From assembly GCA_021324815.1 (NCBI GenBank), contig JAJPIJ010000035.1:1-64000 (forward strand): 64,000 nt of DNA, in the 5' to 3' direction. This document shows positions 1-64,000 of this stretch, piece after piece. The DNA comes from Gammaproteobacteria bacterium. Its GTDB lineage: Bacteria > Pseudomonadota > Gammaproteobacteria > JAJPIJ01. Below the pieces are notes generated by a model, which worked only from the letters and a program-made list of their open reading frames with translations, did not search any database and was not told where the DNA came from. Position numbers and translations under genes: made by a program. The first letter of the stretch is position 1. Each line of letters starts with the position of its first letter.

Positions 1-2
1 AC

Positions 3-77
3 AACCGGCAACGGTTGCACGAAACGCTCGACTATGTGAGCCCGGTGCGGTATGAAGAGCGGAGGGTTGTCTCTTAA
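3..77 (+). pseudogene. IS3-family transposase (OrfB), C-terminal end only
   Basis: The frame is open from the window edge and encodes 24 residues ending ...LHETLDYVSPVRYEERR...S before TAA at 75-77. The 'N-x-x-R-x-H-x-x-L-x-Y-x-S-P' pattern is the typical C-terminus of IS3-family DDE transposases (rve domain). Only the tail lies in the window, so whether the element is intact upstream cannot be judged. It points toward the end of the ehr-like operon, whose last stop codon lies 55 bp further on. Confidence 0.8.
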
Positions 78-81
78 CTAC

Positions 82-107
82 GTGTCCGTGGAAACGGGTA
101 CACCTCA
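82..107 (+). mobile_element. Probable right end of the IS3-family element
   Basis: Just after the transposase stop comes a stretch starting GTGTCCGTGGAAACGGG and ending ACCTCA, which looks like an IS3-family terminal inverted repeat (CA at the outer end). The left end is outside the window, so the repeat cannot be paired. Chromosomal sequence would then resume near 108, about 25 bp downstream of the ehr-like operon. Confidence 0.5.
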
Positions 108-131
108 GAGACCTTTTCATCAATCAGCTAA

Positions 132-644
132 TCAACGTTTTGAGGATATCGCGGTCAGAATGCCCTGCATGATCGCCACGGGCGTTGGCGGGCAGCCGGG
201 GACGGCCACATCCACCGGAATGACGTTCGCCACGCGCCCGCAACTGGCGTAGCTCTCGCCAAAGATGCCCCCGGTGCAGCCGCAATCCCCAATCGCCACC
301 ACCAGCTTCGGCTCCGGTGTGGCGTCGTAGGTGCGCCTGAGCGCCTCCTCCATGTGACGCGAGACCGGCCCCGTCACCAGCAGCAGGTCCGCGTGCCTGG
401 GGCTCGCGACAAACTTGATACCCAGCCGTTCCAGGTTGTAATAGGGGCCGTTGCAGGCGTGGATCTCAAGCTCGCAGCCGTTGCATGAGCCCGCGTCCAC
501 GTGGCGGATGGCGAGCGAGCGGCCGAAATGCCGGGCGATGGCCACGGGCAGCCGCTGTTCGATCTGCCGCAGCGCCTCGTCGGTCGGCGGCGCCGGCTCG
601 CTGACGATGCCGACCTTCACGACTTTCTTCAGCAATTCATACAT
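132..644 (-). CDS. Ehr/hydrogenase-4-like small subunit (NuoB/HyfI family)
   Basis: A 170-aa protein of the NuoB/HycG/HyfI family, which carries the N2-type [4Fe-4S] cluster at the junction between peripheral and membrane arms. The cluster ligands are all visible: SCNGCE near residue 54, GDCGCTGG near 119 and PGCPP near 150. It is the last gene of a six-gene run ordered like hyfBCEFGI and starts 3 bp after the large-subunit stop, so it is surely co-transcribed. With its iron-sulfur site intact, electron transfer is plausible even though the partner large subunit lacks the Ni-Fe ligands. A NuoB of true complex I is excluded by the neighbours (no NuoEFG). Confidence 0.9.
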   Translation of the reverse strand: MYELLKKVVKVGIVSEPAPPTDEALRQIEQRLPVAIARHFGRSLAIRHVDAGSCNGCELEIHACNGPYYNLERLGIKFVASPRHADLLLVTGPVSRHMEEALRRTYDATPEPKLVVAIGDCGCTGGIFGESYASCGRVANVIPVDVAVPGCPPTPVAIMQGILTAISSKR

Positions 645-647
645 GCG

Positions 648-2267
648 CTAGAGGTCCTGTCCGCTGTAGCTCAAGTTGAACGATTTGTTGATCAACGGAA
701 AGTCCGGGACGATGTTGCCGAGCACCGCGCGCTCCAAGAGCGGCCAGTTCTGCCACGACGGATCGTGCGGATGCAGCCGGTGGATGCGATTGCCCTCCGC
801 CGTGTCGAGCGCGATCAACACCTCACCGCGCCAGCCCTCGACCCAGCCGACGCCACGCCGCCCGGCCGGGCAGTCTCCAATGGGAACACGAATATCTCCG
901 GCCGACAGCATCGCAACCAGCGCCTGCACCAGCCGCATCGATTCATACAATTCGTCAAAACGCACCGAAACGCGGGCGGCGACGTCGCCGCGCGTGTGCG
1001 AGGCCATCCGCACGCCGGCCTGCCGCCACGGCGGGACGGGATGGTCAACCCGCAGGTCGTGCCGGATGCCGCTGGCGCGGCCGGCAAACCCGGTCAGGTC
1101 CAGCTTCTCGGCCAGCGCGGGCAGGATCTGGCCCGTCATGATGAAGCGATCCTGCATGCCGGCGTGGTCGTCATAAATCGAGCGCAGTGTTTCGACCTCG
1201 CTTCGCAGCCGTTCGATGAATCCGTTGAGCCGCGCCGCCTGTTCCGGCGTGAGATCGCGGGCGACGCCGCCCGGCACGATCAGGTCCATGAGGTAGCGGT
1301 GGCCGAAAAGCGCGGCGTGCAGCCGCAGCAAATCCTCCTTCAGCCGCCAGAACTGGAAGAATCCGAACGCCAGCGCCACGTCGTTGCCGAGGTAGCCGAG
1401 ATCGCCCAGGTGATTGGCGATCCGTTCAAGCTCCAGCAGGATTCCGCGCAGCACCAGGGCGCGCGGCGGCGGTTCGACGCCGGCGGCGCCCTCGACCGCC
1501 ATGGCATAGGCCCAGGCGTAGGCCACCGTGGAATCGCCGGAGATGCGTCCCGCGAGCCTGGCGGCGTCAAGGAGCGTCAACTGCTCGAAGCGTTTTTCGA
1601 TGCCCTTGTGCTTGTAGCCCAGCCGCTCCTCCAGCCGCAGAATTTTTTCGCCCACGATCGAGAAGCGGAAATGCCCCGGCTCGATGGTGCCGGCGTGCAC
1701 CGGCCCGACCGGGATTTCGTGCACGCCCTCTCCCTCCACCCTGACGAACGGATAGCGGTCCTCGGACTTGGGGAAGCCGCCGGCGATGTCGAATTCCTTG
1801 CGCAACGGGAACACGCCGCCCGGCCAGGCGCGATGCCGCAGCCACTTGCGGTGATCGGGACTGTCGTGCGCGTGGATGCCGGTGAGATCGTAGGCGGCCC
1901 GCTGCATGCGGCTGGCGCAGGGGTAGATGTCGGCGATACTTGGATAGCGCGGGTGTTCGCGCGGCAGCGCCACCGTGAGCCACAGCAGCCCCGACGGCAA
2001 CGCCAGCGCCAGGTGCAGCGCGTAGCCCGCGCCGCGCGGCGTTTCGTCGCTGCCCCACAGCGCGACCAACCGTGCCTTCTGCGCGCGGGCCTGCTGGCAC
2101 ACGTCGCGCAGAGCGGCCACCGCGAGTGATGCACAATAGGCCGGCATAGCCCCCGCAAGCGGCTGAACGTCAGCGGGCAGCTCGATGATCCGCATGGTTT
2201 CCAAGGCCACGCTCTGCAGATGGCTGAACAAGAACTGGACATCAGTGGGCAACTCGGTGATTCGCAT
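648..2267 (-). CDS. Ehr-type large subunit (30-kDa/49-kDa fusion, HyfG-like) lacking Ni-Fe cysteines
   Basis: 539 aa. The first roughly 180 residues resemble the complex I 30-kDa subunit (NuoC) and the rest the 49-kDa/hydrogenase large subunit, as in HycE/HyfG. Group 4 [NiFe] hydrogenases have a CxxC motif after 'ER' and a C-terminal DPCxxC. Here the corresponding stretches read LAGRISGDSTVAYA and DPSWQNWP, with no cysteine in either. It therefore cannot bind a Ni-Fe centre and fits the energy-converting hydrogenase-related (Ehr) class, whose substrate is unknown. The start at 2267 follows a GAGG-type ribosome site. The 5' end carries a near-duplicate (MRI-x-ELP-x-DVQ at residues 1 and 25), so a second start at 2195 is possible. 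Confidence 0.88.
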   Translation of the reverse strand: MRITELPTDVQFLFSHLQSVALETMRIIELPADVQPLAGAMPAYCASLAVAALRDVCQQARAQKARLVALWGSDETPRGAGYALHLALALPSGLLWLTVALPREHPRYPSIADIYPCASRMQRAAYDLTGIHAHDSPDHRKWLRHRAWPGGVFPLRKEFDIAGGFPKSEDRYPFVRVEGEGVHEIPVGPVHAGTIEPGHFRFSIVGEKILRLEERLGYKHKGIEKRFEQLTLLDAARLAGRISGDSTVAYAWAYAMAVEGAAGVEPPPRALVLRGILLELERIANHLGDLGYLGNDVALAFGFFQFWRLKEDLLRLHAALFGHRYLMDLIVPGGVARDLTPEQAARLNGFIERLRSEVETLRSIYDDHAGMQDRFIMTGQILPALAEKLDLTGFAGRASGIRHDLRVDHPVPPWRQAGVRMASHTRGDVAARVSVRFDELYESMRLVQALVAMLSAGDIRVPIGDCPAGRRGVGWVEGWRGEVLIALDTAEGNRIHRLHPHDPSWQNWPLLERAVLGNIVPDFPLINKSFNLSYSGQDL

Positions 2268-2274
2268 GAGGTCC

Positions 2275-3723
2275 TCAGCCGATCAGCGCCGCCGCCTGCC
2301 GGTACCACGCGATGAGGTACGGCGGAATGTAGAGGCCGAGCATGAGCACGATCGCCAGATGCACGAACACGGGCACGAGAGCCGGCGGATGCGGCAGGCG
2401 GCGCGCGCTGGTCTCGCCGAACACCATGGGCTGCACCTTGCCGAAGATCGCCGCGAACGCGACGCCGAGCGCGATGAGCAGGAACGGCGTCGCCCATGGA
2501 TGCTCGTGCATGGCGGTGGTGAGCACCATGAATTCGCTGGTGAAAACGCCGAAGGGCGGCATGCCGAGGATGGCGAGGCTGCCGACGGCGAGCCCCCAGC
2601 CGACGGTCGGGTTGGTCTCGATCAGCCCGCGGATGTCGGCCATGTTCTGCGTGCCGGTCTTCTGCGCGGCGTGGCCGACGGTGAAGAAGATCGCGCTCTT
2701 GGTGAGCGAGTGCACGGTCATGTGCAGCAGGCCCGCGAACGCCGCCACCGCGCCGCCCATGCCGAAGGCGAAGGTCATGATGCCCATGTGCTCGATCGAG
2801 GAGTATGCGAACATGCGCTTGATGTCCTTCTGCCGCGACAGGAAGAACGCCGCCACCACCACCGACAAAAGCCCGAAGCCCATCATCAGCGCGCCGGAAA
2901 AATTGCGCCCCAGCGCGCCGTCCACCAGCACCTTGCTGCGCACCACCGCGTACAGCGCCACGTTGAGCAGCAGCCCGGAGAGCACCGCCGAAACCGGCGT
3001 GGGGCCCTCGGCGTGCGCGTCCGGCAGCCAGTTGTGCAGCGGCACCAGTCCCACCTTGGTGCCGAATCCCACCAGCAGGAACACGAACGACAGCGACAGC
3101 ACGGTGGGTTCGAGCTCGGTGCGCACGTCGAAGAGGCGCGTCCACAGGAGCGAGGTGCCGCCGGGACCCAGCACCTTCTCCGCGGCGAAGTAGAGCAGGA
3201 TGACGCCGAACAGCGCCTGCGCGATGCCCACCGAGCAGAGAATGAAATATTTCCACGCCGCCTCCAGGCTCGCCGGCGTGCGGTACAGGCTCACCAGCAG
3301 CACCGTCGACAGCGTCGCGCCCTCCATCGCCACCCACATGATCCCGACGTTGTTGGACAGCAGGCACAGCAACATGGTGAAGGTGAACAACTGGTACATG
3401 CTGTGGTAGAGTCGCAGGCGGGCCGGATTCAACCGCCCGTGATGCGCCTCGATGCGCATGTAGGGACGCGAAAACAGCGCCGTGGTGAAGGCCACGAAGG
3501 CGGTGAGCGCGACGAGAAAGACGTTGAACGAATCGACGAAGAACTGCGCCTGCATCGCCGTCAGCGGGCCGCGGGCGATGACACGGACCGTGAGCAAGGC
3601 CGCGGCCGCGAAGGTGACGAGGCTCATCACGGCGTTCAGCTCCGGCGCGAAGCGCCGATGACCCGCAAGCGCGAGCAGCAGGCAGCCGATCAGCGGCGCG
3701 CTCAGGACGAGGGCCAGTTCCAT
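2275..3723 (-). CDS. Ehr/hydrogenase-4-like antiporter subunit (HyfF/NuoN-like)
   Basis: 482-aa polytopic membrane protein of the Mrp-antiporter/NuoL-M-N family, expected to form one proton- or cation-translocating module. The signature LHNWLPDAH...PTPVSA follows a conserved lysine in GFGTKVG, as in HyfF and NuoM/N. The ATG at 3723 is chosen because a strong GGAGGAATGAG ribosome site precedes it and the upstream gene stops at 3725, one base away. A longer frame starting upstream would overlap hyfE-like coding sequence and adds a non-membrane leader. Confidence 0.9.
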   Translation of the reverse strand: MELALVLSAPLIGCLLLALAGHRRFAPELNAVMSLVTFAAAALLTVRVIARGPLTAMQAQFFVDSFNVFLVALTAFVAFTTALFSRPYMRIEAHHGRLNPARLRLYHSMYQLFTFTMLLCLLSNNVGIMWVAMEGATLSTVLLVSLYRTPASLEAAWKYFILCSVGIAQALFGVILLYFAAEKVLGPGGTSLLWTRLFDVRTELEPTVLSLSFVFLLVGFGTKVGLVPLHNWLPDAHAEGPTPVSAVLSGLLLNVALYAVVRSKVLVDGALGRNFSGALMMGFGLLSVVVAAFFLSRQKDIKRMFAYSSIEHMGIMTFAFGMGGAVAAFAGLLHMTVHSLTKSAIFFTVGHAAQKTGTQNMADIRGLIETNPTVGWGLAVGSLAILGMPPFGVFTSEFMVLTTAMHEHPWATPFLLIALGVAFAAIFGKVQPMVFGETSARRLPHPPALVPVFVHLAIVLMLGLYIPPYLIAWYRQAAALIG

Positions 3724-3724
3724 C

Positions 3725-4387
3725 TCATTCCTCCTTGAGCTTTTCCATGTGGCGGATGTCGAGCGAGTCGAACTGCTCGCGGATGTGGAAGAAGAAGATG
3801 CCAAAGATGAAGGTGCCGACCAGCACGTCCAGCGCGACGCCGAGCTCGACCACGAGCGGCATGCCGTAGGTGGCGCTGGTGGCGGCGAAGAACAGGCCGT
3901 TCTCCATCGCCAGAAAGCCGATCACCTGCGGCACCGCCTTGCGCCGCACGATCATCATGAGAAAGGAGATCAGGATGCTGGCCATCGCGATGCCCAGCGT
4001 CGAGCGCGTGAACGTGCCGGCCATGTGAGAAATCGGCGCCGCCAGGGCGAAGGCGAAGATCACGAGCCCGATGCCGATCAGCATGGTGGCCGGGATGTTG
4101 ATCAGCGTCTCCACGTCCCAACGCACGAACAGCCGGTCGATGAGCCGGTGCAGCGCCCAGGGGATCAGCATGACCTTGAGCAGCACGGTGAGCCCGGCGG
4201 AGAAATAGAGATGGGGCTGGCCGGTGGTGTGCGCGACGATCGCGGTCGAGGCGGCAAGCGCCGCGCCCTGCCAGGCGAACAGCTTGATGAGCGTGAGCAC
4301 CCGCCGCTGCGACAACATGGCAAATGAGATCAGCAGCAGGATGGCCGCCAAGAGGCTCACAAACTGGCCGATGAGCGTCTGGTCCAT
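3725..4387 (-). CDS. Ehr/hydrogenase-4-like membrane subunit HyfE-like
   Basis: 220 aa, about six hydrophobic helices, matching HyfE in size, position and the charged C-terminal helix (IREQFDSLDIRHMEKLKEE). HyfE covers the ground of NuoJ-NuoK in the membrane arm: its middle segment IGFLAMENGLFFAA has the buried glutamate seen in NuoK-type proteins. It sits between hyfC-like and hyfF-like, with 1-bp gaps on both sides. Confidence 0.85.
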   Translation of the reverse strand: MDQTLIGQFVSLLAAILLLISFAMLSQRRVLTLIKLFAWQGAALAASTAIVAHTTGQPHLYFSAGLTVLLKVMLIPWALHRLIDRLFVRWDVETLINIPATMLIGIGLVIFAFALAAPISHMAGTFTRSTLGIAMASILISFLMMIVRRKAVPQVIGFLAMENGLFFAATSATYGMPLVVELGVALDVLVGTFIFGIFFFHIREQFDSLDIRHMEKLKEE

Positions 4388-4388
4388 C

Positions 4389-5339
4389 TCAGGCCCGCGT
4401 CAGGAAGTGGGTCAGCATGCCGAGCACCGCCAGCAGAAACGCGCTCGACAGGAACTCCGGGGCGAGGAACAGCCGCAGCTTGGCGAACAGCGTTTCAATC
4501 AGCGCAAGGCCGGCGCCGCCGGCGGCGAGTTTCACCAGCAACGCCGCGATCGCCAGCGGCAGCGCCGGCCAGTCGCCGGCCCCGGCGATGCCCCAGGGCA
4601 GGAACAGGGCGATGCCGATGGTCATGTAGGCGAACAGCTTGATCGCCATCGCCCACTCGATCAGCGCCAGGTGGCGCGCGGAATATTCGAGGATCATCGC
4701 CTCGTGCACCATGGTGAGCTCGAGATGCGTGGCCGGATTGTCGATCGGTATGCGGGCGTTCTCGGCCAGCAACACCATGAGGAAGGCGGCGGCGGCGAAG
4801 GCCAGACCGGGGTGGATGGCGAATTCACGGTGCGCCAGCGTGTCGACGATGGTGGTGAGCTGGGTCGAGCCGGAGATGAAGGCGGCGGTGAACAACGTCA
4901 TCAGCATCGCCGGCTCGGCGAGAAAGCCGATGAGCATCTCGCGCCGCGCGCCCAGGCCCCCGAACGAGGTGCCGGTGTCCATGGCCGCCAGCGCCGAGAA
5001 CACGCGCGCCAGCGCGAACACCCCGACGAGCGCGATGATGTCGGCGGCGGGCGTGAACGGCAGGCCGGTGGCGAGCACGGGCACGATGCCGGCGGCCAGC
5101 CACATGCAGCCGAACAGGATGTAGGGCGTCAGGTGAAACAGCCGCGAGGCGTTGTGCGCGATCACGGCATCCTTGTGGAACAGCTTCGCCAGCGTGTAAT
5201 ACGGCAGCAGGATCGACGGCGCCGAGCGGTTCTGCAGCCAGGCGCGGCACTGGTTGACCCAGCCCGTCAGCAGCGGCGCGGCGATCACCACGAACACCGA
5301 TTGCAGGATCTGGAACGCGATGGCGGCCTGCTGGCTCAT
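4389..5339 (-). CDS. Ehr/hydrogenase-4-like membrane subunit HyfC (NuoH-like)
   Basis: 316 aa, around eight transmembrane helices, NuoH/HycD/HyfC family: the subunit linking the NuoB/NuoD-like peripheral arm to the pump modules. Recognisable features are the N-terminal GWVNQCRAWLQNRSAPS loop, the acidic ENARIPIDNPATHLELTMVHE loop (written here only as its ends ENARIP...MVHE) near residue 200, and the C-terminal hydrophobic tail. The start ATG at 5339 overlaps the hyfB-like stop in an ATGA, which argues against the longer open frame that reads back into hyfB. Confidence 0.9.
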   Translation of the reverse strand: MSQQAAIAFQILQSVFVVIAAPLLTGWVNQCRAWLQNRSAPSILLPYYTLAKLFHKDAVIAHNASRLFHLTPYILFGCMWLAAGIVPVLATGLPFTPAADIIALVGVFALARVFSALAAMDTGTSFGGLGARREMLIGFLAEPAMLMTLFTAAFISGSTQLTTIVDTLAHREFAIHPGLAFAAAAFLMVLLAENARIPIDNPATHLELTMVHEAMILEYSARHLALIEWAMAIKLFAYMTIGIALFLPWGIAGAGDWPALPLAIAALLVKLAAGGAGLALIETLFAKLRLFLAPEFLSSAFLLAVLGMLTHFLTRA

Positions 5340-7354
5340 CGCACGAACACCAGGAGCGCGATCAGGGTGAGAAAGCTGTACATGAGGTAGATGCTGATCC
5401 GGCCCTGCTGCAGGAGCGCGATTTTGGACGAGGCGAACTCGGCCAGCCGGGCCACCGGCAGGTACAGCCAGCGCCAGTGGCGATCCTCGATCTTGAGCGA
5501 GTACCGGGGCGCGGCGTCGTCGGGCCCGGGCAGGTGCCGCTGCATCAGGTAGACCGGGCCGAAGACGTGCCGGATCGGCTGGCCGAAGGCGTCGGCGCTG
5601 TCCTGCATGCGCGGCGTCTGTTCCGGAAAACCACAGTCCCAGGGATCGGCATGGCGTATGCGTCCGTGATAAAAGCGGCGCACCAGGAAAAACGTCAGCA
5701 GCGTCACCGAGAAGATCACGACGAGGAAGATGATGGGCGAGTAGCTCGCCTGCGCCGGCGCCGTGGGCACCAGCCACAGCCAGTTCGATTGCAGCGCGGC
5801 GTCGGACAATCCCGCCCTCGTGATCGAGACGCTGACGCGGTTCAACGTCAGCAGCAGCGTGACCGGGAACAGGCCGAGGATGCAACAGCCGGCGGCGAGC
5901 CAGGCCATGCCGCAGCGCTCCCAGCCGCCGGCGTCGCCGCCGGCAGCCGCGGCATGGGCCGCGTGCCTGGCCTCGCGCGGCCGGCCGAGAAAGGCGATGC
6001 CGTAGACCTTCACGAAACACATCGCGGTGAGCGCGCCGGCGAGCGCGAGCGTGGCGGCGAACAGCGGCAGCAGGCTGCGCACGCTGTCGTTTTGCAGGAT
6101 CGGCGCCTGCAACGCGGTCTGGAAGGTGAGCCATTCCGACACGAAGCCGTTAAGCGGCGGCAGCGCCGAGATGGCGAGCGCGCCGACGAGGAAGTAGAAG
6201 GCCGTCTGCGGCATGCCGTGGATCAACCCGCCCATGTGATTCAGGTTGCGCTGACCCGTGGAATGGAGGATCGAGCCGGCGCCGAGAAACAGCAGGCCTT
6301 TGAACACCGCGTGGTTGAGCGTGTGATAGAGCGCGGCAATGAGGCCGAGGGCGCCGGCCGCGCCGTGGCCCGAGCCGATGAACACCATCGACATGCCGAG
6401 CCCGAGCAGGATGATGCCGATGTTCTCGACGGAGTGGTAGGCCAGCAGCCGCTTGAGATCATGCTGCATCAGCGCGTAGAGCACGCCGAACAGCGTCGTC
6501 CCGGCGCCGATCGCGAGCACCCCCATGCCCCACTCCCAGCGCACGCCGCCGATGAGATCGTAGATCACGCGCACCATGCCGTAGATGGCGGTCTTCAGCA
6601 TGACGCCGCTCATCAGCGCCGAGACCGGCGAGGGCGCCGCCGGGTGCGCCTCGGGCAGCCAGGCGTGCAGCGGGATCATGCCGGCCTTGGCGCCGAAGCC
6701 GAAGAACGCCAGCAGGAACGCCACGCTTGACCACTGCGGCGTAAGCCGGGCGGCGCGCAGCGCCTCGAAGGTGTAATCGCCGTGGCCGCCGTTCATGACG
6801 CCGAAGCAGAGCAGGATGGAGATGGCGCCCAGGTGGGCGATGAGCAGGTACAGAAACCCGGCGCTGCGGTTCGCCGGCAGCTTGTGATCGGTGATGACCA
6901 GAAAATAGGAGGACAGCGCCATCGTCTCCCACGCCACCATGAACAGGTAGGCGTCGTCGGCCAGGATGACAAATGCCATGCTGGCGAGGAAGACGTGATA
7001 TTGCAGGCAGATGAGCGCCAGCCGGCCGCCGGTCTCCTCGCGAAAATAGCCCGCGGCGTACACGGAGATGCCGGCCGACACGCCGCCGAGCAGCATCAGG
7101 AAAAATCCCGCCAGCGGATCGAGCCGCAGGTGAAAGGGCAGATCGGGCAGGCCGAGCGGCAGCGTCAGCTGCTCGGCCGGCTGCCACACCGCCATGAGGC
7201 CGAGGACCGCGATCGCAAGGCCGCCGAGCGCGCCCAGCAGGAACAACCCCCGCGCCGCGCCGCGCCGGGGAATCATCACACCGAGCAGCCCCGCCGCGAG
7301 CCAGCCCAGAGCGGCACCGACCACCAGGGTGATCAATGGAAGGGACGACGACAT
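5336..7354 (-). CDS. Ehr/hydrogenase-4-like antiporter subunit HyfB (NuoL-like)
   Basis: 672 aa with about 16 hydrophobic segments and the family signature GFGAKAG...LHAWLPEAH..APSPVSA near residues 235-262. As in HyfB, a C-terminal extension follows the antiporter core and ends in a final helix. It is the first gene of the six-gene operon, so transcription should start between 7355 and about 7530. With the HyfF-like subunit this gives two antiporter-type modules. No hyfA/hyfH ferredoxin-like genes, formate dehydrogenase or hydrogenase maturation genes are adjacent. Confidence 0.9.
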   Translation of the reverse strand: MSSSLPLITLVVGAALGWLAAGLLGVMIPRRGAARGLFLLGALGGLAIAVLGLMAVWQPAEQLTLPLGLPDLPFHLRLDPLAGFFLMLLGGVSAGISVYAAGYFREETGGRLALICLQYHVFLASMAFVILADDAYLFMVAWETMALSSYFLVITDHKLPANRSAGFLYLLIAHLGAISILLCFGVMNGGHGDYTFEALRAARLTPQWSSVAFLLAFFGFGAKAGMIPLHAWLPEAHPAAPSPVSALMSGVMLKTAIYGMVRVIYDLIGGVRWEWGMGVLAIGAGTTLFGVLYALMQHDLKRLLAYHSVENIGIILLGLGMSMVFIGSGHGAAGALGLIAALYHTLNHAVFKGLLFLGAGSILHSTGQRNLNHMGGLIHGMPQTAFYFLVGALAISALPPLNGFVSEWLTFQTALQAPILQNDSVRSLLPLFAATLALAGALTAMCFVKVYGIAFLGRPREARHAAHAAAAGGDAGGWERCGMAWLAAGCCILGLFPVTLLLTLNRVSVSITRAGLSDAALQSNWLWLVPTAPAQASYSPIIFLVVIFSVTLLTFFLVRRFYHGRIRHADPWDCGFPEQTPRMQDSADAFGQPIRHVFGPVYLMQRHLPGPDDAAPRYSLKIEDRHWRWLYLPVARLAEFASSKIALLQQGRISIYLMYSFLTLIALLVFVR

Positions 7355-7511
7355 CTTCAGCAGAGCGGCCCGCCGTCAGGAAAGATCGGCGGCAGTGATC
7401 CGGTTTCTGGCTGGAGGATGAAAACCGCGCGGTGGCCTGTCAGGGCATGGCGGTGACAGGGCCGCATGTCGGGGGGAGTGGAATCTTTGGATGAATCGGG
7501 CATCTCCGTGG

Positions 7512-7523
7512 GTCAATATTGAC
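7512..7523. promoter_or_regulatory. Perfect 12-bp dyad upstream of the ehr-like operon
   Basis: GTCAATATTGAC is perfectly self-complementary and lies between the HIT-protein stop (7530) and the first ehr-like gene (start 7354). It could be an operator for the operon. The rest of 7355-7511 shows no clear -35/-10 pair. This is a pattern observation only. Confidence 0.3.
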
Positions 7524-7529
7524 ACATTT

Positions 7530-7871
7530 TCAACCCGGCGGCCAGGTGAACGGGCGCCCGCCGAGGATGTGGATGTGCAGATGAAACACCGTCTGGCCCG
7601 CGCCCTCGCCGTTGTTCACCACCAGCCGGTAGGCGTCGCCGTAGCCTTGATCCCTGGCGATTTTCGCGGCCGTCAGCATCATGTGACCGAGCACCGTTCG
7701 ATCCTCCGCGGTGGCGTCCGCCAGTCTGGCGATGGGCTTCTTCGGAACGATGAGGATGTGCATCGGCGCGCGCGGCGCGACGTCGTGGAACGCCAGGCAC
7801 AAATCATCCTCATGCACGATCTTCGCCGGGATTTCCCGGTCGATGATCTTGGCAAATATCGTCTTGGCCAT
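7530..7871 (-). CDS. HIT-family nucleotide-binding protein (HinT type)
   Basis: 113 aa, the usual length for a HinT purine nucleoside phosphoramidase. The catalytic histidine triad reads HLHIHILGG near residue 97, and the N-terminal IFAKIIDREIPAKIV is typical of the PKCI/HINT subgroup. The start at 7871 is preceded by GGAGG. It lies 85 bp downstream of sat, same strand, and may be co-transcribed with it. Cytoplasmic. Confidence 0.93.
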   Translation of the reverse strand: MAKTIFAKIIDREIPAKIVHEDDLCLAFHDVAPRAPMHILIVPKKPIARLADATAEDRTVLGHMMLTAAKIARDQGYGDAYRLVVNNGEGAGQTVFHLHIHILGGRPFTWPPG

Positions 7872-7956
7872 GACACACCTCCGTCATCCATTCATCCCGA
7901 GCAGCCCGTGTGCGGGCATATCGAAGGACGAACGGTGAAATATGGTCGTTGTCTCT

Positions 7957-9156
7957 TCAGCTGGCGCGGGCGGCCTCCGACTGATAATACTTCATCAGAA
8001 TCGCCGCCACCTCGGGCCGCGCAAACTCGACGGGCAACGCCTCGCCGCGCGAGAGCATCTCCCTCACCCTGGTGCCCGACAGATCGATGAAGTCCTCCGC
8101 CGTGTGATCCGGCGCGTCGCGCTTCATGACCACGCGGCCGAGTTTTTTGGAATACGCCGTGTTGTCGGCGCCAAAAATTTTAATCTTCAGCGCGTCCCTC
8201 GGCACCTCCTTTTCGAAGATGGCCTGGGCGTCGAACGGCCCGTAGTAGCCGCCGACGCCGGCGTGATCGCGGCCGACGATGAGATGGGTGCAGCCGGCAT
8301 TCTGGCGGAACACGGCGTGCAGCACCGCCTCGCGCGGCCCGGCGTAGAGCATGTCGAAGCCGTAGCCGGTCACCATCACCGAGTTCGGCGGGAAGTAAAG
8401 TTCGACCATCTTGCGTATGGCGGCGTTGCGCACCGGCGCCGGGACGTCGCCGCTCTTCAGCCTGCCGAGCAGCATGTGGATGAGGATGCCGTCCGCCTTC
8501 ACCGCCTCCTTGGCCATCTTGCACAGCTCCTCGTGCGCGCGGTGCATGGGGTTGCGGGTCTGGAACGCCACGACCGTCCGCCAGCCGCGCCGGTTGATCT
8601 CGTCGCGGATCTGCATGGCGGTGCGGAAGGTGTCCGGGAAATCCTTCTCGAAGTAGCTGAAATTCAAAACCTGAATGGGGCCGGAGATGAGGTGCCTGCC
8701 CAGGCTCATGAAAGTGGCGACGCCGGGGTGCTTGGGATCGAGCGTGCGGAAGATCTTCTCCGCAACCTGCTTCAATTGCGCTTCGCCCACTTCTTCAATG
8801 GCGTCCACTTGCTGCACCGCCAGCACCGGGTTGCCGGGCAGGTTCGGATCGCGCAGCGCGATGCGCGCCTGGCCGCGGATGGCGGCGGTGTCGCCGGTCA
8901 GGTTGACGATCGGCACCGGCCAGAACAGGCCCGCTGCCGTGCGCATGTGCTCCGCCACGCTCAGCATGTCGGCCAGGTTCATGTAGCCGGGCAGCGGGTT
9001 GAAATAGCCGGCGCCCAGCATCACGGCGTTGGCGGCGGCGGCGGAATTGAGCAGCAACGCGGGCAGGCTTTCGGCCTCCTTGGCGAGCGCCGCGCGCGCG
9101 GCGGGGTCGGCGACATACAGGGGATTCAGGGTCGCCGAGCCATGCGGGGTGATCAT
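7957..9156 (-). CDS. sat: Sulfate adenylyltransferase (ATP sulfurylase), homomeric type
   Basis: 399 aa, the length of single-chain ATP sulfurylases used by sulfur oxidisers and sulfate reducers rather than the CysDN type. The nucleotide- and sulfate-binding motifs are clear: QTRNPMHRAHE near residue 200 and GRDHAGVGG near 285. There is no fused APS kinase domain. In sulfur-oxidising bacteria it turns adenosine phosphosulfate plus pyrophosphate into ATP and sulfate. No aprAB is in the window, so the direction of use is inferred. The start has a good GAGGAG site. Confidence 0.93.
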   Translation of the reverse strand: MITPHGSATLNPLYVADPAARAALAKEAESLPALLLNSAAAANAVMLGAGYFNPLPGYMNLADMLSVAEHMRTAAGLFWPVPIVNLTGDTAAIRGQARIALRDPNLPGNPVLAVQQVDAIEEVGEAQLKQVAEKIFRTLDPKHPGVATFMSLGRHLISGPIQVLNFSYFEKDFPDTFRTAMQIRDEINRRGWRTVVAFQTRNPMHRAHEELCKMAKEAVKADGILIHMLLGRLKSGDVPAPVRNAAIRKMVELYFPPNSVMVTGYGFDMLYAGPREAVLHAVFRQNAGCTHLIVGRDHAGVGGYYGPFDAQAIFEKEVPRDALKIKIFGADNTAYSKKLGRVVMKRDAPDHTAEDFIDLSGTRVREMLSRGEALPVEFARPEVAAILMKYYQSEAARAS

Positions 9157-9232
9157 GAATGGTCTCCTCGAATGATTGTGCCGGAAATGGAAAGCGCGTA
9201 ACGATACCGGGGCCCGTCAAAAAATCCAACCC

Positions 9233-9808
9233 TCAAGCCGGAGCCGGGCGGCGGGGATGGTACCGCACCTCGCCGCCGCTGCGCACGATGTCGCCGACGT
9301 GCGTGCGGAAGGCCCCCGCGCGGCGGTCGTCAAAGTAAAATTTCAGCGTGTGCAGAATGGTGGGGAAGGCGATTAGATCCCAAGGGATCTCGTGCTCGTC
9401 GTACAGCCGCACCTCGAGGCTTTCGTGACCGGGGCCGAAATCAAGGTCCAGCAGCCGGGCGCGGAACATGATGTACACCTGGTTGGCGTGCGGCAGGCTC
9501 AGCATGGTGTGCAGCTCCAGCGCATCGACCCGGGCGCGCGCCTCCTCCAGCGTCTCGCGCACCGCCGCCTCGATGGCGGTCTCGTCGTTCTCCATGAAGC
9601 CCGCCGGCAGCGTCCACAGGCCGTAGCGCGGTTCGATCGCGCGTTTGCAAAGCAGGATGCGCCCCTCCCATTCCGGGATGCAGCCCGTCACCACCCGCGG
9701 GTTCTGATAATGCACCGTCGCGCAATACGCGCAGACGTAACGTTCACGGGTGTCCTCGGGCGGAATTTTTCGTTCGACCGGCCGGCCGCATTCGCTGCAA
9801 AACTTCAT
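9233..9808 (-). CDS. NUDIX hydrolase with N-terminal zinc ribbon
   Basis: 191 aa. Residues 1-30 hold a CxxC...CxxC zinc ribbon (FCSECGRP...YVCAYC). The NUDIX box follows as GFMENDE plus seven residues plus RETLEEARA, near residues 75-97. This architecture is widespread in proteobacteria and its substrate (often NADH or a similar dinucleotide) is not fixed by sequence. The ATG at 9808 places the zinc ribbon right at the start; a non-ATG start 13 codons upstream is less likely. Divergent from hemH. Confidence 0.88.
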   Translation of the reverse strand: MKFCSECGRPVERKIPPEDTRERYVCAYCATVHYQNPRVVTGCIPEWEGRILLCKRAIEPRYGLWTLPAGFMENDETAIEAAVRETLEEARARVDALELHTMLSLPHANQVYIMFRARLLDLDFGPGHESLEVRLYDEHEIPWDLIAFPTILHTLKFYFDDRRAGAFRTHVGDIVRSGGEVRYHPRRPAPA

Positions 9809-9896
9809 GTGGCAAACCCGATGATCATGGCACCAATTATGCCACACCCGCGCCGCCGTACCGTTTATACTTGGCGGGCTTCAAGGTCTTCCCGCC

Positions 9897-11012
9897 ATGA
9901 CAGTCGAGACTGCCGCAACTCACCCCGCCGCCGCGCCGGCGACGGCCGGCATACTGCTGGCCAATCTCGGCACGCCCGCGGCGCCCACGCCCCCGGCCGT
10001 GCGGCGCTATCTCGCGGAATTTCTCTCCGATCCGCGGGTCATCGACAAACCCCGCTGGCTGTGGCTGCCGGTTTTGCACGGCGTCATTTTGAACGTGCGG
10101 CCAAAGCGCTCGGCGCACGCCTACCAGCAAATCTGGACGCCGCAGGGCTCGCCGTTGCTCGTCATCAGCCGCAGGCAGGCTCAAGCGCTGCAATCAGCAT
10201 TGCAGCAGCGATACCGCGCGCCGATCAAGGTCGCCCTTGGCATGCGCTACGGCCGGCCCTCGATCAGAAGCGCGCTCGAGGAACTGCGGCAGGCGGGCTT
10301 GCGGCGACTGTTGATCCTGCCGCTCTATCCGCAATACTCGGCCACCACCACCGCCTCGACCTTCGACGCCGTCGCGCAGGTGCTGCACGGCTGGCGCTGG
10401 CTTCCGGAGCTGCGCACCATCAACAGCTACCATGATGACCCGGCATACATTTCCGCGCTGGCTGCTTCGGTGCGGCGGCACTGGGAACAACATGGCCGCG
10501 GACAAAAACTGGTGATGTCGTTCCACGGCCTGCCGGAGCGCTACCTGCGACTGGGCGATCCCTATCACTGCTTCTGCCAAAAGACCGCCCGCCTGCTGTC
10601 GGAGAATCTGCAACTCGCCGATGGGGAATGGGTTATCACCTTCCAATCGCGCGTCGGCTTTGAGCGCTGGCTGCAACCCTACACTGACAAGACCCTGAAG
10701 CAGCTGGCGAAGCAAGGTATCCAGCGCGTTGACCTGATCTGCCCCGGGTTCTCCGCCGACTGCCTGGAGACGCTGGAGGAAAACAGCATTCGCAACCGCG
10801 AAATCTTCATGAAAGCGGGAGGAAAAGACTTTCACTACATCCCCTGCTTGAACGATCACGCCGATCACATCCAGATGATGCTGGGATTGATTGAGCGGCA
10901 CACGCAAGGCTGGCCGGAATTTTCTTCCGACTGGAACGAACAACGTCAGGCAGAAGAGTGGAAACTCACTGACGAGCGCGCGCGGGCCTTGGCGAATTCA
11001 TCACAAGCCTGA
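9897..11012 (+). CDS. hemH: Ferrochelatase
   Basis: 371 aa. It inserts Fe2+ into protoporphyrin IX, the last step of haem synthesis. Family features in order: GILLANLGTP near residue 18, the conserved RYLAEFLSDPRVI, LPLYPQYSATTT near 141, and SFHGLPERYLRLGDPYHC near 200, which holds the catalytic histidine. C-terminal CPGFSADCLETLEE is also conserved. Its stop codon sits in the loop of a hairpin shared with the convergent zinc-ribbon gene. A TATACT -10-like hexamer is seen at 9866-9871, without a good -35. Confidence 0.95.
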   Translation: MTVETAATHPAAAPATAGILLANLGTPAAPTPPAVRRYLAEFLSDPRVIDKPRWLWLPVLHGVILNVRPKRSAHAYQQIWTPQGSPLLVISRRQAQALQSALQQRYRAPIKVALGMRYGRPSIRSALEELRQAGLRRLLILPLYPQYSATTTASTFDAVAQVLHGWRWLPELRTINSYHDDPAYISALAASVRRHWEQHGRGQKLVMSFHGLPERYLRLGDPYHCFCQKTARLLSENLQLADGEWVITFQSRVGFERWLQPYTDKTLKQLAKQGIQRVDLICPGFSADCLETLEENSIRNREIFMKAGGKDFHYIPCLNDHADHIQMMLGLIERHTQGWPEFSSDWNEQRQAEEWKLTDERARALANSSQA

Positions 11013-11020
11013 AGGCTTGT
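11003..11020. terminator. Hairpin at the hemH / zinc-ribbon gene junction
   Basis: ACAAGCC-TGAA-GGCTTGT: a 7-bp stem with a four-base loop between two convergent genes. It lacks a T-run but is well placed as a bidirectional terminator. The hemH stop codon lies inside the loop. Confidence 0.5.
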
Positions 11021-11033
11021 ATCAGGAATTCAT

Positions 11034-11246
11034 TCAGCGTTTGATGAGGACGAAGTCGGCGCCGCAGTAGGGACACTTGGCCTGGCCCGTCTCCTCGATG
11101 GGCAGGAACACGCGCGGATGCGAGTTCCACAGGCTCATGCCGGGCATCGGGCAGTGCAGCGGCAGATCATCCGCCGTCACCTCGTAGCGGTTCTGCGCGT
11201 TGGGCGTAATCAGTTCAGCCGTGTCTGAAGTTTTTTCCGTGTTCAT
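11034..11246 (-). CDS. Zinc-finger domain protein (zf-CHCC type)
   Basis: 70 aa with HCPMPG near residue 31 and CPYCGADF at the C-terminus, the Cys/His spacing of the zf-CHCC family (related to the mitochondrial complex I NDUFS6 zinc domain). In gammaproteobacteria this small protein often follows ilvE, as here (16-bp gap). Its function is not established. Probably co-transcribed with glnE and ilvE. Confidence 0.85.
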   Translation of the reverse strand: MNTEKTSDTAELITPNAQNRYEVTADDLPLHCPMPGMSLWNSHPRVFLPIEETGQAKCPYCGADFVLIKR

Positions 11247-11262
11247 GGCGGCAAAACCTTTC

Positions 11263-12189
11263 TTATTTTACCGGCGTGAGCCACGCGGCGTGCGCTTCGC
11301 TCCGGCCGTGGACCACGTCGAAGTACAGTTTCTGCAAACGCTCGGTGATGGGCCCGCGCTTGCCGCCGCCGATCACGCGGCCGTCGAGTTCGCGCACCGG
11401 CGTCACCTCCGCCGCCGTGCCGGTGAAAAACGCCTCGTCGGCGATGTAGACTTCATCGCGGGTGATGCGCCCCTCGCGCACGGTCAGCCCGCTCTCGCGC
11501 GCCAGCGTCATCAGCGTGTCGCGGGTGATGCCCTCCAGCGCCGAGGTCACCTCCGGCGTCTTGAGCTCGCCGTTCTGCACGATGAAGATGTTCTCGCCGC
11601 TGCCCTCGGCGACGTAGCCCTCGGTGTCCAGCAGCAGGGCCTCGTCATAGCCGGCGTCGACGGCCTCGCGCAGCGCCAGCATGGAGTTCATGTAATTGCC
11701 GGTGGCCTTGGCCTTGCACATCGTGATGTTGACGTGATGACGCGTGTAGGACGAGGTGCGGATGCGGATGCCGCGCGTCATGCCGTCATCGCCCAAATAG
11801 GCGCCCCACGACCAGGCCGCGACTATGACGTGGGTCTTGAGATTGTCGGCGCGCAGTCCCATGCCCTCGGAGCCGAGGAAGCACAGCGGCCGGATGTAGG
11901 CCGTCTCCAGCCTGTTCTCGCGCACGGCGGCGCGGCAGGCCTCCGCGATCGCGGCGGCGTCAAAGGGCATGTTCATGCGCAGGATGTGCGCCGAGTTGAA
12001 CAGCCGCCGCATGTGCTCCTGGAGGCGGAAGATGGCGGTGCCGCGATCGGTCTTGTAGGCGCGGATGCCCTCGAACACGCCCATGCCATAGTGCAGGCTG
12101 TGCGTCAGCACGTGCACCTTGGCATCGCGCCAGGGCACGAGCCTGCCGTCGAACCAGATCACCCCGTCGCGATCATCCATCGTCGTCAT
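11263..12189 (-). CDS. ilvE: Branched-chain amino-acid aminotransferase
   Basis: 308 aa, fold type IV PLP aminotransferase that makes or degrades Leu, Ile and Val with 2-oxoglutarate/glutamate. IWFDGRLVPW at the N-terminus, the HSLHYGMGVFEGIR block near residue 31, KATGNYMNSMLA with the PLP lysine near residue 160, and EGSGENIF near 195 match IlvE closely. The start overlaps the glnE stop by 4 bp (ATGA), showing translational coupling. Confidence 0.95.
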   Translation of the reverse strand: MTTMDDRDGVIWFDGRLVPWRDAKVHVLTHSLHYGMGVFEGIRAYKTDRGTAIFRLQEHMRRLFNSAHILRMNMPFDAAAIAEACRAAVRENRLETAYIRPLCFLGSEGMGLRADNLKTHVIVAAWSWGAYLGDDGMTRGIRIRTSSYTRHHVNITMCKAKATGNYMNSMLALREAVDAGYDEALLLDTEGYVAEGSGENIFIVQNGELKTPEVTSALEGITRDTLMTLARESGLTVREGRITRDEVYIADEAFFTGTAAEVTPVRELDGRVIGGGKRGPITERLQKLYFDVVHGRSEAHAAWLTPVK

Positions 12190-15101
12190 TGTGTTTTTTC
12201 CTCATCCATCCCCAGCATCCAGCGCCGCCACAGCCGCGCCACCACGGCGCGCTCGGCGGCGAATTTCTCCTCCGCCACCTGCGCCGGCCGGCCCTGCAAG
12301 GTGCAGCGGTGGATGGCGCCGCGCAATTTGAAGTAAGCCTCGCGCAGCGCCGCGCAGTCGTCCCCGGAAAGCAGGCCGCAGCTGCTGAATTCGCCCAGCA
12401 AACGCAGATTGTCCGTCCAGCGCAGCAGCGCCGGATGCGTCGCGGCGTGGGCCAGCACGCCATATTGCACCATAAATTCGATGTCCGTGACACCTCCCGG
12501 CCCCTGCTTCAGATCGAACATGCCCGCCGCCGGCCTGTTCAACTCGCGCCGCATCTGCTCGCGCATGTCCGCGACCTCGCGCCGCAGGGTCTCCGGATCC
12601 CGCCGCCGCGAAAGCACCTCGTTGCGCACGGCGGCGAATCGATCGATGACCGCGGCGTCGCCGGCGATCCCGCGCGCGCGCACCAGGGCCTGATGCTCCC
12701 AGGTCCACGCCGAGCGGCGCTGATAATCCGCAAACGCCGCGAGACCGCTGACCAGCAGGCCGGACACGCCGCTGGGGCGCAGGCGCGTATCCACCTCGTA
12801 GGCTACGCCCGCGGGCGTCGCCGTGCTCAGGAGATGAATCAGCCGCTGCGACAGGCGCGTGAAAAACACGGCGTTGTCCAGCGGTTTCGCTCCATCGGTC
12901 ATCTGCTCCTCGCCCTCGCTGTCGTGCAAAAACACCACATCGAGATCGGAACCGTAGCCGAGCTCAAAGCCGCCGAGCTTGCCGTAGGCGAGGACGGCGA
13001 AGCCGGCGCGGCGGCGGCCGCCACCGGTGGTGCAATGGGGCTCGCCGTGGCGTGCCGCCAGATGGCGCCAGGCCAGCTCCAGCGCGCCGCGCAGCACCGC
13101 CTCGGCGATCCAGGTCAGGTGATTGCTGACCTCCGGCAGCGGCAGATGGCCGGTGAGATCGGCGGCGGCCACCTTCAGCATCTCCGCCTGCCGGAACTGC
13201 CGCAGCGCCTCCATGTGCCGCTCGAGATCCTGCGGCGGGTGTTTGGCCAGCTCCGTGCGCAGGACCCGCTCCAACTCCCCGGCGCCGGGCGGCGCGTACA
13301 GGGCGCGGGCGTCAAGCAGCTCATCGAGCAGCACCGGATGCCGGCAGACGGCGTCCGTAATCCAGGAACTGCGCGCCAGCAGGCGCGCCAGCAGGCGCAG
13401 CGCCTTCGGGTACTCGGCCAGCAGCGCAAGATACACGCTGCGGCCGGCCACGGCCTCGACCAGCTTCAGCAGGCGTTGCAGCGTGATGGTTCCGCTCCTG
13501 CTGGCGCCGGCCGTCCTGATCAGCAGCGGCAGGAGGCGTTGAAAGCGGGCGCGTCCCTCCGTGGTGAGACGGCCGATGACGGGTTCGCGCAGCAGGCCGG
13601 CAACGGCCCGCCACGCCGCCGCGGGATTGCGGAAGCCCGCCTCGCGCAGCACCGCCGCGGCGGCCTCGTCACTCAGGGAACCCTCGCACAATTCGCGCAG
13701 CCGCTGCATCAGCGCCTCGTCCGCGCGTTCCACCTGCTCCGCAGTCAGGACCTGCGCAAAGCAGTCGCACACCTTCCGCAAATGCTGATCCAGCGCGGCG
13801 GCGTATTTTTCCCAGCCGGCGTAGCCCATGGCGCAGGCCAGCCGTTCCCGTTCCGCCGCCCCGTCCGGCAATGAATGCGTCTGCCGATCCTCCACGGCCT
13901 GCAGGCGATGCTCGGTGTTGCGCAGGAACACGTAGGCGCCGGTCAACGCCCGCACCGCGTTCGCCGGCAGCAGTTCCAGCCGGCCGATGGCCTCCAGCGC
14001 GGACAACGTCGAAGGCGTGCGCAACGCCGGCTCGCGGCCGCCGCGGATCAGTTGAAACAGCTGGGCGATGAATTCGATGTCACGGATCCCGCCGGCGCCG
14101 CGCTTGATGTCGTCATGGCGCTCCAGCCGCTCCACTTCGTGCTCAATCTCCCGCTTCATCCCGCGCAACGCCGCGAGCGCGCCGAAGTCCAGATAACGCC
14201 GGTAGACGAACGGCCGCAGCCGTGTGAGCAACGCCTCGCCGCCGGCGCGATCGCCGGCCACCACGCGGGCCCTGATGAGCGCGTAACGCTCCCAGTCGCC
14301 GGCATGGGTCTCATAATAGGACTGCATCGCCGCGGCGCTCAAGGTCAGGGCGCCGCTGTCGCCGAACGGCCGCAGGCGCATGTCAACGCGGAATACAAAA
14401 CCTTCGTCGGTGGCTTCATGCAGCAGGCGGATCAGGCGGCGGCCCAGCGCATCGAAGAATTCCTGGTTCGACACCACACGCGGGCCGTCCCGCGTCTCGC
14501 CCTCGCCGCCGTAGGCGAACATCAGATCGACGTCCGAGGACAGATTGAGCTCGTGCCCGCCCAGCTTGCCCAGACCGATCACCGACAACCGCTGCGGCTG
14601 TCCCTGCGCGTCGACGGGGGTCCCCAGATTCCGGCAGTGGTCGGCGTGCAGCCAGTCGAGGGCATGATCGATCGCCGCCTCGGCCAGCCAGGATAATTCG
14701 CGCATGGTTTCCGCCACCGGCGCCAGGCCGTTGAGGTCGCGCCAGATGATCCGCGCCAGCTCGCGCCGGCGCAGGCGGCGCAACCGGCGGCCGAGGGCAT
14801 TCCCGTCCGCCGGCGCCTCGGTTTCCCCGGCGAGCATCGCGGCGTAGCGCCGCGGGCCGTACACCGTGTTCAAATCGCCGCTCGTGAGGAGGTCCTCAAG
14901 CAGCGCGGGCTGCCGGGCGAACAGCCGGGCCGTCCACGGGCTGCACGCCGCGGCGCGCACCAGCTGCTCCGGCGCCAGTGATTCGCGAACCGCGGCCGGC
15001 AACGCCGCCCAGATTTCCCGGCAGTGGTGTTCGGTTTCCGCCCGCAAGCCGGTCGGGACCTGTTCCAGCGGCGCACTGAATGCGGCGGGAAGTCTGCTCA
15101 T
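12186..15101 (-). CDS. glnE: Bifunctional glutamine synthetase adenylyltransferase/adenylyl-removing enzyme
   Basis: 971 aa, normal for GlnE. It adenylylates and deadenylylates glutamine synthetase in response to PII state. Two nucleotidyltransferase domains are visible: the N-terminal one with LSSDVDLMFAYGGEG near residue 190, and the C-terminal one with GYGSDLDVVFLHDSEGE near residue 715, separated by a helical linker. It heads the glnE-ilvE-zinc-finger operon. Confidence 0.95.
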   Translation of the reverse strand: MSRLPAAFSAPLEQVPTGLRAETEHHCREIWAALPAAVRESLAPEQLVRAAACSPWTARLFARQPALLEDLLTSGDLNTVYGPRRYAAMLAGETEAPADGNALGRRLRRLRRRELARIIWRDLNGLAPVAETMRELSWLAEAAIDHALDWLHADHCRNLGTPVDAQGQPQRLSVIGLGKLGGHELNLSSDVDLMFAYGGEGETRDGPRVVSNQEFFDALGRRLIRLLHEATDEGFVFRVDMRLRPFGDSGALTLSAAAMQSYYETHAGDWERYALIRARVVAGDRAGGEALLTRLRPFVYRRYLDFGALAALRGMKREIEHEVERLERHDDIKRGAGGIRDIEFIAQLFQLIRGGREPALRTPSTLSALEAIGRLELLPANAVRALTGAYVFLRNTEHRLQAVEDRQTHSLPDGAAERERLACAMGYAGWEKYAAALDQHLRKVCDCFAQVLTAEQVERADEALMQRLRELCEGSLSDEAAAAVLREAGFRNPAAAWRAVAGLLREPVIGRLTTEGRARFQRLLPLLIRTAGASRSGTITLQRLLKLVEAVAGRSVYLALLAEYPKALRLLARLLARSSWITDAVCRHPVLLDELLDARALYAPPGAGELERVLRTELAKHPPQDLERHMEALRQFRQAEMLKVAAADLTGHLPLPEVSNHLTWIAEAVLRGALELAWRHLAARHGEPHCTTGGGRRRAGFAVLAYGKLGGFELGYGSDLDVVFLHDSEGEEQMTDGAKPLDNAVFFTRLSQRLIHLLSTATPAGVAYEVDTRLRPSGVSGLLVSGLAAFADYQRRSAWTWEHQALVRARGIAGDAAVIDRFAAVRNEVLSRRRDPETLRREVADMREQMRRELNRPAAGMFDLKQGPGGVTDIEFMVQYGVLAHAATHPALLRWTDNLRLLGEFSSCGLLSGDDCAALREAYFKLRGAIHRCTLQGRPAQVAEEKFAAERAVVARLWRRWMLGMDEEKTQ

Positions 15102-15126
15102 CGCGGCGTGACGAGGATCCCGGCCT

Positions 15127-15840
15127 TCAATGCGGTGGTGACCCGGTACGCTCTTTCAATTCCTCCAGCCTCCGGCTCAGGAATTTATACTCGGCGGGGT
15201 CCTTGATCTGGCCGCTGTCGAGCAGGCCGCCGAGCAGTATCTTGGCGTCCTCCAGCTCGCCCATGTCCTCCAGCACGAAGATGCGCATTTGTTTCGCCCA
15301 GTCCGGCGCCTGCGGCGCGTCCTCCGCCAGCGCCCCGGCGTATTTCAGCGCCAGCGGTTGATCGCGGAGCAAATGCTTGGCCACGAACACCGCGTGGGCA
15401 AGCCACGGCCAGCGCCGGTTGGGATCGAGCAGAAATTGCTGATAAACGAATTCCAGCATCCGCCGCTGCTTGTCAGGCACCGGCACCTCGCCGTACAGGC
15501 GCGCCGCCGCGAGCAATGGGTACTGGCCGCGCGGATCGAGCTCCAATATGCGCGCAAGCCACTGTGTGACGAGGCCGTAATCCAGTTCCCGGAAGGGGAT
15601 GCTGATCCCCGGCTGGTTGTCGAATGCCTGCAGCCACAGCATCAAAAAACGCGCCAGCGTGACCGGCTCTCCCAGGCTAGCGGCATTGAGCACGTTCACG
15701 TCGGGGGGGGCGGTCAGCGCGGCGGCCTCGGCCCGCGGGCGCGGCTGCGCCGCGTGCCAGGCCAGTTGCATCGTCAAGCTGGCGGCGAGCAGCACGACGG
15801 CCGCCGTCGGGACGTCGCGCCATGAGCGCTCATTACTCAT
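15127..15840 (-). CDS. Membrane-anchored TPR-like hypothetical protein
   Basis: 237 aa. One N-terminal hydrophobic helix (residues 12-30) and then a mostly helical soluble part with TPR-like periodicity (WLARILELDPRGQYPLLAAARLY...). I do not recognise a named family. It lies downstream of the ABC-2 permease on the same strand, separated by 180 bp with two G/C-rich hairpins, so it may belong with that transporter. The ATG at 15840 is the first in frame. Confidence 0.65.
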   Translation of the reverse strand: MSNERSWRDVPTAAVVLLAASLTMQLAWHAAQPRPRAEAAALTAPPDVNVLNAASLGEPVTLARFLMLWLQAFDNQPGISIPFRELDYGLVTQWLARILELDPRGQYPLLAAARLYGEVPVPDKQRRMLEFVYQQFLLDPNRRWPWLAHAVFVAKHLLRDQPLALKYAGALAEDAPQAPDWAKQMRIFVLEDMGELEDAKILLGGLLDSGQIKDPAEYKFLSRRLEELKERTGSPPH

Positions 15841-15868
15841 ATTGGATTGCGGGGTTGTTGAAAAACCC

Positions 15869-15887
15869 CTCCCCCTTGACGGGGGAG
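15869..15887. repeat. GC-rich hairpin CTCCCCC-TTGAC-GGGGGAG
   Basis: Seven-bp G/C stem followed by a second G-rich block, within the 15841-16020 spacer. A companion hairpin of the same composition is at 15972-15992. Such C5/G5 hairpins are common dispersed intergenic elements and can act as terminators for the permease transcript. Confidence 0.5.
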
Positions 15888-15971
15888 GGCGGGGGAGAGG
15901 GTGATAGCGATCCTGTCCATTCGTAAACCTCTATTATCGCCGGACGACATTCTTTGCCCCCTCCCCCTGTC

Positions 15972-15992
15972 CCCCTCCCGCAGGGGGAGGGG
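15972..15992. repeat. GC-rich hairpin CCCCTCCC-GCAGG-GGGAGGGG
   Basis: Eight-bp stem with a five-base loop, just downstream of the permease stop at 16021 (minus strand). Related in composition to the hairpin at 15869-15887. Likely terminator or REP-like element. Confidence 0.5.
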
Positions 15993-16020
15993 ATACTCTT
16001 TAGAACTTTTCAGCAAGCTG

Positions 16021-16803
16021 CTAGAAGTTGCGGCGGTGCAGATCGAATAGCCCGGCGGCAAACAATAACAGGCTGTAAATCACCGTCTGCGCCAGGATCG
16101 GCGCCAGCACCGCCATGCTCACGCCCGGATAAGCGAGCCATTCGCTGGACGTGAAACGGTGCAGCGCCGGCAGCAGGCAAGCCAGCGCGTCGATGACGCG
16201 GGCCATGACCGCGTTGGCGAGGCTGTGTGGATCCACCAGCGGCCCGCGGCTCATCAGTTGCAGGGCAGCGATGCCGCGCGAAAGCAGATAGAAGGCCGCG
16301 ACGGCGCTGACGGCGGCGGTGATCTGCGAGAGGGTCAGCACGCACAGGAGGCTCACGCCGGAGACGATGACGAGCTCGCACCAGAGCGAGGCGCCCCAGA
16401 TCGCGGCGCGCTGCCACGGGGCGACGAGGCAGGCCGCCAGCGTGAACAGCATCGCGATGGCCGCCGCCACCGCGAGATAACCCATGAGCTTGCCCAGATA
16501 ATAACTGGTGCGCGGCAGCGGCAGGGACAGCATCAGTTCGACGGTCTTGTCGGCGAACTCGCGCGCCATGCTGCCGGCCACGAACAGGCACAGGATGAAC
16601 ACCGCCAGCCCGCGCAGCAGGCTGCCCAGAAACGCGGCCCTGATGACCGCACCCTCGGTGACGGCGATGGCGCCGGCGAACTCGACCAGCACCAGCGCCA
16701 GGGCCAGCGCCGCCGCCACCAGCCACGCCAGCCGCCCGCGCAGGGCCTCAAGCCAGGTCAGCCGGGCAATGACAGGAACGGGCCGCCAGAAATCCACCCG
16801 CAT
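16021..16803 (-). CDS. ABC-2 type transporter permease
   Basis: 260 aa, six predicted membrane helices. The pattern MAREFADKTVELMLSLPLPR between helices 2 and 3 is typical of ABC-2/NosY-type permeases (drug, haem or polysaccharide export). Normally the ATPase gene is directly upstream. Here the upstream neighbour is a divergent histidine kinase and no ABC ATPase is found anywhere in the window. Substrate unknown. Confidence 0.8.
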   Translation of the reverse strand: MRVDFWRPVPVIARLTWLEALRGRLAWLVAAALALALVLVEFAGAIAVTEGAVIRAAFLGSLLRGLAVFILCLFVAGSMAREFADKTVELMLSLPLPRTSYYLGKLMGYLAVAAAIAMLFTLAACLVAPWQRAAIWGASLWCELVIVSGVSLLCVLTLSQITAAVSAVAAFYLLSRGIAALQLMSRGPLVDPHSLANAVMARVIDALACLLPALHRFTSSEWLAYPGVSMAVLAPILAQTVIYSLLLFAAGLFDLHRRNF

Positions 16804-16888
16804 TCAGCGCCTCCGGGCACGCGACGCGGTGATCTGTGGCATGATGAAAATCGTGCGCAGCATTACTTTTCCATTATCCTAGAGACCG

Positions 16889-18652
16889 ATGGCCCCGACA
16901 AACCCGGCATCCCCAAGCCTCCCGCAGCGGCTGGTGCGCCGGGAGAACCTGCTGCTGGCGGGCATGCTGCTGCTGCTGCATCTTGCCAGCCAGTGGGGCT
17001 TTGGCTCGGCGATGTCCACCTCGCTCATGATCGCCCATCTGGGGATGTTTCTGCTCTGGCAGCCGCTGTGGCAGCGCGAATCACACCTGAGCGGCCAGCA
17101 GGGCGTCCTGTTCCTGGCCTCCATCATTGTCTTTCTCGGCACGCTGAACTGGTGGACGCTGGCGGGCTGGCAAATCCTGCTCATTGGCCTCCTCGGCGGC
17201 CGCCCGCTCGTCAGCCGCGGCGACCGGACCGTCTACATGCTGGCCCTGTTCATGCTGGTGTGCGATCTGTTGCTGGAGACCGTGCCGAACCTGTTCTTCG
17301 TGCGTGGCTTGCCCGTCCTGCTGGTGGCCGCGTTCCACTACGGGCTCCTCGTCATTCCGTTTTTGCTGCCCTTCATTCCGCTAGCGCGTACGGTGCAGGC
17401 GCGCGCGCAGGCTGTCGATTTGTTCCGCGCCGTGACCACCGCATTGATGACGGCGCTGGTCGCCGTCAGCAGTCTGCTGAGCATGTACTACTCCGGCGGC
17501 AACTATCTGACTGAATTGTTGCGGACCCTGCTGGTGCTGGCGGGGTTCCTGCTGCTGATCAGCTGGCTGCTGACCCCGCGCGCCGGCCCCGGCGGGCTGT
17601 TGCAATTGTGGGAACGTTCACTGCTCAACATCGGCACGCCCTTCGAGGACTGGCTGCTCGAACTGGCGTCACTGGCGCAGAGCGAGCCCACGCCGGCGCA
17701 ATTCCTCAATGCCGGCCTCAAGGCGCTGACGCAACTGCCCTGGTGCATGGGCGTGGCCTGGCGGGAGGATCCGCAGGCGGCGCCGGTCGGCCACGGCAGG
17801 GCGGGCCGTCATTACACCGACATCGAGGTGGACAAGCGGCGCGTGCGGCTGTACCTGCGGCAGGCGCCGGGCGCCACGCTGCTGCTGCACATCAAGCTGC
17901 TCATCAGCGTGCTTGAGGTGTTCCACGACGCCAAAACGCGCGAACAGGCGCTGGCGCGACAGGCCCACATTCAGGCCGTCTATGAAACCGGCGCGCGCGT
18001 CACCCACGACATCAAGAACCTCCTGCAATCGCTGCAAACGTTGACGATGGCGCTGATCGAGGCGGAGAACGATCCCGCCACGCGCGAACGCGGCCGGAAG
18101 CTGCTGGAAAAGCAGCTGCCCGTCATCACCCAGCGCCTGCACCTGGCGCTCGACAAGCTGCAATCCCCCGGAAAATCCAAAAGCGAGACCGCGCCCCTGC
18201 GCGAATGGTGGGAGGGGTTCAAGGCCCGCAACCAGCATGAACCGGTGGTGTTCCACGATCGAATCCCCGCCGACGCCAATCCTTCAATCCCCGTGGAGCT
18301 GTTCGACAGCGTGGCGCAGAACCTGCTTGAGAACGCCCGCAACAAGAAACAAATGGAGCGCGACCTGCGCGTCACCGCCTTGCTCACGGTGAACGATCAC
18401 GGGATTGCGCTAGAAATCAGCGATGATGGTTCGGCCATTCCGGCGGACAAGGCGCAACAACTGCTCAGTCAACCGGTGTCCTCCAGCGACGGGCTGGGAA
18501 TCGGTCTCTATCAGGCCGCGCAACTGGCGGAAGGCATGGGATACGCCTTGCGCCTGCGCCGCAACGTTCCGGGCGACGTCTGCTTCGCGCTGGAAACCGC
18601 GGACAAGCCTGCCGCGCAACGCGCCGGCCCCGCCTTGCAGCAGGTCAACTAG
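16889..18652 (+). CDS. Membrane histidine kinase, PrsK-like
   Basis: 587 aa. Residues 20-235 hold about seven hydrophobic helices; residues 250-350 look GAF-like. The phosphoacceptor block THDIKNLLQSLQ is near residue 371, then an ATPase domain with N-box NLLENARNK near 478 and G-box SDDGSAIP / GLGIGLYQA near 512-540. The seven-helix plus GAF plus H-D-[IL]-K-N-L layout resembles PrsK kinases of exosortase (PEP-CTERM) systems. No response regulator is adjacent. The best partner is the PrsR-like regulator at 33288-34730, at the far end of the pilus locus. No exosortase is present. Confidence 0.75.
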   Translation: MAPTNPASPSLPQRLVRRENLLLAGMLLLLHLASQWGFGSAMSTSLMIAHLGMFLLWQPLWQRESHLSGQQGVLFLASIIVFLGTLNWWTLAGWQILLIGLLGGRPLVSRGDRTVYMLALFMLVCDLLLETVPNLFFVRGLPVLLVAAFHYGLLVIPFLLPFIPLARTVQARAQAVDLFRAVTTALMTALVAVSSLLSMYYSGGNYLTELLRTLLVLAGFLLLISWLLTPRAGPGGLLQLWERSLLNIGTPFEDWLLELASLAQSEPTPAQFLNAGLKALTQLPWCMGVAWREDPQAAPVGHGRAGRHYTDIEVDKRRVRLYLRQAPGATLLLHIKLLISVLEVFHDAKTREQALARQAHIQAVYETGARVTHDIKNLLQSLQTLTMALIEAENDPATRERGRKLLEKQLPVITQRLHLALDKLQSPGKSKSETAPLREWWEGFKARNQHEPVVFHDRIPADANPSIPVELFDSVAQNLLENARNKKQMERDLRVTALLTVNDHGIALEISDDGSAIPADKAQQLLSQPVSSSDGLGIGLYQAAQLAEGMGYALRLRRNVPGDVCFALETADKPAAQRAGPALQQVN

Positions 18653-18680
18653 AACCTCATCTCTACTTCAACGGATGAAC

Positions 18681-18795
18681 ACCGTTCGCCCTGAGGTATC
18701 GAAGGGCGAATATCATATGATTTTCGTTGCTCGTGCTTCGATACGCGCAGCGTACCCTGGCCTGAGCTTGTCGAAGGCTCAGCACGAACGGTATT
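18681..18795. repeat. Composite palindromic repeat, copy 1
   Basis: Two palindromes in a row. The first (18685-18710) is TTCGCCCT...AGGGCGAA around GAGGTATCGA. The second (18731-18790) runs from CGTGCTTCGATACGC to GTCGAAGGCTCAGCACG. The first 30 bp recur, inverted, at 22625-22654 and again at 56496-56525. This REP/BIME-like element closes the 3' side of the two-pilin gene pair. Confidence 0.85.
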
Positions 18796-18816
18796 TTTGT
18801 TGAGATGGGTTCCAAG

Positions 18817-19515
18817 TCAAGGAATGCGGCCGGCGGCGATCAGCCGGTTGTACAGCAGCGGCCGCGAAATCCAGATGGTGATGTCATTAAACGTCGAGGT
18901 GAACTGCCCGCCCTCATATATCGCATTGGCCGTGGTGCCATTCTCATAGGTGGCATTGTCTCCATCAGGGGTTTGATCGCTGCCTGTGGAATAAACTATA
19001 GCGACCGGTTGCCCGGATGAAGCGGCAGAGCCAGTCGTTGGAGGATCAGGAGTCAGAAAGTTTCCCGAGGCGTCCCTGACCTCCAGTTTGATTCCCGGGT
19101 ACGTGGTCATGGCTATCGCAGAAGCGTAATTTGGATCGACGCGGTAGCGGAAAAATCCCGTCCAGGGATCCGTCGTCGCGTTCCTGCCCACCCCCCACGC
19201 GTCGTATGCGTCCACCCCCAGTGTTTTCCACGGCAGGTAACCTTCGGCGGTTGGCGCCGAGCAGTTGGCGTCCTCAAGACCGTAATTTGGATCAGTGGGA
19301 TTTGCGGTCGTGGTCGGACAGGGCAGGCGACCGTTGACCACAGCGAAACCCAGCAATGCTTCGCGGATTTGCTCCAGTTGCGCCTGTGTCGTCTGCACGT
19401 TGCGCTGGCTGACTTGCGTCGACAGCGGGACCAGCAAACCACCCAGCAACAGGCTGACGATGAGCAACACCACCGCCAGCTCAATGAGTGTAAAACCAGC
19501 GTTATTTTTTTCCAT
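18817..19515 (-). CDS. Type IV pilin-like pseudopilin with LPCP/LPW domain
   Basis: 232 aa. Class III leader MEKNNAG followed by FTLIELAVVLLIVSLLLGG: prepilin peptidase would cut after Gly7, leaving Phe1 and Glu5 as in true pilins. The globular part has EALLGFA, LPCP near residue 60, GYLPWKTLG near 92 and a C-terminal ITIWISRPLLYNRL. The same LPCP...LPW...LG pattern is found in the giant protein upstream. It starts 2 bp after that gene's stop with no clear ribosome site, so translation is probably coupled. No other pilin gene is in the locus. Confidence 0.85.
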   Translation of the reverse strand: MEKNNAGFTLIELAVVLLIVSLLLGGLLVPLSTQVSQRNVQTTQAQLEQIREALLGFAVVNGRLPCPTTTANPTDPNYGLEDANCSAPTAEGYLPWKTLGVDAYDAWGVGRNATTDPWTGFFRYRVDPNYASAIAMTTYPGIKLEVRDASGNFLTPDPPTTGSAASSGQPVAIVYSTGSDQTPDGDNATYENGTTANAIYEGGQFTSTFNDITIWISRPLLYNRLIAAGRIP

Positions 19516-19517
19516 GT

Positions 19518-22500
19518 TCAGGGCGCGATAACGCGGATTTGATCGTTGAAGGAACTTGTGGCCGAGCCGGTTTGGAAATTGTCATCGCCAGTAGTGAAGT
19601 TCTGTCCCTCGAAATACTTCTGCATCAAAGTCGCACAATCCGGCGAGCAACCCAGGCTGCGATCCTGTGTGCTCAAAGCCGGACCGGCGCTGACCACGAT
19701 CGCCTGCACATCGTTTTGAACCCTGCCGGTATCGGTATGGGTAACCGTCAGGCAATCGGTCCCCGCCGTGCAGGTACCGGCGCCGCCCTGTGCGAAACCT
19801 GTCGCCTCCGCCGCGTACATGGTGCGCTGCCAGCGATTGGGAACGAACCAGGCGGGCAATGCGTTCGTGGTGCCGTCCGTCAACAACGGATAGCGTATGC
19901 CGCTGGTGCTCATCGTGCCCGTGACCTTGTCGCTTATGCTTACGGTGGTGTCCGCCAGTACATTGTTGGTGGCGTCGCGATCGATGATGTGGATCACCGG
20001 CGTCGTTCCCAGCGCGGCCTCGACCGGCGCCGTGATGGTGCCGGCAGTGGTAGTCACCGTGCGCAGCCGCTCGCCACCGGAATAGGTCGTTGTGGCTATG
20101 CCTCGATAGCGAATCTGCAGCTGATATTCCCGCGTTGAAACGTAACCGGAACGTATGATGAAACTGTCATTCGCATTTGGAGAGATTGTTGCGTTGACAA
20201 AATAAGAATTCGCCGGGCACAAAATCCCAAAAATGCTTGCGCAACTCACGAAACTGGTGAAACTTCCCACGGTACCTGTGGTGACATCTTGTATTGAATC
20301 ATTGCTCACTGTTTCAGTAAGCAATGGATCGCTGGCGCTGGCTATGGTGATATACGGTATTCCAAAAAATGTTGTGGGATCCATGGTGCCCGATTCCTGC
20401 CGCGTCGGGACAAAAACTTGATAAGCGTCACCGGCATTGAAATCGTTGGTGGCGGTGAGCGTATTGGCGCCGCCACTGCCGCTGCTGAAAGTTGCGGTGA
20501 CAATGCCCGTAATGCCAGTGGTGATGTTTTTGATCTGGGCGCCCACACGCACCCCCCAGTCAGGAGTCGCCGAGTTGGAATCAAATACGCGGGTGGCATC
20601 CACGAGCGTGTTGGGTCCGCTGCCGGCGCCAGCGGTGCCGCTGATGAACGCGGCGGCGGGCTTGCGTCCCTTGCATTCCGCCTCAGTCAGCGACGTCCAA
20701 ACGCAAACACCCTCAGTATCCGCCACGCTGATTGGACCATACGTGGTGGAACTCAATGCGAAATTTGTCGCCGCGGTGACGTAATTCGTCTCCGGCGTGG
20801 TTGCCGGCGTTGTGCCCGTGACATAGACATTCATCGCGGGCGTCAACCCGCTCGTGGACAGGTCCCAAGTGGTCGTGAAACTGCTGCGAAACGGCTTGCC
20901 GATCTCCTGCAACGGCAATAATCCTTCGCGCGCGTTGACGTTCGAGTTTGGATTGTAACGGGCGAGGCGATAAACATCGTTGTTGGAGAAATTGGAATTG
21001 CCTGATTGCCCGTAGTTCAGCCCGCCGCCGGCACTGAAGGAGGTGGACGAGACGGCGCTGATCAAACCAAAAGAGCCGGTGGTGGTATCTTGCACTAAAT
21101 CGTTGGCGGAGATGCCCATGCGATTATAGTTGCGGTTTACATCCGTGACCGTCGTTGAGGGACCACCACTCGTCACCGCCGCGGTGTCCGTGCGGATCAC
21201 GTAACTATCGCCCGGATTGAAAGTATTGGCAGTGCCGCCTTGGAGCGACTGGACGGTCAGGGAAGTATTATTTACGCCATTGATTACTCCATGTGATCCG
21301 TCGGTCACATCATCGATCACATCTCCCACCTTCACGGCGCTGTCATTGAAATCCTTGGTGGTGTCCGCCAATGTCAATCCGCTGCTGCCGGCAGATGCCG
21401 TGCCGCTATATTGATTCGCCGCCGACGAGGAGATGGGAATAATCTGGTAGCTGTCGTTCAATGCAAAACAATTATTGGTGCCGCCGGTCAATGAGGCAAC
21501 GGTGATGGTGTTCGCCGTCAAGCCCGTGATGCGTCCCACCGACCCATCCGTCAAGTCGCGAATCAGATCATTGACCGCGACCCCCCAAGCCGTGAAACTC
21601 ACACTGCTGTCGGTGAGCTGTAAATTGTTGCACGGCGGCAGGGCGGGAAGCACAGGGGTGGGAGCAGTGGCTGTGCTGATCAAACTTGGCGTCATCACCT
21701 TGGGATCGGCGTAAGGCGTCAACCACGGATAACTGCCTCCCCCGCTGCGATATGCCTGCATCGCCTTGGCCACCTCGCCCATGACGCGTTTTTCCACCGC
21801 CGCCATCAATTCCTGGCGCGTAATGGTGACCGCGCGATCATTAAAAAGGGGGTTGTCTAGACTATCGATATTGCCATCACCATTACGATCGCAGTTCGCC
21901 CGAGTCACGAAGAGAGGGTTGCTGGTTTCAAGCGTGGCGTTCGCGCATTCCAGATAGTTGCTGATGTTTGCCGGTGTAGGGCCGGCCGCGCGGTTTTGAT
22001 CGGCAAATGCCGGACCCGGCGCGATGATGATCGCCACGATGTCACTGCCACCATCCACAGTAAGTTGTCCGGGTATTTCGCTGTTGAGTGGCACCTGGTA
22101 ATTCTTGTAACGGTGATTGTTGTCCACGGCATACCACAGCCGCTCACCCGCGCCGTCGCGCAAATCCGGAAGTCCGAGATAACGCCAGGGCAACAAACCG
22201 ACCGCGGTGGCGGTCACCATGCTGCATGACCCCACGGGACTGCCCGAGTTCGTTGTATCCGGGCAGGGAAGATAACCCGGCCCTATGGTTGAACTTGAGG
22301 GTGAAACCAGTTCCGGATACGTCGCGGCATAACCAAGCAAGGCCTCCTTCGCGCGCGCCAGGGAAACCGCGGTGACTTCATCGCGGTAGCTTTGCTGCGC
22401 CTGCTGGTTGAGTTTCTTCAGGAAAATATACGAGGAGACGGAGACGAGCAGCAGCATCACCAGCAGCAACACCACGCCGCGCTGGCGCGCTGCCGTTTTC

Positions 22501-22535
22501 CAACTGCGCGGTGACCGTCGGCGATGCCAAGGCAT
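19518..22535 (-). CDS. Giant GspK/PilX-like pilus-tip candidate with five repeated modules
   Basis: 1005 aa from the ATG at 22535. Residues 18-42 (QRGVVLLLVMLLLVSVSSYIF) form a pilin-like anchor without the 'FTLIE' Glu5, as in GspK/PilX. Next comes a LPCP...LLPWRYLGL domain shared with the neighbouring pilin, then a calcium-type loop DRNGDGNIDSLD (21855-21890). Five modules of about 60-75 residues follow, at roughly 21400-21620, 21190-21385, 20965-21150, 20410-20610 and 20150-20345; each has a D-x-T-[DT]-G-x-x-G core and ends near G/N-D-x-Y/F. The C-terminus reads FNDQIRVIAP, like the FNDITIWI end of the pilin. A longer non-ATG frame would read into the upstream repeat and is rejected. Confidence 0.8.
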   Translation of the reverse strand: MPWHRRRSPRSWKTAARQRGVVLLLVMLLLVSVSSYIFLKKLNQQAQQSYRDEVTAVSLARAKEALLGYAATYPELVSPSSSTIGPGYLPCPDTTNSGSPVGSCSMVTATAVGLLPWRYLGLPDLRDGAGERLWYAVDNNHRYKNYQVPLNSEIPGQLTVDGGSDIVAIIIAPGPAFADQNRAAGPTPANISNYLECANATLETSNPLFVTRANCDRNGDGNIDSLDNPLFNDRAVTITRQELMAAVEKRVMGEVAKAMQAYRSGGGSYPWLTPYADPKVMTPSLISTATAPTPVLPALPPCNNLQLTDSSVSFTAWGVAVNDLIRDLTDGSVGRITGLTANTITVASLTGGTNNCFALNDSYQIIPISSSAANQYSGTASAGSSGLTLADTTKDFNDSAVKVGDVIDDVTDGSHGVINGVNNTSLTVQSLQGGTANTFNPGDSYVIRTDTAAVTSGGPSTTVTDVNRNYNRMGISANDLVQDTTTGSFGLISAVSSTSFSAGGGLNYGQSGNSNFSNNDVYRLARYNPNSNVNAREGLLPLQEIGKPFRSSFTTTWDLSTSGLTPAMNVYVTGTTPATTPETNYVTAATNFALSSTTYGPISVADTEGVCVWTSLTEAECKGRKPAAAFISGTAGAGSGPNTLVDATRVFDSNSATPDWGVRVGAQIKNITTGITGIVTATFSSGSGGANTLTATNDFNAGDAYQVFVPTRQESGTMDPTTFFGIPYITIASASDPLLTETVSNDSIQDVTTGTVGSFTSFVSCASIFGILCPANSYFVNATISPNANDSFIIRSGYVSTREYQLQIRYRGIATTTYSGGERLRTVTTTAGTITAPVEAALGTTPVIHIIDRDATNNVLADTTVSISDKVTGTMSTSGIRYPLLTDGTTNALPAWFVPNRWQRTMYAAEATGFAQGGAGTCTAGTDCLTVTHTDTGRVQNDVQAIVVSAGPALSTQDRSLGCSPDCATLMQKYFEGQNFTTGDDNFQTGSATSSFNDQIRVIAP

Positions 22536-22567
22536 GACAATTAGTCCAGACCGCATTTCAAAATACG

Positions 22568-22656
22568 CCTGAGCTTGAAAACCATTCGCGTCGAAATAGC
22601 GAAGCACGACCAACAGGTATGGCTTTCGCCCTTCGATACCTCAGGGCGAACGGTAT
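22568..22656. repeat. Composite palindromic repeat, copy 2 (inverted)
   Basis: 22625-22654 is the exact reverse complement of the first 30 bp of the repeat at 18681. Next to it, CGAAGCACGA (shared as TCGTGCTTCG) and CCTGAGCTTG are also common to both copies. It lies just upstream of the giant pilin gene, so copies 1 and 2 bracket the two pilin genes in opposite orientation. Confidence 0.85.
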
Positions 22657-22752
22657 CTTCAGATAGATTCTAGCAGGCTTCCACTTTTTGACCGTAATTC
22701 AGTGCCTGGTCTCGGCACATCCAAACTTCAATACCCCGGTGCCAATCTCCGC

Positions 22753-23211
22753 TCAGGGCCTGGCGGAGGCGGCATTCGCCGGCGCGGCGTAGAGATCGGT
22801 GATGCGCCCGGTTTCCGGGTGATAGGTCTGGCCCGGCTTCAAGCCCACGTCGGGCAGATGATCGGGGGTCTGCACGGTTATCCGCGCGCCGCGCAGGTCC
22901 TGGGTGTCGACCGTCACGTGATCCGCGCTCAAGTCCCCGTCGTAGGTGTTCTTGCCGTTGACCCAGGCGGTGGACTCGCCGCGCGAGCGGACCACGACGC
23001 CGTTCACCGTCACCGGCGGGACTTCCGGCGGCGTCTGGACGGCCACCGGCGCGGGCGGCGGCGCGGGCTTCGCCACGACCGGCGGCGCGGTGCGCAACTG
23101 CTGCAATTGCGCGCGCTCCTCGGGGGTGGTGAACAGCCGTCCCAAGGGGTCGGCGGCGGCGCCCACGGAGAACAGCGTCACGACCAACAGCATGGCGGAG
23201 CGCGCGGTCAT
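22753..23211 (-). CDS. PilP/MshK-like periplasmic protein
   Basis: 152 aa with a signal peptide (residues 1-20, ending GAAAD), a proline-rich spacer (residues 43-66) and a short beta-rich domain with VTVNGVVVRSRGESTAWVNG, the GspC/PilP/MshK 'HR-like' pattern that contacts the secretin. Last gene of the machine part of the locus, 10 bp after the PilO-like gene. Assignment rests on position and this motif. Confidence 0.6.
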   Translation of the reverse strand: MTARSAMLLVVTLFSVGAAADPLGRLFTTPEERAQLQQLRTAPPVVAKPAPPPAPVAVQTPPEVPPVTVNGVVVRSRGESTAWVNGKNTYDGDLSADHVTVDTQDLRGARITVQTPDHLPDVGLKPGQTYHPETGRITDLYAAPANAASARP

Positions 23212-23221
23212 GTCCGCTTCC

Positions 23222-23845
23222 TCACTGCATCACAATGCCGGTGCCCGGCAGGTTGATGGTGTACCACTGCAATTCGCAACTGGCGCCGATGTTTTTGCGA
23301 TTCGCCAGCATCTGGATGACGGCCTCGGTGCGCGTGAAGCTGCACTTGCTGACGCTGTAGAGGCCATCCGCCTGCTTGTCCAGCGCCTCGAGGAGGCTCA
23401 GAAAATCCCCTTCGTGCAGCAGGCCCAAGTCCAGCTTCATGGCGCTGCTGTAGATCTGGAAGGCGCCGGTGTTCAGCGCAAAGGGCGGCGTGTACGGCGC
23501 CTGTGCGGCGATCTGATAATTCAGCTGCGGCAGTTTGATCGCCTTGCCGGCCTTGAGGAGGACCTCCAGCCAGTTGAGCCGGTTTTCCGGGCCCACGATG
23601 CCGCGCTGCTGCAGCGCCATGAATTTCGGCCGCTGCTCGCGGAAGGTTTTTTCCTCCTCATCCACGGACAGGTAGCGCTGGCTCACGTCGTGGAAACGGT
23701 GGTGCACGGCCTGGTTGTCCTTGTACATGCGGGCCCTGAAATCATAGGCCCCGGTCAGCAGGCCGCCGCTCAGCACGGCGCACGCAAGAAACAGCATGAT
23801 TGCGCCCCGGAGATAAGCCCAGTCAAATTTGCGGTTGCCGGCCAT
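23222..23845 (-). CDS. PilO/MshJ-like inner-membrane assembly protein
   Basis: 207 aa: a single N-terminal helix (residues 14-32), a coiled-coil-prone stretch (residues 35-75) and a C-terminal ferredoxin-like region. This is the layout of PilO/GspM-type alignment-complex proteins. Its start ATG directly follows the TAA of the PilM-PilN-like gene, so the two are coupled. Sequence similarity by eye is weak; position supports the call. Confidence 0.6.
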   Translation of the reverse strand: MAGNRKFDWAYLRGAIMLFLACAVLSGGLLTGAYDFRARMYKDNQAVHHRFHDVSQRYLSVDEEEKTFREQRPKFMALQQRGIVGPENRLNWLEVLLKAGKAIKLPQLNYQIAAQAPYTPPFALNTGAFQIYSSAMKLDLGLLHEGDFLSLLEALDKQADGLYSVSKCSFTRTEAVIQMLANRKNIGASCELQWYTINLPGTGIVMQ

Positions 23846-25555
23846 TTATGATGCCTTCACGCCCAAAACCACGCGCACGCTGAAACGGGCCTCCTGCGGC
23901 CTGACCTCGCCGCTGGCGCTGCCCTGGAGGCTGGCGCTGGAGCTCACGTCCAGCGGCAGCGCCAGCACCTTCACTTCATAAATGGAAGGCTGCGATTTGA
24001 GCGCGCCGCTGAAGGCATTGACGCGCTCAAGCGCGTGCTGGTAATCGCCGTCGAAATGGGAGATGTGGCCGCTGATCTCGGCGATGTGATAGTAGGGGTA
24101 GGTCGCCGACGCGGCGATCGGCGCCACCACCGCCGGAGCGCTCCTGGCCGGCGCGGCGGCCGGCGCCGCCGGGTTCTGGGCCTGGGCCGCACCCGAGATC
24201 ACGGCCTGCGGATCCACGTTGGCGGCCCAGTCGATTTTGTCCACCTGCAACTCCGGGAAGGATTCGAGGGCGTGACCCACCGTGGACAGCAGTGGGACGG
24301 GGCTGGCCTTGTAGCGCATCAGCGTGCCGGCGATGTCGACGGCGGTCCTCATGCCGTAGGCGTCCACCGATGTCCTGGGTATGCGTTCGCGCGCCTGCTG
24401 ATAACGGGCCTCGTAGTAGTCGGCCTTGTGGCTCAAGTCCTCCGCCTCCTGATGCAGGGTGACGCCGTCGAAAAGCTCAAAGCCGCTCCAGAACGTGCCG
24501 CCCAGCAACAGCAGCAGCGAGGCCACCTGCAACGCGCCGCGCATCCTGTAGAGGCCGAAATAATGCATGGCCGGGCGCGGCGCGTAATGATTCGCGGGGC
24601 GCTGCGAGAGCAGCAACTGCACGAACAGCAGATAGCTGTAGGGACCTTCCACGTGGCCGGCGATGCCGGTCTTGTGCGCGACCGTGCCGATGTCGATGAG
24701 CTGATAGCGAACCTGGTCGGTGTCCACGCAGGCCGGCTCGAGCTCGGCGGTCAGCGCCCCGCCGGTCAGGATGTACACCGACAGCGGCGCGTCGCGCGAG
24801 GACATGCGCATGCTGTTCAGATAGCGGCGTATCTTTTCCACCTCGCCGGTCACGTAGGGGCCGTAGGGCGCCGTGCCCAGCCGCGGCAGCTTGGCCTGAC
24901 GGCTGAATTTGAACTGTTGATCCCTGAAGAAGGTCTGCCGCAGGCCGCTGGCGCTGTGCAGGCTGACCAGGAGCACGTTGGGATCGCGGGCGCCGAGCCG
25001 GGAGAGCAGCAGGCGGCTCAACATCGGCAGCGAATACACGCCGGCCAGCGGCACCTTGCACCGCTCCAGCACCTGCAACAGGGCGTCGAAAAAATCCTGC
25101 TGGGTCAGGGCGCACAGAAGAATGTTGTCGTCGCGACGGCCCTCGGTCTCGCGGCCCTGCGTCAGGCAGTGGTGGTAGCGCGTGCCGCGGAACAGCTTCG
25201 CCACCCGCCGCTCGATCAGGGCCTTGCGATCAGAGCCGAAGACGTGCGGGATGGTGTCCTGCCGGAACTCCTCCTCGACCACGTCCGCCAGCAGGTATAG
25301 CGGCACGTCGGGATCGGCCCGCAAATACTGCTCCAGTTGCGCCAGGGCCGGGTCGACGCCGGCGGCCATTTCGGCCTCGCCGCCCGCGGCGGCCCTGCCC
25401 CCCTCCAGTATTCTTTGCTTCAACGCCGACAAATCGAAATGCCGGGCGTCGCTCAAGGCCCCGCCCTGCCAGTCGTAGATCGACGCCCGGTCGCCGCTGA
25501 CCACCAGGGCCCGCCGGTTGAACAGGTCAAACCTTGATTTTGGTGATGAGGTCAT
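23846..25555 (-). CDS. PilM-PilN (MshI/GspL-like) fusion protein
   Basis: 569 aa. Residues 1-330 resemble the actin-fold cytoplasmic part of PilM/GspL. A single membrane helix follows at about 347-366 (GALQVASLLLLLGGTFWSG), and the periplasmic part (370-569) has PilN/GspL-like coiled coil plus an Ala/Pro-rich linker near 465-490. In classical T4P these are two genes, in T2SS one (GspL). The 29-bp overlap with the GspF-like gene and the single upstream ATG fix the start. Expected to link the ATPase to the periplasmic alignment complex. Confidence 0.65.
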   Translation of the reverse strand: MTSSPKSRFDLFNRRALVVSGDRASIYDWQGGALSDARHFDLSALKQRILEGGRAAAGGEAEMAAGVDPALAQLEQYLRADPDVPLYLLADVVEEEFRQDTIPHVFGSDRKALIERRVAKLFRGTRYHHCLTQGRETEGRRDDNILLCALTQQDFFDALLQVLERCKVPLAGVYSLPMLSRLLLSRLGARDPNVLLVSLHSASGLRQTFFRDQQFKFSRQAKLPRLGTAPYGPYVTGEVEKIRRYLNSMRMSSRDAPLSVYILTGGALTAELEPACVDTDQVRYQLIDIGTVAHKTGIAGHVEGPYSYLLFVQLLLSQRPANHYAPRPAMHYFGLYRMRGALQVASLLLLLGGTFWSGFELFDGVTLHQEAEDLSHKADYYEARYQQARERIPRTSVDAYGMRTAVDIAGTLMRYKASPVPLLSTVGHALESFPELQVDKIDWAANVDPQAVISGAAQAQNPAAPAAAPARSAPAVVAPIAASATYPYYHIAEISGHISHFDGDYQHALERVNAFSGALKSQPSIYEVKVLALPLDVSSSASLQGSASGEVRPQEARFSVRVVLGVKAS

Positions 25556-26732
25556 AAATCGGTCCCAGCACGGAAAGCATGACCCAGCCCAGGAGCGCGC
25601 CCATGATAACCGTCATGGTCGGCTCGATCAGCGTTTGCAGCTTGGCGATGGATTCCCTGACATCGCGGCTGTAAAAATAACCGACGTTGACCAGCGCCGT
25701 GTCCAGGGCGCCGGTGTTCTCGCCCACGCGCAGCATGCGCAGCACCAGCGGCGGAAACAGGCCGGAGGCGGAGAAGCTGGCGGCGATGCCGGCGCCGTCG
25801 GCGATGCGCCGGCCGGCGTCCTGTATGGCCGCCTCGATGGCCTTGTTGCCGACGATGTCGGCGCCGATCCGCATGCAATCCAGCACGGTGACGCCGGAGG
25901 TATACATCAAGGCGAAATTGTTGGCAAAGCGCGCCAGGATGGTCTTCTTCAGGATCGGGCCGACGACCGGCACGTTCAGCATCCAGCCGTCGACCCTGGC
26001 GCGAAAGGCGGGACTGGTGCGTATCCCCACCAGCACGCCGACGACCGCCGCGACGGGCAGGCCCAGGATCAGGTACCAGTACTTCACGAACACGTTCGAC
26101 ACGAAGACGAGTATGCGCGTGTGCAGCGGCAGTTGCTGGCCCATGTTCTTGATGAACTGCAGCAGTTGCGGCACCAGGTAAATCATGAGGAAAAACAGCA
26201 CGGCGGTCACCACCACGAATACGAAGGCGGGATACATGAACAGCTTCTTGGTCTGCTCGGCCTGCTCGTCCGCCCATTTGAGGTTTTCGGTCATCTGCCG
26301 CAGCACCTCCGGCAGCTGGCCGGCCTCCTCGCCGACCCGGACCAGGTTGACGAAGACGTTGTCGAACACCTGCGGAAAGTCGCCCAGCGCCTGCGACAGG
26401 TTCTTGCCGCCCTGGATGGATTCGACCATGGCCGCGCAGATTTCCCGCAGCCGGCGGCTTTCCATGCTGTCGCGGAGATCGGCCAGCCCCTCCAGGATGG
26501 GCACGCCGGCGCGCACCAGCTGCTCCAGGTGAAAACAGAAGTTGATCAGGTCGACGCGCTTGATGCCCCGTCCCGTCATGTTCTTGCCGCGCGCCTTGAC
26601 CTCGCGGTAGTTGACCAGCTCCATGCCCATGCGGCTCAAGCGCAGCTCCAGATCGCCGACGTTCACCGCGTCCAGGCTGCCCTGCATGACGCGGCCCTGG
26701 GGGGTGACGGCCTTGTAGTGGTACATCTCCAT
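25527..26732 (-). CDS. mshG: GspF/PilC/MshG-type inner-membrane platform protein
   Basis: 401 aa with the two GspF domains (about residues 65-190 and 270-395) and three long helices (near 170-190, 220-240 and 375-395). Motifs FCFHLEQLVRAGVPILEGL and LRMLRVGENTGALD are standard. It rotates with the assembly ATPase to extract pilins from the membrane. Gap to the ATPase gene is 10 bp. Confidence 0.9.
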   Translation of the reverse strand: MEMYHYKAVTPQGRVMQGSLDAVNVGDLELRLSRMGMELVNYREVKARGKNMTGRGIKRVDLINFCFHLEQLVRAGVPILEGLADLRDSMESRRLREICAAMVESIQGGKNLSQALGDFPQVFDNVFVNLVRVGEEAGQLPEVLRQMTENLKWADEQAEQTKKLFMYPAFVFVVVTAVLFFLMIYLVPQLLQFIKNMGQQLPLHTRILVFVSNVFVKYWYLILGLPVAAVVGVLVGIRTSPAFRARVDGWMLNVPVVGPILKKTILARFANNFALMYTSGVTVLDCMRIGADIVGNKAIEAAIQDAGRRIADGAGIAASFSASGLFPPLVLRMLRVGENTGALDTALVNVGYFYSRDVRESIAKLQTLIEPTMTVIMGALLGWVMLSVLGPIYDLITKIKV

Positions 26733-26742
26733 GCGCGCGCCC

Positions 26743-28461
26743 CTAGGCCAGCCGCTCCGTCAAATCCACCACGCGCGAGATTTCGTCGATGCTGGTGATG
26801 CCCTCGTTGACGCGGCGGATCGCCACGTCGGCCAGCGTCTTGAAATTCTTGGACTGCGCCAGGGCGTTCAATTCCTTGAGGGTGGCGGCGCGGGCGATGG
26901 CCTCGTCGATGTCGCGATCAAATCGGAGCAGCTCCATGAGCGCGGTGCGGCCCTTGTAGCCCTGGTTGTCGCAATGCACGCAGCCCTTGGCCCGGTAGAT
27001 CACCTGCGGTCCCGGCGTCAGCTTGATGTTCAGCAGCTTGCGCTCCAAATCGCTCGGCTCGTAGGCCTCCTTGCACTGCGGGCACAGCTTGCGCACGAGG
27101 CGCTGGGCGATGACGCCGATGATGTTGCCGGCCATGATTTCTGGCCGGATGCCGATGTCGATGAGGCGCGAAACCGCGCCGAGCGCGGAGTTGGTGTGCA
27201 GGGTGGAGAAGACCTGGTGGCCGGTCATGGCGGCGCGGAAGGCCATGGTGGCGGTCTCCTCGTCGCGGATTTCGCCGATCAGGATGATGTCCGGGTCCTG
27301 GCGCAGGATGGCGCGGATGCCGTTGGCGAAGTCCACGCGCACGTTGTCGCTGATCGCCGTCTGGCGTATGCGGCTCATGGGATATTCCACGGGGTCTTCC
27401 AGGGTCATGATGTTGACGTCCTCGGTGTTCAGGTGATTGAGCACCGAGTACAGCGTGGTGGTCTTGCCCGATCCGGTCGGGCCGGTGACCAGCAGGATGC
27501 CCTCCGGGCGCGCCACCATCAGCCGCAGGGTGTTGAGCACGTCGTCCTCGAGACCGAGCTGATCCAGCGCGACGATGCCCTTCTGGCGATCGAGGATGCG
27601 CAGCACGATGTTCTCGCCGTGCACGGTCGGCAGCGTGGAGACGCGGAAATCGATGGGATGGCCCATCAGCGACAGCGAGATGCGCCCGTCCTGCGGCGCG
27701 CGCATCTCGGCGATGTCCATGCCCGACATGACCTTGAGTCGCACCGCGATCGCCGGCCAGTAGTTCTTGTGCAGGCTGCGGGTCTGGCGCAGCACGCCGT
27801 CGATGCGGTAGCGGAAGCGCAGGAAGCCCTCCTCCGGCTCGAAATGGATGTCGGAGGCGCCGCGCTTGACGGCGTCGCCGAGCAGGGCGTTGACCAGCCG
27901 CACCACCGGCTGGCTGTATTCGCCGCTGTCCCTCTCCAAGCTGGCATAGTCGATTTCGCCGGTCTCGATCTCCTGGAGGATGCCGTCCACCGACAGCTCG
28001 TAGCCGTAGAAACGCTCGATGGCCTTGTCGATCTCGGTGTCGATGGCCAGCACCGGCACGATCTCGACGTCGCCGCCCAGGAGCGCGGCGAGCTGATCCA
28101 GGACCACGACGTTGAAGGTGTCCGCCATGGCCACCGACAGGCGGTTGCGATTCATGTCATAGGTCAGCGGCAGGACGCGGAAGCGGCGGGCGGCCTCCTT
28201 GGGCAGCAGCTTGATGGCCTCGTTGTCGGCCACCACTTTTTCCAGATCGACGCTCTGCTGGCCCAGCGCCCCGCCGAGCACGTCGAGGATGACGGCCTCG
28301 GTGGCGAAACCGAGGCGGACGAGGATTTTGCCGAGGTGCTCCTTCTGCTTTTTCTGCTCGGTGAGGGCGATGCGGATCTGGTCATGGCTGACCACGCCCT
28401 TCTCGACCAGCAGTTCGCCGATGCGCAGCGTGGCAGGTTGCTTGGGACTCATGTCAGCCAT
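26743..28461 (-). CDS. mshE: MshE-type pilus assembly ATPase with c-di-GMP-binding MshEN domain
   Basis: 572 aa. Residues 10-65 match the MshEN c-di-GMP motif: RIGELLVEKGVV...LTEQ (24 residues), five residues, then HLGKILVRLG...QQ. The GspE core shows Walker A GPTGSGKTTTL near 325, the Asp box, Walker B ILIGEIRDEET near 386 and a CPQC...CVHC zinc site near 467-495. Extension rather than retraction ATPase by family. c-di-GMP control is inferred from the motif. Confidence 0.92.
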   Translation of the reverse strand: MADMSPKQPATLRIGELLVEKGVVSHDQIRIALTEQKKQKEHLGKILVRLGFATEAVILDVLGGALGQQSVDLEKVVADNEAIKLLPKEAARRFRVLPLTYDMNRNRLSVAMADTFNVVVLDQLAALLGGDVEIVPVLAIDTEIDKAIERFYGYELSVDGILQEIETGEIDYASLERDSGEYSQPVVRLVNALLGDAVKRGASDIHFEPEEGFLRFRYRIDGVLRQTRSLHKNYWPAIAVRLKVMSGMDIAEMRAPQDGRISLSLMGHPIDFRVSTLPTVHGENIVLRILDRQKGIVALDQLGLEDDVLNTLRLMVARPEGILLVTGPTGSGKTTTLYSVLNHLNTEDVNIMTLEDPVEYPMSRIRQTAISDNVRVDFANGIRAILRQDPDIILIGEIRDEETATMAFRAAMTGHQVFSTLHTNSALGAVSRLIDIGIRPEIMAGNIIGVIAQRLVRKLCPQCKEAYEPSDLERKLLNIKLTPGPQVIYRAKGCVHCDNQGYKGRTALMELLRFDRDIDEAIARAATLKELNALAQSKNFKTLADVAIRRVNEGITSIDEISRVVDLTERLA

Positions 28462-28547
28462 TCATGCGCATCCGGCGGCGGTGATCGCAATTGCACGATG
28501 GCCCGTCTCCGCACGGCGTTCGTGCCCTGATCATGCGGCCTATCTCG

Positions 28548-28569
28548 CGGGAATTCCCGGGAATTCCCG
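28548..28569. repeat. Perfect 22-bp palindrome with tandem GGGAATTCCC
   Basis: Within the 137-bp spacer between the mshN-like and mshE genes, the 10-mer GAATTCCCGG occurs twice in tandem (28551-28570), giving a perfect 22-bp palindrome. It may be a terminator/attenuator hairpin or a protein site lowering expression of the downstream genes. Confidence 0.5.
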
Positions 28570-28598
28570 GGATGAGCCCTAAACGCTTCCCCGACCAT

Positions 28599-30353
28599 TC
28601 ACGGGGGTCCTCCGGCACCGGCATCGGACAGGGCCTGGATGCGCCCAAGGACCTGGTCCGTGGCAAAGTTGACCGGCTGCTTGTCGGCCAAATCCAGCGC
28701 CTCACGGTAGTAATTCAGCGCCGTTTTACGCTCGCCCAGATGATCGAGGCTTACCGCCAGATTGTATACGTAATCGGTATTGTGGGGATCCTGCTTGTAG
28801 GCTTCGAAATAGGCCTGTTGCGCCTCGGGCCAGCGTCCCTGGTGGGCATACACATTACCCAGGAGATAATGCACGTGCGCGGCCTTGGGATCCTGCTGCA
28901 GCAGCAGCTTGAGTTCGCTTTCGTCGGCCACGGTCGGCTGTTCGCGCCGCAATGCGGTCCAGGCCGCCTGGGCATAGGCGTCGTTGGGGTTCAGGCGCAG
29001 CAGCCGGCCGTAGAACTCCCCGGCACCGGCGCGGTCGCCTCTACGCTGGGCGATGGCCGCCAGGCCCAGCAGGGCGTCGCGTTGATCCGGCTGTTTGTCC
29101 AGCACCTCGCGGTACAACTGCTCGGCGCGCCAGTAATCCGCGGACTGGTAGGCATCGTACGCCTGTTGAATCTTCGGGTTGATGGTCTTGGTCGCGGGAA
29201 CGGTGCTGATCCTGATCTCGCCCGGCGAGACATCATAGGTCGAGGCGGCGACCTGATTTTGATCGGAGGCCGCGATCGCGGGTTTTGACTTGGGGGACGT
29301 TTTGCCCTTGAGGGCCTTCCTCGGCGGCTGTTTTTCCTGCTCCACCGCCACGGCCGGTTTTTCCGTCACTTGCTTCCCGCCCGTTTCCGCAACCGCCGCG
29401 GCCGGTTGCTCCGGGGCTGGCGCAGCCGGGGCGGCGGGTGCCGCCGCGACTTCCGCCTTTTCCGCCGGCGACGGCGTGGCGCTCTCAGCCGCGGGTGCCG
29501 GCGGGGCCTCTGCCGCCACCGGCGCCGCGGACGCGGATTCAGCGGCGGCCGGTGAAGGCTGTTCGGCTTGCGGCGGCGCAACCGCCTGCTCAAGACTCGG
29601 CTGGGGTTGTACTTCCGGCACCGCCGCCGGCCCAGGCACGGCGCCAGCCATGGCGGATGCCGGCAGCGGGCGCACGGGGGGAACGGTCTTCCAATACAAA
29701 AATCCCATGGCCGCCGCGAAGATCACCATGCCCGCCACCACCGCCAGGGCCAGCGCGGCCACGGGCGAACGGCGTCGCGACGGGAGGGCCAGCACCGCCT
29801 GCGCAGCCATCGGCGTGTCCCTCAAGGCGGCGCGCCCCGGCGGCGGCAGCTCCATGCGCCCGGTGCGGACACCCTCGGCCTTTGTCTCGGTGACGGTGGT
29901 TTCGCTGGTGGTGGACGGCGCTGACGGAGTCTCCGCCGGCGCCGATGCCTCCTCAAGGCGCGCCAGGGGGGGTGGGGAGGGCTCCGTCAGGCTGATGGGC
30001 TCGCCGTACTCGTACGGCTCCTCCGCCGCCAGATCGATCTCCCTGGCCCTGCCGGGCGGGAATTCCTCATGCTCCCGCGGAGCCAGCGCATAGCGATCAG
30101 CCTCCTCTTCCCCGGGCGGGGCGGGGGGCGGCAACGGCTCGGCGGTGGGTGTCCGCTCGATGGGCTCAAGGCTTAGCTTGCTGGTGTCGAAGGTGCCGGT
30201 GAACGGCGGCACGGGCGCCTCGCCCGGCGTGACGCCGGCGCCCGGAACCGCGGCATGCTCGCCGGTGCGCGTTACCTTCAGGCTTTGCTGTTCGAGGGCG
30301 GCCTTCTTTTTTTCCGCCTCCGCCTTTTTCAACGCCTCCATGAGCAGGCTCAT
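28599..30353 (-). CDS. mshN: MshN-like TPR protein
   Basis: 584 aa. N-terminal MSLLMEALKKAEAEKK is the hallmark of MshN/GspA-B-associated proteins. A single membrane helix lies near residues 196-217, followed by an Ala/Pro/Glu-rich linker (220-345) and four to five TPR repeats (about 400-570: AYDAYQSADYWRAEQLYREV and following). Probably a periplasmic scaffold that supports secretin assembly. 10 bp downstream of the secretin gene. Confidence 0.85.
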   Translation of the reverse strand: MSLLMEALKKAEAEKKKAALEQQSLKVTRTGEHAAVPGAGVTPGEAPVPPFTGTFDTSKLSLEPIERTPTAEPLPPPAPPGEEEADRYALAPREHEEFPPGRAREIDLAAEEPYEYGEPISLTEPSPPPLARLEEASAPAETPSAPSTTSETTVTETKAEGVRTGRMELPPPGRAALRDTPMAAQAVLALPSRRRSPVAALALAVVAGMVIFAAAMGFLYWKTVPPVRPLPASAMAGAVPGPAAVPEVQPQPSLEQAVAPPQAEQPSPAAAESASAAPVAAEAPPAPAAESATPSPAEKAEVAAAPAAPAAPAPEQPAAAVAETGGKQVTEKPAVAVEQEKQPPRKALKGKTSPKSKPAIAASDQNQVAASTYDVSPGEIRISTVPATKTINPKIQQAYDAYQSADYWRAEQLYREVLDKQPDQRDALLGLAAIAQRRGDRAGAGEFYGRLLRLNPNDAYAQAAWTALRREQPTVADESELKLLLQQDPKAAHVHYLLGNVYAHQGRWPEAQQAYFEAYKQDPHNTDYVYNLAVSLDHLGERKTALNYYREALDLADKQPVNFATDQVLGRIQALSDAGAGGPP

Positions 30354-30363
30354 AACTAGAACC

Positions 30364-32040
30364 TCACGGCGTGGTGTTGCTGGATTGCTCGGGCGGTTTG
30401 ACGACGCCGGTGTCGAAGGGGGGATTCAGGAAGGGTTTGTAGGGCTTGAAGTCGCCATTGAGACTGGCGTCCTTGATCACCGTCGGCCGCAGGAAAACGA
30501 CCAGCTCCTGCTTGACATAGTTGTTATCACGCTGTTTGAACAACTCGCCAAAAGGAAAAATGTCCTGCAACCAGGGAACGCCCTGTGTCGTGGCTCTCAC
30601 ATCATCAGTCATCAATCCACCCAACACCGCCGTTTGGCCGCTGTAAACCCGCAACAAGGATTCCAATTCCCGCGTCTGGATTTGCGGAATCTGGCTGCCG
30701 ATGGCTGCAAGATCCGGATTCGGATCGGGAACGCTTCCCGTCGTGCGGGAAATCGTTGGACGCACATTCAGCATCACAACATTATTCTCGTTGATTTGCG
30801 GTGTCACGCTCATCACCAGTCCCACGGGAACCGTGTGCGGTGTTGTTGTGATTGCCTTCACCGCATTTGTGTTGACGTTGCCGGCTGCCACGGATTCCTG
30901 TGCAGTGAAATACACGATGTTATCGACCACTTTTATAACCGCCGTTTGGTTGTTTAACACCATCAATTTCGGGCTGGACAATACTTTGACGTCGCCATAC
31001 TCCTTGAGCAGACTTAATGTCACATCAGTGCCATTTGTGCCGGTATATTCAAAAGTAAAAAACTGCCCCAGCGATGCTGGATTGAAAGGGGATCCGGCGG
31101 AGTGCACGCGGATATTAAATTGCGAGCCTAACTCACCAGCAACTTTGGACCAGTTAATTCCGGCGGTATAACGATCGTTCAGGGTCACCTCCACTATGGT
31201 GGCCTCCACCAGCACCTGTCGCTCGGCGCTCGACATTACATGATCAAGCAATTTCTGGATTTGGGCATGCTGGCGGGAATTGGCCAGCACGGTGATGATG
31301 CCGGTTTCCGGATTGGGAATGACCGATTTTGAAATCGGCACGCTGCCGGGCGTGCTCGTGGTGGTTGGCGCTTCACCCACGATTGCGATCATGTTATTCA
31401 CCAGCGTCGTCCAGAAACGCTGATTGGAGGTGCTGGAGACGCTGGTGGTGGAATTATTCAGGCCGGCGCCGGCGGCGCCACCACTGGTCGCCGTACCACC
31501 TGTACCGCCTCCCATGGCTCCGGTGGTCGTGTCAGTGCTACCAACGCCCGTCACTTGCGTGGAGACGGTTTCCGTAGTGGTTGTATCACGCGACATGTTG
31601 ACGTAGTTGACCTTGTAGGTCTCGAAGTACGGCGTGTCGGGGGAGATGACGATGGTGCTACCTTTGATTTCATAACGCAGGTTCACCTGCTCGGCGATGC
31701 GCTCGAGGATTTGCGGCAGCGTCTGCTGCACGGCGTTCAGCGTCACCACGCCGGTGATCGCCGGATTGATGTCCACGTTCATGCCGGCGTCGCGCGCGAC
31801 GGCAAACAGCAGCTCCTTCACCGGCACTTCATTGACGACGACCGTGTAGCGTTCGGGTTCGGCGGTGGGTTGCGGCGCCGGCAGTGGCGGCGGGTTTTCA
31901 ACGACGCCGGGGATGGGCGCGGTGGCCGGCGTTTCCGGCTCGGCCTGGATGTGGCCGGTGGAGGTGTCGCGGGGCGCGGTCACCAATTGGGCGCAGGCGC
32001 CCAGCACCGCCGCGAACACGACTATCAGATAACGCTTCAT
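30364..32040 (-). CDS. mshL: MshL-type secretin
   Basis: 558 aa outer-membrane pore protein. Lipoprotein-like signal with LGACA at residues 13-17; STN/N0 domain (about 66-130); a Gly/Thr/Ser-rich linker around 165-200; then N1 and secretin domain (235-540) with VEATIVEVTLNDRY and VLGGLMTDDVR. It opens a new block after a 182-bp AT-rich spacer (32041-32222) that may hold a promoter. Confidence 0.92.
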   Translation of the reverse strand: MKRYLIVVFAAVLGACAQLVTAPRDTSTGHIQAEPETPATAPIPGVVENPPPLPAPQPTAEPERYTVVVNEVPVKELLFAVARDAGMNVDINPAITGVVTLNAVQQTLPQILERIAEQVNLRYEIKGSTIVISPDTPYFETYKVNYVNMSRDTTTTETVSTQVTGVGSTDTTTGAMGGGTGGTATSGGAAGAGLNNSTTSVSSTSNQRFWTTLVNNMIAIVGEAPTTTSTPGSVPISKSVIPNPETGIITVLANSRQHAQIQKLLDHVMSSAERQVLVEATIVEVTLNDRYTAGINWSKVAGELGSQFNIRVHSAGSPFNPASLGQFFTFEYTGTNGTDVTLSLLKEYGDVKVLSSPKLMVLNNQTAVIKVVDNIVYFTAQESVAAGNVNTNAVKAITTTPHTVPVGLVMSVTPQINENNVVMLNVRPTISRTTGSVPDPNPDLAAIGSQIPQIQTRELESLLRVYSGQTAVLGGLMTDDVRATTQGVPWLQDIFPFGELFKQRDNNYVKQELVVFLRPTVIKDASLNGDFKPYKPFLNPPFDTGVVKPPEQSSNTTP

Positions 32041-32222
32041 TACCCCCCGTATACCACCATGGCCGGTTGTTATCTACTTATGCCAGCAGTCATTGGATCA
32101 ACGGCGCCGGACCCAAGTCATGGTAGCGGAGCATATCATCATAATCAACTAATTGTAATGATCTTTCCGCGATTCACGCGGTTGAATTCAGCCGCGGGGA
32201 TCGGCATTGGAAAAACACCCGC

Positions 32223-33272
32223 CTAATTCGACGGCGGCGTGCCGCCGGGTCCCGCCAGGTATTTTCCGGATGCTCGATCCGGCTCCGGTGCGACCGCGCC
32301 CGGACCGCCGGGGGCGTTGCCGAGGGTGTTCTTCACCGCCGCGGGAGGCTGCGGAAATCCAAACGGCGTGTCGGTCAGCCAGCCATAGAGCGCGATGCCC
32401 ATCACCACCAGCAGACCGGCGGCCGCCGCCACCGCCCAGGGCCACCAGTTGTGCCCGGACTCGACCAGGAACTCGCTGTCCTGCGCGGCGATCAGCACAT
32501 GCCTGCGATCGACGCGCGTGGCGTTCTCCGCGTAGGCCGCCAGCATGGCCTTGTCGGCGAGAATATTGATGCGGCGGAGCAGTCCGCGCGAATGCCGGGC
32601 GATGGCGCGCACGGCCGCCGGCGTGAAGGGCTCGCCGGCGCGGTAGCCGCACGCCAGCAGGCGCGAGTTGATATAGGCCCTGATCTCGTCCGCCGTGAAC
32701 GGCGCCAGATAAAAATGATAGGTGATGCGCTCGCGCAGCTGGCGGATCTCGTGCAGGCCGAGCGTATCATCCAGTTCGGGCTGGCCGAATAACACGATTT
32801 GAAGCAGCTTGTCCTCGCTGGTTTCGAGGTTGGTCAACAGCCGGATTTCCTCGAGGGTCGCCACCGGCATGCTTTGCGCCTCCTCGATGAACACCACCAC
32901 GCGGCGGTTGTCGGCGTGCTTGCGCAGCAGGAAGTCCTGCAGCACCTGCAGCACCTTGAGCCGGTCATCGCCGTTGTTCACCGGCAGTTTCAGTTCGAAG
33001 GCGATGGCGTGCAGCACGTGTTCCGGCGCCAGACGCGGATTGGCGAAATAAACGATCTCGACGTTCCTGGGCAGTTCCACTTCCAGCATGCGGCAGAGCA
33101 TGGTCTTGCAGCTGCCGACCTCGCCCACCACCTTGATGACGCCCTCCCCGCTGGTGATGGCGTAGATCAGCGCATCCAGCGTGGCGCCGCGATTGCCGCC
33201 GGTGAAAAACAGCCGCGGATCGGGGGTGATTTTGAACGGCGCCTGCTTGAGCCCGAAATAGTTGTAGTACAT
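32223..33272 (-). CDS. mshM: MshM/ExeA-like AAA ATPase with variant Walker A
   Basis: 349 aa. N-terminal YFGLKQAPFKITPDPRLFF and the AAA domain (about 30-270) identify the ExeA/MshM family, which helps assemble the secretin through the peptidoglycan. A membrane helix is near 284-302 and a Pro/Gly-rich periplasmic tail follows. The P-loop reads GEVGSCKT: the glycine before the lysine is Cys (codon TGC), and Walker B is FIEEAQ rather than DEA. Whether it still hydrolyses ATP is doubtful. 15 bp downstream of the regulator gene. Confidence 0.85.
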   Translation of the reverse strand: MYYNYFGLKQAPFKITPDPRLFFTGGNRGATLDALIYAITSGEGVIKVVGEVGSCKTMLCRMLEVELPRNVEIVYFANPRLAPEHVLHAIAFELKLPVNNGDDRLKVLQVLQDFLLRKHADNRRVVVFIEEAQSMPVATLEEIRLLTNLETSEDKLLQIVLFGQPELDDTLGLHEIRQLRERITYHFYLAPFTADEIRAYINSRLLACGYRAGEPFTPAAVRAIARHSRGLLRRINILADKAMLAAYAENATRVDRRHVLIAAQDSEFLVESGHNWWPWAVAAAAGLLVVMGIALYGWLTDTPFGFPQPPAAVKNTLGNAPGGPGAVAPEPDRASGKYLAGPGGTPPSN

Positions 33273-33287
33273 GTCCCGTGGTCTCCC

Positions 33288-34730
33288 CTATCGATCGGCC
33301 TCCGACTGGAGGCCCAGTCGCTGCAACCGGCTGTAGAAATGTGTGCGGTTGATGCCCAGCAACCGCGCCGCCTTGCTGATGTTGCCGGCGCTCAGGCGCA
33401 ACGCTGCTTGAATATAACGACGCTCCCATTCCTCCAAAACATCCGCAAGGACAAATCCAGCGCGCCGGATTTCCTCTTCGATTTCCGCGCCACCGCCCTG
33501 CTCCCGCGTCTCGGGGGCATAATCCGTCTCCAGCTCCGCCTCAATCTCCGCGGGGCCGACGCTGCGGCCGGCGTATTTGGCGGACAACCGGATGACGATG
33601 TTGCGCAGTTCGCGCACGTTGCCGGGAAAAGCGTACCGCTGCAGCCGTTCCGCGCCCTCCCCAGTAAGCGTGAACGGCGGCATCCGGCCCGTGTACAGCG
33701 CGCGAAACGTCTCGAACAGCTTCATCGCGTCGCCTTCGCGCTCACGCAGCGGCGGCACACGCACGGTAAGCACGCCAAGCCGATGATACAAATCCGCCCG
33801 GAAACGGCCGCCGCGCACCTCTTCGCGCAAATCGCGATTGGTGGCGGCCAGCACGCGCGCCTCCGTGCGGCGCGGCTCGGTCTCCCCGATGCGGTAGTAC
33901 TCGCCGTTCTCCAGCACGCGCAGCAGCTTGGGCTGCAGACTCAGGGGGAATTCGCCGATCTCATCCAGAAACAACGTGCCCTGGCTCGCCTGCTCGAAGA
34001 ATCCCGGCTTGGCGGTTTCGGCGCCGGTGAAGGCGCCGCGCGCGTGGCCGAAGAGCTGCGCCTCCAGCAGCTCCGGCGTGAAGGCGGCGCAGTTGATGGC
34101 CAGAAACTTCTCCCGCGAGCGTTCGCTCTCGGCGTGGATCGCCTGGGCCACCAGTTCCTTGCCGCTGCCGGATTCGCCCTCGATGAGCACCGGGAAGGGC
34201 GTCTTGGCGAACTGGCGGATGAGCGCACGCAGCGTGTTCATGGCCGGGCTGTCGCCCAGCAGGCGCGCGGGGACGGGCTGCGCCTCCTCCGGCTCCTCGG
34301 CGGCCAGCATCATCTGCTGATATTCCAGCCGCGATTTCAGCAGACCGATGTCGCAGGGCTTGGGGACGAAATCCACCGCGCCCAGGGTCAGCGCGTGGCG
34401 GATGTTGGCGCGCTCGTTCTGGCCGGACAACACCAGGATCTTCATGCCCGGATTGAACGCCAGCAAATCCTCCACCAGCGCGAAGCCCTCCTCCGGTGCG
34501 TGCGGCGCCGGCGGCAGGCCGAGATCGACCAGCGCCAGCGACGGCGGGGATGTCGAACGGCGCAGCAGGGCCTTGGCCTCCCCGCGCGTGGCGGCGGTGA
34601 GCACCTGATAGCGATCTTCAAGCACGAAACGGAGGGATTCGACGATCAGCGGATCATCGTCGACAAGCAGGAGCAGCGGCCGCTCAGCGGCGCGATCAGC
34701 TGCTTGCAGGCTGCTTTTCTGCGCGGTCAC
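33288..34730 (-). CDS. Sigma-54-dependent response regulator, PrsR-like
   Basis: 480 aa. Receiver domain (about 18-140) with LLLVDDDP, VDLGLPP and KPCD. Its VDLGLPP-x(6)-EG stretch resembles PrsR of exosortase systems. AAA+ domain (about 160-390) with Walker A GESGSGKE, the sigma-54 contact loop GAFTGA and GTLFLDEIGEF. C-terminal Fis-type helix-turn-helix (NISKAARLLGINRTHFYSRL). It heads the pilus gene run. Probable partner is the kinase at 16889-18652. I could not find a convincing -24/-12 promoter by eye. Confidence 0.88.
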   Translation of the reverse strand: MTAQKSSLQAADRAAERPLLLLVDDDPLIVESLRFVLEDRYQVLTAATRGEAKALLRRSTSPPSLALVDLGLPPAPHAPEEGFALVEDLLAFNPGMKILVLSGQNERANIRHALTLGAVDFVPKPCDIGLLKSRLEYQQMMLAAEEPEEAQPVPARLLGDSPAMNTLRALIRQFAKTPFPVLIEGESGSGKELVAQAIHAESERSREKFLAINCAAFTPELLEAQLFGHARGAFTGAETAKPGFFEQASQGTLFLDEIGEFPLSLQPKLLRVLENGEYYRIGETEPRRTEARVLAATNRDLREEVRGGRFRADLYHRLGVLTVRVPPLREREGDAMKLFETFRALYTGRMPPFTLTGEGAERLQRYAFPGNVRELRNIVIRLSAKYAGRSVGPAEIEAELETDYAPETREQGGGAEIEEEIRRAGFVLADVLEEWERRYIQAALRLSAGNISKAARLLGINRTHFYSRLQRLGLQSEADR

Positions 34731-34916
34731 CGGTCGGTAAACATACGCCGTTCATCGCATGACGGCAACCGAATTCCGCCCCGGACAGTGGGTCCGTTTG
34801 TCATTCCGATAATCCCGCCTCGTCCGCCGGGCGGGCCTTCACCGTCATGCCGGAAACGCGCTTCTTCGGTCAGCGCGTTGTCCGGTATCAAGTTAAGTCA
34901 AAGAATATGGTGATTA

Positions 34917-35490
34917 TCAAAGAACCGCCACTGGTTGACACAGTGAATCGACGAGTGCATCGAAGATGCTCGCTGTTCTGTGATTGTAGCGAAACTCCAT
35001 CTCCTTCAGATGGAAGGGGAAATAACGCGGCGAGACGCCATGATGCTTGATGAGTCGCTCCTTGGCGTAGCTCCAGAACCCCTGAAAGGCCGTTGATGCA
35101 GACCTTGCCGCGCGCGACGCGCTGACCATGGTCGACCCGCAGGTGTCGATAACCGCAGAACATGAGCGCATCGTAGCTCCTGAATTTGTCGGTGTAGACG
35201 ATGCTGCCGCGGCGCACCAGCTGGACCGTGCGGTTCAACAGGGTCTCGGCCCGGACGTTGGGCACCACCCCGACCTTGACCACGCCGCGGCGCTCCAGGA
35301 TGCCGAACACCGGCACCCTGCCGGCGGCGCCCCGCCCCCGGCGACCTTTGCGCCGGCCGCCAAAGTACGATTCATCGGCCTCCACCTCCCCGCGCAGCAG
35401 CAACTCCCCGTCGACGGTGGTCGCCACCACCGCCCGGCGCAAGACCTGGAAGGCCCGCAGCACCGTCGCCGGCGCCGTTGGGCGCCGGGA
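34917..35490 (-). pseudogene. IS1595-family (ISXO2-like) transposase remnant, truncated and frameshifted
   Basis: Reading leftward, one frame encodes LRGEVEADESYFGGRRKG, VYTDKFRSYDALMFCGYRHL and VARGKVCING, the DDE core of IS1595-type transposases. After about 35090 the match continues only in another frame (GFWSYAKERLIKHHG... EMEFRYNHR), so one extra base near 35088-35092 breaks the gene. The N-terminal region is missing; recognisable sequence begins right after the metF stop at 35491. The 34731-34916 spacer beyond it holds no gene I can support. Confidence 0.85.
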
Positions 35491-36378
35491 TCAATGCCTG
35501 CCGGCGGCGGCCTGCCGGCCTTCGCCGGCGGAAAGCCCCAGATTCCGCCAGATCGCCTCGGAAGCCTCGGCCTGGTTCATGGTGTAGAAGTGCAGTCCCG
35601 GCGCGCCCTGCTCCAACAGCCGCGCACACAATTGGGTGGTGACATCGACGCCAAAGGCGCGGATGGCGGCGCGGTCATCGCCGAAATCGCGCAGGCGCTT
35701 GATGATCCAGCGCGGGATCTCGGCGCCGCAGGCGTCCGAGAACCGCACCAGTTGCGTGTAGTTGATGATCGGCATGATGCCGGGCGTTATCGGGATATTT
35801 ATGCCAAGTCGCTCACAATCCTCGACAAAACGGAAGTAGGCGTCGGCGTTGTAGAAATACTGGGTGATTGCGGCGTTCGCGCCGGCGTCCACCTTGCGCT
35901 TGAAGTTTCTCAAGTCCTCCTGCAGCGTGGGGGCCTGCGGATGCACCTCCGGATAGGCCGCCACCTCGATATGAAAGGCATTGCCGGTTTCCCGGCGGAT
36001 GAAGTCCACGAGTTCGTTGGCGTAGCGCAATTCACCGTAGTTGGCGGTGCCGGAGGGCAGATCGCCGCGCAGGGCGAGGATGTGGCGGATGCCCGCCGCC
36101 TTGTAGCGTTGCAGCACCTCGCGGATGGTGGTAAGCGGCGTGCCGATGCAGGAGACGTGCGGCACCGCCTCGATGCCGGTCACCCTGTGGATTTCCTGCA
36201 CCGTCTCGAAGGTGAGTTCCCGCGTGCTGCCGCCGGCGCCGAAGGTGACCGAAAAAAAATCGGGCTTGAGCCGTGCCAGCCGATCGCGCGTCGTCTGGAG
36301 TTTGCCGATGGCCTCCGGCGTGCGCGGCGGGAAAAATTCGAAACTGAACTGTCGCCTGAAACCGGCCTGCGATTTCAC
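35491..36378 (-). CDS. metF: 5,10-Methylenetetrahydrofolate reductase
   Basis: 295 aa, standard MetF length. It makes 5-methyl-THF for methionine synthesis, FAD-dependent. FSFEFFPPRTPEA at residues 11-23 carries the catalytic glutamate, SVTFGAGGSTR is near 43-53 and LALRGDLP near 102-109. The C-terminus is intact and the IS1595 remnant begins directly after the stop. Downstream of ahcY with a 19-bp gap: methyl-cycle operon. Confidence 0.95.
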   Translation of the reverse strand: MKSQAGFRRQFSFEFFPPRTPEAIGKLQTTRDRLARLKPDFFSVTFGAGGSTRELTFETVQEIHRVTGIEAVPHVSCIGTPLTTIREVLQRYKAAGIRHILALRGDLPSGTANYGELRYANELVDFIRRETGNAFHIEVAAYPEVHPQAPTLQEDLRNFKRKVDAGANAAITQYFYNADAYFRFVEDCERLGINIPITPGIMPIINYTQLVRFSDACGAEIPRWIIKRLRDFGDDRAAIRAFGVDVTTQLCARLLEQGAPGLHFYTMNQAEASEAIWRNLGLSAGEGRQAAAGRH

Positions 36379-36397
36379 GATGCCCCCTCCGTCGCCT

Positions 36398-37825
<1,428 letters not shown>

Positions 37826-37860
37826 CTCGCGCCCTCCTTTCCATAAGTCAAAGAAGTTTG

Positions 37861-37931
37861 CGAGCGCCGTTATCTTCGGGAACTGCCGTCTTGAGCCTGA
37901 CGTCGATGACGACGCTGCAACGCTCCTCAAG
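37861..37931 (-). promoter_or_regulatory. S-adenosylhomocysteine (SAH) riboswitch
   Basis: On the minus strand the leader reads CTTGAGGAGCGTTGCAGCG, a hairpin CGTCGTCATCGACG, TCAGGCTCAAG, a linker and AACGGCGCTCG. These are the conserved blocks of the SAH riboswitch in the right order: P1 CTTGAG/CTCAAG, the GAGGAGCGYTGC core and the 3' AACGGCGCTC that forms the pseudoknot. It lies 36 bp upstream of ahcY, the classic target; binding of SAH turns expression on. Confidence 0.93.
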
Positions 37932-37942
37932 CCAGCGGCGAG

Positions 37943-37971
37943 ATCATACCGCAGCCGTGTTGCGCTGCAAA
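37943..37971 (-). promoter_or_regulatory. Sigma-70-type promoter of ahcY-metF
   Basis: -35 TTTGCA (37971-37966) and -10 TATGAT (37948-37943) separated by 17 bp, just downstream of the metK stop. Transcription would start a few bases before the riboswitch. Hence ahcY-metF can be expressed apart from metK. Confidence 0.6.
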
Positions 37972-37977
37972 GCCATG

Positions 37978-39141
<1,164 letters not shown>

Positions 39142-39231
39142 GCGCTGTTCCTGTCGGGATATGGCAAAAGGCGGAGTAGTCTAACCGCGTGAAGGCAAGA
39201 ATGGTACTTGGAGATCGCAACGGAGCAAACC

Positions 39232-39792
39232 ATGGCGCTGAGGCAAACCCCGGTCTGTGATTTTGGCGCCAGGGCGCCGGATTTTCGCCTGCGCGATCCG
39301 GACGGCAGGGAATGGTCCCTGCAGGATTGCCGCGGCGAGCGCGGCACGCTGGTCATGTTCATCTGCAACCACTGTCCCTACGTGCGGGCGGTGGGCGAGC
39401 TGATCGCCGCCGACGCCCGCGCCCTGCTGGTGCACGGCGTGCGCTCGGTCGCCATCATGCCCAATGACTACCGCGCCTATCCCGAGGACGCGCCCAGGCA
39501 CATGCGCACCCTGGCCGCCGAACTTGGTTTCACGTTCCCGTATTTGATCGACGAGACGCAGGAGGTGGCGCGCGCCTACGGCGCGGTCTGCACGCCGGAT
39601 TTTTTCGGTTACAACGCCGATTTGAAACTGCAATACCGGGGCCGGCTGGATGCCACCACGCCCGGCCGGCCCGCGCCGCCCGGCGCGAAGCGGGAACTGC
39701 TGGAGGCCATGATCGCCGTCGCCAAGACCGGCCGGGGGCCCCGGGATCAGATCGCAAGTCAAGGCTGCTCCATCAAATGGCGCGAGGGGTGA
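39232..39792 (+). CDS. Thioredoxin-fold (AhpC/TSA family) redox protein
   Basis: 186 aa. APDFRLRDPDGREWSL at the start and a CNHCPYV active site near residue 45 place it with the thioredoxin-like AhpC/TSA/redoxin family; 'C-N-H-C-P' proteins of this length are common but uncharacterised. No signal peptide, so cytoplasmic. ATG at 39232 has GGAG upstream; a TTG start 24 bp earlier is less likely. Confidence 0.8.
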   Translation: MALRQTPVCDFGARAPDFRLRDPDGREWSLQDCRGERGTLVMFICNHCPYVRAVGELIAADARALLVHGVRSVAIMPNDYRAYPEDAPRHMRTLAAELGFTFPYLIDETQEVARAYGAVCTPDFFGYNADLKLQYRGRLDATTPGRPAPPGAKRELLEAMIAVAKTGRGPRDQIASQGCSIKWREG

Positions 39793-39939
39793 TTTGTCAT
39801 CTCGCATCAGGGCTGCCTCCGCGCAGACAACCGCAGTTTGACTTGCCCGTGACACGAGGCTGCGGGACAATGGCGCCCTTTTTGACGCGGCACGGCCTCA
39901 TCCCGCGGCCCTGCCCCCGATGAAAACTGATCGTTGAGC

Positions 39940-41985
39940 ATGACATTCACATCCACCGTGCAGATCGCGCCCCCGGCGGCGGCCGTTCCCACCCGGCGCG
40001 AGCTGGCCAACGCCATCCGCGCGCTCAGCATGGACGCCGTGCAGCAGGCCAACTCCGGCCATCCCGGCGCGCCCATGGGCATGGCCGATCTGGCCGAGGT
40101 GCTGTGGAACGATTTCCTGAAGCACAACCCCGCCAACCCGCATTGGATCGATCGCGACCGCTTCGTGATGTCGAACGGCCACGGCTCCATGCTGCTGTAC
40201 GCGCTGCTGCACCTGACCGGCTATGACCTGCCGATGGAGGAGATCAAGCGCTTCCGGCAACTGCACTCGAAAACCCCCGGCCATCCCGAATACGGACTCA
40301 CGCCCGGCATAGAGACCACCACGGGCCCGCTCGGGCAGGGTTTCGCCAACGCCGTGGGCATGGCCATCGCCGAGCGGGCGCTGGCGGCGCGTTACAACCG
40401 CGACGGCCTCACCCTCATCGACCATTACACCTGGTTCAGCGTCGGCGACGGCTGCCTCATGGAGGGCATCTCGCACGAGGCCGCCTCGCTCGCCGGCACG
40501 TTGAAGCTTGGCAAGCTCATCGGCTTCTACGACGACAACGGCATCTCCATCGACGGCGAGGTGCGCGGCTGGTTCACCGACGACACGCCCCGGCGCTTCG
40601 AGGCCTGCGGCTGGCAGGTGATCCGCAATGTCGACGGCCACAACCCCGAGGCGGTGATCCGCGCGATCAAAAAGGCGCGGCGCGAGCGCGGGCGCCCGAG
40701 CCTCATCTGCTGCAAGACCGTCATCGGCTGGGGCGCGCCCACCAAGCAGGGCACCGAGGCCTGCCACGGCGCCGCGCTGGGCGCCGACGAGGTGGCCCGC
40801 GCCCGCGCGCAACTCGGCTGGAGTCACCCGCCCTTCGTCATTCCGCGGGAAATCTACGCAGCCTTCGATGCCCGCGAACGCGGCGCGCGCGCGGAGAAAA
40901 AATGGCAGCGCACGCTGCGCGCCTACCGCAAGGCGTATCCGGAACTGGCCGCGGAGTTCGACCGCCGGGTCGCGGGCGGGCTGCCCGCCGACTGGCCGGA
41001 AAAATCGGAAGCCTACATCCGCGCGGTGGCCGCCAGGGCGGAGAACATCGCCACCCGCAAGGCGTCGCAGAACGCCCTCGGCGCCTACGCCGCCTGGCTT
41101 CCGGAATTGATCGGCGGCTCCGCCGATCTGGCGTGGTCCAACCTGACACTGTGGCCGGGGTCGAAGACGCAGTCGGCAGAACAACCCGACGGCAACTACA
41201 TCCATTACGGCGTGCGCGAGTTCGCGATGACCGCGATCATGAGCGGGCTGGCGCTGCACGGCGGCTTCATTCCCTACGGCGGCACCTTTCTGGTGTTTTC
41301 CGATTACGCCCGCAACGCCGTGCGCCTCTCCGCGCTGATGAAGCTGCGTTGCATCCACGTCTACACGCACGATTCCATCGGCCTGGGCGAGGACGGCCCC
41401 ACGCACCAGCCCGTCGAGCACGCCGCGTCGCTGCGGCTCATGCCGAACATGAGCGTGTGGCGGCCCTGCGACGCGACCGAAGCCGCCGTGGCCTGGGCCT
41501 GCGCGCTGGAGCGGCGTGACGGACCCACCGCGCTTTTGCTCTCGCGCCAGAACCTGCCGGCGCAGCCGCGCAGCGAGGCGCAGATCGCCGCCATCCGCAG
41601 GGGCGGCTACGCGCTGCTGGAACCGCCGCGCCCGCCCGAGGCCGTCGTGATCGCCACCGGCTCCGAGGTGCAGCTGGCGATGGCGGCGGCGAAACAACTG
41701 CATGAACAGGGCCGTGCGGTGCGCGTGGTGTCGATGCCCAGCACCGATCGCTTCGACGCCCAGGACGCCGTTTACCGCGAGTCGGTGCTGCCGGCCTCGA
41801 TCCGCGCCCGCGTGGCGGTGGAGGCCGGCGCGCGGGATTACTGGCGCAAGTACGTCGGCTTGGACGGTGTGGTCATCGGCCTCAACCGCTACGGCGAGTC
41901 CGCCCCCGGCGACGCGGTGTTCAAATATCTCGGCTTCACCGTCGAGGCCGTGGCGGCTGCATTGCAACGGGTTTTGAAAAGCTAG
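39940..41985 (+). CDS. tkt: Transketolase
   Basis: 681 aa. Thiamine-diphosphate enzyme of the pentose-phosphate and Calvin cycles. [17 protein letters not shown] near residue 42, [35 protein letters not shown] (ThDP motif) near 168 and [16 protein letters not shown] near 483 are all present. First gene of a tight tkt-gap-pgk-pyk-fba run. The 39793-39939 spacer shows no clear promoter to me. Confidence 0.96.
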
Positions 41986-42002
41986 GAGGGTTGGAGAGGG
42001 AC

Positions 42003-43016
42003 ATGGCAATCAAGGTGGGCATCAACGGCTACGGGCGCATCGGGCGCAACACGCTGCGCGCGCTGTATGAATCGCGGCGCCAGCGGGAAATCCAGATCGT
42101 CGCCATCAACGACCTCGGCGACGCCGGAACCAACGCGCATCTGACGCGCCACGACAGCGCGCACGGCCGCTTCCCCGGCGAGGTCAGCGTCGACGGCGAC
42201 GCCATGATCGTCAACGGCGATCGCATCCGCGTGCTGGCCGAGAAGGATCCCGCGAAGCTGCCGTGGGGCGCACTGGGGGCGGAGATCGTCTTTGAATGCA
42301 CCGGCCTCTTCACCACGCGCGAAAAGGCCGGCCTGCACCTCAAGGGCGGCGCCAAAAAGGTGATCATCTCGGCGCCCGCTTCCGACGAGGTCGACGCCAC
42401 GGTGGTCTATGGCGTCAATCACGATGTGCTGCGATCGACGCATGCCGTCATCTCCAACGCCTCCTGCACCACCAACTGCCTGGCGCCGCTGGTCAAGGTG
42501 CTGCACGAGCACATCGGCGTCACCGCCGGCATCATGACCACCGTGCACTCCTACACCAACGATCAGGTGCTGACCGACGTGTACCACAAGGACCTGCGCC
42601 GCGCCCGCGCCGCCACGCAGTCCATGATCCCGACCAAGACCGGCGCCGCGGCGGCCGTGGGCCTGGTGCTGCCGGAACTCAAGGGCAGGCTGGACGGCTG
42701 CTCGGTGCGGGTGCCGACGCTCAACGTGTCGCTGGTCGATCTCACCTTCACCGCCGCGCGCGAGACCAGCAAGGCCGAGATCGACGCGGTCATGAAGGCG
42801 GCGGCGGATGGCCCGCTCAGGGGCATCCTCGGATACAACAGCGAGCCGCTGGTCTCCATCGACTTCAACCACGATCCGCGTTCCTCGATCTACGAGGCCT
42901 CCGAGACCAGGGTCATCGGCGGCAGACTGGTCAAGGTGCTGGCGTGGTACGACAATGAATGGGGCTTCTCCAACCGCATGCTGGACGTTGCGGTGTCCTG
43001 GTCCAGGGCGAAGTGA
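42003..43016 (+). CDS. gap: Glyceraldehyde-3-phosphate dehydrogenase
   Basis: 337 aa. [16 protein letters not shown] at the N-terminus, the catalytic [13 protein letters not shown] near residue 151 and [14 protein letters not shown] near the C-terminus. ATG at 42003 follows GGAGAGGG. 17 bp after tkt. In autotrophs with this gene order the enzyme works in the reductive direction; this cannot be told from sequence. Confidence 0.96.
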
Positions 43017-43038
43017 CGAAGCGCCGGAATTGCGTTCG

Positions 43039-44244
43039 ATGTTGAGCATGAATCACGTCAGGCTGGCCGGGCGGCGCGTGTTGATTCGCGAGGATTTGAA
43101 TGTGCCGATCGCCGACGGCCGCATCACCGACGACAGCCGCATCCGCGCCGCCCTGCCGACGATCCGGCTGGCCGCCGAGTCCGGCGCCCGCGTCATCGTC
43201 GTCTCCCATCTCGGCCGGCCGCGGGAGGGTGAACCCGATCCGGCCCTGTCGTTGAAGCCGGTGGCCGCGCGGCTCTCGGAACTGCTGGGCATGCGCGTGC
43301 GGCTGGTCACCGACTGGTTGCGGGGCGTTGACGTCACCGAGGGCGAGGTGGTGCTGTGCGAGAACGTGCGCTTCGAGGACGGCGAGAAAAGAAACGACGA
43401 TGACCTGGCCCGCCGCATGGCGGCGTTGTGCGATGTCTACGTGAACGACGCCTTCGCCACCGCCCACCGCGCCGAGGCCTCCACCCACGGCATCGCCAAG
43501 TATGCCCGCACGGCCTGCGCCGGCCCGCTGCTGGAGGCCGAGATCCGCGCCTTGCAAAAGGTCAGGGACAATCCGGCGCGCCCGCTGCTGGCCATCGTCG
43601 GCGGCGCCAAGGTGTCGACCAAGCTCGCGGTGCTGGAGTCGTTGATCAAGTTCGTCGACCAGATGATAGTCGGCGGCGGCATCGCCAACACCTTCATGAA
43701 GGCGGCGGGTCTCAGGATCGGACGGTCATTGTGCGAAAACGATCTGCTGGGGATCGCGCGGCGGCTGCTCAAGGCCGCAGAGGCGCGCGGCGCGGCCATC
43801 CCCTTGCCGACGGACGTCGTCTGCGCCAAGACGCTCGCCGCCGACGCCGCCGCAACCACGAAGCCCGTCGCTGACGTCGCCGACGACGATCTCATCCTCG
43901 ATGTCGGCCCCCGGACCTCGGCCCGGTATGCCGGCATGCTGAAACAGGCCGCCACCATCTGCTGGAACGGACCGCTGGGCGTCTTCGAATATGATCAGTT
44001 CGGCCACGGCACGCGGGCGCTGGCCGAGGGCATCGCCGCGAGCGACGCCTATTCCGTGGCGGGCGGCGGCGACACGCTGGCCGCGATTGCCAGATTCGGC
44101 GTCGCCGACAGGATTTCCTACATCTCGACGGCCGGCGGCGCCTTCCTGGAATACCTCGAAGGCAAGACCCTGCCGGCGGTGGCGATCCTCGAGGAGCGCG
44201 CACGCGCCATGCCTGATCGTTATCACCCCAGCGAAGGTTACTGA
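43039..44244 (+). CDS. pgk: Phosphoglycerate kinase
   Basis: 401 aa. [11 protein letters not shown] near residue 13, [15 protein letters not shown] near 52, [13 protein letters not shown] near 109, [11 protein letters not shown] near 190 and the C-terminal [10 protein letters not shown] are all in place. Two in-frame ATGs (43039 and 43048) are possible starts; the first has the better upstream GGA. 22 bp after gap. Confidence 0.95.
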
Positions 44245-44262
44245 GGCCCGTCCGGGAGTCCC

Positions 44263-45711
<1,449 letters not shown>

Positions 45712-45775
45712 ACGGCGGCCGTGGATGGAGTTAACTTTTCAATCTGAAATTTCGTGCATTTGAAGGACATCGACC

Positions 45776-46807
45776 ATGAACACATCACACGATGAACTCA
45801 ACGCCGTGGCCCGCCGGATGGTGGCGAAGGCCAAGGGCATCCTCGCCATCGACGAGAGTTTCCCCAGCATCAAGAAACGCTTCGACTCCATCGGCGTGGA
45901 ATCGACCGAGGAGACCCGCCGCGCCTACCGCGAACTGTTGATCACGACCCCCGGCGCCGGCGACTACGTGAGCGGCATGATCCTGTTTGACGAGACGCTG
46001 CGCCAGTCGACCGCGAGGGGCGAGAAATTCGTCGACGCCCTGAACCGCCAGGGCATCCTCCCCGGCATCAAGGTGGACACCGGCTCCAAGCCGCTGGCGG
46101 GCTTCCCCGGCGAGGAGGTCACCGAGGGGCTGGACGGGCTGCGCGCGCGCCTCACCGAATACAAAAACATCGGCGCGAAATTCTGCAAATGGCGCGCGGT
46201 CATCAACATCGGCCCCGGCATTCCCACGCCGGGCGGCATCAACGCCAACGCCCATGCGCTGGCGCGCTATGCCGCGCTGTGCCAGGAGCAGGGGCTGGTG
46301 CCGATCGTCGAGCCGGAGGTGATGATGGAGGGCGATCACACCATTGACCGCTGCTACGACGTGACGGTGGAGGTGCTGCGGCGGGTGTTCGCCGCGCTTT
46401 CCGATCAACGCGTGCTGATCGAAGGCACCATCCTCAAGACCAGCATGGTCATTCCCGGCAAGAAGTGCCCCCGGCAGGCGGACGTGCAGCAGGTCGCCGA
46501 CATGACGGTGCGCTGCCTGCTCAACACCGTGCCCGCCGCCCTGCCCGGCATTGTGTTCCTGTCCGGCGGCCAGAGCGCGCAGGTCGCGACCGAGCATCTC
46601 AACGCCATGAACGCCGGGGGCAAAACCCATCCCTGGCCGCTGTCCTTCTCCTACGGCCGCGCCCTGCAGGATCCGGCGCTCAAGACCTGGAAGGGCCAGG
46701 CCGCCAACGTGGCCGCCGCGCAGAAGGCGTTGTTCCACCGCGAAAGGATGAACAGCCTGGCCTGCGCCGGCCAGTATCGCGTCGATCTGGAAAAACAGGC
46801 CGCCTGA
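45776..46807 (+). CDS. Fructose-bisphosphate aldolase, class I
   Basis: 343 aa. Metal-independent Schiff-base aldolase of the animal/plant-like class I group: GILAIDESFPSIKKRF, KWRAVINIG near 138-146 and EPEVMMEGDH near 180, then LEGTxLK-type LIEGTILKTSMV near 215-226 with the Schiff-base lysine. This class is less usual in bacteria than the zinc class II enzyme. AAGGA ribosome site 8 bp upstream. Last gene of the carbon cluster. Confidence 0.94.
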   Translation: MNTSHDELNAVARRMVAKAKGILAIDESFPSIKKRFDSIGVESTEETRRAYRELLITTPGAGDYVSGMILFDETLRQSTARGEKFVDALNRQGILPGIKVDTGSKPLAGFPGEEVTEGLDGLRARLTEYKNIGAKFCKWRAVINIGPGIPTPGGINANAHALARYAALCQEQGLVPIVEPEVMMEGDHTIDRCYDVTVEVLRRVFAALSDQRVLIEGTILKTSMVIPGKKCPRQADVQQVADMTVRCLLNTVPAALPGIVFLSGGQSAQVATEHLNAMNAGGKTHPWPLSFSYGRALQDPALKTWKGQAANVAAAQKALFHRERMNSLACAGQYRVDLEKQAA

Positions 46808-46994
46808 AGCCGCCGCGCCGTCGTTTACGGAACAAAAGGCGGGGGAAGCCCGCCCGCACCCCGTCCCCCTTGTTCCTGCATGGGCGGCCGGGAGCGACTA
46901 CACTTGGAGTGAGAAGCCGCCTCCCGCATCACGGAACCTTCGGTCCTGCGCCGGGTTCCGAGTGATATGACGTTCACGACGAAAAGGAGGACTC

Positions 46995-47606
46995 ATGGCC
47001 ATTTTCACCACGGCTTTGCAGACGTTGCCGCTCCCGCCGGAGGCGCCGATCTACCGCATCCGGCCGTCGTCATCCGCCAAGGTCTCCCCTGACGACCCGG
47101 CGCTTGGCGTCATGACGGACTTCAAGCACGTCAAGCTCATCACCATTTCTCCGGATGCCACCATCGATGAGGCCATGCAGATGATGATCCACGCCCAGGT
47201 GCGCATGCTGATTGTGCTGGACGACAACGACGCCCTGCTGGGGCTGGTCACCAGCACCGATCTCATGGGCGAGCGGCCCATCCAGGTCAGCCAGACGGAG
47301 CGCATTCCCCACGAGAAGATTCTGGTGCGCCAGATCATGACGCCGCGCAGCCAGGTCACGGCCTATGACGTGCGCGACATCGAACACGCCCACATCCGCG
47401 ACCTGGTGGTGGCCATGCGCGACGCCGGGCGCCAGCACCTGCTTGTCATTGAACGGGACGGCAAGACCGGCCGCTACGTCCTGCGCGGTGCCTTCTCGCT
47501 CACGCAGATCGGCCGGCAACTGGGGGTGGATATCCAGCCCGGCGAGGCGGCCCGGAGCTTCGCCGAGCTCGAACGCGTTCTGCTGCATGAACACGCAATG
47601 GCATGA
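46995..47606 (+). CDS. CBS-domain pair protein
   Basis: 203 aa with two CBS motifs (about 48-100 and 110-170), e.g. ATIDEAMQMMIHAQVRMLIVLDDND...LLGLVTSTDLM. Such pairs bind adenosine nucleotides and act as energy sensors. There is no attached catalytic domain. A strong AAAGGAGGA site precedes the ATG, while the 46808-46994 spacer holds a GGCGGG/CCCGCC hairpin (46838-46854). The stop overlaps the next gene by 4 bp. Confidence 0.85.
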   Translation: MAIFTTALQTLPLPPEAPIYRIRPSSSAKVSPDDPALGVMTDFKHVKLITISPDATIDEAMQMMIHAQVRMLIVLDDNDALLGLVTSTDLMGERPIQVSQTERIPHEKILVRQIMTPRSQVTAYDVRDIEHAHIRDLVVAMRDAGRQHLLVIERDGKTGRYVLRGAFSLTQIGRQLGVDIQPGEAARSFAELERVLLHEHAMA

Positions 47607-48067
47607 GGGCGGACATGATGCAAATCGACGCCGTGGTCGAGGAACAGGACACCCATCTGGTGCTGGGCCCCGTTCATCCCATCGAGACACCGGCGGAAAA
47701 CTACGCTGATTTGATCAGGCAGGCCGTGCGGCAGCAGTCCCGGCCTGCGGGCACGGTGTGGGTGATCACCCGGCGGCGGCCCGCGCGCGTATTGGCCGTC
47801 GTCCATGATCTGGACGCCGATCCTTCATGCCGCGAGGAATGGGTGGAAAACGCCTATGTTCAACTCTGCGCCGCGATTCAGGCCTATGGTTTCCGCGTCG
47901 TGGCCCTGCCGCTGCTGGGCACGGTGCACGGTGGAATCCACCCGGCGCGGTCCATGATGCTGCTGGAACAAGCCGTCACCCGCACTACGTTTGCGCGGCT
48001 TGAAAAACTTCTGATCATCCGCCCCGACATGACCGAACAGGCCCTGAATCTCCAGGACGGCCCTTGA
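47603..48067 (+). CDS. Unknown protein with possible macro-domain-like core
   Basis: 154 aa. The part around residues 80-125 (ENAYVQLCAAIQAYGFRVVALPLLG...HGGIHP) resembles the helix, strand and PAIGTG-like loop of macro domains, which bind ADP-ribose. The N-terminal half is not clearly recognisable. Start overlaps the CBS-gene stop (ATGA), so the two products are probably made together. Function unknown; the macro-domain idea is a pattern impression. Confidence 0.55.
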   Translation: MRADMMQIDAVVEEQDTHLVLGPVHPIETPAENYADLIRQAVRQQSRPAGTVWVITRRRPARVLAVVHDLDADPSCREEWVENAYVQLCAAIQAYGFRVVALPLLGTVHGGIHPARSMMLLEQAVTRTTFARLEKLLIIRPDMTEQALNLQDGP

Positions 48068-48111
48068 ATCACCGGGCGTGACGCCTCCGTCCCCGCCCGA
48101 TTTCACGCCTG

Positions 48112-48552
48112 TCAGTACCAGTTCTCCAGCGCGATCTTCCAGCCGCCGTCGGGCTGCTTCTCCAGCACCCGGACGATGCTGCCGCCAACCGGCTTCCGGC
48201 CCGCGGCACGGGGCACCGCCGCCCAGTAGCCGCTCAGATACACCGAGTCTCCCTGCCGCGCTCCGGCGACGATATTGACCTGGTACTCCACGGGGCCGGA
48301 CTTCAACGCCCTGGTCCAGTAGTTGGCGATGGCGGGGTTCATCACGCGCGTGCCGGTCTCGAAGGGCGGTTTGACGATGGCATCGCCGGTATAAAGCCCG
48401 GCCAGATCGCCGGCGCTGCCCTTGCTGAAGGCCGCCGTCCACAACGCCTGCTCCTGCACGCCGATGGCGACCGCGCCGTCGTCCGCCACCGCCGCCGAAA
48501 CCGCGGTGGATGCTGCAAGCGCCAGGGCGGATATCACTGCTGTGTTTTTCAT
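48112..48552 (-). CDS. Secreted SnoaL/DUF4440-like protein
   Basis: 146 aa. Signal peptide MKNTAVISALALAASTAVSAAVA, then a SnoaL/NTF2-like fold pattern: LWTAAFSKGSAGDLAGLYTGDA, RVMNPAIANYW and a C-terminal GGWKIALENWY. Such cone-fold proteins may be enzymes or binding proteins. ATG at 48552 follows GGAG. Divergent from the LysR gene, which probably regulates it. Confidence 0.8.
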   Translation of the reverse strand: MKNTAVISALALAASTAVSAAVADDGAVAIGVQEQALWTAAFSKGSAGDLAGLYTGDAIVKPPFETGTRVMNPAIANYWTRALKSGPVEYQVNIVAGARQGDSVYLSGYWAAVPRAAGRKPVGGSIVRVLEKQPDGGWKIALENWY

Positions 48553-48719
48553 GTCTGCTCTCCATATCTCAGGTGGGAAATCCCGTATGACCCGTTCCTG
48601 CAGAACGCGGTCGTTGCTCACGCTTGAAAAATAGTGCCTGGCTATCTATGCTGCAATGCACAAACAGTAAACAGTGCCGTTACTCTTGCGAAACATTGAC
48701 AAACAACTATTTGATAAAC

Positions 48720-49670
48720 ATGGACAAACTTCAAAGCATGCGGGTCTTCACCAAGGTCGCCCACTGCCGGAATTTTTCGCGCGCGGCGGAGGAACTGGAG
48801 CTGTCGCGTGCCATGGTCTCCAAGCATGTAAATCACATCGAGAATGCGCTCGGCGTGCGTCTCATCCACCGCACCACCCGGCAACTGAGCCTGACGGAAG
48901 CGGGCCAGCAGTATCTCGCGCGCTGCCAGCAAATCCTCGCCGACGTCGAGGAGGCGGAGCAGTCGATCGTGGCCGGAAACTACCGGCCCAAGGGAACGCT
49001 GCGCGTGGCGGCGCCGCCGTCGTTCGGCATGTTTCATCTGACTCCCGCCATCGCCGCCTACAAATCCTTTTACCCCGAGGTGGACGTGGTGCTGCTGTTG
49101 CACGATCGGGTGCCCGATCTGGCCGAGGAGGAGCTGGACCTGGCGATCCGGCTGGGCCCGCTCGAGGACTCCACCCTCATCGCGCACCGGCTGGCGTCGG
49201 TGCAGACGGTGGTTTGCGGATCGCCGGCCTACTTCAAACGGCGCGGGCGGCCGGTCCACCCCCCGGAGCTTTCGCGGCACAACTGCCTGCGCCTGCGCTA
49301 TCCACCGCTCAAAAGCGACACCTGGGTGTTTCGCGGCCCGCGTGGAAAATTCGAGATTCCGGCACGCGGAACATTCGAGTCCAACATCGCCGACGCCCTG
49401 CGGGTGGCGGCCATCGAGGGCATGGGCCTGATATTGCAGCCCGCCTACATGGTGGGAGCGGACGTGGCCGCCGGCCGGCTGCAGACGATCCTGGATGACT
49501 ATGAATCCGAGCGCGTCGATTTACACGCCGTATACCTGCACCGGCGCCATCTTTCGGCCAAGGTGAGAACGTTCGTGGATTTTCTCAAGGACCGCTTTCT
49601 CCAGCCGCGCTGGGCGGCACCCTTCGACGGGCGCGGCGAGGGGGAGGCCCACCACGCCCGCAGCAACTGA
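48720..49670 (+). CDS. LysR-family transcriptional regulator
   Basis: 316 aa. N-terminal winged helix-turn-helix (residues 2-60: MRVFTKVAHCRNFSRAAEEL and following) and a periplasmic-binding-like effector domain (90-295). The HTH segment MVSKHVNHIENALGVRLIHRTTR and the Arg-Leu-Gly-Pro stretch suit the CrgA/AaeR-type subgroup. The ATG at 48720 directly precedes the HTH. The 167-bp divergent spacer (48553-48719) is the likely operator region; ligand unknown. Confidence 0.9.
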   Translation: MDKLQSMRVFTKVAHCRNFSRAAEELELSRAMVSKHVNHIENALGVRLIHRTTRQLSLTEAGQQYLARCQQILADVEEAEQSIVAGNYRPKGTLRVAAPPSFGMFHLTPAIAAYKSFYPEVDVVLLLHDRVPDLAEEELDLAIRLGPLEDSTLIAHRLASVQTVVCGSPAYFKRRGRPVHPPELSRHNCLRLRYPPLKSDTWVFRGPRGKFEIPARGTFESNIADALRVAAIEGMGLILQPAYMVGADVAAGRLQTILDDYESERVDLHAVYLHRRHLSAKVRTFVDFLKDRFLQPRWAAPFDGRGEGEAHHARSN

Positions 49671-49681
49671 CGCGGGTGGGA

Positions 49682-49915
49682 CTATTGGCCATCCCCGTCC
49701 GCCGCCTTGCCGCCGGCCTCGGATTGATCGATGGCCTGCTGCGTCGCCTCCATGCGGGTATCCGTGGACTGATTCAGATCCTTCGTCACCTTGTCGAGGG
49801 TCTGTTTCGCGGCGCCGGTCTGGGGCGTCGGCGGAGGAGGTCTCTTGTCGCAGCCGCTGGCAAGCAGGATGGCGGCAAACCCGATGACGGCCATCAACGC
49901 GGTTGATCGCTTCAT
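49682..49915 (-). CDS. Small lipoprotein
   Basis: 77 aa. Signal sequence with lipobox LASGC at residues 18-22, then a short charged, helical, Gln/Thr-rich tail. Residue +2 is Asp, suggesting inner-membrane retention. No family recognised. Convergent with lysR, 11 bp from its stop. Confidence 0.7.
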   Translation of the reverse strand: MKRSTALMAVIGFAAILLASGCDKRPPPPTPQTGAAKQTLDKVTKDLNQSTDTRMEATQQAIDQSEAGGKAADGDGQ

Positions 49916-49967
49916 TGCGTTCCCCTCCGGATTCGATGACGATGACGCCGAGAAGTGTACCGCCGAA

Positions 49968-50855
49968 TCACACGCCGGTCAGCCGGCGCCGGGCCTCGCG
50001 GTATTTCTCCGCGGTGCGGGCGATGATGTCGGGCGGCAGGCGCGGCCCGGGCGCGGTCTTGTTCCAATCGAGCGTCTCCAGATAATCACGCACGAACTGC
50101 TTGTCGAAGCTGGGCGGACTCCCCCCCTCGCGATAGGAATCCGCCGGCCAGAAGCGCGAGGAATCCGGCGTCAGGATTTCATCCATGAGGGTGAGCCCGC
50201 CGTCCTGATCGAGGCCGAATTCGAACTTGGTGTCGGCGATGATGATGCCCCGCCCGCGCGCATATTCCGCGGCTTCCCGATAGAGCCTGAGACTCGCCTC
50301 GCGCACCTGCTCCGCCAGCGGCGCGCCCACCAGTTCCACCACGCGCGCGAAATCGATGTTCTCGTCATGGGCGCCGGCAGGCGCCTTGGTCGCCGGCGTG
50401 AAAACGGGCTCGGGCAGTCGGGACGCCTGCTGCAGACCGCTGGGCAGGGCGATGCCGCACACGCGGCCGGTCTGCTGATAATCCTTCCAGCCGGAACCGG
50501 TGAGATAGCCGCGCACCACCGCCTCCACCGGCAGCGCCTTCAACCTGCGCGCCACGACGCTGCGCCCCTCCACCTCCGTGCGTTCCGCGGCATCCGGCAG
50601 GATGTCAGCCAGCGGGCGACCCAGCAGATGGTTGCGGATGACGTGGGCGAGGCGCGCGAACCAGAAGTTCGACACGGCGGTCAGCACCACGCCCTTGCCC
50701 GGGATCGGATCAGGGAGGATCACGTCGAAGGCCGACAGCCGATCGGTGGCGACGATCAACAACTGCGAGTCGCCCACGGCGTACACGTCGCGCACCTTGC
50801 CGCGGTGGATGAGCGGCAGGCTTTTCAAGTTCGATTCAAACAGGGCTTTTGTCAT
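49968..50855 (-). CDS. purC: Phosphoribosylaminoimidazole-succinocarboxamide synthase
   Basis: 295 aa, longer (eukaryote-like) SAICAR synthase type. [13 protein letters not shown] near residue 17, [10 protein letters not shown] near 36, [14 protein letters not shown] near 113, IADTKFEFG near 203 and [13 protein letters not shown] near 222 are the family signatures. ATG at 50855. Divergent from the VOC gene with a 48-bp spacer. Confidence 0.95.
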
Positions 50856-50903
50856 GCGGCGGGTTGTTTTAGGCTGGGTCGTGGAATTTCCGGGAGCGCG
50901 CAC

Positions 50904-51305
50904 ATGATACAACGTCCGCCGCCGCTGCGCGGTCTGCGCCACGTCGCCTTGAACGTGACGGACCTCGCCGCCTGCGAGCGATTTTACGTGGATCTCCTCG
51001 GCATGGCGGTGGAATGGCGGCCGGACGCCGACAACGTCTATCTCTGCTCCGGCAGCGACAATCTCGCCCTGCACCGCGCGAAAACACCGCCCGCCCCGGA
51101 CGGCCAGCGGCTGGATCACATCGGCTTCGTGCTGGCCGAGCCGGCGCACGTGGACGCCTGGCACGCCCATCTGCGCGACCACGGCGTGCGCATGCGCGCC
51201 GCGCCCAAAACGCATCGCGACGGCGCCCGCAGCTTTTATTGCGAAGACCCCGAAGGCAACGTGGTGCAGTTCATCCACCACCCGCCGATTTCGGACAAGA
51301 TTTAA
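50904..51305 (+). CDS. VOC-family (glyoxalase/dioxygenase-like) protein
   Basis: 133 aa. The beta-alpha-beta-beta-beta pattern is seen twice: [24 protein letters not shown] near 8 and [20 protein letters not shown] near 73; [16 protein letters not shown] closes the second. Metal ligands likely His11, His73/74 and Glu near 117. Substrate unknown. A GGGAG site precedes the ATG. Its end overlaps the convergent ubiquinone-gene stop by 4 bp. Confidence 0.85.
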
Positions 51306-52555
51306 TTCACCTGCCCGCGGGCAAAGCGTGGCAGATCACCCGTCAGGCCCGAGGCGCGGCGCATGAAGAATTCCTGCAGCAGCGGCAGCCGGTCGGTCAG
51401 GTTGAGCCCCACGCCCCGCAGCGCGCGCACCGGTTCGCACGTGCTGCCGAACAGGAGATGGAAAAAGTCCATGACCCCCTGCATGAGCACATTCTCCCCC
51501 CTGCGCCAGCGCTCGTAGCGGCGCAGCACGTGCAGGGCGCCCGGATCGCGGCCGGCGCTGATGGCGTCAATGATCACCTCCGCCAGCGCCGCGGCATCGA
51601 GCAGGCCGAGATTGGCGCCCTGTCCCGCCAGCGGATGGACGACGTGGGCGGCGTCGCCGGCGAGCGCGACCCGCGGCCGCACATAGGCCTCGGCGTGGGC
51701 GCGCGCGAGCGGAAAGACGGCGCGCGGACCGCAGTGAGTGACGGCGCCGAGCCGGTGATCGAAGGCGAGCGCGAGTTCGGCGCGGAACGACTCCGCCGCC
51801 ACATTCGCCAGCCGCCCGGCCAGTGCGGGCGTCGTGGTCCAGACGATGCTGCACAGGCACGGCTGATCGAGCGGCAGAAACGCGAGCGGCCCGGCGCCCA
51901 AAAACCGCTGGCGCGCGACGTCGTCGTGCGGTTTTTCAGTGACCACATTGCAGACCAGCGCGGTCTGCGCGTACTCCTCGCGTCGCAGCCCGATGCCCGC
52001 GAGGCCGCGCACGCGCGAATCCGTGCCGTCCGCGCCCGCCACCAGCCGCGCGCTGAGCGGCGGCTGGCCGTCGAGCTCCAGCGTCAGTCGATCCCCGGCC
52101 GTTTCCCAGCCGCGCAGTGCGGCGGGCCGGCGCGAAATCAGCGCCGGCAGGCCGGCAACGGCCTGCTCCAGCGCCTGCCGCAGCACCTGCTGTTCGACGA
52201 TGCAGCCCAGCGCCGGCTCGGCGATCAGCGCGCTGTCGAAATGCACCCGGCCGGGGCTTTTCTCATCCCACACCTCCATGGCGCGGATGACGCCGTGTCG
52301 CGAACGCGCAATGTGCGGCCACGCATTCGCCGCCGACAGCACGCGCTCCGAGGCGCGCGTGACCGCAAAGACGCGCAAATCGTGCTCCGCGGTGACGGTG
52401 GATGCCGGCGGCTGCGTGTCGATGAGCGCGGTGCGCACGTTCGCTCGCGACAGCAGGGCCGCCAGCGTCAGCCCGACCACGCCGGCGCCGACGACGGCCA
52501 CCTCGCAATCCGGCACGCTGCGAAGGGAAGGCTGATGCATGGCTTGATTTTGCAT
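51302..52555 (-). CDS. UbiH/UbiI/COQ6-family FAD monooxygenase
   Basis: 417 aa. FAD fingerprints: [16 protein letters not shown] near 20, [10 protein letters not shown] near 175 and [21 protein letters not shown] near 300. One of the ring hydroxylases of ubiquinone synthesis. Position after ubiH is that of ubiI (visC) in enterics, so a UbiI-like role is likely but not fixed. ATG at 52555; a second ATG 15 bp on is also possible. Confidence 0.88.
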
Positions 52556-52586
52556 CAGCCTGCGGCGCCCCGGGGACGGGACGCAG

Positions 52587-52618
52587 CGTTTATCAAACGT
52601 GCACATGTTTGATAAACG
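52587..52618. repeat. 12-bp-arm hairpin between the two ubi genes
   Basis: CGTTTATCAAAC-GTGCACAT-GTTTGATAAACG: perfect 12-bp arms, eight-base loop, followed at 52656-52681 by a second hairpin GCAAAAATCC-AGGGAT-GGATTTTTGC. The second contains the 'TCCAGG(G)ATGGA' centre found in hairpins at 60.9 and 61.3 kb. Together they fill most of the 52556-52697 spacer and could stop or slow transcription from ubiH. Confidence 0.6.
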
Positions 52619-52697
52619 GAGCGGGGCCGAAGCTCTGCTTTGGCCGGAGCGAGTTGCAAAAATCCAGGGATGGATTTTTGCCATAATTCGTTACTGC

Positions 52698-53927
52698 TCA
52701 CAGCGGCAGCCCGCGCGCCAATGCCGGTGTCATGCCACGCAGGCCGCTGGCGGCGCGGATGAGTTCCTTTTTCACGGGCGGCAGCGCGTCGGCGCCCCAC
52801 ATCGCCAGCCGCCGCAGGAGAACGAGCGGCGGCGAGTCGTTGTAGAACAACCGCGCCATGCCGTCGGTGAAGTTCACCGTGCGGCGGTGGTCCCCGCGCC
52901 GCCGCTCCGCGTAGGCCGTGGTGATCGCCGATTCGCCGGGATCGCGACCGGCACGGGCCGCGGCGTGCAGCAGTTCGGCCAGCACCGCCACGTCGCGCAG
53001 GCCGAGATTGAGCCCCTGCGCGCCGTTGGGATGCAGGGTGTTGGCGGCGTTGCCGATGATGACATGACGCGGCCCGGCGACGCGCGCGGCCGTGACCAGG
53101 CGCAACGGATAAATCCGGCGGCGTCCGGGTTGTTTGAAGTCACCCAATCGCCGGCTGAACTGCCGCGTCAGTTCCCCAAGGAATTCACCATCCGGAAGCT
53201 CCAACAGTCGTTGCGCCTGTGCCGAGTGGCGCACAAACACCAGGCCGTGGCGGTCGCCGCCTTGCGGCAGCAGGGCAATCGGGCCCTGCGGCGTGAAGCG
53301 CTCATGCGCCGTGTATTCCCGCGGCCGTGCGGGCGTGACACTGGTGACAACGGCGCTCTGCCCGTAGTCGCGGCCCTGCGTGGCGACGCCAAGACAATTG
53401 CGTGCGCGTGAATGCGTGCCGTCCGCGGCGACGAGCAGCCGCGCCGCCAGCAACTGCGTGCGCCCATCCCGCGCCAGTCGTACTCCGACCCGATCAGGCA
53501 GCATCTCGACGCCCTGCAATTGCGCCGGACAGATCAGATCACAATGACCGGCGGCCGCCAGTTGCCCGTACAACGCATCGCCCAGGGCGCGCGCGACGAC
53601 CACGTGCGCCAGCGCCGGCCAGCCGCAATCCTCCGCCGACAGGCGCGTGGCGCCAAACCGGCCCTGCTCGGAGACGTGGATGTGGCGGATGGGCGTGGCC
53701 CGCGGGGCGAGCACGGGCCATGCGCCGATGCCTTCCAGTATGCGCTGCGAGGAAATTGACAATGCCAGCCCGCGATCGTCGTGGCCGGTTCCCGGCGCCG
53801 CCGGTCCCCCGGCCGGCGCGGCGGTGGCTTCGATCAGGCCGATGCGCCAGCCCGTGCCGCGCAGGGCGCAGGCCAGGCTGGCGCCGACCGCACCGCCGCC
53901 GACAATCAGACAATCAAAGGAATCCAT
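52698..53927 (-). CDS. ubiH: 2-Octaprenyl-6-methoxyphenol hydroxylase (UbiH)
   Basis: 409 aa. CLIVGGGAVGASLACAL at the N-terminus, ADGTHSRARNCLG near 170 and GNAANTLHPNGAQGLNLGLRD near 292; 'GNAA' instead of 'GDAA' is typical of UbiH. Follows pepP on the same strand, as in E. coli (pepP-ubiH-ubiI). ATG at 53927; a TTG upstream is unlikely. Confidence 0.9.
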   Translation of the reverse strand: MDSFDCLIVGGGAVGASLACALRGTGWRIGLIEATAAPAGGPAAPGTGHDDRGLALSISSQRILEGIGAWPVLAPRATPIRHIHVSEQGRFGATRLSAEDCGWPALAHVVVARALGDALYGQLAAAGHCDLICPAQLQGVEMLPDRVGVRLARDGRTQLLAARLLVAADGTHSRARNCLGVATQGRDYGQSAVVTSVTPARPREYTAHERFTPQGPIALLPQGGDRHGLVFVRHSAQAQRLLELPDGEFLGELTRQFSRRLGDFKQPGRRRIYPLRLVTAARVAGPRHVIIGNAANTLHPNGAQGLNLGLRDVAVLAELLHAAARAGRDPGESAITTAYAERRRGDHRRTVNFTDGMARLFYNDSPPLVLLRRLAMWGADALPPVKKELIRAASGLRGMTPALARGLPL

Positions 53928-53959
53928 ACGGAAATTCAAAAGCCGCTTTCAACCGGCGG

Positions 53960-54095
53960 CAATCACAACAGCTGGGCAAACCGTAGCGAGCGGGCGTCAG
54001 CCGGGGGAAGTCGGAGCGCAGCGACCGGAGCATATGAATCAATATGCGAGGATTTCGAGCACCGCCTGACCCCGGATCGCGCCCGCGCAGTAGGT
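53960..54095. repeat. Probable dispersed non-coding repeat with hairpins
   Basis: The 53928-54099 spacer between pepP and ubiH holds GTAGCGAGCGGGCG..., GGAGCGCAGCGACCGG, a hairpin GCATAT-GAATCA-ATATGC (54032-54049 region) and CGCAGTAGGTTTGCTC. No gene. The text looks like a dispersed intergenic element, but there is only this one copy in the window. Confidence 0.35.
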
Positions 54096-54099
54096 TTGC

Positions 54100-55419
54100 T
54101 CAGGCGGCGCGGCGCATCGACATGGCGGACTCCACCTCCCTGATCGTCTTCGGCGCCGCCGCCGACAGCACCTCGTGTCCGTCGCGCGTCACCAGCACGT
54201 CGTCCTCGATGCGGACGCCGATGTTGGCGTAGCGCTTGTGAACGCCGCGCGCGCCGGCCCTTAAGTACAGCCCCGGCTCCACGGTCAGCACCATGCCCGG
54301 CTCGAACACGCGCCATTCGCCGCCGATCTTGTAGTCGCCGACGTCGTGCACGTCCATGCCCAGCCAGTGGCCGGTGCGATGCATGTAATAGGGCTTGTAG
54401 GCCTCCTCCTTGATCAACGCCGGCAGCCGCCCCTTGAGCACGCCGAGATCGATCAGCCCCCTGGTCACCACGCGGATCGCCGCCTCGTGCGGCTCGTTCC
54501 AGTGGTTGCCGGGTTTGACCTTGTCGATGGCCGCCTGCTGCGCCTCCAGGACGATCTCGTACACCGCGCGCTGCGCCGGCGAGTAGCGGCCGTTCACCGG
54601 GAAGGTGCGCGTGATGTCGGCGGCGTAGCTGTCGTATTCCGCGGCCGCGTCGATGAGCAGGAGATCGCCGTCCCTGAGCGGCGCGTTGTTGTCGCGGTAG
54701 TGCAGGATGCAGCCGTTGGCGCCGCCGCCGACGATGGGCGGATAGGCCCACGAGCGCGCCCCGCCGGTCATGAAGGCGTGCTGCAACTCGGCCTCGATCT
54801 GGTGCTCGTTCATGCCCGGCTTGCAGACGCGCATGGCGCGGCGGTGCGCGGCGACGGAGATCTCGGCGGCCTTTCTCATCGCCGCGATCTCGGCCTTGCT
54901 CTTGAACAGCCGCATGTCGTGGAGCACGTGGCCCAGCGCAATGAACTCCTCCGGCGCGCGCACGCCGGCGCGGCCGCGGCCGCGAACCTGCGCCACCCAG
55001 TTCATCACGTGATGGTCGAAATCCGCGTCGTTGCCCATCGTGTAGTACACGCGCGCCTTGTCCTCCAGCAGCCCCGGCAGGATTTCATCCAGATCGGTGA
55101 TGGGGAAGGCGTCATCGGCGCCGTAATCGCGGGTCGCGCCCTCCAGGCCGGCGCGGCGGCCGTCCCAGGTCTCACGCTCCGGATCGCGCTCGCGGCAAAA
55201 CAGGATGTATTCACCGTGCGCGCGGCCGGGAACGAACACCGCCACCGCGCCCGGTTCGGGAAAGCCGGTGAGGTAGTAGAAATCGCTGTCGGGGCGGTAG
55301 GGAAACTCGACGTCGCGGTTGCGGATGCGCGTCGGCGCGGTGGGAACGATGGCGATGCCGCCGTCGCCGACGACCTCCATCAGCCGCGTGCGGCGGCGGG
55401 CGAATTCCTTCTTGTCCAT
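54100..55419 (-). CDS. pepP: Xaa-Pro aminopeptidase P
   Basis: 439 aa. N-terminal aminopeptidase-P domain (about 1-170) and creatinase-fold catalytic domain with DAAAEYDSYAADITRTFP near 260 (two Asp ligands), HRTGHWLGMDVHDVG near 355 (His) and EPGLYL near 395 (Glu) for two Mn2+ ions. It removes N-terminal residues before proline. ATG at 55419. In E. coli ygfB precedes pepP; here it is absent and the gene faces zapB-like directly. Confidence 0.94.
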   Translation of the reverse strand: MDKKEFARRRTRLMEVVGDGGIAIVPTAPTRIRNRDVEFPYRPDSDFYYLTGFPEPGAVAVFVPGRAHGEYILFCRERDPERETWDGRRAGLEGATRDYGADDAFPITDLDEILPGLLEDKARVYYTMGNDADFDHHVMNWVAQVRGRGRAGVRAPEEFIALGHVLHDMRLFKSKAEIAAMRKAAEISVAAHRRAMRVCKPGMNEHQIEAELQHAFMTGGARSWAYPPIVGGGANGCILHYRDNNAPLRDGDLLLIDAAAEYDSYAADITRTFPVNGRYSPAQRAVYEIVLEAQQAAIDKVKPGNHWNEPHEAAIRVVTRGLIDLGVLKGRLPALIKEEAYKPYYMHRTGHWLGMDVHDVGDYKIGGEWRVFEPGMVLTVEPGLYLRAGARGVHKRYANIGVRIEDDVLVTRDGHEVLSAAAPKTIREVESAMSMRRAA

Positions 55420-55514
55420 GTGCAATGCGGCGCGGATTTGCCCGCGAATATATTCGAAAAATGACCCATTCAGGTTGTCAAGCGTAGCACATTTTTTGCC
55501 ACCTCCGGGCGCTG

Positions 55515-55543
55515 TTGACCACCCCCGTACGCCGCTCTATATT
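55515..55543 (+). promoter_or_regulatory. Sigma-70 promoter of the zapB-like/zapA operon
   Basis: -35 TTGACC (55515-55520) and -10 TATATT (55538-55543) with a 17-bp spacer, 32 bp before the zapB-like start. Each hexamer differs from consensus at one base. Confidence 0.7.
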
Positions 55544-55575
55544 GGCGCCACGAAATTGCACCATTCAATGGCGAC

Positions 55576-55800
55576 ATGGGCGATCAGGAAAACGAAAACT
55601 TGGAACTGACGTCGCTGGAGGCGCGGGTCGATGAATTGATCCGCACCGTGGAGAACCTCGCCAGCGAAAACCGGGCCTTGAAGAGCCAGCACGCCACGCT
55701 GGCGAGCGAGCGGGCGTTGTTGATTGAGAAGACCGAAATGGCGCGCACCCGTGTCGAGGCCATGATCGCCCGCCTCAAGGCCATGGAGTCGCGCTCATGA
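55576..55800 (+). CDS. ZapB-like coiled-coil protein
   Basis: 74 aa, almost entirely heptad-patterned: LTSLEARVDELIRTVENLASENRALKSQ and onward (shown in part). This small family regularly precedes zapA in gammaproteobacteria and is thought to work with it at the division ring. The stop overlaps the zapA ATG (ATGA). Confidence 0.8.
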   Translation: MGDQENENLELTSLEARVDELIRTVENLASENRALKSQHATLASERALLIEKTEMARTRVEAMIARLKAMESRS

Positions 55801-56141
55801 GCGATGCGCCGCGGCCGGTGTCCGTCAACATCATGGACAAGGAGTACCTGGTCGCCTGCGCCGACAGCGAGCGGGAGTCGCTGTTCAAGGCGGTGGAGTA
55901 TTTGAACCGGCAAATGAAGGAGTTGCGCGACAGCGGCAAGATCATCGGCGCCGAGCGGATTGCCGTGCTTGCCGCGCTGAACATCGCCAACGAATTTCAG
56001 GAGTACAAACGCCAGAAAGAGGGTTATACTTCAAACATCGGCGCCAGCCTGAAAAGAATACAGTCCAAGATCGCCGGCGCGATCATGAAGGGGCGGCAGA
56101 TGGACATGACCGAACCCATGCAGGGAAGGCTGGACGCCTGA
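55797..56141 (+). CDS. zapA: Cell-division protein ZapA
   Basis: 114 aa. PVSVNIMDKEYLVACADSER near residue 7 and the C-terminal coiled coil (65-100) mark ZapA, which cross-links FtsZ filaments. Start coupled to the zapB-like stop. 6S RNA follows, the conserved order in gammaproteobacteria. Confidence 0.92.
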   Translation: MSDAPRPVSVNIMDKEYLVACADSERESLFKAVEYLNRQMKELRDSGKIIGAERIAVLAALNIANEFQEYKRQKEGYTSNIGASLKRIQSKIAGAIMKGRQMDMTEPMQGRLDA

Positions 56142-56161
56142 TTTGGAGATCACGAGGAGCA

Positions 56162-56193
56162 GTTGAAAAGCACCCGTCGCGGCTGTTTTTCAA
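56162..56193 (+). terminator. Hairpin after zapA
   Basis: GTTGAAAA...TTTTCAAC: an 8-bp outer stem enclosing a CCCGTCGCGGC inner part, followed closely by TCTTTAAAAAAATT. It may end zapA transcripts; the AT-rich stretch after it probably belongs to the 6S RNA promoter. Confidence 0.5.
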
Positions 56194-56217
56194 CAGCTCT
56201 TTAAAAAAATTACAGAA

Positions 56218-56403
56218 TTCTCTGGGGTGTGCGTCAGCAGGCCGGGTATCCTTGAGCCTATACGTTACATCTCACGGAGCTGCGCCTCGAATGGCGATGT
56301 TGTGCACGTCCGCGTCAAGCGGAAAGCCTGATTCGCCGGGCAACGTTCCATCTTGAACCTTTGGTTCAAGTCGATGGCCGGCAACGGCATCCCGGAGATC
56401 CCA
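56218..56403 (+). ncRNA. ssrS: 6S RNA
   Basis: Closing stem TTCTCTGGGGTG / CATCCCGGAGA, then GCAGGCCGGGTATCCTTGAG as in the 5' side of the central bulge, and on the 3' side CTTGAACC-TTT-GGTTCAAG plus GCCGGCAACGGCATC. The order, spacing and about 186-nt length match E. coli 6S RNA, and it follows zapA. It mimics an open promoter and traps sigma-70 RNA polymerase in stationary phase. Confidence 0.93.
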
Positions 56404-56427
56404 TTTCCGATATCTGTATTTCCCCGT

Positions 56428-56449
56428 CCTCTCTCCCTTGAGAGAGAGG
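56428..56449 (+). terminator. Hairpin downstream of 6S RNA
   Basis: CCTCTCTC-CCTTGA-GAGAGAGG: 8-bp stem, six-base loop, 25 bp past the 6S 3' end. No T-run. It may stop read-through from ssrS. Confidence 0.45.
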
Positions 56450-56495
56450 CAAGAGGTAGGGAGATCCTCACTCCCCCACTGGGAAAGGTTTAGAG

Positions 56496-56525
56496 CGTTC
56501 GCCCTGAGGTATCGAAGGGCGAACG
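56496..56525. repeat. Palindromic repeat, third copy
   Basis: CGTTCGCCCTGAGG...AGGGCGAACG repeats the palindrome at 18683-18710 and 22625-22654. Located 36 bp before the EVE-domain gene, in the 56450-56560 spacer. Shows that the element is dispersed in this genome. Confidence 0.85.
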
Positions 56526-56560
56526 GTATTAATGGCATAGATTCTATAAACTCAGCCCTT

Positions 56561-57019
56561 ATGAGCTACTGGCTGATGAAATCCGAACCGTCGGTCTTCA
56601 GCATCGACGACCTGGCAAAAAGTCCGAAGCAAACCACCGCCTGGGACGGCGTGCGCAACTACCAGGTCCGCAACTGGCTGCGCGACACCATCAAGAAAGG
56701 CGATCTGGCCTTTTTCTATCACTCAAGCTGTGAAGTCCCCGGCATCGCCGGCGTGATGGAGGTGGTCAAGGAAGGCTATCCCGACCCCACCCAGTTCGAT
56801 CCCGAAGATCATCATTACGACCCCGGAAGCGATTCTGACAATCCTCGCTGGTACTGCGTGGACGTGAAGTTCAAGAAGAAATTCAAGCGCGTCATCACCA
56901 TTGATGAACTGCGCTCGCACAAGCCACTCGCAAAAATGCAGGTCCTCCAACGCGGCAACCGCCTCTCCATCACCCCCGTCACCAAGGCCGAATGGGATTA
57001 CCTTCTTCGGCTTGGATAA
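56561..57019 (+). CDS. EVE-domain protein
   Basis: 152 aa, complete EVE (PUA-like) domain: MSYWLMKSEPSVFSIDDLA at the start, WDGVRNYQVRNWLRD near 30, GDLAFFYHSSC near 48, and WYCVDVKFKKKF near 98. EVE proteins bind modified bases, probably in DNA or RNA. In enterics the slot after 6S RNA holds fau; here it is this gene. ATG at 56561 starts right at the conserved domain. Confidence 0.9.
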   Translation: MSYWLMKSEPSVFSIDDLAKSPKQTTAWDGVRNYQVRNWLRDTIKKGDLAFFYHSSCEVPGIAGVMEVVKEGYPDPTQFDPEDHHYDPGSDSDNPRWYCVDVKFKKKFKRVITIDELRSHKPLAKMQVLQRGNRLSITPVTKAEWDYLLRLG

Positions 57020-57054
57020 TCACACTTAATTAAGTTGCATAGGTTTAGCAAACG

Positions 57055-57207
57055 ATGCCTCACGCACATCTGTTTCTATTTAGCGATGTGAGTGGAGGCG
57101 ATTGGTTGGTCTCGCGTCACGACGAGATGTGGCACACGATTGCCAACTTTCCTTTCCAATCCGATTCGGCACTTCAGCCTCTTATCAATCAGGGATGTAA
57201 CCATTGA
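57055..57207 (+). CDS. Possible small ORF of unknown function
   Basis: ATG CCT CAC ... TGA, 50 codons (MPHAHLFLFSDVSGG... LINQGCNH). No ribosome site is evident and the region is lower in GC than its surroundings. It may be a relic of a longer gene. Reported only because nothing else explains 57020-57256. Confidence 0.2.
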   Translation: MPHAHLFLFSDVSGGDWLVSRHDEMWHTIANFPFQSDSALQPLINQGCNH

Positions 57208-57209
57208 GA

Positions 57210-57225
57210 ACTCGCATTAGCGAGT
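57210..57225. terminator. Hairpin between EVE gene and ychF
   Basis: ACTCGC-ATTA-GCGAGT: 6-bp stem with a four-base loop, followed by CATATTTG, between convergent genes. Confidence 0.5.
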
Positions 57226-57256
57226 CATATTTGCTGGTCTGCTGGCCAGTGTCCGT

Positions 57257-58354
57257 TTAAACATTGAAACGGAAGTGGACGACGTCGCCGTCCTGCATGA
57301 CGTAATCTTTTCCCTCCAGCCGCCATTTACCCTTCTCCTTGGCGCCCTGCTCGCCGTTGCAGTCGATGAAATCCTGATAGCTCACCACCTCGGCGCGGAT
57401 GAAGCCCTTCTCAAAATCTGTGTGGATGACGCCCGCCGCCTGCGGCGCGGTCATGCCCTTCTGGATCGTCCAGGCGCGGCATTCCTTCGGGCCCGCGGTG
57501 AAGAAGGTTCGCAGGCCCAGCAATTCATAACCGGCGCGGATGAGGCGGTTCAGCCCCGGTTCCTCCAGTCCCAGATCCATCAGAAACTCCCTGCGATCTT
57601 CGGGCTTCAGTTGTGACAGTTCCGCCTCGATGGCGGCGGAGATGGGCACGCAGCGCGCGCCTTCTTGCTCCGCAATCTTCCGCACCTGCGTCAAATGCGC
57701 GTTGCCGCCCTTCAGGCCGGCCTCATCGACGTTGGCGACATACAACACCGGCTTCATGGTGAGCAGGTTCAGATCGCGCAATTGCGCCTTCTCCTCCGCG
57801 GAAGGATTCAGCAGCCGCGCCGGTTTGCCTTCGTTCAACAGCTTGAGCGCGCGCTCCAGCAGGTCCTTTTTCGCCAGCAGTTCCTTGTCGGCGCCCGCCT
57901 TGGCCTGCTTGTTGATCCGATCCAGCGCGCGACTCACGCTGTCGAGGTCGGCCAGCGCCAGCTCGGTGTTGACGACCTCGATGTCGGCGGCGGGATCGAC
58001 GCGCCCGGCGACGTGCACGACGTTGTCGTCCTCGAAGCAGCGCACGACGTGGGCGATGGCCTGCGTCTCGCGGATGTGCGACAGGAACTGGTTGCCGAGC
58101 CCCTCGCCCCTGCTCGCGCCCGCCACCAGCCCGGCGATGTCGACGAACTCCATGTAGGTCTGCACCACCTTCGCCGGCCTGACGATGGCGGCGATGCGAT
58201 CCAGCCTTGAGTCGGGCATGGCGACCACGCCGACGTTCGGATCGATGGTGCAGAACGGATAATTCTCCGCCGCAATGCCGGCGCTGGTGAGCGCGTTGAA
58301 GAGCGAGGACTTGCCGACGTTGGGCAGTCCGACGATGCCGCATTTGAAACCCAT
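57257..58354 (-). CDS. ychF: Redox-regulated ATPase YchF (OBG family)
   Basis: 365 aa. G1 GLPNVGKSS at residues 9-17, G3 DIAG near 72, followed by a coiled-coil domain and C-terminal TGS domain with [20 protein letters not shown]. YchF prefers ATP to GTP. Ribosome-associated. Directly downstream of pth, the usual order. Confidence 0.96.
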
Positions 58355-58362
58355 GATTTTTC

Positions 58363-58965
58363 TTATTCTTCCTTGCCGGTCCTGCCGTTCAATGTGGCGC
58401 GGCGGTTCAGGGCATTCATCACTTTTGCGTACTCGCCCGCGAGCAGTCGCGGCATTTCCGTCATGGCCTGTTTGATCGCCGCGCGGATCGCCTTCTCGTC
58501 AGCGGCGGTGGCCCGGTTCAGCACGTGCGGCGTGACGCTTTCGCGATCGCCCGGGTGGCCGATGCCAAAGCGCAGCCGGTGATAGTCGGCTGAACCGAGT
58601 TTAACGGTGATGTCCTTGAGCCCGTTGTGGCCGCCGTCGCCGCCGCCGGTCTTGAAGCGCACGTTGCCCGGCGGCAGATCGAGATCGTCATGCGCCACCA
58701 GGATTTGCCGCGGCTCGATGCGATAGAACCGCGCCATCGCCGCGACTGCGTCGCCGCTGGAATTCATGAAGGTCGCGGGCTTGAGCAGCCACTGTCCGCC
58801 GCCCAGGCGCGCCAGCTCGCCGTGAAAACCCGCCTCGCGTTTGAAGGAGACGCCGGCGGCGTGCGCCAGCTGATCCACGAACCAATAACCCGCGTTGTGG
58901 CGGGTATGGGCGTACCCGGGGCCCGGATTGCCCAGGCCCACGATCAATTTGATTTCCGCCGGCAA
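58363..58965 (-). CDS. pth: Peptidyl-tRNA hydrolase
   Basis: 200 aa. [20 protein letters not shown] with the catalytic His near residue 20, [10 protein letters not shown] near 62, and HDDLDLPPG near 86. No in-frame ATG exists before the conserved core. The TTG at 58965 is chosen because GGGAG lies 8 bp upstream; a TTG at 58983, next to the rplY stop, is the alternative. Recycles peptidyl-tRNA. Confidence 0.93.
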
Positions 58966-58983
58966 TGCCCCGGCTCCCGCCAA

Positions 58984-59787
58984 TTACTTTTTGGCGTCGG
59001 CCTTGGGCCTGGCTTCGGCTTTCGCGTCGCCCGCCTTGGCGCTCGTGGCGGGGGCCTTGGCATCGCCGGGCTTGGCCGCCGGGGCCTTCGCATCCGCCTT
59101 GGCGCCGGCGGCGGGGGCCGCCGCGCCGGTCGCGGGGGCCGCTCCAGGTGCCGCGCCCTCGGCGGGGGGGGCGCCCTCGACGGCCGCGGCTTCGGGCGCC
59201 GCCTCGGCGACCGGTTCCTCGATGACGCGCGGTATGTGGCATGAGACCACGGCGCGCTCCGCGTCCTCCGCCACTTCCACGCCCGCCGGCGGCTTGAGAT
59301 CCGACACGTGCAGAGTGTCGTTGACGTGCAGGCCGCCGACGTCGACGGCAATGTATTCCGGCAGGTCCCTGGGCAGGCAGCGGATCTGCACCTCGGACAT
59401 CAGGTGGCTCAGCACCGCCCCCTCGCTCTTCACCCCGGGACAGATTTCCTGGTTGATGAAGTGCAGCGGGATGCGCATGGTCAGCTTTTGCTTCTCGTCG
59501 ACGCGCAGCAGATCGACGTGCAGCAGATACGGCTTGTAAGGATGCCGCTGCAGGTCCCTCAACACGACGCGCTCGGCGGCGCCGTCGATCTTGAGCGTCA
59601 GGATGTGCGAATAAAACGCCTCGTTCTCCAGATGCAGGAGCAGGTCGGTGTTGCCGACCTGGATGGACTGCGGCGGCTTGTCGGCACCATAGAGAATGCC
59701 CGGCACCTTGCCGGCGCGGCGCAGGCGGCGGCTCGCACCTTTGCCTTGATCGACGCGCTTCTCGGCGATGATCTCAAATTGTTGCAT
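58984..59787 (-). CDS. rplY: 50S ribosomal protein L25 (CTC form) with extended tail
   Basis: 267 aa. Residues 1-95 are the 5S-rRNA-binding L25 domain (IIAEKRVDQGKGASRRLRRAGKVPG...), 100-185 the TL5/CTC beta domain. The last 80 residues are an Ala/Pro/Gly/Lys low-complexity tail, longer than in most homologues. GAGGAG precedes the ATG. In the prs-rplY-pth-ychF block. Confidence 0.94.
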   Translation of the reverse strand: MQQFEIIAEKRVDQGKGASRRLRRAGKVPGILYGADKPPQSIQVGNTDLLLHLENEAFYSHILTLKIDGAAERVVLRDLQRHPYKPYLLHVDLLRVDEKQKLTMRIPLHFINQEICPGVKSEGAVLSHLMSEVQIRCLPRDLPEYIAVDVGGLHVNDTLHVSDLKPPAGVEVAEDAERAVVSCHIPRVIEEPVAEAAPEAAAVEGAPPAEGAAPGAAPATGAAAPAAGAKADAKAPAAKPGDAKAPATSAKAGDAKAEARPKADAKK

Positions 59788-59875
59788 GATGACTTCTCCT
59801 CATTGTTTGGACTGCCTTCACCCGCCCGCGACCAGGCGGGACTTCGCCCCCTCCGCCATGGAGGGGGAACAAATT

Positions 59876-60829
59876 CTAATCCATGAACAGCGAACTCAAC
59901 GACTCGCCGTTGTAGATGCGGCGGATGCACTCCGCCAGCAGCTCCGCCACCGACAGCTGGCGGATGCGCTTGCAGGCCGCCGCCTCGGGCTTGAGCGGGA
60001 TGGTGTCCGTCACCACCAGCTCATCCAGCTTCGAATTCTCGATGTTGTGCACGGCCCGCCCGGACAGCACCGGATGGGTGCAATACGCCACCACCTGCCT
60101 GGCGCCGTTGTTCTTCAGCGCGGCCGCCGCCTGGCACAATGTCCCGGCGGTGTCCACGATGTCATCGACGATGATGCAGGCGCGGTCCGTGACATCGCCG
60201 ATGATGTTCATCACCTCGGACTCGTTCGCCCTCGGGCGGCGCTTGTCGATGATGGCGAGTTCCGCGTCATCCATGCGCTTGGCCAGCGCCCGTGCCCGCA
60301 CCACGCCGCCCACGTCCGGCGACACCACCATCAGGTCCGGCGGCCGGTGCCGCCACAGGTCGCCGAGCAGCACCGGCGAGGCGTAGATGTTGTCCACCGG
60401 GATGTCGAAGAATCCCTGCACCTGGTCCGCGTGCACGTCCACCGTCAGCACGCGATCCACGCCGGCGGACTGGATCATGTTGGCCGCCAGCCGCGCCGTG
60501 ATGGGCACCCGCGCGGACCGCGGCCGTCGATCCTGGCGCGCGTAGCCCATGTAGGGGATCACCGCCGTCACCCGCGCGGCACTGGCGCGGCGCATGGCGT
60601 CGGTCATCACCAGCAATTCCATCAAATTGTCGTTGGCCGGCGCGCAGGTCGATTGCAGGATGTAAACGTCCCGCGCGCGCACGTTCTCGATGACCTCGAC
60701 CATCACCTCGCCGTCGCTGAAACGGTCAACCACGGCCTTGCCGAGCGGCATGTGCACACAGTTGGCCACCGCCTCCGCCAGCTTGCGGTTGGCATTGCCG
60801 CTGAACAGCGTCATCTGATCCAGCGCCAC
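59876..60829 (-). CDS. prs: Ribose-phosphate pyrophosphokinase
   Basis: 317 aa. Makes PRPP for nucleotides, His and Trp. [12 protein letters not shown] near the start, YARQDRR near 98, [12 protein letters not shown] near 130, and the PRPP loop [13 protein letters not shown] near 217-229. The GTG at 60829 is chosen as start because GGGAGG lies 8-9 bp upstream; an ATG five codons in (60814) is the alternative. Confidence 0.94.
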
Positions 60830-60889
60830 GCCTGCCCTCCCGGTGTCAAAATCACTCCCTGAAGAACTCCGACCCAAGGCGGAGGTTTC

Positions 60890-61005
60890 GCGGTGCAGGG
60901 ACGCACCGCCGTTTTCAATGAAAATTTCATTGAAAACGGAGGAAAGTGAAAACCACGTTTTTCACTTTCCGAACTCTGAGAAGTCCAGGATGGACTTATT
61001 CAGAG
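60890..61005. repeat. Array of four consecutive hairpins between tRNA-Gln and prs
   Basis: (1) 60890-60909 GCGGTGC-AGGGAC-GCACCGC; (2) 60909-60939, two perfect 15-bp arms (CCGTTTTCAATGAAA and its complement) around one base; (3) 60941-60970 GGAAAGTGAAAA-CCACGT-TTTTCACTTTCC; (4) 60974-61005 CTCTGAGAAGTCC-AGGAT-GGACTTATTCAGAG. Nothing else occupies this spacer. They are placed so that transcripts from tRNA-Gln would pass through them before prs. Confidence 0.75.
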
Positions 61006-61016
61006 TATAAATATTA

Positions 61017-61091
61017 TGGCTGGGGCGCCAGGATTCGAACCTGGGAATGCGGGAGTCAAAGTCCCGTGCCTTACCGCTTGGCTACGCCCCA
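61017..61091 (-). tRNA. tRNA-Gln (TTG)
   Basis: 75 nt on the minus strand with encoded CCA. Acceptor stem TGGGGCG/CGCCCCA, anticodon loop CTTTGAC (anticodon TTG) and T-loop TTCGAATC. Location between ispE and prs is the common gammaproteobacterial arrangement. Confidence 0.96.
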
Positions 61092-61141
61092 ATCATCCCG
61101 AGCGTACTGACACCCGCGCGCCACTTCAATCATCGCCTGTA

Positions 61142-61297
61142 TGACTGGGGCGCCAGTCCTACTCCGGGCGTCCCGCCCTGCGCCCCTGCGGGCGCCAGCG
61201 TCGCTGCGCTCCGCTGTTCGATGCGTTCCCGGCGCAGCGAGCGAACCTGGGAATGCGGGAGTCAAAGTCCCGTGCCTTACCGCTTGGCTACGCCCCT
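61142..61297 (-). pseudogene. Second tRNA-Gln copy split in the T-loop by an 85-bp insertion
   Basis: 61242-61296 is identical over 55 nt to the 5' part of the intact tRNA-Gln, through the anticodon and up to TTCG of the T-loop. The remaining CTGG-CGCCCCA is found at 61146-61156, after an 85-bp GC-rich insert (61157-61241) with several short dyads (e.g. GGGCG-TCC-CGCCC, GCGCCC-CTGC-GGGCGC). The 3' end reads TCA instead of CCA, and the first base of the acceptor stem is A, not T. Probably a broken duplicate. Confidence 0.8.
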
Positions 61298-61351
61298 GCC
61301 CGAAAGAGCCGCTTCGCGGCCACGTATCCGGGGCACCTTTTTGTTTCCCGA

Positions 61352-61383
61352 CTCTGAAAAGTCCAGGATGAACTTATTCAGAG
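61352..61383. repeat. CTCTGAA...TTCAGAG hairpin (second copy)
   Basis: CTCTGAAAAGTCC-AGGAT-GAACTTATTCAGAG is nearly the same as hairpin 4 at 60974-61005. It sits 7 bp after the ispE stop and may be its terminator. The two copies bracket the tRNA-Gln pair. Confidence 0.65.
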
Positions 61384-61389
61384 CTAATT

Positions 61390-62280
61390 CTACAGCTTCC
61401 ACCGCCAGTCCATGTTCAACTGGACGTTCGCGCGCGCCTGTTCCAGCCGATCCAGCAACGGTGAGCGGTTCATTCCCCGCACCACCCATGCCCGCCACGG
61501 CGCGGGAACCTGCGCCCCCACGGCCCGCGCCTGCGCCTCGGCGGCGTAAGGCGCGTACACGCACGAGCCCGTCCCGGTCAGCCGCGCCGGGCCGCGTTCC
61601 GAAAGCCAGTCCAGCGCGGCCGAAACCTCCGGGAAACGGCGCCGCACCACCGTTTCGCAGTCGTTTTTGACCGCCGCGCCCCCAAGGAAGGCGCGAATTG
61701 TGATGGGTGGAGTATGACGTGTCAAATCAGGGTCGGAGAACACCGCCGCGGTGGACACCGAGCACTCCGGCATGATCAGCAGGTACCAGGATTCGGGGGG
61801 ATCGACCGGGGTCAGCCGTTCGCCCACGCCCTCGGCGAAGGCCGCGTGGCCGTAAAGAAAAACGGGCACGTCCGCGCCGAGCCCGAGGCCCAGTTTCGCC
61901 AGCTCCTGGTCCGGCAGCCGCGCATCCCAGAGATGATTGAGCGCGGCGAGCGTCGTCGCCGCGTCCGAACTGCCGCCGCCGAGGCCGCCGCCCACCGGCA
62001 GTCGCTTGTCGATGCGCAGCGTGACGCCGGCCTTGACGCCGGCGCGCGCCTGCAACGATCGCGCGGCGCGCACCGCCAGATTCTGTTCCGCCGGAATCTC
62101 CGGCAGGGGCGTGGCGAGCACGATTTCGCCGTCGTCGCGGCGCTCGAACTCGAGCCGATCGCAGCAATCCAGGAATTGAAAGACGGTCTGCAGGTCGTGG
62201 TAGCCGTCCGGCCGGCGTCCCAGCACGTGCAGGAACAGGTTGATCTTGGCCGGCGCCGGCCATTGCATGCTCCAGCTCAT
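61390..62280 (-). CDS. ispE: 4-Diphosphocytidyl-2-C-methyl-D-erythritol kinase
   Basis: 296 aa GHMP kinase of the MEP isoprenoid pathway. PAPAKINLFLHVLGRRPDGYH near residue 8 (written in two parts in the family signature), ATP loop LPVGGGLGGGSSDAATTLAA near 93, and C-terminal LTGTGSCVYA near 233. Overlap-free, 7 bp after lolB. Confidence 0.95.
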   Translation of the reverse strand: MSWSMQWPAPAKINLFLHVLGRRPDGYHDLQTVFQFLDCCDRLEFERRDDGEIVLATPLPEIPAEQNLAVRAARSLQARAGVKAGVTLRIDKRLPVGGGLGGGSSDAATTLAALNHLWDARLPDQELAKLGLGLGADVPVFLYGHAAFAEGVGERLTPVDPPESWYLLIMPECSVSTAAVFSDPDLTRHTPPITIRAFLGGAAVKNDCETVVRRRFPEVSAALDWLSERGPARLTGTGSCVYAPYAAEAQARAVGAQVPAPWRAWVVRGMNRSPLLDRLEQARANVQLNMDWRWKL

Positions 62281-62287
62281 GTCGCCG

Positions 62288-62896
62288 TCAGTGCAACTGC
62301 CATTCGCCGACCACCAGCCGGACCTTCACCGGATCATTCTGCAGATACATCTTCTCCGGCAATTCGAGTCCGCCCACCTTCTTATAGCGCAGCACGCTGA
62401 TCCGCCAGCCGTCCTGCCGCAGATCCACCAGCCGGCCGTTGCCGTCGACGCGCAACTCCTGCGTCTCGCGCCCCGGCGCGGGCAGCCCCACCACCCAGTA
62501 GCGCATGCCGGACACCGGCAGGCTCCAGCCGAGATTGTCCTGCATCAACCGGCGCGGGTCGGGCGCCTCCAGCGTTTTCTCGGGCAGTCGCAACTGCACG
62601 CGGCCGGGCGCACCCGTGAGCTCGAAGGTGCCCTGGCTCAAGGGGGCCATGAAGCGCATCCGGTAGCTTTCGGCGTCATTCCTCCACGTGACGCTGGCGG
62701 TCCAGTTGTCCTGCGCCGTCTCGATCGCCACGCGCCCCTGCAAGTCCCAGCTTTGCAACTTCCCAAGTTGCTGCTGTCGGCGCTGCCACGCCGACAGATC
62801 CGGCCTGCCTTCCGGCAGGAAGAAGGGTTTCATCCCGGCGCAGCCGGAAAGCGCCATGACGCCGAGCAGCAGGATGACCGCGTGCCGGCGCGCCAC
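62288..62896 (-). CDS. lolB: Outer-membrane lipoprotein receptor LolB
   Basis: 202 aa. Lipobox LSGC at residues 16-19, then the LolB beta-barrel-like fold: WDLQGRVAIETAQDNWTASVTW near 48 and YRMRFMAPLSQG near 77. It takes lipoproteins from LolA and inserts them in the outer membrane. ATG at 62896 directly precedes the TPR gene's stop at 62897. Confidence 0.92.
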   Translation of the reverse strand: MARRHAVILLLGVMALSGCAGMKPFFLPEGRPDLSAWQRRQQQLGKLQSWDLQGRVAIETAQDNWTASVTWRNDAESYRMRFMAPLSQGTFELTGAPGRVQLRLPEKTLEAPDPRRLMQDNLGWSLPVSGMRYWVVGLPAPGRETQELRVDGNGRLVDLRQDGWRISVLRYKKVGGLELPEKMYLQNDPVKVRLVVGEWQLH

Positions 62897-64000
62897 TTAC
62901 AACCCGAAGCGGTCGATGACCGTTTTCAGCGTCTTGTCATCGGGCGCCGTCTTCAACGCCGCCTTCCAGATGGCGCGCGCCTCCGCCTTGTCGCCCTTGA
63001 CCCACAGCACCTCGCCCAGATGGGCCGCCACCTCGGGGTCCTGGCGCATGGTGTGCGCGCGCTTGAGATAATCGATGGCCTCGTCCCACCGGCCCAGCCG
63101 GTAGAGCACCCAGCCCATGCTGTCCAGGATGTAGAAGTCGTTGGGGCTCAGCTCCAGCGCCTTCTTGATGAGGTCGTGCGCCTCCTGATAGCGGGTGGTG
63201 CGATCGGCCAGCGTGTAGCCCAGCGCGTTCAACGCCTGGGCGTTGTTGGGATCCTGCTCCAGCAGGTGGCGCAGGTCGCGCTCCAGCAAATCCAGCTTGC
63301 CCATCTTTTCCGCCAGCATGGCGCGGGCGTACAGCAGTTCCGCGTTGTCGCCGTCGTCCTGCAGCAGACGGTTGTAGATGACCATGGCCTGATCATACCG
63401 GCCGGCCTCGGTCAGCAACTCGGCCTCGGCCCGCACCAGCCGCGTGCGCTGTTCGTCGCTCTCGGCGGGGATGGACTGCAACGTCTTCTGCGCCTCCTCC
63501 ACCTTGTTCTGGCGCGCCAGCATCAGCGCCACGCGCATTTGCGCGTCGAAACGATTCTCGCCCCCCGTGACGCTGCGATACCATCGCGCCGCGACGGCGT
63601 AGTTCTTTTGCAGCTCCGCGATCTGGCCGAGGTAGAAGCGGCCCTCGTCGGCGTGCTCGCCCAGCGTAATCAGCTTCTGGAAATGCCGCCGCGCCGGGCC
63701 GGTATTGCCGGCCTCCAGCGCGATCAGTCCCAGGGCATATTGCACGTCCGCGTTTTTGGGCTGGGATTTCTCGACGCGCTCGAACTGCCTGCGCGCGTCG
63801 TCGTATCGCCGCCCCTCGGCCAGCAGGCGCGCGTAAAGCAGCCGCAGGTCATCCAGTTTCGGATGCTTCTGCAGCATGTCCTCCAGCCAGCCGACGGCGA
63901 CGGCGCCCTGCCCCTGCTTTTGCAACACGCCGAGATAGGCGCCGACCACGCCCAGATTCTTCGGATCGGTGTCGATGACCTCCTCCATCGCCGTGCGCGC
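62897..64000 (-). CDS. TPR-repeat protein, 5' end outside the window
   Basis: At least 367 codons; the frame stays open to the window edge, so the ATG at 63988 is probably internal. Regular 34-residue TPR units run throughout (e.g. ALNALGYTLADRTTRYQEAHDL, DSMGWVLYRLGRWDEAIDYL near the C-terminus). Such a large TPR protein is the usual neighbour of lolB in gammaproteobacteria; often exported, function unclear. Confidence 0.88.
   Translation of the reverse strand, partial: ARTAMEEVIDTDPKNLGVVGAYLGVLQKQGQGAVAVGWLEDMLQKHPKLDDLRLLYARLLAEGRRYDDARRQFERVEKSQPKNADVQYALGLIALEAGNTGPARRHFQKLITLGEHADEGRFYLGQIAELQKNYAVAARWYRSVTGGENRFDAQMRVALMLARQNKVEEAQKTLQSIPAESDEQRTRLVRAEAELLTEAGRYDQAMVIYNRLLQDDGDNAELLYARAMLAEKMGKLDLLERDLRHLLEQDPNNAQALNALGYTLADRTTRYQEAHDLIKKALELSPNDFYILDSMGWVLYRLGRWDEAIDYLKRAHTMRQDPEVAAHLGEVLWVKGDKAEARAIWKAALKTAPDDKTLKTVIDRFGL

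Follow-up and report, generated by a model that had tools for sequence, protein, structure and literature searches.

A large Glu5-less pilin in an MSHA-like operon carries predicted beta-barrel modules that also occur in phage virion proteins

The window, by which we mean the whole stretch of 64,000 nucleotides analyzed here, encodes on its reverse strand (19518 to 22535) a protein of 1005 amino acids counted from the ATG at 22535, which we call the large pilin. A TTG start upstream of this ATG would add 26 amino acids. The initial annotation had described a prepilin leader, a long hydrophobic helix, and the absence of Glu5, and all of these held. Leader cleavage is predicted after Gly20, which is invariant in the family alignment; the N-terminal helix spans amino acids 15 to 72 in the AlphaFold2 model; and Glu5 was found in 0 of the 96 family members in which that helix could be located. 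No usable match to the whole protein was obtained in Pfam, NCBIfam, PHROGs, or the PDB sequences, and scanning the genome contigs with the single large-pilin sequence gave no match. The full-length model (46 sequences) reached a pLDDT of 82.6 and a pTM of 0.81, and a Foldseek search with it against the PDB returned nothing usable and was uninformative. Because the Foldseek matches were weak or missing, structure comparison did not confirm a pilin fold for the core. In the gap before the gene, a stretch at about 22600 to 22650 resembles a palindromic repeat (TTCGCCCTGAGG...TCGAAGGGCGAA), and an open reading frame near 18.7 kb (about 18650 to 18800) that reads VRPEVSKG...GLSLSK suggests a similar element there.

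The large pilin is encoded by the penultimate gene of a conserved operon (Table 1), and its gene adjoins that of the small pilin in 20/20 neighborhoods. The recurring order is NtrC-MshM-MshL-MshN-MshE-MshG-MshI-MshJ-MshK-large pilin-small pilin, often with a divergent kinase gene, and short contigs lack the distal genes. Only two pilins are encoded at the window locus, from which MshB/A/C/D/O/P/Q are absent. The locus points to a widespread type of MSHA-like operon with two pilins only, for which current nomenclature has no name separate from MSHA. Near the kinase gene lie two small genes (15127 to 16803), one whose product has no family match and one for an ABC-2 type permease, which relatives retain in part next to the operon. 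At the other end, an open reading frame of 191 amino acids for an IS1595/ISXO2-type transposase, possibly truncated, lies at 34888 to 35463, flanked by the NtrC gene and by a gene whose product resembles methylenetetrahydrofolate reductase.

Table 1. Positions of the large-pilin features and of the neighboring genes in the window
Feature	Position	Strand	Large-pilin residues	Evidence or remark
Histidine kinase, divergent	16889..18652	+		HATPase_c; beside operon in most relatives
Small pilin pil2, companion	18817..19515	-		N_methyl PF07963 above cut-off; Glu5 present (GFTLIE)
C-terminal lobe, conserved	19521..19880	-	886-1005	PAWF..NRW...CLTV...AG..LS.QDR...YFE...FND; alignments A1 and A6
Middle domain, part 2	19881..20141	-	799-885	alignment A1
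Module 5 (array B), divergent	20142..20378	-	~720-798	core DVTTGTVG at 750-757
Module 4 (array B, second insertion site)	20415..20642	-	632-707	HMM 45.5 bits
Middle domain, part 1, conserved	20643..20960	-	526-631	REGLLP...C-W...C-G; found in module-free relatives
Module 3 (array A)	20964..21182	-	452-524	HMM 48.8 bits; AF2 strands
Module 2 (array A)	21192..21407	-	377-448	HMM 90.5 bits; AF2 of module alone
Module 1 (array A)	21441..21629	-	303-365	HMM 77.6 bits; AF2 strands
Pilin core, lobe 1, conserved	21681..22319	-	73-285	LPCPD...LWYAV...IIAPG...YLE...FNDR...ITRQELMAAVEKR...YPWL; alignments A1 and A6
EF-hand-like loop DRNGDGNIDSLD	21855..21890	-	216-227	specific to window protein
N-terminal pilin helix	22320..22475	-	21-72	mature residue 5 is Leu, no Glu5
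Class III (prepilin) leader MPWHRRRSPRSWKTAARQRG	22476..22535	-	1-20	sequence and family alignment
MshK-like	22753..23211	-		position and conserved order; no family match
MshJ-like	23222..23845	-		position and conserved order; no family match
MshI-like	23846..25555	-		position and conserved order; no relevant family match
MshG-like platform protein	25527..26732	-		PF00482
MshE-like ATPase, c-di-GMP-binding N domain	26743..28461	-		PF05157 and PF00437; NF053729 58.6 bits, cut-off 38
TPR protein, MshN-like	28599..30353	-		TPR families; conserved order
MshL secretin	30364..32040	-		TIGR02519 262 bits, cut-off 250
MshM-like ATPase	32223..33272	-		AAA_22; TIGR03015 below cut-off
NtrC-type response regulator	33288..34730	-		conserved upstream of operon

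A second MSHA locus, of canonical type, is present in the same genome on another contig (C24; L065, L216), where position and match identify MshI, J, K, L, M, E, G, F, A, C, D, O, and P; the names of the small MshI/J/K/F-type genes come from position and alignment rather than from curated models. The MshA-type set on C24 is accompanied by its own machine but might also be shared with the machine of the window, and the MshE encoded there is 40% identical to the MshE of the window. At the very end of that contig (C24:35077-35154, genome G000), a match below the cut-off to the last positions of DUF6701 (MshQ-type) suggests an mshQ gene cut by the assembly. A search of the genome found one prepilin peptidase, which could serve all of its systems. 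The absence of a dedicated prepilin peptidase from MSH loci has been noted (PMC6668835).

A reading of the large pilin as a one-off giant was not supported. Instead, as judged by sequence, it belongs to an unnamed and widespread pilin family in which modules have been put into loops. Relatives, for the most part with open reading frames of 400 to 650 amino acids, are present in 70 of the 369 genomes sampled from the class, and weaker N-terminal matches extend to other classes of the phylum. Most of the family lacks modules, including the member in a family-level relative of the window genome (G002), and these module-free proteins mostly have about 350 to 650 amino acids. Aligning 15 members revealed a conserved core made of an N-terminal lobe with YPWL..P at its end, a middle domain that begins with REGLLP and bears a C-W...C pair, and a C-terminal lobe that starts with P-x-W-F..N-x-W and ends in FND. 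The modules of the window protein and its longer relatives occupy gaps of this core alignment, and module-free relatives align across the insertion sites. Across the family, insertion is confined to two or three fixed places: array A lies between YPWL and REGLLP (three modules in the window protein), array B inside the middle domain (two modules), and a third site, used in some genomes, just before P-x-W-F.

Five cores of the form D/N-x-T-[DT]-G-x-x-G, at amino acids 327, 409, 483, 670, and 750, mark these modules. Their reality, as first reported from the sequence, was borne out by 2000 composition-preserving shuffles, which gave a mean of 0.02 cores and a maximum of 2. Scored with a module profile built from relatives, modules 1 to 4 are strong copies of a module of about 72 amino acids, and module 5 by itself reaches a nonsignificant 0.6 bits. 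We nevertheless read core 5 as a divergent copy, because the equivalent place is significant in three relatives (L033, 7e-5; L034, 2e-12; L076, 8e-12) and because the strands around it in the full-length model (747 to 750, 755 to 764, 767 to 773, and 791 to 798) follow each other in the order seen for the other four cores. Predicted alone with 88 module sequences, module 2 gave a small beta-barrel with a pLDDT of 93.8 and a pTM of 0.83. Strand order, compared from the DSSP listing of the full-length model, was identical in all five stretches. The modules were expected to have one fold, and stretches that did not share a fold, the outcome named as refuting this, did not occur given the common strand order. 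Refining the profile on large pilins yielded 165 copies in 30 proteins, with the consensus SGTATAGSNGLTLTDTSADFSALGVKAGDLVENLTDGSIGVVTSVSATTLTVTSLSGGTENDFDAGDSYRIR.

Searches of families and PDB sequences with the module gave no usable match, and none of the family databases searched names the module, in keeping with the statement of the initial annotation that it has no named function. When 25 modules were compared with Ig-like families, 1 touched Big_2 at an E value of 0.058 and none rose above the cut-off. Foldseek matches of the module to the PDB were weak, comprising a phage tail tube (E value of 0.03), N-terminal barrels of V/F-ATPases, and a tailspike.

We also asked what became of the proposal that calcium stabilizes the modules through an EF-hand-like loop preceding them. 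The loop is present, and DRNGDGNIDSLD fits the PROSITE EF-hand pattern PS00018, a match to which occurs in 1.1% of shuffles. It is not conserved, however: a PS00018 match anywhere was found in only 8/101 relatives, at differing positions, and the homologue from the same genus (L033) lacks the loop. Furthermore, the loop is located in lobe 1 of the pilin core, roughly 75 residues ahead of module 1, and blocks of low model confidence surround it. Because it lies upstream of and outside the modules and is unconserved, we found no link between calcium and the modules and rejected the proposal that calcium stabilizes them. A different loop, PDxDxDG-like and located after LPCPD, was found with a simple pattern in 42/101 family members, the window protein not being among them, so that the family may have a metal site in its pilin core.

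We then looked for the module outside pilins. In the class sample it was found in large pilins and in one other protein only (genome G220), and in the phylum-level sample it was found in 1/398 genomes, the window's own. The G220 protein is encoded in a prophage, with terminase, portal, and head protease genes on one side and tail terminator and tape measure genes on the other. That part of the prophage (L218, 8163 to 11724) encodes two uncharacterized virion-region proteins, of which the first has the module and neither matches PHROGs. Scanning IMG/VR with one degenerate pattern identified 40 viral contigs that encode relatives. Among the proteins that carry modules are a baseplate hub (L177), in which four copies separate the PF09931 domain from the PF09356 domain, a tail-tube protein (PF18906; L190), SU10-type head-tail adaptors (L175 and L181), and fibre-like proteins. 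Among viral structures (BFVD), the best Foldseek match of the module had an E value of 1.2e-5, a TM score of 0.82, and 33% identity. A tblastn search against plasmids and INPHARED phages gave nothing beyond one match at an E value of 0.8, and the phage evidence therefore consists of the IMG/VR contigs, the one prophage, and the BFVD structure matches. Bacterium and virus thus seem to have in common one surface-display building block that is unnamed in the searched databases.

From these results, we consider it reasonably likely that the large pilin is a minor pilin of modular build. It would most likely be the Glu5-less subunit with which the filament of a second MSHA-like machine begins and by which it is capped, and it would display accessory barrels common to phages, probably for binding. 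Surface loops of its conserved two-lobed core contain two tandem arrays (three plus two copies) of the predicted beta-barrel, which is also an accessory domain of phage baseplate hub, tail-tube, head-tail adaptor, and fibre-like proteins. These barrels would give the pilus tip several low-affinity binding surfaces, as is thought for the Ig-like accessory domains of phages. The protein would presumably be exported, assembled into the filament, and positioned at its tip; this filament is probably an MSHA-related pilus about which little has been described. Type 4 filaments begin from a tip complex whose cap is a Glu5-less subunit (PMC10191384), pilins with grafted modules are an established adhesion strategy (PMC8179133), and phage Ig-like domains, which occur as additions to proteins of the tail, baseplate, and head, have been linked to host adhesion via carbohydrates (PMC7602432). 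It is from these three precedents that we infer binding faces at the pilus tip and a binding or adhesive role for the modules. As ligand, surface polysaccharide is a first guess. In favor of this reading, the large-pilin gene changes fastest of all genes in the operon within the genus, and the trees of core and modules, both described below, show the modules to be largely inherited by position. Speaking against it, the modules are optional, most of the family being without them, and no binding or catalytic motif was recognized. The module is a small and confidently predicted domain that is suitable for binding tests.

The modules could instead be passive spacers, which as rigid beads would make the tip pilin longer or stiffer and keep its middle and C-terminal domains off the filament while binding nothing. 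Tandem arrays of variable module number at fixed loops would suit such beads, as would the lack of any conserved binding motif beyond residues that appear structural and the occurrence of the phage module in head-tail adaptor proteins, which are not obvious surface binders. However, the modules diverge as fast as the core or faster and are not kept uniform, and one array lies within the middle domain rather than between the filament and a tip domain. We regard spacers as rather unlikely.

Less probable still is a secretion-type pseudopilus, in which the large pilin would be a GspK-like cap that pushes or recognizes exported proteins and the modules would recognize the substrate. A locus with only two pilins is compatible with this, as is a small pilin that resembles GspG/GspH, below their cut-offs. 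The likeness to GspK that had been proposed for the large pilin is real as far as the missing Glu5 but ends there: T2SSK of Pfam, searched up to an E value of 1, did not match the protein, on which ground we rejected its membership in GspK, and a gspG-H-I-J-K neighborhood was not found around it. Moreover, the secretin is an MshL equivalog, the ATPase has the c-di-GMP domain of MshE, and the operon lacks family matches to GspC, GspL, and GspM.

The module being common to pili and phages, the tip might also copy a virion surface module in a phage-host conflict, acting as a decoy or blocking phage attachment sites. The large-pilin gene does change faster than the rest of the operon. Between two species of the genus, it is the most divergent operon gene, at 48% identity, compared with 67% for the MshN-like gene, 68% for the small pilin gene, 74 to 76% for MshK/MshJ/MshI, 90% for MshG, and 96% for MshE (67 to 91% for the operon without MshE and the large pilin). 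Such fast divergence fits an exposed protein, and relaxed or weak constraint would look alike. Against a conflict, the arrays are old. In the module tree, modules cluster largely by their position in array A, which suggests that the array is old and was inherited as such. On the tree of core columns, module presence needs 3 changes, compared with 15.6 when shuffled, a result that a single gain with two losses would explain on this tree, which was taken as unrooted and without direction. In addition, no phage of these hosts is known to use the window pilus, and we judge this explanation very improbable.

The weakest alternative, that pilin and phage modules resemble each other by convergence of Thr/Gly/Ser-rich beta repeats rather than by common descent, could appeal to the biased composition of the module region (14.6% Thr, 11.3% Ser, and 10% Gly) but was rejected by a decoy test, in which a pilin-only profile scored phage modules at up to 71.2 bits, with 39 stretches at 40 bits or more, and reversed and shuffled decoys of the same phage proteins at no more than 5.9 bits. 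The whole motif order is also common to pilin and phage modules.

How the favored tip pilin came by its modules can be outlined tentatively. Phage modules account for 3 changes among the 120 rows of the module tree, and in an AU test the phage modules as one clade were not rejected (P = 0.34), with 70 columns being too few to fix the root and with it the direction of transfer. Conceivably, though we would not call it likely, an ancestral gammaproteobacterium on one occasion acquired a phage virion surface module that is undescribed in the searched databases. The module would have become an insertion cassette at the tip of an MSHA-like filament with two pilins, itself an undescribed type of machine, and would have been retained since, so that tailed phages and pili, each with this barrel at their tips, contact one class of bacterial or environmental surfaces. 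One common, unnamed surface module links phage tails with what is probably a pilus tip.

Several known systems resemble parts of this one. The operon shares with the MSHA pilus of Vibrio cholerae (MSH of Denise et al. 2019, PMC6668835) the MshL equivalog, the MshE-type c-di-GMP ATPase, MshG, MshM, and the MshN-like and MshI/J/K-like proteins; it differs in gene order and in having two pilins only, without MshB/A/C/D/O/P/Q. GspK, the tip pseudopilin of the type II secretion system (T2SS), likewise lacks Glu5 and has extra mass inserted in the pilin part, which in GspK is an alpha-domain (PMC8179133). In the large pilin, by contrast, the insertions are predicted beta-barrels, and there is no T2SS gene neighborhood. 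The tailed-phage Ig-like accessory domains (PMC7602432) are, like the module, promiscuous beta domains on tail, baseplate, and head proteins, for which binding to surface carbohydrates has been proposed. The module, however, reaches no Ig-like cut-off and is predicted to form a small barrel that weakly resembles the N-terminal barrels of V/F-ATPases and phage tail-tube proteins. A further parallel, in architecture, is with PilB and PilC of Streptococcus sanguinis (Raynaud et al. 2021, PMC8179133), which also have an N-terminal pilin part and extra domains that are not pilus specific and are thought to be displayed at the tip for adhesion. The large pilin has two features of such modular type IV pilins, namely, a prepilin leader with a hydrophobic N-terminal helix behind it and an extra domain that is not confined to pili. 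PilB has one domain after its pilin module, whereas the large pilin has tandem barrels in two or three loops of a two-lobed core, and these barrels are common to phage virions and unnamed in the searched databases. The large pilin is best read as a modular pilin whose unnamed module is common to phage virions and which belongs to a poorly described MSHA-like machine.
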